Shown: positions 1-20,474 of the stretch, one piece after another
Position numbering within the stretch: position 1 is the stretch's first letter
How the letters are laid out: each line of letters begins with the position of its first letter
Origin: a virus
Strand: one strand, 5' to 3'
Virus record (IMG/VR): IMGVR_UViG_3300034642_000070
Coordinates: 1-20,474 of that record
DNA: 20,474 bases
Made by a program: the position numbers and the translations under genes
The notes under the pieces: model-generated
What the model saw: the letters and a program-made list of their open reading frames with translations, nothing else
What the model was told of the DNA's origin: nothing
Databases searched by the model: none

Positions 1-39
1 AGACTAGATATGATAGAGAAGTTTTTTAAGAAGGACTAA
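1..39 (+). CDS. Possible C-terminal tail of an upstream gene (partial)
   Basis: One frame is open from the first base to a TAA at 37-39 and would encode a 12-residue tail rich in Lys and Phe (RLDMIEKFFKKD). The stop lies 4 nt before the next ATG, a spacing typical of this genome. In T4 the genes before 43 are 45, 44, 62 and regA, so one of these is a reasonable guess, but 12 residues are too few to identify it. Another frame stays open to a TAA at 25-27, so even the frame is uncertain. Confidence 0.3.
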   Translation, partial: RLDMIEKFFKKD

Positions 40-43
40 TTAA

Positions 44-1063
44 ATGTTAGAGAGCGTTGCAGTTGAAAAAGAAAGTGGTGTAATTTCTTTAAGAGATTAT
101 ATCGCTGAGCAAGCTCCAGAGAAACCCTATCGTTTTGTTGTAATATATAATGACCCTAGCAATGTTGGTGATGACTCAAAAGAGGAAACTGACCCACTTG
201 CTGATAAGATGTTATCTTATGGTAAAGAACTAGGGTTAACTGGATTTAAAGCAAAGATAGAAGAAACATATATCATTAAAAAAGATGGTAAATTGTTTAT
301 ACACAATAAAGAAGATGATGAGTTTGAAATAGACGAAAATACTATTGTCTTTAATAGGTCTAAATCAAATGATTTTCCAAGTTGGCAAAACTTCTATCGT
401 GAACTTACTATCAATGGGGTTAGAGTTATTAACCCTATGACAGTACATAATATATGTTGGGATAAGTATCATACTTATTTAAGATTAGAACAAGATTATA
501 TTAAACAACCATCTACAGTTCTTGTTAATGATTTAGATAAATTAGAAGATATACATAAAAGAGTTGGTGGTAAGTTTCCAGTTGTTTTGAAAACAATCTT
601 AGGAACTGGTGGGGTTGGTGTTCTTAAAATTAAAGACGAAGCTCAACTATTATCGTCTGCACAAATTATTAATAAGTTGGGTTCTGAAAGAGGTCTTATA
701 CTCCAAGAATATATTCAGATAGATTTTGATGTTCGTGTTATGATGGTCGCTGGTGAAATCATGGGTGCAATGAAAAGACCACTTGCAGATGGTGATTTTA
801 GAAGTAATGTACATCAAGGTTCTAAACCAGAAAAATTTCAATTAACAGAATTAGAAAAAGAAATTTGTTACAAGGTAGACCGTTCAATTGGTGGTAAATG
901 GATTGGTGTAGACTTAATTGTTTCTGAGGATAGAGAAAAAGTTCCACCATATGTTTTAGAGATAAATTCACAGCCTGGTCATGTTGGATATGATTCAGTT
1001 CATAGTGGAAGTATACTCAAAGATGTTTTAGTAAAATTTATGAATCGTGATAATTGGACTTGA
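44..1063 (+). CDS. RimK/GshB-like ATP-grasp ligase
   Basis: This is an ATP-grasp carboxylate-amine ligase. Such enzymes use ATP to make an acyl phosphate and then an amide or peptide bond; RimK adds glutamate to a protein C-terminus and GshB makes glutathione. Visible motifs are the ATP-binding lysine in FPVVLK (K183) followed by a Gly-rich loop GTGGVG (186-191), LILQEYI before a conserved DVRVMMV strand, DFRSNVHQG (251-259), and the metal-binding set D290 and E306/N308 (VLEINSQPG). Length, 339 aa, suits a RimK-type enzyme with an N-terminal pre-ATP-grasp domain. The ATG follows AAGGAC at 31-36. The gene sits directly before DNA polymerase with a 31-nt gap, so it is probably co-expressed early with replication genes. 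The substrate cannot be read from the sequence; a host protein, ribosomal or replication, is only a guess. Confidence 0.85.
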   Translation: MLESVAVEKESGVISLRDYIAEQAPEKPYRFVVIYNDPSNVGDDSKEETDPLADKMLSYGKELGLTGFKAKIEETYIIKKDGKLFIHNKEDDEFEIDENTIVFNRSKSNDFPSWQNFYRELTINGVRVINPMTVHNICWDKYHTYLRLEQDYIKQPSTVLVNDLDKLEDIHKRVGGKFPVVLKTILGTGGVGVLKIKDEAQLLSSAQIINKLGSERGLILQEYIQIDFDVRVMMVAGEIMGAMKRPLADGDFRSNVHQGSKPEKFQLTELEKEICYKVDRSIGGKWIGVDLIVSEDREKVPPYVLEINSQPGHVGYDSVHSGSILKDVLVKFMNRDNWT

Positions 1064-1094
1064 CTTTTAACTACTAAGGTGATATAACTACATT

Positions 1095-3569
1095 ATGCAA
1101 TTTTATACGAATGTTGCCCAATGGGGTAATCAAATCCTTGTTCGTGAATATAAAAATGGTGAGAGAGTTAATCGTAAGGTTAAGTACTCTCCTACTATGT
1201 ACGTTCCAGTTCAGAAAGAAACTGAATGGAAAACACTTGATGGTAAGTATGCAACACCATACAAATTTGACACTATCAAAGAAACAAAGTCATTCATAGA
1301 ACAATACAAACAACAACCTCATCTGGTTTTTGGTCTGGATAGGTTTGCATATACATATCTTTCAGATACATATCCCAACAATGTCAATTGGGATAATGAT
1401 AAAATCCTAACAGTTACAATCGACATTGAGACAAAAGCGGACAATGGTTTCCCAGACCCAGAGAAGGCTGAGGAAGAGATGCTCGCAATCACTGTTAAAA
1501 ATCAAACCACAAAAAAGATTATATTGTGGGGTATTGGTGATTTCAAAAACGATAGAGATGACGTTACATATGTAAACTGTTCAAACGAAAATGAACTACT
1601 TGCGAACTTCATGAACTTCTGGACTAAACACTATCCAGATGTTGTCACTGGTTGGAATACTGAATTCTTTGATATTCCTTATTTGATTAATCGTGTTACC
1701 AAGGTTCTTGGTGAAGACAGGGCCAAAGAGTTTTCTCCTTGGGGTTTGATTAGTTCTAGAAAAGTATTTAATCATGGTCGTGACCAACAAGTATATGATA
1801 TCACTGGTGTTGCAAATCTTGATTATCTACAACTCTATCGTAAGTTTACTTACACAAACCAAGAGAGTTATGCACTTAATCATATTGCGTTTGTTGAACT
1901 TGGTCAGAAGAAGAATGAAAACCCATACGAAACCTTCCAAGAGTGGTACACAAAGGATTATCAATCCTTCCTAGAATATAATATCGTTGACGTTGAACTT
2001 GTTGACCGTCTTGAAGATAAGATGAAGTTACTTGAACTTTGTTTGACTATGGCTTATGAAGCGAAAGTAAACTATGAAGATGTATTCGGTCAAGTTAAGT
2101 ATTGGGATGTTCTCATTCACAATTACCTCAAGAACAAAAAGATTGTGATTCCACAAAAGTCTAGTTCTTCTAAGTCAGAAAAGTTTGAAGGTGCATATGT
2201 AAAAGAACCACAAGTTGGTCAACACAAATGGGTTATGTCATTTGACTTGAACTCACTATATCCACATTTAATTATGCAATATAATATGTCACCAGAAACA
2301 CTTGTCACTGGTGAATATATGAAACTAACTGTTGACAATATGTTACAAGAAGTTACACTTGACATTCCAGAACAAACGACTATCACACCAAACGGTGCAT
2401 TGTATCGTACAGACAAACTTGGTTTTCTACCAGAGATGATGCAAGAGATTTACAATGACCGTACTGTTTATAAGAAAAAGATGTTGAAGGCTAAACAAGA
2501 TTATGAGGATACCAAAGACTCTAAGTACCTTAAATATATTAGTCGTTATAACAACATTCAGATGGCTCGTAAGATATCACTCAACTCGGCATATGGTGCG
2601 ATTGGTAATCAATACTTTCGTTACTATGACCTTGCGATTGCAGAGGGTATTACAACTGCTGGTCAGTTATCTATTCGTTGGATTGAAAAGAAAATTAATC
2701 AGTATCTAAACAAGTTGCTAAATACTGATAAGGATTATGTGATTGCATCTGACACAGACTCAATCTATGTCACATTTGATGAGTTGATACAGAAAGTCAA
2801 TCCAAAGAATCCTATTGACTTTTTGGATACGATTGCAAAAGAAAAGATTGAACCGTTTATTGACAAGTCGTACAAACAACTTGCAGATTATGTTCATGCA
2901 TATGACCAAAAGATGTTTATGAAAAGAGAAGTGATTGCAGACAAAGGTATTTGGACTGCAAAGAAAAGATATATTCTAAACGCATGGGATGTTGAGGGTG
3001 TTCGATACAAAGAACCATCACTCAAGATTATGGGTATCGAGGCTGTCAAGTCTTCAACGCCTGCACCATGTCGTGAGAAGATTAAGGAAGCATTAACCAT
3101 AATTATGGGAGGTGATGAAAAACAATTAAATGACTTCCTTATTACATTTCGTGATGAGTTTAATAAGTTGCCACCAGAAGAGATTGCGTATCCACGTTCT
3201 TGTAACGGTATTCGTAAGTTTCGTTCTGAAAGTTCTATTTTCCAAAAGGGTACACCCATGCATATTAAAGGTGGGTTAGTTTACAACCATTTGGTTAAAG
3301 AAAAGAAACTATCACACAAGTATCCTATCATACAAGATGGAGACAAAATTAAGTATTTAGAATTACGACAACCGAATCCTATTGGCTGTAATGTTATTTC
3401 CTTTATGACAAAAGTTCCAAAAGAACTTGACATTCACAAATACATTTGTTATGATAGCCAATATGAAAAGAGTTTCATAGACCCACTATCTTTTATTACT
3501 AATAATATTGGTTGGAAGATAGACAGGTCTTTTGGAACTCAAACTACATTAGAGGATTTTTTTAGTTAA
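1095..3569 (+). CDS. 43: Family B DNA polymerase with 3'-5' exonuclease (gp43)
   Basis: This is the phage replicative DNA polymerase. Exonuclease motifs: Exo I D110-I-E112, Exo II around N188-T-E-F-F-D193, Exo III around Y295-N-I-V-D299. Polymerase motifs: motif A D384-L-N-S-L-Y-P, motif B R492-K-I-S-L-N-S-A-Y-G, motif C D553-T-D-S. At 824 aa it is somewhat shorter than T4 gp43 (about 900). The C-terminus reads QTTLEDFFS, a good PIP-box-like Q-x-x-L-x-x-F-F match, expected to dock on the sliding clamp. No intein or split is seen. TAAGGTGAT lies 12 nt before the ATG. The next gene starts on the last base of the stop codon (TAATG), implying coupled translation. T4 gp43 represses its own translation through an upstream hairpin, but I see no clear hairpin in the 31-nt gap here. 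Confidence 0.97.
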   Translation: MQFYTNVAQWGNQILVREYKNGERVNRKVKYSPTMYVPVQKETEWKTLDGKYATPYKFDTIKETKSFIEQYKQQPHLVFGLDRFAYTYLSDTYPNNVNWDNDKILTVTIDIETKADNGFPDPEKAEEEMLAITVKNQTTKKIILWGIGDFKNDRDDVTYVNCSNENELLANFMNFWTKHYPDVVTGWNTEFFDIPYLINRVTKVLGEDRAKEFSPWGLISSRKVFNHGRDQQVYDITGVANLDYLQLYRKFTYTNQESYALNHIAFVELGQKKNENPYETFQEWYTKDYQSFLEYNIVDVELVDRLEDKMKLLELCLTMAYEAKVNYEDVFGQVKYWDVLIHNYLKNKKIVIPQKSSSSKSEKFEGAYVKEPQVGQHKWVMSFDLNSLYPHLIMQYNMSPETLVTGEYMKLTVDNMLQEVTLDIPEQTTITPNGALYRTDKLGFLPEMMQEIYNDRTVYKKKMLKAKQDYEDTKDSKYLKYISRYNNIQMARKISLNSAYGAIGNQYFRYYDLAIAEGITTAGQLSIRWIEKKINQYLNKLLNTDKDYVIASDTDSIYVTFDELIQKVNPKNPIDFLDTIAKEKIEPFIDKSYKQLADYVHAYDQKMFMKREVIADKGIWTAKKRYILNAWDVEGVRYKEPSLKIMGIEAVKSSTPAPCREKIKEALTIIMGGDEKQLNDFLITFRDEFNKLPPEEIAYPRSCNGIRKFRSESSIFQKGTPMHIKGGLVYNHLVKEKKLSHKYPIIQDGDKIKYLELRQPNPIGCNVISFMTKVPKELDIHKYICYDSQYEKSFIDPLSFITNNIGWKIDRSFGTQTTLEDFFS

Positions 3570-4936
3570 TGACTAATGATGAAATACAAACTTTTATAGA
3601 AAATCTCACTTGGGATAAAGTAAAAGATTTACCACATGATAATAATCGTATCTCTCATATTAATATTTCTGGTGAAAAATATGATGCTTACTTGTATGTT
3701 GTTATTATTAACTCAAATAAAAAAACACACAAGTATTTTGGATATGAAAAGTCAACTCATTTTATAGTAAGTTATACTGGAACACCAGTAACACATATTG
3801 ATGAATATTCTCAAGATTTATTAAATTATGAATATAGGATTATTTGTTTAGCAATAGGTGAAGAAAGACAGATTAGAATTAAGGAAGGTGATATGTTAGA
3901 AATAGTAAAAAAAGATGATGAATTTTATAATGAAGGGTCTTCTACTTTTTTAAAAGGTTACACTCCTCATAAAGCTGTAAAAAGAGTTCTAAAGGAACTT
4001 CCTAATATTAAAGAGATAACTTTACCAGCAAAAGAATGGCAAGATATGAAAAGGTTTCAGACAAGACTTGTTCCAGAAGAACCTGGCCTTGTTGCTACAC
4101 TTAAACTATTAGATGAAGATTCAAAAGGTAAATACTTTAGGGATAATCATAAAGGTGTTGTTGCCTTAGAAGATTATCATGGGAAGGGTAAACATCTTAG
4201 ATACGGTTCTTATCATACCATTGAAATGAGTGTTGACTCAAAATACACAAAAGAGTTAAAAGGTAAATTGATTCCTAAAAATGTATGGAAAGGTATAGAT
4301 ATATTAGGTATTGAATATCTTGCAGATGCAGATAATAAAAGAAATGATGAAAATGCAAGAGTTCCTACTGAAATACCCAAAGCTTTAGATTGGTGTATGC
4401 GTGTTATGGATACTTACAAAGTTCATCATACGGATGATATGATTAAAGATTATCTAAGGGATTGTGGGTTTAGAAACGCAGAAATGCAAAAAATCTTTTG
4501 GCCAAAGTTAAGAGTATACACTGAGGGAAAAGTAAAGGTAAAAGATATTCCAGTTGGACATCAATTGGTAGATTATCATAAAACAAAAGCTGGTCAACAA
4601 CGAGTTATAGATAAAAAAAAGAAATGGGAAAGTGATGATTGTCATTGTTTAGTTTTGGGTACAAGTTATTTTCATAATGATTGGGAAGGTATCCCAGAAA
4701 TAGTATTTGATTTATCAAATGATGAACTATTGAAAAAGAAGTTTTGGAAAATATTTACTTTCCACAAAAATAGTGATGCAAAGGAAAACTGGCCAGAAAG
4801 ACTAGTCATTGTAGAAAAATGGTTAACTGATTTAATTAATAAGTTTTCAGATGAAAATCAAATAAAATTTGATATCGAAGCACTTCCATATTCAGAACCA
4901 AAAGAAAAACTCTTAAATGATAAAAAAGCTGCTTAA
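3569..4936 (+). CDS. Unknown protein, possible GIY-YIG-like N-terminal domain
   Basis: I do not recognise this 455-aa protein with confidence. Its N-terminus has a faint GIY-YIG nuclease pattern: a hydrophobic strand YLYVVI (41-46), KKTHKYFGYEKS (51-62) in the position of the YIG strand, a glutamate (E106) after a helix, and YN (120-121) about where these domains usually end. The canonical arginine is not obvious, so catalysis is uncertain. The rest is mixed alpha/beta and Lys/Glu-rich, with a patch of His and Cys (DDCHCLVLGTSYFHNDW) near residues 350-370. It overlaps the stop of gp43 by 1 nt and the next gene by 20 nt, so it is in one translational unit with the putative DNA-modification genes. 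A modification partner, a homing-type nuclease or an immunity/exclusion factor are all possible; T4 has imm and 42 in this interval. Confidence 0.6.
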   Translation: MTNDEIQTFIENLTWDKVKDLPHDNNRISHINISGEKYDAYLYVVIINSNKKTHKYFGYEKSTHFIVSYTGTPVTHIDEYSQDLLNYEYRIICLAIGEERQIRIKEGDMLEIVKKDDEFYNEGSSTFLKGYTPHKAVKRVLKELPNIKEITLPAKEWQDMKRFQTRLVPEEPGLVATLKLLDEDSKGKYFRDNHKGVVALEDYHGKGKHLRYGSYHTIEMSVDSKYTKELKGKLIPKNVWKGIDILGIEYLADADNKRNDENARVPTEIPKALDWCMRVMDTYKVHHTDDMIKDYLRDCGFRNAEMQKIFWPKLRVYTEGKVKVKDIPVGHQLVDYHKTKAGQQRVIDKKKKWESDDCHCLVLGTSYFHNDWEGIPEIVFDLSNDELLKKKFWKIFTFHKNSDAKENWPERLVIVEKWLTDLINKFSDENQIKFDIEALPYSEPKEKLLNDKKAA

Positions 4937-5777
4937 AAAACATATTAAAGATAATGTAAAAGATGATGTAGTTGCAGTGTTAATGTCTGGTGGAGTTGAT
5001 AGTCTATCAGTTGCGTTTGCAGCTCATGATGTGGGTAAAAAAGTAGTTGGATATACTTTCTGCTTAGGGGGTGATGAATCTTATGATTACCTAAAAGCAA
5101 AAGAAGTATGTGCTGACATGGGTTGGGAATGTAATTTATTTAATGTTCCCACAACAAACCTAGTAGATGATTGGCATAAACTTGTAAAATTAGGTTGTAG
5201 AAAAAAAACACACTTTGAGTGTGTTTTTCCATTCTTATATGTCTACCCAGACATTTATCAAAAGTATGTATTAACTGGCTGGGGTGCAGACGGATATTTT
5301 GGGCCATCTAAAAAAGCTATGATGCGATACTCCAGTTTCAAGAAGAAAAGAAATTATGTTGCATATTGTAAACGAGTAAATCAAAAAAGACTAAACTGGA
5401 ATGAGTTTAGAATTGAATACTTAGACGGTGATTGTGCTGGTTATAAAGAACACACTAGTCTTGCAAAACAATATAATAAAATTCATATTGCACCATACAA
5501 AGATAGTAAAAAGATTAGAGAATTACTTATGTCTAAAAGTTGGGTTGAACTCAACAAACCAAGACAAAAAGAAATTATAAGAAAAGACTTTACAAACCTA
5601 AAAAAGTATGGTACTATAAAACCTCATATAAATTTACATTTAGGTGCAAATATCAATAAGTTGTTTGAAACATTATTAGAAGATGTTGATATTAACTTCA
5701 ACGATAGAAAACGTATGATGGATGTTTGTAGAGATTGGTATGAAAAGAAAAACACTATTGAGGAGTTTATGAATTGA
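4917..5777 (+). CDS. Asparagine-synthetase-like PP-loop ATPase without glutaminase domain
   Basis: This is an N-type (PP-loop) ATP pyrophosphatase that should adenylate a carboxylate and pass it to an amine. The PP-loop is S24-G-G-V-D-S29 after a hydrophobic strand (VVAVLM). Asparagine-synthetase features follow: TGWGADGYFGP (120-130), matching the family S-G-E-G-[AS]-D-E-L-F-G-G loop; IHIAPYKD (189-196), like the V-x-x-P-F-L-D segment; and KPRQKEIIRKDF (214-225), like the K-x-x-L-R helix. At 286 aa it is only the synthetase half: the N-terminal glutamine amidotransferase domain of AsnB is absent, so ammonia or another amine would be the nucleophile. It overlaps the upstream gene by 20 nt and the downstream methyltransferase by 4 nt (TTGA). 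That coupling suggests it acts on a product of the methyltransferase/CmoA-like pair, a carboxylated base. QueC-like or tRNA-modifying PP-loop enzymes are alternatives, less favoured because of the AsnB-type segments. Confidence 0.8.
   Translation: MIKKLLKKHIKDNVKDDVVAVLMSGGVDSLSVAFAAHDVGKKVVGYTFCLGGDESYDYLKAKEVCADMGWECNLFNVPTTNLVDDWHKLVKLGCRKKTHFECVFPFLYVYPDIYQKYVLTGWGADGYFGPSKKAMMRYSSFKKKRNYVAYCKRVNQKRLNWNEFRIEYLDGDCAGYKEHTSLAKQYNKIHIAPYKDSKKIRELLMSKSWVELNKPRQKEIIRKDFTNLKKYGTIKPHINLHLGANINKLFETLLEDVDINFNDRKRMMDVCRDWYEKKNTIEEFMN
5204..5228 (+). other. Perfect stem-loop inside the AsnB-like gene, terminator-like
   Basis: An 11-bp perfect inverted repeat, AAAAACACACT then loop TTG then AGTGTGTTTTT, lies wholly inside coding sequence, encoding part of RKKTHFECVF. 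It is preceded by further A residues and ends in five T, so it resembles an intrinsic terminator in either direction, though the stem is AT-rich. It could attenuate transcription into the methyltransferase genes, act as an RNA-processing site, or be chance. No promoter or gene end is nearby. Confidence 0.4.
5760..5765 (+). promoter_or_regulatory. Ribosome binding site for the TTG-started methyltransferase
   Basis: GAGGAG lies 8 nt before the TTG at 5774. It is one of the strongest Shine-Dalgarno matches in the window and decides the start: no in-frame ATG occurs before methyltransferase motif I, and the TTG overlaps the upstream stop as TTGA. Confidence 0.7.
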
Positions 5778-6922
5778 AATATAAACCTTATTTACTAAAA
5801 GATGTATATGATGCATCTTCCCAAAAGAAGTTTGATGTAATATCAACCTTTGCTGGTGGTGGTGGAAGTTCCACTGGATATAAACTTGCTGGTGGTAATG
5901 TACTTGCAGTAAATGAGTTTGTAGAAGAAGCAAGAACTACCTATAATCAAAATTACCCAGAGACTCCAATATTACCAGATGACATTAAAAAGTTATCTGG
6001 TCATGAGTTTTTAGATATCACTGGAATAAAGTCTGGTGAATTAGATGTTTTAGATGGTAGTCCACCATGTTCTGCATTTAGTATGGCTGGTAATGTAAGT
6101 CATGGTAAAGGTAATTCACATAAAGATGCATTTGGTAAAACTAAAGGTTACAGTGATATTAAAGAAGTAACAAACGTAGAAGATTTATTCTTTGAGTTTC
6201 TTAGAGTTGCAGATGTTATCAAACCAAAAGTTATCATAGCAGAGAATGTCGCTGGTCTTACTATGGGTGAGGCCAAACAATATTTTAATAAGATACAAAA
6301 TACATTTGAAGATATTGGATATGATGTTTGTGCAAAGGTTTTAAACAGTGGATACTTTGGTGTACCACAAACTCGTAATCGTGTTTTCTTTATAGGTCTT
6401 AGAAATGATATTACTACAAAAGTTGGTTTGACTTTTATGAATATTCATAGTATATTTCCTAGTGAAAGTAAGTCTATGGTTAGACTTGGTGATGCTTTAG
6501 ATAATTTAGAATACGATAATGAAGAGGTACAAACACTGACAGAGAAGTTTTCTAAAACTGCATATTGGAAAGACACTGGTAGTAAGATGCCAGATAATCC
6601 AGATAAAGTTTTAACTGGTGCTGATTATCATCACAAAGGTCATCACTTTAATCTAAAAAGAGTATCACTTAATGCACCAGCTCCTACTCTTACTGCAATG
6701 GGTAGTAATGATACAACTGCTGGTGCATTTCATTGGAATGAACCTAGAAAACTTACAATAGGTGAATTGAAAAGAATACAATCTTTACCAGATGATTTTG
6801 TTCTCACTGGTAAATGGAATCAAAGGTCTGAACGTATTGGTAGAATGGTGCCACCATTACTATTAAAAGCGATTGCAGACTCAGTATATGATAATGTTAT
6901 TAAGGAATATAAGAATGGCTGA
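5774..6922 (+). CDS. DNA cytosine-C5 methyltransferase with Arg in motif X (candidate carboxymethyltransferase)
   Basis: This is a C5-cytosine DNA methyltransferase of 382 aa. Motif I is STFAGGGGSSTGYKLAGG (24-41). Motif IV holds the catalytic cysteine (D94-G-S-P-P-C99). Motif VI is E157-N-V, and motif VIII is Q199-T-R-N-R203. A target-recognition region with a His-rich YHHKGHHF (285-292) follows. Motif IX is RKLTIGELKRIQSLPDDF (325-342), and motif X is G356-R357-M-V-P-P361. All catalytic residues are intact. The unusual point is motif X: canonical enzymes have G-N-[SA]-V-P-P, and here the Asn, which lies by the SAM methionine moiety, is Arg. I recall that a basic residue at this position lets an engineered M.MpeI use carboxy-SAM and write 5-carboxymethylcytosine. 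The neighbouring CmoA-like gene, which overlaps by 8 nt, could supply that cofactor. The start is TTG with a strong GAGGAG site. Plain 5-methylcytosine formation remains the null hypothesis; the recognition sequence is unknown. Confidence 0.93.
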   Translation: MKYKPYLLKDVYDASSQKKFDVISTFAGGGGSSTGYKLAGGNVLAVNEFVEEARTTYNQNYPETPILPDDIKKLSGHEFLDITGIKSGELDVLDGSPPCSAFSMAGNVSHGKGNSHKDAFGKTKGYSDIKEVTNVEDLFFEFLRVADVIKPKVIIAENVAGLTMGEAKQYFNKIQNTFEDIGYDVCAKVLNSGYFGVPQTRNRVFFIGLRNDITTKVGLTFMNIHSIFPSESKSMVRLGDALDNLEYDNEEVQTLTEKFSKTAYWKDTGSKMPDNPDKVLTGADYHHKGHHFNLKRVSLNAPAPTLTAMGSNDTTAGAFHWNEPRKLTIGELKRIQSLPDDFVLTGKWNQRSERIGRMVPPLLLKAIADSVYDNVIKEYKNG

Positions 6923-7607
6923 TTTTACTTTTGCACATAGAGAAGAAGGATTTGATGAACACATAGAAAAATCTATTCGTGGTTATTCTCAACTCATGGA
7001 TGATGTTATATCATTGTCTCGACACTTTGTAGAGAAAGGAACAAGTGTAGTTGATATCGGTTGTTCTACTGGAAAGATGACCAAGGCCTTAATAGATTAT
7101 AATCTAGACCATATTGAAACTGGTGTAGAATTTATAGGTATTGAAATTGCAGATGGGTTTCAAAAGGATTTAAGGAAAAGAGAAGAAGAAATTAAGAAGT
7201 ATTATTCTAATGTTCACTTTGAACAAAGTGATGCACGTTACTATGAATATAAAGAATGTTCTCTAATTACTTCAATTTTTACCTTGCAATTTATGCCTAA
7301 ATGTGATAGAAAGGAAACACTACAATCTGTATATGATGGTTTGAACTCTGGTGGTGCATATATATTTGCAGAGAAAACAATTTGCGAAAATGCACTTGTA
7401 CAAGATATGATTACTTTTAATTACTATGATTACAAAAGAAAATCATTTACCACCGAAGATATTATGGATAAGGAACGTACTCTTAGACATATGATGAAAC
7501 CTAATACATGGAGAGAAATCGAAGATATGTTGATGGAAGTAGGTTTTGGTGTTGTACAACCTTTCTGGAGAAATCACGCATTTGTTGGTGCGTTGGCTGT
7601 AAAATAG
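6915..7607 (+). CDS. CmoA-like SAM enzyme (carboxy-SAM synthase family)
   Basis: This is a class I SAM-binding enzyme of 230 aa that looks specifically like CmoA, which converts SAM plus prephenate to carboxy-SAM for tRNA wobble-uridine modification. Compared with E. coli CmoA as I remember it, I see KSIRGYS (19-25) for RSVPGYS, motif I DIGCSTG (47-53) for DLGCSLG, IFTLQFM (121-127) for NFTLQFL, GLNSGGAYIFAEK (142-154) for GLNPGGALVLSEK, and FNYYDYKR (168-175) for FNMHHDFKR. No CmoB partner, tRNA-directed or otherwise, is in the window; a cytosine-C5 DNA methyltransferase precedes it instead. One caution: in an ungapped alignment the E. coli carboxylate-binding Arg (R199 by my count) falls on Glu187, with Arg188 one residue later. 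I chose ATG 6915, preceded by AAGGA (6902-6906), over an in-frame ATG at 6873 that would overlap the upstream gene by 50 nt. Confidence 0.82.
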   Translation: MADFTFAHREEGFDEHIEKSIRGYSQLMDDVISLSRHFVEKGTSVVDIGCSTGKMTKALIDYNLDHIETGVEFIGIEIADGFQKDLRKREEEIKKYYSNVHFEQSDARYYEYKECSLITSIFTLQFMPKCDRKETLQSVYDGLNSGGAYIFAEKTICENALVQDMITFNYYDYKRKSFTTEDIMDKERTLRHMMKPNTWREIEDMLMEVGFGVVQPFWRNHAFVGALAVK

Positions 7608-7616
7608 GAGAATAAT

Positions 7617-8021
7617 ATGGATGTTGATTTATTAAAAGATTATCAAGAATTTGTTGATGAAGTATCTAGTGATGCAACTAAAAATATTGATGATTTTGGT
7701 GATGCAGTAGATGTCATAGATGAAAATGGTGTTGAACCAACAAGGTTACTCACTGCATCTATCGGTCTATCTGGTGAAGTTGGTGAATTTAATGATATTG
7801 TAAAGAAGTGTTTCTTTCAAGGTAAAGAAATGGATGAGGATGTTGTCACTCATCTAAAATCAGAACTTGGTGATATTATGTGGTACATTGCACAAGGTTG
7901 TATTGCATTGGGAACTGATATTGAAGAACTGATTGATATTAATACTGCGAAACTTAAAGATAGATATCCAGAGGGATTTGATGGGTTTCGTTCTGACAAC
8001 AGAGATGAGGATGATATATAA
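7617..8021 (+). CDS. mazG: MazG-type nucleotide pyrophosphohydrolase
   Basis: This is an all-alpha NTP pyrophosphohydrolase of the MazG/dUTPase-like superfamily, 134 aa. The metal-binding set is visible: SGEVGE with E54 and E57, then SELGD with E83 and D86, followed by a helix and the [10 protein letters not shown] segment (112-121) typical of this family near the C-terminus. Members hydrolyse (d)NTPs or ppGpp-like nucleotides to monophosphates. In marine phages they have been proposed to tune nucleotide pools or stringent-response signals during infection. TAGGAG (7605-7610) gives a good ribosome site. The stop overlaps the uvsX start (TAATG), placing it in the replication transcript. The acidic C-terminal tail (DNRDEDDI) has no known role. 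Confidence 0.9.
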
Positions 8022-9046
8022 TGGATTTTTTGAAAGAGATTGCAAAGAAGGCTGGTAATGAATATGCTGGTCTAGTTGCAGATGGTGTAGAAGCAGGGGA
8101 TATTGATTCATTCATAGACACTGGTTCTTTTATATTTAATGGATTATTAAGTGGTTCAATTTATGGTGGTTTACCAAGTAATAAAATTACTGCGATTGCT
8201 GGTGAAAGTGCAACTGGTAAAACCTTTTTTGTAATGGGAATGTGTAAAAACTTTCTAGATAAGAATCCAGATGCTGGTGTTATTTACTTTGAGTCAGAAA
8301 GTGCAATTACAAAACAAATGGTAATTGACAGAGGTATTGACCCTAATCGTATGGTAATGTTTCCTGTAACTACTGTACAAGAATTTAGAACACAAGCAAT
8401 TCGTGTATTGGACAAATATCTAGAACAAGATGAAGCAGATAGAAAACCTATCATGTTATGTCTTGATTCACTTGGTATGTTATCTACTACAAAAGAGGTA
8501 GAAGACACAGAGGCTGGTAAAGAAACTAGAGATATGACTAGAGCACAAATTATTAAAGCTGCATTTAGAGTGTTGACTTTGAAACTTGGTCGTGCAAAAG
8601 TTCCTATGGTAATTACTAATCATACCTATGATGTTGTTGGTTCAATGTTTCCAACAAAAGAAATGGGTGGTGGTTCTGGATTGAAATATGCAGCCTCTTC
8701 AATTGTATACTTATCTAAGAAAAAAGAAAAAGATGGTACTGAAGTAATTGGTAACATTGTTCACTGTAAAAATCATAAGTCAAGAATTACTGTAGAAAAT
8801 AAAATGGTAGATGTTCGTTTGACTTATGATAAAGGTTTGGATAAATATTATGGACTACTTGACCTTGCATTAAAGTATGACATATTTAAGAATGTATCTA
8901 CTCGTATTGAATTACCAGATGGTTCTAAAACATTTGGTAAGACAATCAATAATAACCCAGAGAAATACTTTACTGAGGATATTATGAAACAATTAGATGA
9001 ATGTGCTCAGAAAGAATTCAAGTATGGAAATATCGAAGAAGTATAA
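8021..9046 (+). CDS. uvsX: UvsX RecA-like recombinase
   Basis: This is the phage strand-exchange recombinase, which coats ssDNA and drives recombination-dependent replication with UvsY and the gp41 helicase. Walker A is GESATGKT (61-68) and Walker B is PIMLCLDS (143-150). A conserved glutamate segment (YFESESA, 89-95) follows the first strand after Walker A, and a VPMVITNH segment lies in the position that senses the gamma phosphate in RecA proteins. At 341 aa it is shorter than T4 UvsX (about 390), mostly by trimmed termini. It overlaps mazG by 1 nt and the small downstream gene by 23 nt. GAGG (8006-8010 region) serves as the ribosome site. The order uvsX, small gene, helicase matches T4 uvsX-40-41. 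Confidence 0.95.
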
Positions 9047-9323
9047 ATTTGTAGAAAATAAAGATGCAAAGTGGCAAGGTGTTGGTTTAACCAAAGAAGC
9101 TGGTTTTTATCAAGGTGTGGTTTATAGATATGGAAAAGTTACACCCATTGAAGAGGATGATAAATTACGATTGAAGTTTGACTGGCAAATACTTGACTCA
9201 AACGGTTTAGACAAAAAACATTTTAATGATGATTTTTTTAACTTGATTGGGGATGTTCTTTATGATATTATGGACAAACAATTAGAAGATGGAAGTTTAC
9301 AGTATGTCAACACAGACAATTGA
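9024..9323 (+). CDS. Small protein in the gp40 position
   Basis: A 99-aa protein that I do not recognise. It is acidic and aromatic-rich, with an N-terminal half that may form beta strands ([16 protein letters not shown], 27-42) and a C-terminal helix ending in acidic residues. It overlaps uvsX by 23 nt and the helicase gene by 20 nt, so the three are translationally linked. In T4 gene 40 occupies this slot, but I see no hydrophobic membrane segment or other feature showing homology. I prefer the ATG at 9024 over 8997, which would overlap uvsX by 50 nt. The weak ribosome site suggests translation depends on uvsX coupling. Confidence 0.75.
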
Positions 9324-10704
9324 GAGAACAACTCTTACACATTTAATTTATAATGAGGAATACACTAGAAAAGTTATTCCTTTTATAAAACCAATATATT
9401 ATGCAAATAGACAAGAAAGAGTAGTATTTGAAGAAATTGAAAAGTTTATAGAGAAGTACAATTCTTTACCTACAAAAGAAACTCTTACTATTGGTATAGA
9501 TAATAGAAAAGATATTAATGATGAAGACTATAAAAAGATTGTTGAAATCATTAGTTCACTGGATAAAACAGAAGTGGACTTACAATGGTTACATGACGAA
9601 ACAGAAAAGTTCTGTAAAGATAAAGCGATATACAACGCAGTACTTGATGGAATAAGTATTATTGATGGGAAAGATAAGAATAGAACTCCAGAAGCAATTC
9701 CTTCTATTCTGTCCGAAGCACTAAGTGTTTCCTTTGACCTATCAGTAGGACACGATTATGTTGAAGATGGTTTGGATAGATATGATTTCTATCACAAGAA
9801 AGAAGAAAAGATACCTTTTGATTTAGAATACTTCAACAAAATCACGAAAGGTGGTTTACCACAAAAGACACTTAATATTGCACTTGCTGGAACTGGAGTT
9901 GGTAAGTCGTTGTTCATGTGTCATATGGCTGCATCTACACTTATGCAAGGTAAGAATGTTCTGTACATTACACTAGAGATGGCAGAAGAACGTATTGCAG
10001 AACGTATAGATGCGAACTTAATGAATGTTACAATGGATGATTTACATACACTTCCTAAGAAGATGTTTGAAAATTATCTGACTAAAATAAATAAAAAAAC
10101 AAATGGAAAGTTAATCGTAAAAGAATATCCAACTGCATCAGCTCATGTTGGAAATTTCAGAAGTTTAATTAAGGAACTTGCACTTAAAAGAAGTTTTAAA
10201 CCAGATATTATATTTGTTGACTATCTTAATATATGTGCATCGTCAAGGTTTAAGGGGAACGCAAATGTTGGGTCGTATTTTTATATCAAAGCAATTGCAG
10301 AAGAACTTAGAGGACTTGCCGTTGAAACAAATGTACCGATTATGTCAGCGACACAAACTACTAGGAGTGGGTTTGTCTCAAGCGACATTGGGTTGGAAGA
10401 TACGTCAGAAAGTTTTGGTTTACCAGCTACGGCTGACCTTATGTTTGCTCTCATATCTACCGAAGAGTTAGAAGACTTAAATCAGATATGTGTTAAACAA
10501 TTAAAGAACCGATATAATGACCCTACCATGAACAAAAGATTCATATTAGGTATTGACAGAGCAAAGATGAGATTGTATGATGTTGAACAAGAAGCACAAA
10601 AGGACTTAGTAGACTCTGGACAAGAAGATGCAGTTGTATTCGATAACACACCATTTGCTGGAAAGACTAGCAAATATGAAAAATTCGGTGACCTCAAGGT
10701 TTAG
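9304..10704 (+). CDS. 41: Replicative DNA helicase, gp41/DnaB-like
   Basis: This is the hexameric 5'-3' replicative helicase that unwinds the fork and recruits primase. It has 466 aa from the ATG at 9304 (T4 gp41: 475). An alpha-helical N-terminal domain (1-150) is followed by a RecA-fold motor with Walker A AGTGVGKS (195-202), the DnaB-type H1a strand NVLYITLEMAEERIAERI (218-235) and Walker B DIIFVDYLN, then a motif 3 and 4 region with SATQTTRSGF. A slightly longer start at 9289 is possible but 9304 gives a 20-nt overlap with the upstream gene, in line with its neighbours. The C-terminal part (FAGKTSKYEKFGDL) overlaps the next small gene by 29 nt. No primase gene is in the window. Confidence 0.95.
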   Translation: MSTQTIERTTLTHLIYNEEYTRKVIPFIKPIYYANRQERVVFEEIEKFIEKYNSLPTKETLTIGIDNRKDINDEDYKKIVEIISSLDKTEVDLQWLHDETEKFCKDKAIYNAVLDGISIIDGKDKNRTPEAIPSILSEALSVSFDLSVGHDYVEDGLDRYDFYHKKEEKIPFDLEYFNKITKGGLPQKTLNIALAGTGVGKSLFMCHMAASTLMQGKNVLYITLEMAEERIAERIDANLMNVTMDDLHTLPKKMFENYLTKINKKTNGKLIVKEYPTASAHVGNFRSLIKELALKRSFKPDIIFVDYLNICASSRFKGNANVGSYFYIKAIAEELRGLAVETNVPIMSATQTTRSGFVSSDIGLEDTSESFGLPATADLMFALISTEELEDLNQICVKQLKNRYNDPTMNKRFILGIDRAKMRLYDVEQEAQKDLVDSGQEDAVVFDNTPFAGKTSKYEKFGDLKV

Positions 10705-10897
10705 AAAAACCTATAAAGTACAATATTATCATGATGTCAACATCGACACTAAAAAGTGGGAAGTTATAGAACTTCCTACTAATAATGTTATCAAAACATT
10801 TGACTTTGAAGAAGATGCAGAAGAGGTCAGTAATTCTCTAAATAAGAATAAACCATTCGGTGACAGAGGCTTTCCAAGATTCCTAATACATAAATAG
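10676..10897 (+). CDS. Small hypothetical protein
   Basis: A 73-aa protein that I do not recognise. It is basic at the N-terminus, carries an acidic helix (FDFEEDAEEVSNSLN, about 42-56), and ends in a Pro/Phe/Gly-rich tail (PFGDRGFPRFLIHK). It overlaps the helicase gene by 29 nt. The ATG at 10676 is chosen because earlier in-frame starts extend still further into the helicase. Its last codons, CAT AAA TAG, form part of the CATAAATA late-promoter octamer, so the gene end and the promoter for the next operon coincide. Confidence 0.55.
   Translation: MKNSVTSRFRKTYKVQYYHDVNIDTKKWEVIELPTNNVIKTFDFEEDAEEVSNSLNKNKPFGDRGFPRFLIHK
10889..10896 (+). promoter_or_regulatory. T4-type late promoter (CATAAATA)
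   Basis: CATAAATA matches the T4 late promoter -10 octamer TATAAATA at 7 of 8 positions. It lies 29 nt before the ATG of the first gene of the putative virion operon, leaving room for a transcription start about 11-12 nt downstream and the GGAG ribosome site at 10912-10915. The same ten bases, ACATAAATAG, recur at 19452-19461 before the structural gene. Confidence 0.65.
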
Positions 10898-10925
10898 TGA
10901 TATTAATATATGGAGTATTTGGATA

Positions 10926-12272
10926 ATGGAGAGATTTAAAAAATATCTGAGGGAACTAACTGTTTCTCCAGATTATCAGAGTAGAGGAACATTTAATCCA
11001 TTTTATGTTCTTGATATACCAGAAGATGATATTAGACCATCAGTTGGTGATGGCACAATAAAATACAAGAATGTTGATTCTGGTTCTGGAGAACTAATCA
11101 AGAATTATGGTGGTAAATATCATTTTCAAGTAAATGTAAATGATGAAGATACTAACTACTATGTTATCACTACAAAATCAAAAGTAAAAGCTCACTTTGG
11201 TCAAAAGACTAGAAAAGACTCAACTGCATCATCAAATGTAAATGAGTTCTTAACAGTATATTTTTTACTTCACAAAGATTACACAGACCCTAAAACTTTT
11301 CAATCAGACATTGGTGGAAAGACAGGTAAAACTGGTGTTCTAAATGGTGAAGGTCAAGATGTTACATATGAAGATTTAGTTCAGTTAATAGATAGAGATG
11401 AAACTGCTGATAGAGATATTGAAATCGGATATCAAAATTCACTCGCAGTTGCAAAAGATTTACCAAACACTATTGATAAAGTTTTCTGGGTGCCGAGAGG
11501 TAAACCAGATGGAGTTGGTGGAAAGAATCCATCTGATGTTATCATTAAATTATCTGATGGTAATTATATTGGATATTCTAATAAGATTGCAGCTGGTAAA
11601 GACGCAACCCCAAAGATTAATACAAACATGACTGCGTTCTATTCTAAACTCGCAGACAGAAAACAATTATCTAATATAGAAAAAATGATTGATGATGCAT
11701 GGAATGATGCAGCTACAACAATTGATGTTACAACTCCAACTGCACATAAAGCAATAACTGCATTTAGTATTGCTGGTGAACGGTTTAGTGAAAGTTCTTC
11801 AAAGAGAGCATTTGCTGGACTTGCTCGTGCATTTCAAAAAGATAAATTAAAATTCTATGCAGATGATTTCTATTATAAGTTTAGAAACAACTTAATAACT
11901 GCATTTTCTACTTACATATCAGATTCTAGAAATATGGCGTATCTTTTGAATACAGTTGGTTATTATACATATGATGACCCAGATGCAACACCATGTCCAT
12001 ATAAACTTTTAATTGGTAGTGAAAAAGGTTCTACAATTAAAGATGTTTCTTCAGATGAGGAACAAAGACAAATATTCTTTACTAAGAAATCGACTGATTT
12101 AACACAGATTAGAACCAGTTACGATAAAAAAGGTCAAACCTTTAATCTTGCATTTGGATATAGACCTTTAGGTAAAATTATATCTGCACCAATTGTTTTA
12201 AGAACAAGAGCTGCCGGTGGTTGGTCTGGTAAAAGTTTATACATTACAACAAGTGGGTTTAAAGTAAAATGA
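10926..12272 (+). CDS. Unknown virion-operon protein, possible degenerate nuclease fold
   Basis: A 448-aa protein whose family I do not know. The N-terminus MERFKKYLRELTVSP is a short amphipathic basic helix followed by an L-R-E site, like T4 capsid-targeting peptides. In the middle, NPSDVIIKLSDGNYIGYSNK (201-220) has the shape of a PD-(D/E)xK nuclease core (D204 on one strand, S218-N-K220 where (D/E)-x-K is expected). The acidic residue of the second half is missing, so activity is doubtful. TPKINTNMTAFYSKL and a C-terminal RAAGGWSGKSLYITTSGFKVK region follow. It is the first gene after a late promoter and its stop overlaps the next start by 4 nt (ATGA), tying it to the ligase-like protein. 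A packaged DNA-binding or DNA-processing protein is my best inference. Confidence 0.6.
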   Translation: MERFKKYLRELTVSPDYQSRGTFNPFYVLDIPEDDIRPSVGDGTIKYKNVDSGSGELIKNYGGKYHFQVNVNDEDTNYYVITTKSKVKAHFGQKTRKDSTASSNVNEFLTVYFLLHKDYTDPKTFQSDIGGKTGKTGVLNGEGQDVTYEDLVQLIDRDETADRDIEIGYQNSLAVAKDLPNTIDKVFWVPRGKPDGVGGKNPSDVIIKLSDGNYIGYSNKIAAGKDATPKINTNMTAFYSKLADRKQLSNIEKMIDDAWNDAATTIDVTTPTAHKAITAFSIAGERFSESSSKRAFAGLARAFQKDKLKFYADDFYYKFRNNLITAFSTYISDSRNMAYLLNTVGYYTYDDPDATPCPYKLLIGSEKGSTIKDVSSDEEQRQIFFTKKSTDLTQIRTSYDKKGQTFNLAFGYRPLGKIISAPIVLRTRAAGGWSGKSLYITTSGFKVK

Positions 12273-13498
12273 TTAATTTACTAGAAGGAAAAGAAGGTAA
12301 AAACCTACACTTAGAACACATCGAAGATGAGATATTAAACTTTGGTGTGCCAGGGGGTAGAGCTGCGATTAATTTTATTCGTTCTCTGAGGGATATGCTT
12401 GCTGGTGAATCTAGGTCTTCAGTCAACATGACAGTCAAGTGGGATGGAGCTCCAGCAATATTTGCTGGAACTGACCCAAGTGATGGTAAATTTTTTGTTG
12501 CAAAGAAATCAGTATTTAATGTAAGTCCTAAACTATACAAAACAAACGCAGAGATTGATGCAGATTTATCTGGAGACTTAAATGCAAAATTCAAAGTTGC
12601 ACTCGCAGAGTTCTCAAAACTTGGAATCAAAGGAGTCCTCCAAGGTGACCTCATGTACACAGACCTATCGAAAGAAAATATTGATGGGATATCGTATTAC
12701 ACTTTCCAGCCTAATACTATTGTTTACGCTGTGCCTATTGATAGCGATTTGGGTAAAATTATGAACGCATCTAAGATTGGAGTTGTATGGCACACAACTT
12801 ACAAAGGTTCTACATTACAAGATATGAAAGCATCATTCGGTGCAAATATTTCTGGACTTACAAAAACAAAAACAGTATGGATGGATGATGCAACTTACAA
12901 AGATGTATCTGGTCGTGCAACTATGACTGCAAAAGAAACTGCTGAGGTTACTGCACACTTATCAAATGCTGGTAAAACATTCCAAAGAATTAACGCACCA
13001 TCACTCAAGAAATTTCTAAGACTACAGGATTCTCTCACAGGAAAACTAGTAGGTGCAAGTTATAAGACATATAATAATACTAAGGTTCGTGCTGGTCAAG
13101 CTGTTAAAGACCCTAAAGGTCATGCAAATGGTTATGTTATTCATGTTGAAAACCATTTCCAAAAAGAGATTGAAAAACTTAAAACCCAGAAATCTAAGGA
13201 TGTTCTGGAAACAAAGAAGACTGAATACGTTAGAGAATTTAAAAAGATGTTACCTAATCTGCAACAAGTGACTGCATTTCAAATGCACCTTGTAAATGCA
13301 AAGATGGGGATTGTAAAAAAACTAAATAGTGTAAAAGGTTTAACAGATACCTTTATCAAAACTAGTAATGGATTTAAAGTGGTTAACCCAGAGGGTTATG
13401 TTGCAATTGATAGGGTGTCTGGTGACGCTGTGAAGTTAGTTGATAGAATGGAATTTAGTTTTAATAACTTTACTGCAATAAAGGCATGGGATAAATGA
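12269..13498 (+). CDS. Polynucleotide-ligase-like nucleotidyltransferase
   Basis: This 409-aa protein carries the motif set of the covalent nucleotidyltransferase superfamily (DNA/RNA ligases and capping enzymes). Motif I is K57-W-D-G60, where the Lys would take AMP. A basic strand FVAKKS (76-81) follows, then motif III-like LQGDLMY (124-130), IIIa-like NTIVYAVP (149-156), motif IV P374-E-G-Y-V-A-I380, and motif V V388-K-L-V-D-R. The E-G-Y-V-A form is close to T4 RNA ligase 1. An insertion of about 200 residues between IIIa and IV, mostly Lys-rich and helical, is unusual for a minimal ligase. The family identity is my motif reading; substrate (RNA or DNA nicks) is unknown. Its N-terminus MINLLEG has an L-L-E|G site, and it sits between virion-type genes with 4-nt overlaps on both sides, so it may be packaged. 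Confidence 0.72.
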   Translation: MINLLEGKEGKNLHLEHIEDEILNFGVPGGRAAINFIRSLRDMLAGESRSSVNMTVKWDGAPAIFAGTDPSDGKFFVAKKSVFNVSPKLYKTNAEIDADLSGDLNAKFKVALAEFSKLGIKGVLQGDLMYTDLSKENIDGISYYTFQPNTIVYAVPIDSDLGKIMNASKIGVVWHTTYKGSTLQDMKASFGANISGLTKTKTVWMDDATYKDVSGRATMTAKETAEVTAHLSNAGKTFQRINAPSLKKFLRLQDSLTGKLVGASYKTYNNTKVRAGQAVKDPKGHANGYVIHVENHFQKEIEKLKTQKSKDVLETKKTEYVREFKKMLPNLQQVTAFQMHLVNAKMGIVKKLNSVKGLTDTFIKTSNGFKVVNPEGYVAIDRVSGDAVKLVDRMEFSFNNFTAIKAWDK

Positions 13499-13893
13499 AA
13501 ACTTTAAAAGAAATATTACTAGGAGAAGCTGCTCCTGCACCCCAAAAATCTCCAATGCAAAGAAGGAGAGAGATGGGTAGAAGGATGAAACTTCTCGCAA
13601 AAAAATCTTCCACAAAACTAAAGAAGAAAAGAGCACTTCTTAGAAAAAGAGATGCTGCTTCCCTTATGAAATCTGCACAAAAACAAGCAAAGATGACTGT
13701 AATTAAAAAACAGTTGGGCCCAGAAATAAACTACAATGAACTTCCTATCCAGAAAAGAATTCAGATTGACCAGAAGATTACTGCTAAGAAAGCAAAAGTA
13801 ATTCAAAAGATGACTAAGAAAATTTTAAGAAAGTTAAAAGCTGGAGAAGGTGAGAGAGTTAAGAAAGCAAAACTCGCTCAGCAGGAGAGTTAG
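13495..13893 (+). CDS. Very basic small protein, candidate internal virion protein
   Basis: A 132-aa protein with 29 Lys and 11 Arg against 10 acidic residues, about +30 net charge, and almost no aromatic residues. It is predicted mostly helical. The N-terminus MKTLKEILLGEAAPAP matches the form of the T4 IPIII targeting peptide (MKTYQEFIAE), with a cleavage-type L-G-E|A site followed by a flexible Ala/Pro stretch. T4 internal proteins are likewise small, basic, protease-processed and injected with the DNA. The start overlaps the ligase-like stop (ATGA) and its TAG directly abuts the next ATG. I infer a DNA-condensing or host-takeover protein packaged in the head; no enzymatic motif is visible. 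Confidence 0.75.
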   Translation: MKTLKEILLGEAAPAPQKSPMQRRREMGRRMKLLAKKSSTKLKKKRALLRKRDAASLMKSAQKQAKMTVIKKQLGPEINYNELPIQKRIQIDQKITAKKAKVIQKMTKKILRKLKAGEGERVKKAKLAQQES

Positions 13894-16407
13894 ATGAAAA
13901 CATTTTTAGAGGCAAGAGGTGATACAGCTATATTTACATTTGGTAGATTTAATCCACCTACAACTGGACATGAAAAACTTATAGATGCACTTGGAAAACA
14001 ACAATCAAAGAACGCTGGTTCTTTGATGTATGTATATCCATCTCACTCCCAAGACGCAAAAAAGAATCCACTCCCTCATGCAAGAAAAGTTGCATACATG
14101 AAAAAGATGTTTCGTAAGTATGCAAAAAATATTATCACCAGTAAAGCAAGAAACGTATTCGATATTGCAGTAGAATTACACAATAAAGGACATAGAGCAA
14201 TCGTAATGGTTGTTGGTTCTGATAGAGTACAAGAGTTTGATAGACTATTAAATCAATACAATGGTGTTGAGGGTAGACATGGTTATTACGGTTTCGATGA
14301 TATTAGAGTTGTATCTGCTGGAGAACGTGACCCAGATGCAGAAGGTGTTGAAGGAATGTCAGCATCTAAGATGAGAGCTGCAGCTGCACAGGGTGATTAT
14401 GATTCTTTTATAATGGGATTACCTAGAAACTTTGGTGATGCAAAGAAACTCTATGATGATGTTCGTAAGAACATGGGTGTAAGAGAACAAAATTGGACAG
14501 ACGAAGAGATTATGAGAGATGCATATATTCGTGGTGAGGTCTGGAATGTTGGTGATGTTGTCAAAACAAAACTAGGTGAAGAAGGAAAGATTATTCGTAA
14601 GGGTACAAACTATGTTGTATTTGAAGATATGCAAAGAGTTTGGTTACATGACCTAGTTGAAGAACCAAAAAAGATTACAAAGACAAAACAAGCAAAAGGT
14701 GAGGTTGGGGATATGAAAGGTACTCAACCAGCAAAGTATTATTCTAAAGACGCAGACGGTGATGAAATGTCAGTTGCAACTAAGAAGGCTCGTGCAAGAC
14801 ATTTTGCAAAAGGTGATTCAAGAAAACCAGCTCCTGGCGATAAAGGTGCAGATACAAAACCATCTCAGTACACTAAAAAGTTCAAACAGATGTATGGTGA
14901 ACAAGATAAGAAAAAAGAACCAGCAAAGTCTGACCAAGAAAAAGAAAGAGATGAATTTAAGAAACTGCAAAAAGATAAGAAAGTTGCAGCTTTACAATAT
15001 CGTATGGCGAAAGATGCAGAGACAGTTGCAAGACTATCTGCGACTGAACGTAAACTTACTGATGCAGAGAAGGATAAGTTAAAGAAACTTGAAAAAGAAG
15101 TTCCGAAGAAGGACTTTATGGATAGGTATGGAAAAGATGGTGAATCAGTTTACTACGCAACACTTACTAAAATGGCAAAAGGTGAGAGTATAGAGGAAAA
15201 AGATAATCCATGTTGGGATACTCATAAACAAGTTGGTATGAAAAAGAAGAATGGTAAGATGGTGCCAAATTGTGTTCCTAAAGAAGAAATAGAAGAAATT
15301 AATGTTCCAGCGATTGTGAAAAGTGTTATCTCTAGAATGACACATCCAAAAGGTTATGCAAAGATGTTGCAAGATTATATACAGAGAGTAAAAGACGATA
15401 TTAAAAAGAAACACTCTAATAGATTTCATGCCGCTCAAGTTGCAACCATGTATGGATTAAATTCAGTATTCCCACTTATTGACTATATTAACAAATTAGT
15501 TAAGAAAGGTCAGTTACCTACAACTCTAATGGCACAGTATGACCAGAATGAATCATATGAGATTGGTAAAGAATATGCAGACCACACAAAAGAGGTTGAC
15601 CCATATTCTGCACCAAAGAGTGAAAAGATATATCTTAGAAGAGATAAAAAATTACCAAATCTAAAACTTCCAGTAAGCAGAAAAAAAGGTAGAATTATTA
15701 AACCCAAGAAAGAAGACTTTCAATTAGATGAAAAAATTGCTGGACTAGTTAAGAAGTCAGAACAAACTGGTGTACCATATGGTATTCTTAAAAAGAGTTA
15801 TGACAGAGGAATGGCTGCTTGGAAAACAGGACATCGCCCTGGCGCATCTCAACAACAGTGGGCATTTGCAAGAGTTAACTCAATGTTAACTGGTGGAAAG
15901 GCTGACCCAGACCTACAAGCACAAATTAAAAAAGGTGGTTATAAAAAGAAAAAGAAGGCATCTAAAGAATCTGTTGATGAATGGTTTAATTCTGATGAGA
16001 CTATCCAACTATATCAAGAAAGATATGGTTCAGAGTGGGAAGAAAAACTAAATAATACATACGAAAGAATGTTATCAAAACTAAACGAATCTTGTTGTGA
16101 AGATTGTGAAAATCATTTTGACCATGTTATTATGGAAGCAGAATATCAAGGTAAAAAGGTTAAATTGAATGACCCTATTCGTACAAGTGAAAACCCAAAC
16201 AAAAAGTTTAAGGTTTATGTAAAAAACGAAAAAGGAAAAGTAGTAGTCGTTAGATTTGGTGACCCAAATATGGGTATTAATCGTGATGACCCAGAAAGAA
16301 GAAAAGCATTTCGTGCAAGACACAATTGTGATGACCCTGGCCCTAAAACTAAGGCAAGATATTGGAGTTGTTTTCAATGGCGTGCTGGTGCAAAGGTAGA
16401 TAACTAA
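13894..16407 (+). CDS. Modular virion protein with N-terminal NMNAT-like nucleotidyltransferase
   Basis: An 837-aa Lys-rich multidomain protein. Residues 1-190 are a cytidylyltransferase/NMNAT-like domain: F16-G-R-F-N-P-P-T-T-G-H26 (the H-x-G-H-type loop), a GSDR strand (108-111) and SASKMR (156-161) in the place of the I-S-S-T-x-x-R motif. A KOW-like SH3 segment (217-257) follows, then a long low-complexity charged helical region (260-430), and a Cys pair module (C440 and C460 around KQVGMKKKNGKMVPN). Next comes a module at 614-668 with GMAAWKTGHRPGASQQQW, recurrent in large phages in my recollection, and a C-terminal module (749-837) with FRARHNCDDPGPKTKARYW. Protease-type sites I433-E-E435, I466-E-E468, L611-D-E613 and I746-M-E748|A lie between modules. 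The N-terminus MKTFLEARG resembles a capsid-targeting peptide. It may be a polyprotein delivering an NAD-related enzyme. Confidence 0.75.
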   Translation: MKTFLEARGDTAIFTFGRFNPPTTGHEKLIDALGKQQSKNAGSLMYVYPSHSQDAKKNPLPHARKVAYMKKMFRKYAKNIITSKARNVFDIAVELHNKGHRAIVMVVGSDRVQEFDRLLNQYNGVEGRHGYYGFDDIRVVSAGERDPDAEGVEGMSASKMRAAAAQGDYDSFIMGLPRNFGDAKKLYDDVRKNMGVREQNWTDEEIMRDAYIRGEVWNVGDVVKTKLGEEGKIIRKGTNYVVFEDMQRVWLHDLVEEPKKITKTKQAKGEVGDMKGTQPAKYYSKDADGDEMSVATKKARARHFAKGDSRKPAPGDKGADTKPSQYTKKFKQMYGEQDKKKEPAKSDQEKERDEFKKLQKDKKVAALQYRMAKDAETVARLSATERKLTDAEKDKLKKLEKEVPKKDFMDRYGKDGESVYYATLTKMAKGESIEEKDNPCWDTHKQVGMKKKNGKMVPNCVPKEEIEEINVPAIVKSVISRMTHPKGYAKMLQDYIQRVKDDIKKKHSNRFHAAQVATMYGLNSVFPLIDYINKLVKKGQLPTTLMAQYDQNESYEIGKEYADHTKEVDPYSAPKSEKIYLRRDKKLPNLKLPVSRKKGRIIKPKKEDFQLDEKIAGLVKKSEQTGVPYGILKKSYDRGMAAWKTGHRPGASQQQWAFARVNSMLTGGKADPDLQAQIKKGGYKKKKKASKESVDEWFNSDETIQLYQERYGSEWEEKLNNTYERMLSKLNESCCEDCENHFDHVIMEAEYQGKKVKLNDPIRTSENPNKKFKVYVKNEKGKVVVVRFGDPNMGINRDDPERRKAFRARHNCDDPGPKTKARYWSCFQWRAGAKVDN

Positions 16408-16419
16408 AGGAAAAAAAAT

Positions 16420-18918
16420 ATGACTAGATATGCAAAAACAATGAGTCAGGCTCTCGCAGAAATGCAAGAAGCAAAAAAGATAACTAAAAAAGAACGTGAT
16501 AAATTAGAGAATGATAATCAGCATGGTGAACTTGCATTGAAACTCGCACAATCTTTTGGAACTCCACAAGAGGTGAAGAAAATAAAAGATATCAATAAGA
16601 GACATATGCAACAAGGTTCTATTGACCCTAAAGACCAAAAAGAAAGAGATAAGATTTCTAACAAGTATTATAAGATGGCAGAAAGTCTAGAAGAGGGTTA
16701 CGAAAGTGAAGTTCTCAAAATTCTTGATGATGCTGGTATTGATGGATATTTTAAAAATAATAAACTCTACGTTAGTAAGAGGGATGCAAGAGATGCTAAG
16801 AAAGCACTTGATGACTCAGATGAGATTACAAAACTACCCAAGATGGTAAAAGAAGGTACTTGGAAGTATGCAGAAACACCAAAAGAAATTGCAGCTTTAA
16901 AGAAACTTATGTCAAGACCATTACCAATTGGTAATGATGAAGATGAAAAAACATATAAAGACTCTGCATCATCAAAACTTTATGGTCTACTAGGTGATGA
17001 TGAATTATTTGACGCACTAGGAGTATTACAAGATAAAGGTAATCCAAAAGCAGATGCAAGAAAAACAATTATCAAGTGGTTTCATAAAAGAGTAAAAGAT
17101 GACTCTTATGGTCTTGGTGATGAGACTAAAGCACTTGGAAAAGCTATTGGTCTAAAGATGGACTATGTTCCAGAGGGTTTCTCACCAAAAGAAATTAAGA
17201 TGGCAATCGGTATTGCATCTGACCCAAGGTATAAACAAGGAAACTATTCTGGTGCAGTAAAACAGATTGAGAAAATCAAAAAAGGTTTATCAACCCACAA
17301 ACAAGTTGCAGCTGTTCTGAAAAGACAGAATGAAAGTAGTAGAATAGAAAACTTTGATGAAAATTACAGAAAACTTGCAATGATGGGTATTGGTACTGAA
17401 ACAAAGAAAGCTGCAAAAGTTGGTTTGAAAACTGATTATTACCTACCTAAAAACGGAGATAAGAGTTTTGGTAAAATTACAAGAGTTACTTCAAGTGGGT
17501 ATGAAATAACAGATGAGAAAACTAAAAAGGTTCACAAGTTTAAATTCTATGACCCAAATAATGACCCAACTAGTGTCAGAGGAACAAGAGAAGAAGTTGA
17601 ACTTGATGAAAAAGTTAAAGAGTATAAAGGTGTTGCATATTTTAAAACTCGTAAAGATGCAGAAGCACATATGAAAAAATTTGCACCAAAAGGAAGAGTT
17701 GTTGAATATGAAAGAGGTTATGCTGTTCAAACTAGAATTTCCGGCCCATACCTTAATAAAGCTGGAAAAACTGAGGAAGTTGAACTTGATGAAGGCAAAA
17801 TGAAACAATTTCACATGATGATGGATGATGGTAAATCTGCTGAAGAAATTGCAAAGGCACTTAAACTTGACTTAAAAACTGTCAAAGAACTTATGAAAGA
17901 ATCTTTAGATGAAGGAATGAAATATACTCATGCAGTAGTTGACCCAGATGGTAAAGTTGCTGGAATGGCATCAAATGAAAAAGATGCAAAAGATATTGCA
18001 AGTAGACACAAGGGTAAAGTCGTAAAACTAAAGAAACCTATGTCAGACAAAAAAGGTGACATGATGATTAATCGTCCATTTAAGGAAGAAGTTGAACTTG
18101 ATGAGAAGTATGATTTATATCATAAGACTTTTTCTGATGCAATGCAACACGCATATGATTATGCAAAAAAGAAATTGGGTATTACAGTAGACCCAAAAGA
18201 GATTGACAATAAAGTCGCAACTGGCCCGAAGAAACCATCTGAGGGTAAAACAAACAAATACAGACTCAAAGGTAAAGGTGGAAACCTACAAATCCAAGTT
18301 TACAATAAGGGTGGTTCAAAACCATTTGAGTTGAATATGTACAAAGAGGAGAATGAAATGTACGATAAATTAACTGATGGTAACCTATCCTTAAAAGAAA
18401 CCGTCCTACAAATGTGGCAAGAAGCTGCAAAAGGTAAAGATGAAGGAAATGCATTTGGTGCCGCTCTTGCAGCTGCAAAAGAAAAAGGTGAAGATACCTT
18501 TGTAGTTGCTGGTAAAACTTATGATGTCAAGACTGAACAAGAAGTTAAAGAGTTTGTTCAAGCAGATGGAACTAAGAGAAGAGTTAAGGAAGGTGACAAT
18601 CGTCTAAAATCTAATAGAAATGAAAAACTTGTCGGCGGTCAAAAGAAACTTGACAAAGATAAAGATGGTGACATTGATGGAAAAGACTTTGCAATGTTAC
18701 GAAAACAAAAGAAAAATAATGAAGAACACCAGAGATATCTTGAAACCAAAAGAGGTTCTTTAAGAGATTCAATCTTACAAATGTGGGGTGAAAAAAAGGA
18801 CTTGACAAAAGAGATGGAAAATGGTAAGAATAAGAAGACGGATACTGGAAAAGAAATGACTCCAGTAGATATGTCACCAAAAATGCCAAAAGTAAAAGAA
18901 AGTAAAAATAAGGTGTAA
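16420..18918 (+). CDS. Modular Lys-rich virion protein with repeated E-V-E-L-D-E linkers and an EF-hand-like loop
   Basis: An 832-aa highly charged protein made of small modules. The N-terminus MTRYAKTMSQALAEMQEAKK is a targeting-type helix with L-A-E and M-Q-E|A. L-E-E92|G follows at the end of the first helical module. Sites E-V-E-L-D-E397|K, E-V-E-L-D-E458|G, S-L-D-E498|G and E-V-E-L-D-E562|K separate: an alpha/beta piece (398-453), a helix-turn-helix-like piece with DGKSAEEIAKALKLDLKTVKEL, a THAVVDPDGKVAGMAS piece (501-550), and a module starting KYDLYHKTFSDAMQHAY (563-640). Near the C-terminus are two SL[KR][ED][TS][VI]LQMW copies (656-669, 779-791), a GNAFGAALAAAKEKG module, and D745-K-D-K-D-G-D-I-D-G-K-D756, an EF-hand/dockerin-type calcium loop. 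I infer a virion polyprotein cut by the prohead protease; no enzyme activity is recognised. AAAGGAA precedes the ATG. Confidence 0.75.
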   Translation: MTRYAKTMSQALAEMQEAKKITKKERDKLENDNQHGELALKLAQSFGTPQEVKKIKDINKRHMQQGSIDPKDQKERDKISNKYYKMAESLEEGYESEVLKILDDAGIDGYFKNNKLYVSKRDARDAKKALDDSDEITKLPKMVKEGTWKYAETPKEIAALKKLMSRPLPIGNDEDEKTYKDSASSKLYGLLGDDELFDALGVLQDKGNPKADARKTIIKWFHKRVKDDSYGLGDETKALGKAIGLKMDYVPEGFSPKEIKMAIGIASDPRYKQGNYSGAVKQIEKIKKGLSTHKQVAAVLKRQNESSRIENFDENYRKLAMMGIGTETKKAAKVGLKTDYYLPKNGDKSFGKITRVTSSGYEITDEKTKKVHKFKFYDPNNDPTSVRGTREEVELDEKVKEYKGVAYFKTRKDAEAHMKKFAPKGRVVEYERGYAVQTRISGPYLNKAGKTEEVELDEGKMKQFHMMMDDGKSAEEIAKALKLDLKTVKELMKESLDEGMKYTHAVVDPDGKVAGMASNEKDAKDIASRHKGKVVKLKKPMSDKKGDMMINRPFKEEVELDEKYDLYHKTFSDAMQHAYDYAKKKLGITVDPKEIDNKVATGPKKPSEGKTNKYRLKGKGGNLQIQVYNKGGSKPFELNMYKEENEMYDKLTDGNLSLKETVLQMWQEAAKGKDEGNAFGAALAAAKEKGEDTFVVAGKTYDVKTEQEVKEFVQADGTKRRVKEGDNRLKSNRNEKLVGGQKKLDKDKDGDIDGKDFAMLRKQKKNNEEHQRYLETKRGSLRDSILQMWGEKKDLTKEMENGKNKKTDTGKEMTPVDMSPKMPKVKESKNKV
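17590..18108 (+). repeat. Three dispersed copies of an E-E-V-E-L-D-E linker repeat
   Basis: Copies lie at 17590-17613, 17773-17796 and 18085-18108 and share the identical 17-mer GAAGTTGAACTTGATGA. A shorter relative (E-S-L-D-E-G) is at 17899-17916. All are in the same frame and encode an acidic linker ending in L-D-E followed by K or G, spaced 35-64 codons apart between compact modules. The near-identity at DNA level suggests recent duplication or recombination between linkers. Confidence 0.85.
18385..18792 (+). repeat. Two copies of an L-Q-M-W helix motif
   Basis: Residues 656-669 (LSLKETVLQMWQEA) and 779-791 (GSLRDSILQMWGE) of the 832-aa protein are clear copies, 123 residues apart, both ending in W-x-E before a charged segment. 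They flank the GNAFGAAL module and the calcium-loop module, so they may mark another kind of module boundary or a shared docking helix. Confidence 0.6.
18910..18915 (+). promoter_or_regulatory. Ribosome binding site for the GTG-started HAD gene
   Basis: AAGGTG lies 5 nt before GTG 18921 and inside the end of the upstream gene. The ATG at 18919 is in another frame and meets TGA at once, and the next in-frame ATG would remove HAD motif I, so GTG is the supported start. Confidence 0.6.
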
Positions 18919-18920
18919 AT

Positions 18921-19451
18921 GTGAAAAAATTATATGATGTTATTAACGAAGTCACAGAAAAGGGTGATGATTTACCAACAATTTACTGTGACATGGATAT
19001 GGTGCTTTGTGACTTTTTAAAAGGTTCAGAAGAAGTACTAGGTGTTCCGTTTCCTAAAGCAGATAAAAGGACTAAGTGGCCAATGATATCTGCTAAGAAA
19101 GATTTCTGGGAAAGTTTAGAATGGATGCCTGGCGCTAAAAGAATGTGGTCATTTATTAATAAATATGATGCACACATTCTATCTGCATATTCTACCAAGG
19201 ATGCAAACTCTAGAAAGGGTAAGTATAAGTGGTTGAGTGTTAACGCAAAGTTAACAAAGAAAAGTAGAATACATTTAGTTATGCGTGAGGATAAACAAAA
19301 ATACGCAATGACAAATGATGGCAAACCTAACTTATTGATTGATGATTATATCAAAAATATTAATGAGTGGAAAGCGAAAGGTGGGATAGGAGTACATCAT
19401 ACCTCACCAATGGGTACAATCGCAGAATTAAAACGGTTGGGTTTTAAATAA
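18921..19451 (+). CDS. HAD-superfamily phosphatase / 5'-nucleotidase-like
   Basis: A 176-aa HAD-fold hydrolase resembling the 5'(3')-deoxyribonucleotidase group. Motif I is IYCDMDMVLCDF (21-32), with the nucleophile D24 and D26. Motif II is the Ser in HILSAYS (S88). A Lys near 125-127 may serve as motif III, and motif IV is L-L-I-D141-D142-Y. The substrate could be a nucleoside monophosphate or a phosphorylated nucleic-acid end; sequence alone does not decide. The N-terminus MKKLYDVINEVTEKGDDLP adds a targeting-type helix with an I-N-E|V site before the catalytic core, as in the five genes before it. It starts with GTG 2 nt after the previous stop and is the last gene before a new late promoter. 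Confidence 0.85.
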   Translation: MKKLYDVINEVTEKGDDLPTIYCDMDMVLCDFLKGSEEVLGVPFPKADKRTKWPMISAKKDFWESLEWMPGAKRMWSFINKYDAHILSAYSTKDANSRKGKYKWLSVNAKLTKKSRIHLVMREDKQKYAMTNDGKPNLLIDDYIKNINEWKAKGGIGVHHTSPMGTIAELKRLGFK

Positions 19452-19452
19452 A

Positions 19453-19460
19453 CATAAATA
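19453..19460 (+). promoter_or_regulatory. T4-type late promoter (CATAAATA)
   Basis: CATAAATA sits one base after the stop of the HAD gene and 36 nt before the ATG of the structural gene. It matches TATAAATA at 7 of 8 positions and shares the ten bases ACATAAATAG with the promoter at 10889-10896. The 45-nt gap is the longest in the window. AGGGAG at 19483-19488 is the downstream ribosome site. Confidence 0.7.
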
Positions 19461-19496
19461 GAAGTAGTAAAATTTCTATTATAGGGAGAAAATAAA

Positions 19497-20474
19497 ATGT
19501 CTTTATGGGGTAAAAATGATGGCAAAACTGCGAATGGAACTATCGCAATTGCTTCCAATGGAACTGTAACTGGTTCTGGAACTGCATTTACCGATGCCAT
19601 GGTTGGTAATTATATTCGGGCTGGTGGAGAAGATTATCTCATCACTGCAAGAGCATCCAACACTTCTGCTACGGTAATTGCTGGTGTGCCTGGCGCAACA
19701 CTTTCTGTTGTTAGTAGTGGTACATCGTACACACTTTCAGAAAAGTGTAAATTCGTAACAACTTCAGAAGCGACATCAACTAATGGTATTCATGGTGACC
19801 CAACAAAAGTTTTTGGTGTGGACACAGACGAAATTGGTGCTGGTGGTGATAATGTCGTATCTGTTACTATCGTAGATGGTGGGTCAGGCTATAAAGGTTC
19901 TGCACCTTCTGTATCATTCTCTGGTGGTGGGGGCTCTTCTGCAGCTGCAACTGCTGGAACTGGTGGATATCCTAGTATTACATCTGTTGCAGTAACAAAT
20001 GTCGGTTCTGGTTATACTTCTACACCAGACGTTGCAATCGCACCTCCAGCTGCTCAAACATTTAACGGTGGTTCTTCTGTTACAAATAACACTGATGCAA
20101 TTACAATTTCTGCTCATCCATTTCTAACTGGTGACCAAGTTACCTATGCAGATGGTGGTGGTTCTAATACTACAATCACTGGTCTTACAGATGGTGGAAC
20201 TTTCTTTGTAATTAAAACAGCTGCAAATGCACTTAAACTTGCAACTACAAAAGCCAATGCATTGGCTGGTACTGCAATTGACATTACTTCTGGTACTGGT
20301 ACTGGTCATAGTTTAACTGGTGAAACTGCAACTGCAACTGCATCACTTGGTGCTTCAAGTTCAGGCTTTCATGCTGGTTGGGTAAGACGTACAGTTGGAA
20401 CTGGTGGTCGTGCTGGTAGAATTCAATATGAAACTCTTGTAGCATCATCATCTATTGCTGGTGACCAAGAAGAT
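19497..20474 (+). CDS. Glycine/threonine-rich virion structural protein (partial, runs off the window)
   Basis: The frame is open from ATG 19497 to the last base (326 codons, no stop). The start MSLWGKNDGKTANGTIAI and the segment GWVRRTVGTGGRAGRIQYE (295-313) are forms I associate with a structural protein common in marine T4-like phages. The composition is rich in Gly, Ser, Thr and Ala with few Lys, unlike the preceding virion proteins. Two tandem copies of an x-V-x-x-G-S-G-Y-x-x-x-P repeat are visible (about 121-141 and 162-181). A further beta module (ISAHPFLTGDQVTYADGGG, 204-222, to LKLATT) resembles units seen in tail fibres and adhesins. Strand-rich repeats suggest a tail or surface fibre component. 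It has its own late promoter and AGGGAG ribosome site. No targeting peptide is seen at its N-terminus. Confidence 0.85.
   Translation, partial: MSLWGKNDGKTANGTIAIASNGTVTGSGTAFTDAMVGNYIRAGGEDYLITARASNTSATVIAGVPGATLSVVSSGTSYTLSEKCKFVTTSEATSTNGIHGDPTKVFGVDTDEIGAGGDNVVSVTIVDGGSGYKGSAPSVSFSGGGGSSAAATAGTGGYPSITSVAVTNVGSGYTSTPDVAIAPPAAQTFNGGSSVTNNTDAITISAHPFLTGDQVTYADGGGSNTTITGLTDGGTFFVIKTAANALKLATTKANALAGTAIDITSGTGTGHSLTGETATATASLGASSSGFHAGWVRRTVGTGGRAGRIQYETLVASSSIAGDQED

Follow-up and report, generated by a model that had tools for sequence, protein, structure and literature searches.

The window analysed here, by which we mean the whole stretch of DNA, is an IMG/VR virus record of 20,474 bases and represents a 20.5 kb fragment of a phage genome. 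Its replication genes (RimK-like ATP-grasp, family B DNA polymerase, MazG, UvsX and DnaB-type helicase) are T4-type. Its UvsX protein shares 84.6% identity with the UvsX of Methylophilales phage Melnitz and 75.9% with that of Pelagibacter phage HTVC008M, and by this sequence similarity the source is therefore placed near these two as an uncultured marine myophage. Four overlapping genes (3569-4936, 4917-5777, 5774-6922 and 6915-7607) fill the interval between the polymerase and MazG:

1095..3569, + strand: family B DNA polymerase (Pfam DNA_pol_B), left border of the exchange site
3569..4936, + strand: slot protein, predicted to combine a GIY-YIG-type nuclease (~40-125) with a ParB/sulfiredoxin fold (~150-260) (AlphaFold2, Foldseek)
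4917..5777, + strand: CmoY-like ATP-dependent amide ligase, 286 aa (Pfam Asn_synthase, SpCmoY identity)
5774..6922, + strand: CmoX-like DNA cytosine C5-carboxymethyltransferase, 382 aa (SpCmoX identity, PDB 8yf3)
6915..7607, + strand: CmoA-like carboxy-SAM synthase, 230 aa from ATG 6915 (SpCmoA identity, TIGR00740)
7617..8021, + strand: MazG-like pyrophosphohydrolase (Pfam MazG, 9e-9), right border of the exchange site and outside the chemistry

A preliminary description of this DNA had placed three overlapping genes for a carboxy-SAM synthase-like enzyme, a cytosine-C5 transferase and an AsnB-like amide ligase between 4917 and 7607, and all three reading frames were found there with matches to the named families (6873-7607 to TIGR00740 CmoA, E 6e-34, below the curated equivalog cut-off; 5774-6922 to DNA_methylase, E 6e-57; 4917-5777 to Asn_synthase, E 7e-11). 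For CmoA, the ATG at 6915, just inside the 3' end of CmoX, is better placed as the start than the TTG at 6873, because homology begins there (MADF / MTYDF). Adjoining Cmo reading frames share 4-8 bases, and gene order and overlaps indicate that the three are co-expressed; the slot gene in turn overlaps the CmoY start by 20 bp. As the same description had remarked, CmoB was not noticed among the window proteins, an absence that means little in a 20.5 kb fragment.

The three enzymes have counterparts of established function. Yang et al. (Nat Commun, Dec 2025; PMC12783734) characterized the CmoA/CmoX/CmoY trio of Synechococcus phage S-B43 (MN018232), in which SpCmoA makes carboxy-SAM, SpCmoX (crystal structure PDB 8YF3) uses Arg350 to form 5-carboxymethylcytosine in a GC context and rejects SAM altogether, and SpCmoY joins glycine to the 5-carboxymethylcytosine; native S-B43 DNA contains the glycyl product. 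The chain suggested in the preliminary description, from CmoA through the C5-methyltransferase to an AsnB-like ligase, is this biochemically demonstrated pathway, and the window enzymes are closely homologous to those of S-B43 and retain their key residues. The pathway had thus been published before our analysis and is not new. The same study lists 5,615 candidate CmoX sequences with IMG/VR among the sources searched, and the window contig may be one of them.

Window and S-B43 share the same three enzymes (57, 60 and 46% identity for CmoA, CmoX and CmoY) with equal active-site residues, encoded by adjacent overlapping genes with a MazG-type gene nearby; MazG adjoins the Cmo cassette in the relatives as well. 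However, the gene order is CmoY-CmoX-CmoA in the window and CmoA-CmoY-CmoX in S-B43, the ParB-nuclease gene that overlaps CmoY in the window is absent from S-B43, and the window phage is Melnitz/HTVC008M-like while S-B43 is a cyanophage. With the chemistry transferred by homology from S-B43, we regard the window with high confidence as carrying a CmoA-CmoX-CmoY-type phage DNA-hypermodification cassette. CmoA would convert SAM and prephenate, the latter probably host-derived, into carboxy-SAM. CmoX would form the usual Cys-C6 adduct on DNA cytosine and, with R357 holding the carboxylate, place the carboxymethyl group on C5; the 5-carboxymethylcytosine so formed would probably lie in a GC context. 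CmoY would use ATP to adenylate the carboxylate and then join glycine, and the resulting 5-glycylcarboxymethylcytosine would shield the phage DNA from host nucleases. For the window phage we infer the GC context, glycine as the amine and the shielding role; the frequency of GpC, which modification at GC sites might have lowered, was not informative (observed/expected 0.87).

The window CmoX is 60% identical to SpCmoX and matches its structure (PDB 8yf3) at E 4e-148, far beyond chance. It has the SPPC motif with the nucleophile C99, and its F26, E48, F49 and D70 correspond to the SpCmoX contacts to the adenine and ribose of Cx-SAM (F25, E47, F48 and D69), being identical in all 123 homologues of at least 300 aa from the fetched loci. 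Indeed, the window protein has every Cx-SAM-binding and catalytic residue, and the C-terminal third is partly conserved relative to SpCmoX, e.g. in DYHxKGHxFNxKR. The basic motif X residue pointed out in the preliminary description is real, since window R357, at the carboxylate-binding position, aligns with SpCmoX R350. That description had also called for a search for other phages with a CmoA-like gene beside such a methyltransferase, and about 140 loci were found, in which the trio is kept together in three different gene orders. Among the 123 homologues, the R350 position is occupied by Arg in 119 and by Leu in one (locus L158), and has no residue in three, whose reading frames end with the contig; every scorable homologue linked to CmoA/CmoY thus has Arg (119/119). 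The Leu-bearing methyltransferase of L158 is followed by a TET/JBP-type oxygenase, with no CmoA on the fetched stretch, and Melnitz shows this arrangement at the same locus, where a C5-methyltransferase with Leu (75% identity to the L158 enzyme) precedes an oxygenase homologous to that of L158 (60%). In related backbones Arg is hence found together with CmoA and Leu together with TET, in agreement with what the carboxymethyl model predicts. The loci were fetched by CmoA, CmoY or polymerase queries, so the CmoA linkage is partly by construction, but the contrast with TET is not. The TET-linked methyltransferases with Leu, which occupy this locus in backbones closely related to one another, serve as natural controls for the diagnostic Arg. 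As cited in PMC12783734, the engineered M.MpeI N374K is also a C5-methyltransferase that uses carboxy-SAM through a basic residue in motif X, but it is engineered, has Lys and acts in a CG context, while the window CmoX is natural and has Arg. No CmoX was found in bacterial genomes by a scan that depended on two peptide patterns.

General family membership in Pfam would allow an ordinary 5-methylcytosine methyltransferase standing beside a SAM enzyme unrelated to it and an amide ligase that acts elsewhere, and nothing more than this membership speaks for it. We give that arrangement almost no chance, in view of the Arg at motif X, the linkage of the three genes, their close identity to proven enzymes and the complete rejection of SAM by SpCmoX (PMC12783734).

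The window CmoA is 57% identical to the assayed SpCmoA and matches the structures 1im8, 4gek and 4iwn at E 1e-21 to 5e-24, while its TIGR00740 score of 117.7 bits does not reach the equivalog cut-off of 193 bits; by sequence it belongs to a divergent phage lineage. In E. coli CmoA, the carboxylate of carboxy-SAM is held by a salt bridge from Arg199, a residue proposed as a mark of the family (PMC3663124). Phage CmoAs are homologous to the bacterial proteins (E. coli CmoA and H. influenzae YecO) over the whole length and keep the equivalents of the SAM-contacting Tyr39, Asp62, Gly64, Ser66 and Glu164. They nevertheless differ from them in Arg199 (Glu), Asn132 (Ile/Leu) and Asp89 (Glu). The Arg199 position is Glu in 131 of 131 aligned phage CmoAs, the window protein and the active SpCmoA included, while the equivalents of Lys198, Tyr39, Asp62, Ser66 and Glu164 are kept across this alignment. 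In spite of the Glu at 199, SpCmoA works at about ten times the rate of EcCmoA (PMC12783734), and phage CmoAs must therefore hold the carboxylate in another way. Our guess, drawn from one alignment, is that Arg22 replaces Arg199 in this role; it is nearly invariant in phage CmoAs and adjoins the Tyr39 equivalent, and is Pro in E. coli. The Glu at 199, which does not block activity in SpCmoA, shows that residue-level inference from E. coli CmoA fails for the phage enzymes. The loss of Arg199 goes beyond the published paper and would be new to a specialist, and it corrects a residue by which carboxy-SAM synthases are recognised.

Of the window trio, CmoY has diverged most from its S-B43 counterpart (SpCmoY, 45-46% identity over 276 aa; 221 bits and E 2e-76 in a single pairwise comparison), with an identity above the approximately 30% used as cluster threshold in PMC12783734. 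It has the PP-loop SGGVDS, and only the synthetase part is present, with no glutaminase domain detected by Pfam or NCBIfam. Residues invariant in 113 CmoY relatives are common to the window protein and SpCmoY. Because of the missing glutaminase domain and the shared conserved residues, glycine is the most likely amine and 5-glycylcarboxymethylcytosine the most likely product. The amide of 5-carboxymethylcytosine anticipated in the preliminary description thus stands as a step, while its ammonia-derived carbamoyl form gives way to the likelier glycine. It is also conceivable, though we think improbable, that the 5-carboxymethylcytosine pathway is kept and CmoY adds another amine, i.e. another alpha-amino acid or ammonia. 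The 46% identity would leave room for this, ligase clusters with different active-site residues exist (PMC12783734), and the ligase is exchanged between close relatives: three loci (L003, L004 and L027) have a CmoX 92-95% identical to that of the window but a CmoY of only 42-44%, suggesting that CmoY was swapped and that amine specificity could differ. Moreover, two loci (L005 and L035) have a ligase of 472-474 aa directly before CmoX in place of CmoY; that of L035 starts with MCGI, the glutaminase type, and this class-II glutaminase-AsnB, which would use ammonia, fits the second ligase cluster of PMC12783734. Against another amine in the window itself stand the missing glutaminase domain and the equality of window CmoY and SpCmoY at the positions conserved in the 113 relatives. 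Glycine is accordingly retained for the window, and judging by these sequences the amine is an exchangeable property of the cassette.

The whole trio seems to be exchangeable as well. Relatives of the locus found with the window polymerase as query show that phages with 80-96% identical polymerases have other gene sets between polymerase and MazG/UvsX. For instance, an N6/N4-type DNA methylase occurs with a PLP-type enzyme in L152 and with another short gene in L167, a DruA-like protein with glycosyltransferase-type genes in L155 and L159 (a TET-associated glycosyltransferase in the latter), and a methyltransferase with TET in L158. Next to most of the more distant polymerases, UvsX follows directly. 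Melnitz (MZ577097) has the same polymerase-MazG/RecA locus with RimK-like genes upstream, and a homologue of the window ParB-nuclease gene (24% over 412 aa) beside its methyltransferase/TET pair; its occupant is, however, a C5-methyltransferase with Leu in motif X plus a TET-type oxygenase instead of CmoA/X/Y. By these comparisons the Cmo trio is one of several gene sets that replace each other at a modification site, and this exchange site with its alternative sets is beyond the published paper. The RimK-like ATP-grasp ligase (44-1063) was considered as an additional, glycine-extending step and dropped as not tied to the Cmo set, because it also lies 5' of the polymerase where the modification set is a different one (L152, L153, L156, L160, L173, L180, L187 and Melnitz).

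A second, finer exchange concerns the slot gene. A large protein belonging to one of eight BLAST-unrelated families is encoded 5' of CmoY in 60 of the 80 loci with a complete upstream gene, usually overlapping or abutting the CmoY start, and in each of three gene orders it immediately precedes CmoY. Empty sites, with polymerase or CmoA directly before CmoY, are found in 8/80 loci. Locus L011 is 92% identical to the window DNA up to base 3564 and 89% identical from 4917, the CmoY start codon, with an unrelated gene between, and L083 has the same break points around a third unrelated gene. Identity to relatives ends at base 3562-3564, the end of the polymerase gene. The slot exchange is gene-precise, and near-identical cassettes carry unrelated proteins.

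The window slot protein has no significant match in Pfam, PHROGs or NCBIfam. Its AlphaFold2 model (pLDDT 78) matched ParB, KorB and sulfiredoxin in the PDB by Foldseek (prob 0.99-1.0, E 2e-3 or weaker), and both ParB/Srx and GIY-YIG proteins among viral models. The protein is thus predicted from the model to be a GIY-YIG-type nuclease joined to a ParB/sulfiredoxin fold, with GIY-YIG-like conserved positions at Y43, G58, E106 and N121; the catalytic Arg of GIY-YIG was not evident in it. Of the other families, cluster 1 has a C-terminal HNH part (profile match to PDB 9lgi, E 2e-4, and to HNH/endonuclease VII phrogs) and is related to cluster 5 (hhalign, E 5e-7), the only matching pair among the slot clusters. 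Beyond this HNH part the cluster profiles gave nothing useful against the PDB, and the AF2 model of cluster 1 (pLDDT 55) was too poor to use. ParB-like motifs were seen by eye in other slot clusters, which profile comparison did not confirm. In bacteria and phages, the ParB fold is known to occur fused to HNH or to methyltransferase domains. The GmrSD type IV restriction enzymes (PMC4619093) likewise couple a ParB/Srx fold to a nuclease of the HNH type, a type that occurs in slot clusters 1 and 5. The window protein differs from them in its GIY-YIG-like instead of HNH part, in giving no DUF262 match and in its context within a phage modification cassette, and the position of the GmrSD D-G-Q-Q-R NTPase motif reads G-S-Y-H-T.

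We read the slot protein from these data as a putative linked interference or homing nuclease. GIY-YIG and HNH enzymes are the classic phage homing nucleases, and 3569-4936 could be a free-standing homing endonuclease, inserting itself into this intergenic site with no functional tie to modification, to which we assign a little less than an even chance. Besides the domain types, the empty sites are in line with this, as are weak matches to 'homing endonuclease' families (phrog_7504 for 7 of 20 relatives, phrog_314 for the relative in L159). On the other hand, slot genes lie 5' of CmoY in three gene orders with translational overlap, several unrelated families occur at one spot, each of which would need to target that site, and linkage extends to other modification chemistries in Melnitz and in L159, where a similar GIY-YIG-plus-ParB protein stands beside glycosyltransferases. 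That the slot gene encodes a modification-aware ParB-fold nuclease attacking DNA without the phage's own mark, be it of the host or of a rival phage, is a more tentative reading and perhaps a doubtful one.

A second group of marine phages, the ecologically abundant relatives of OM43 and SAR11 phages, is now seen to have the carboxymethylcytosine pathway. The slot gene is the less expected part of the finding and would be new to a specialist: ParBc proteins of unknown function had been noted near CmoX (PMC12783734), and a fast-swapping ParB-nuclease partner turns this remark into a testable question. If the modification-aware reading is true, each hypermodification set travels with an exchangeable nuclease, and the locus would be a phage-borne module akin to restriction-modification, in which the nuclease half diversifies more rapidly than the chemistry does.

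The interval from the polymerase to MazG/UvsX (window 3564-7617) is an exchange site, at which close relatives carry differing DNA-modification sets, as seen when the window was compared with the related phage loci L152, L155, L158, L159, L167 and L230 (phage Melnitz). The following features in and around this interval are discussed:

window 44-1063: RimK-like ATP-grasp ligase adjoining the polymerase
window 3569-4936: gene overlapping that of the amide ligase CmoY, with predicted GIY-YIG-like and ParB/sulfiredoxin folds
L159 7130-8242: DruA-like protein (Pfam DruA, E = 3e-6)
KC465899 (HTVC008M) 99535-100659: DruA-like protein
L230 (MZ577097) 4010-6194: C5-methyltransferase, then a TET/JBP-type oxygenase lacking annotation, in cultured Melnitz

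The RimK-like ligase, present in two copies in Melnitz, is tied to the polymerase and not to the modification set. Near-identical cassettes in the related loci L011 and L083 have unrelated proteins in place of the window 3569-4936 product, and this swap is gene-precise. At the position of bacterial Arg199, Glu occupies all 131 of 131 phage-lineage sequences of the carboxy-SAM synthase homologue CmoA (window 6915-7607), including the active SpCmoA. In L083 (3869-5420), CmoA directly follows CmoY, and no C5-cytosine transferase CmoX lies between them; it may have been lost or be encoded elsewhere in that genome.

Proteins resembling DruA, a component of Druantia defence, occupy the same site in phages, among them cultured HTVC008M. 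L155 (4687-5949) encodes a seemingly ParB-like domain with a motif, IEVKC, that resembles PD-(D/E)XK and was recognised by eye only; the neighbours of this domain are a DruA-like protein and a glycosyltransferase.

Because Melnitz encodes a C5-methyltransferase followed by a TET/JBP-type oxygenase, its DNA probably contains 5hmC or a derivative.

Follow-up and report, generated by a model that had tools for sequence, protein, structure and literature searches.

Capsid-targeting-like leaders on putative head cargo in a marine relative of phage T4

In phage T4, the internal proteins IPI, IPII and IPIII and the protein Alt carry a common short N-terminal peptide in front of unrelated mature parts. 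This peptide has hydrophobic residues at positions 4, 7 and 8, Glu at position 10 and an (L/I)xE site; in IPIII, targeting depends on residues 4 and 7 and processing on residues 8 and 10. IPI, IPII and IPIII each block a different GmrSD restriction enzyme.

Virion-associated NMNAT/cytidylyltransferases and kinases are known from the cyanophages S-SM1, S-SCSM1, S-CBWM1 and S-CREM2. As far as their accessible text goes, several surveys of cyanophage particles list NMNAT, kinases and further enzymes among the virion proteins but state no reason for this and give no loading signal, and their authors allow that some of the enzymes may be contaminants. Polyvalent proteins (Iyer et al. 2017, PMC5512222) and DarA and DdrB of P1 are multi-domain, head-packaged and probably delivered to the host, and proteolytic release has been proposed for some; they contain embedded peptidase domains (zincin-like, assemblin-like), and cyanophages are not mentioned in that paper. 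The inner-body and ejection proteins of phiKZ and SPN3US are likewise cargo processed by a prohead protease that cuts after Glu.

The window analysed here is a stretch of 20,474 nucleotides whose source phage is a member of the Kyanoviridae near Melnitz and HTVC008M, a marine relative of T4. The genes concerned and their leaders were as follows (a slash marks the predicted cut).

44-1063, + strand: ORF0, RimK-type ATP-grasp protein (Pfam RimK, 6.1e-32)
44-109, + strand: leader of ORF0, 22 residues, MLESVAVEKESGVISLRDYIAE/, the mature part beginning QAPEKP
10926-12272, + strand: ORF1 (phrog_2496; function unknown); leader MERFKKYLRE/L, 10926-10955
12269-13498, + strand: ORF2, DUF6267 (Pfam, 5.4e-101); leader MINLLE/G, 12269-12286
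13495-13893, + strand: ORF3, small Lys/Arg-rich basic protein; leader MKTLKEILLGE/A, 13495-13527
13894-16407, + strand: ORF4, NMNAT/cytidylyltransferase-like domain followed by several modules (phrog_3041, 1.5e-76); leader MKTFLE/A, 13894-13911
16420-18918, + strand: ORF5, array of modules without known domain; leader MTRYAKTMSQALAEMQE/A, 16420-16470
18921-19451, + strand: ORF6, HAD-family 5'-nucleotidase-like protein (phrog_2643, 1.6e-26), GTG start; leader MKKLYDVINE/V, 18921-18950

With T4 this locus has in common the short leader, the unrelated mature parts behind it and a phage group that encodes gp21 and gp22; late expression, plausible here, would be a further shared trait. It differs in that the cargo would be mostly large, enzymatic or multi-module and encoded in one operon, whereas that of T4 consists of small basic inhibitors; in that leader length varies between 6 and 22 residues; and in that internal sites suggest polyproteins. 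ORF4 is an orthologue of the virion-associated cyanophage NMNAT/cytidylyltransferases, and the gene order around it is common to the window, S-SM1 and S-SCSM1. Unlike polyvalent proteins, ORF4 and ORF5 showed no peptidase domain above cut-off in Pfam and phrog searches and thus fail the criterion for that class (many enzymatic domains combined with a hub domain, for instance a zincin-like MPTase); gp21 would make the cuts here. phiKZ and SPN3US differ in that they are giant phages, their protease has diverged and the proteins concerned are not the same. We consider it very probable that the products of the six clustered genes and of the ATP-grasp gene at 44 are packaged in the head as cargo of the T4 type, targeted to the prohead core, cut by gp21 and probably injected; neither cleavage nor injection has been demonstrated.

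The initial annotation had claimed a common N-terminal peptide on six consecutive proteins. All six ORFs were found, spanning 10926-19451, and all six N-termini have a hydrophobic residue 4 and an (L/I/M/F)xE end. The observation of a shared leader holds and is firmer than had been stated. A loose test required a hydrophobic residue 4 together with (L/I/M/F)xE, the Glu falling at positions 6-18; it was passed by 6/6 cluster ORFs and by 6.5% of 397 proteins from outside the cluster in Melnitz and HTVC008M. When the N-termini were shuffled, 0.42 of 6 passed on average, and 5 were not attained in any of 20,000 trials. Among distinct family genes in IMG/VR loci the count was 106 of 324, against 2.1 expected from shuffles. 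These shuffle statistics ignore kinship among the sequences. The loose test is not perfectly specific, because UvsX (8021) and a small ORF at 10628 in the window also pass it. Of the six, ORF1 and ORF6 alone have the strict IPIII spacing (hydrophobic 4, 7 and 8; Glu 10). Residues 4 and 7 are both hydrophobic in these two and in most relatives of ORF2-ORF4, and the six-residue leaders of the window ORF2 and ORF4 retain residue 4 only. MKTFLE, already regarded as the weaker member, is indeed atypical in having Phe at P3. The cut in ORF5 is less certain, LAE and MQE being candidate sites.

The seventh carrier, ORF0, lies outside the span first annotated and had been overlooked, as had the internal sites described below. 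Its Melnitz homologue begins MTQKFSQFITE/EPKEQK, and a tagged ATP-grasp protein (MENFRSFITE/E) also occurs in the related locus L085. A GTG start of ORF0 that would give MISLRDYIAE was ruled out, as the codon is GTA.

Among relatives in IMG/VR, the leaders vary in length and sequence and the site keeps adjoining the domain. The ORF2 family has 73 distinct leader peptides in relatives; (L/I/M)xE is present in 86% (shuffled, 18%), residue 4 is hydrophobic in 92% (shuffled, 31%), and P3 is Leu or Ile in 63/63 peptides having a site. For ORF3 relatives, 27 of 29 distinct leaders contain (L/I/M)xE. The proportion is only 57% in the ORF4 family, which is partly due to start-codon choice and to FxE and VxE variants. 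The ORF1 site is retained in L014 (YLHE/LTVS) and L085 (NLRE/LTIS) though the residues before it are unrelated. Six-residue leaders also occur in the nearest relatives (MLTLME, MISLME and MVMLFE for ORF2; MKTFKE for ORF4), and distant relatives of both have full leaders of 9-10 residues. The HAD homologues of ORF6 in HTVC008M-like phages have no leader and begin at the domain, and a number of other leaders in HTVC008M and phages related to it have disappeared or finish in Asp or TRE. The view that the leader is a module separate from the domain, with different peptides, mostly ending in (L/I)xE, preceding the same domain, is supported by these comparisons of sequence. The leader spacing F4, L/F7, L8 and E10 is that of T4 IPIII, and the pattern, when run on T4, retrieved the true internal proteins ipII and ipIII. 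The mature domains showed no clear depletion of (L/I)xE: the ratio within cargo domains was 0.91 for the window and 0.90 for S-CREM2 cargo against 1.15-1.24 elsewhere, and 1.32 for Melnitz.

The protease that would cut these leaders, gp21 (Peptidase_S77), was detected in Melnitz (1.5e-31) and HTVC008M (5.7e-33). It was not found in the window, an absence that is uninformative in a fragment of 20.5 kb. In S-CREM2, five of the six proteins with strict spacing are detected in virions by mass spectrometry (p=0.003), gp175 being the exception; only the strict spacing was used for this phage, because the loose offset pattern lost the association with virion detection (p=0.13). The corresponding S-SCSM1 cluster has five genes, every one of them annotated as a virion protein, and gp92, the homologue of Melnitz 18520 (ORF5 type), is so annotated. 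By tblastn against named phages, ORF5 itself matched Melnitz alone. The NMNAT of S-SCSM1 begins MKSFLQFLKE/A and that of S-SM1, which is virion-detected, MKKFSAFLNE/A; the virion-detected ORF4 orthologues have full 10-residue leaders. The presence of NMNAT and other enzymes in cyanophage virions could be explained by the proposed tag, which would load them. The capsid-targeting reading first proposed is thus supported by the modularity of the leaders, by gp21 in relatives, by orthologues in virions and by the retrieval of ipII and ipIII, while cleavage, capsid location, injection and packaging in the phage's own head have not been shown.

A late promoter had also been proposed ahead of the operon, where the following box is found.

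10889-10897, + strand: CATAAATAG, T4-type late-promoter-like box, 36 nt upstream of ORF1

In Melnitz, TATAAATAG precedes the first gene of the corresponding cluster by 46 nt; in S-CREM2 it precedes the cytidylyltransferase gene by 27 nt, and no late-promoter-like box was found upstream of the Melnitz DNA polymerase, uvsX or dnaB genes. TATAAATA as such was not found in the window; what is conserved ahead of the genes, in the window as in Melnitz and S-CREM2, is the relaxed NATAAATAG. The motif itself is not over-represented in the window (5 occurrences against 9.7 expected). The promoter remains plausible, with the conserved box in its favour and the lack of enrichment against it.

As to what the leaders precede, the N-terminal domain of ORF4 matched CTP_transf_like (9.4e-05, better than the curated cut-off), phrog_3041 and phrog_395, and contains GRFNPPTTGH. 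This domain is predicted to be NMNAT/cytidylyltransferase-like, the criterion of an HxGH-type nucleotidyltransferase being met. ORF2, initially described as ligase-like, carries the KWDG / QGDL / EGYV / K motifs of covalent nucleotidyltransferases; KWDG, QGD, EG.V and K389 are invariant across 35 sequences of the family. These motifs are the sole support for that description. Comparison by hhalign found no match between the ORF2 family and T4 Rnl2, the ORF1 and ORF2 profiles gave no meaningful match to PDB sequences, and no solved fold matched the AlphaFold models of ORF1 and ORF2 (Foldseek for ORF2). The ORF1 model was poor (pLDDT 57.5) and the ORF2 model good (80.4), with residues 1-13 unstructured and the remainder confident. 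For most of the cargo no function is known; the activities to be expected first lie in NAD metabolism (NMNAT) and in the chemistry of nucleotides or nucleic acids.

ORF4 and ORF5 contain further putative gp21 sites at the boundaries of their modules.

15295-15297, + strand: IEE/, ORF4 Glu468, before module J (12/15 homologues)
15730-15732, + strand: EDFQLDE/, ORF4 Glu613, before DUF5824 (48/67 homologues)
16135-16137, + strand: VIME/, ORF4 Glu748, before the phrog_7595 module (43/54 homologues)
16693-16695, + strand: SLEE/, ORF5 Glu92 (module with a single example)
17608-17610, + strand: EEVELDE/, ORF5 Glu397 (module with a single example)
17791-17793, + strand: EEVELDE/, ORF5 Glu458, before module G (14/16 homologues)
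17911-17913, + strand: ESLDE/, ORF5 Glu498, before module H (3/5 homologues)
18103-18105, + strand: EEVELDE/, ORF5 Glu562, before module C (11/14 homologues)

The DUF5824 match starts at residue 614, right after Glu613. Over 162 module instances (<=75% identity, N-terminal and internal), the Glu of (L/I)xE fell exactly on the boundary in 31% and in the interval -2..0 in 55%, the background being 0.8% per position; for module K the site was found in only 49%. The motif was absent at module positions 5-14. Modules that begin a protein elsewhere come after an N-terminal tag with the same kind of site, as module C does in L116 (MISFSQYLKE/). ORF4 and ORF5 look like polyproteins, as far as can be judged without cleavage data. 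With some reserve, we lean towards the interpretation that gp21 serves marine T4-type phages as a cargo processor: one N-terminal tag would draw a polyprotein into the prohead, where it would be cut into small proteins, and new effector modules could enter the payload merely by bringing an (L/I)xE linker with them, a module shifting in the course of evolution between a tagged gene of its own and a segment of a polyprotein.

It is possible, if rather unlikely, that the (L/I)DE segments of ORF4 and ORF5 are merely flexible acidic linkers and that these two proteins are packaged whole, an objection that concerns the polyprotein step alone. Interdomain linkers are often acidic, S-SCSM1 gp92 has been reported as one virion protein, and cleavage data are lacking. 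Against it stand the exact placing of the Glu at module starts, far above background, the lack of the motif at positions 5-14, and the occurrence of these modules behind N-terminal tags that end in a site of this kind.

The leaders might instead dock the proteins on the core and remain mostly uncut, the conserved Glu being part of a docking helix. In T4, Asp at position 10 still targets and blocks processing, and HTVC008M-like phages have leaders that end in Asp (MFSFKGFITSD, MFNFKGFLTQD). This explanation seems improbable to us, since P3 is limited to Leu or Ile and P1 to Glu with P2 free, as a gp21 site would be, and since the site adjoins the domain at leader lengths from 6 to 20 or more and recurs inside polyproteins far from the N-terminus.

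Very little speaks for the idea that the helix sends proteins to another address, such as a membrane or the replication complex: many carriers are nucleotide or NAD enzymes and the cluster comes after replication genes, but it has a late-promoter-like box, carriers are virion-detected and the pattern equals that of the T4 internal proteins. Mere coincidence could be argued from the frequency of MK-hydrophobic-acidic starts in AT-rich phage genes and of chance matches to so short a motif as (L/I)xE. It is rejected on the background rates given above (6/6 against 6.5%; 106/324 against 2.1), on conservation and on the association with virion detection, even though the loose test is also passed by two window genes outside the cluster and gp175 of S-CREM2 is a strict match not detected in virions.

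Under the preferred reading of head-packaged cargo, the short N-terminal peptide would bind the prohead core during assembly, mainly through hydrophobic residues 4 and 7, as inferred from T4. gp21 would then cleave after (L/I)xE, releasing the domain and destroying the tag; here the protease and the sites are observed and the cutting is inferred. ORF4 and ORF5 may also be cut internally (e.g. at EEVELDE/) to give several small packaged proteins, an inference from the coincidence of sites with module boundaries. The cargo would be retained in the head, virion presence having been shown by others for orthologues, and would probably enter the host with the DNA like T4 Alt and IPI-III, acting before phage gene expression, which again is inferred from T4.

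A readable packaging tag would explain the enzymes found in virions and separate true cargo from contaminants, and in an abundant group of ocean phages it would make cargo predictable from the genome sequence alone. Should the polyprotein part hold, the head protease would also produce the payload, a role for which the literature searched has no description. The tag would offer a route to proteins of counter-defence or host takeover that act before gene expression, comparable to T4 IPI-III, in phages of SAR11, OM43 and picocyanobacteria.

The window, whose 20,474 bases make up the entire virus record, is nearest to Methylophilales phage Melnitz and Pelagibacter phage HTVC008M (T4-type, Kyanoviridae). 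Replication genes fill its first half and are followed by the cluster ORF1-ORF6 (starting at 10926, 12269, 13495, 13894, 16420 and 18921). The cluster gene order is common to the window, Melnitz (12203-19789) and HTVC008M (103767-111718), and in the two named phages a primase-helicase lies on one side of the cluster and an S-layer-domain gene on the other. The gene after ORF6 (MSLWGKNDGK...) is incomplete at the window end; a second CATAAATAG box (19454-19497 region) lies 43 nt upstream of it. The positional counterparts of this gene in Melnitz and HTVC008M are S-layer-domain proteins with a similar box upstream. Separately, a block at 3569-7607 is possibly for DNA modification. It contains the following genes, the two methyltransferases being judged by sequence look only:
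4917-5777, asparagine-synthase/QueC-like protein
5774-6922, probable DNA cytosine methyltransferase
6912-7607, probable SAM methyltransferase

The initial annotation had proposed that six consecutive proteins carry capsid-targeting-like N-termini (tags), and this was confirmed for ORF1-ORF6. A loose test, requiring a hydrophobic residue 4 and (L/I/M/F)xE with the Glu at 6-18, was passed by all six cluster proteins vs 6.5% of 397 other Melnitz and HTVC008M proteins; with shuffled N-termini, at least five passes were never reached in 20,000 trials. The strict pattern, which has the spacing of the T4 IPIII leader, was matched among the six by only ORF1 and ORF6, and the leaders of ORF2 and ORF4 are six residues each. 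A seventh carrier, the ATP-grasp protein at 44-1063, had been overlooked.

The T4 protease gp21 cleaves behind the Glu of (L/I)xE. Of the IPIII leader residues, 4 and 7 function in targeting, whereas 8 and 10 function in processing; an Asp at residue 10 prevents processing and leaves targeting intact (PMC9026906). Melnitz and HTVC008M both encode gp21, identified as Peptidase_S77. Matching sites, FLSE/AAPT, YITE/A and LIAE/A (slashes mark predicted cuts), occur in the N-terminal portions of the major capsid proteins and gp21 of both phages. Separately, T4 gp61.1 (gene 61.1, 18966-19130 in our T4 locus L144) starts with MKTFKEFIKE/D, a strict match to the IPIII pattern, and may be an unrecognised T4 internal protein.

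Conservation was analyzed in 136 loci obtained by scanning IMG/VR twice. Of the 324 distinct genes in IMG/VR loci that belong to the six families, 106 carry the tag (2.1 expected), as do 31 of 822 other genes (3.3 expected). Leaders of the ORF2 (DUF6267) family, such as MISFAELLSE/, MIKFSSFLTE/, MRTFLELLSE/ and MKTFLELQE/, immediately precede DKGGKNLHLEH. Among 73 distinct ones, residue 4 is hydrophobic in 92% (shuffled, 31%) and (L/I/M)xE is present in 86% (shuffled, 18%); in leaders with a site, P3 is Leu in 57 and Ile in 6, Met, Phe and Val also being permitted in the search. (L/I/M)xE is likewise found in 93% of ORF3 leaders, 84% of ORF6 leaders and 57% of ORF4 leaders, FxE and VxE forming part of the remainder in the last. 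The ORF1 family retains YLRE/LTVS, YLHE/LTVS or NLRE/LTIS while the preceding residues vary. In three loci (L041, L052, L085) DUF6267 is preceded by an extra protein fused to it, and LSFESFLAE/ or a similar tag-like segment is retained internally. In HTVC008M-like phages the leader is missing from the HAD homologues, the protein starting at the domain. It was also observed that the ORF2-family leaders of these phages (L111, L117, L124, L131, L133, L141) end in TRE, TKE, TSD or TQD, not (L/I)xE, as in MFSFKGFITRE and MFNFKGFLTQD; targeting without processing is possible for these. The tag system in HTVC008M-like phages is eroded or different.

As to the cargo, the initial annotation had described NMNAT-like, HAD, basic and ligase-like proteins. 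ORF4 indeed contains an NMNAT/cytidylyltransferase domain, together with DUF5824 and phrog_7595; ORF6 is HAD 5'-nucleotidase-like; and ORF3 is basic, as T4 internal proteins are. The ligase-like assignment of ORF2 rests on motifs alone: its KWDG, QGD, EG.V and Lys motifs are invariant and resemble those of covalent nucleotidyltransferases, but fold and profile comparisons gave no match. Domain and family searches gave no function for ORF1 and ORF5. Elsewhere in the relatives, tagged proteins include another HAD protein, ATP-grasp proteins and Zeta-toxin-like P-loop kinases, two of which have these tag-like starts:
Melnitz (L002), 15855-16523, MKTFAELQE/G
HTVC008M (L004), 21563-22225, MIPFILKE/G

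ORF4 and ORF5 are putative polyproteins. (L/I)xE is sparse in them and lies mainly between modules (EDFQLDE/, VIME/, EEVELDE/ three times, ESLDE/ and SLEE/); the modules are segments that recur in other phages. Each module was used as a query, and its homologues were scored for (L/I)xE at the matching boundary. Modules A, B, C, D, G and J were well sampled, and 62-88% of their homologues had the site (random positions, 13-18%); module K was weaker, with 49%. In 162 distinct instances (75% identity or less), the Glu was exactly at -1 in 31% and at -2 to 0 in 55%, against a background of 0.8% per position. Since the window's own sites defined the module starts, the window is not independent evidence here; the remaining instances are independent except for shared ancestry. 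Modules that are internal in some phages are protein-initial in others, behind an N-terminal tag:
L116, MISFSQYLKE/GDYPLYHKT
L119, MKSFKTHLNE/KIEGLV
L101, MKTFKELTEKTLNE/GRMKEL
L089, MRYGKSMSEALAEIRE/GFSKKEIKM

Presence in virions has been demonstrated by others for orthologues, not for the window's own phage. Cyanophage S-CREM2 has 219 annotated proteins, and 52 were detected in purified virions (PMC10665884). The strict pattern matches 6 of the 219 (shuffles predict 0.29), and five of these six are among the 52 (Fisher p=0.003):
SAM hydrolase, MKDFDSFLEE
gp13, MKDLHSFLTE
APH-like kinase, MKRFDAFLTE
gp136, MQTFSMFFSE
cytidylyltransferase, MKNFSSFLTE
The virion-detected, Cas9/Csn1-annotated S-CREM2 gp12 (L145, 7704-10313) has a tag-like LRFASFMAE/A at residues 17-25; the Cas9 label is doubtful because a Pfam search found no domain. 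In the corresponding S-SCSM1 cluster, all five genes (gp89-gp93) are annotated as virion proteins (PMC9602691). Its NMNAT starts with MKSFLQFLKE/A, and gp92, which shows similarity to one of the Melnitz cluster proteins (1.7e-9), includes EEVELDE/. The small virion-annotated gp93 (L154, 7627-7836) has a C-terminal tag-like RTFKEFLEYIE, which recalls T4 Alt C-terminal processing. The S-SM1 cytidylyltransferase, which starts with MKKFSAFLNE/A, is listed as virion-detected, and the S-PM2 orthologue is among proteins earlier not detected in virions (PMC3037559); the annotated S-PM2 form is without a leader. Perfect 10-mer leaders occur in four of seven further cyanophage NMNATs; those of S-BM3 and S-PRM1 are variants, and Bellamy NMNAT has none at its annotated start. 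The survey authors considered that the enzymes are perhaps carried in virions and also allowed for contamination, and the available parts of the three surveys name no targeting signal (PMC10665884, PMC9602691, PMC3037559). A literature search combining 'capsid targeting' and 'cyanophage' matched only a T4 review.

The best account of the observed tags, sites, conservation, placement and gp21 in relatives is that the cargo would be made late in infection and directed by its tags into the core, where gp21 would remove the tags and cut the polyproteins, and that it would be delivered along with the DNA. Cutting, location inside the head, injection and function are inferred in this account. The principle is already known from the T4 internal proteins; its use in marine T4-type phages is new and extended, and the processed polyproteins, whose cutting is inferred, are likely a new twist on it.
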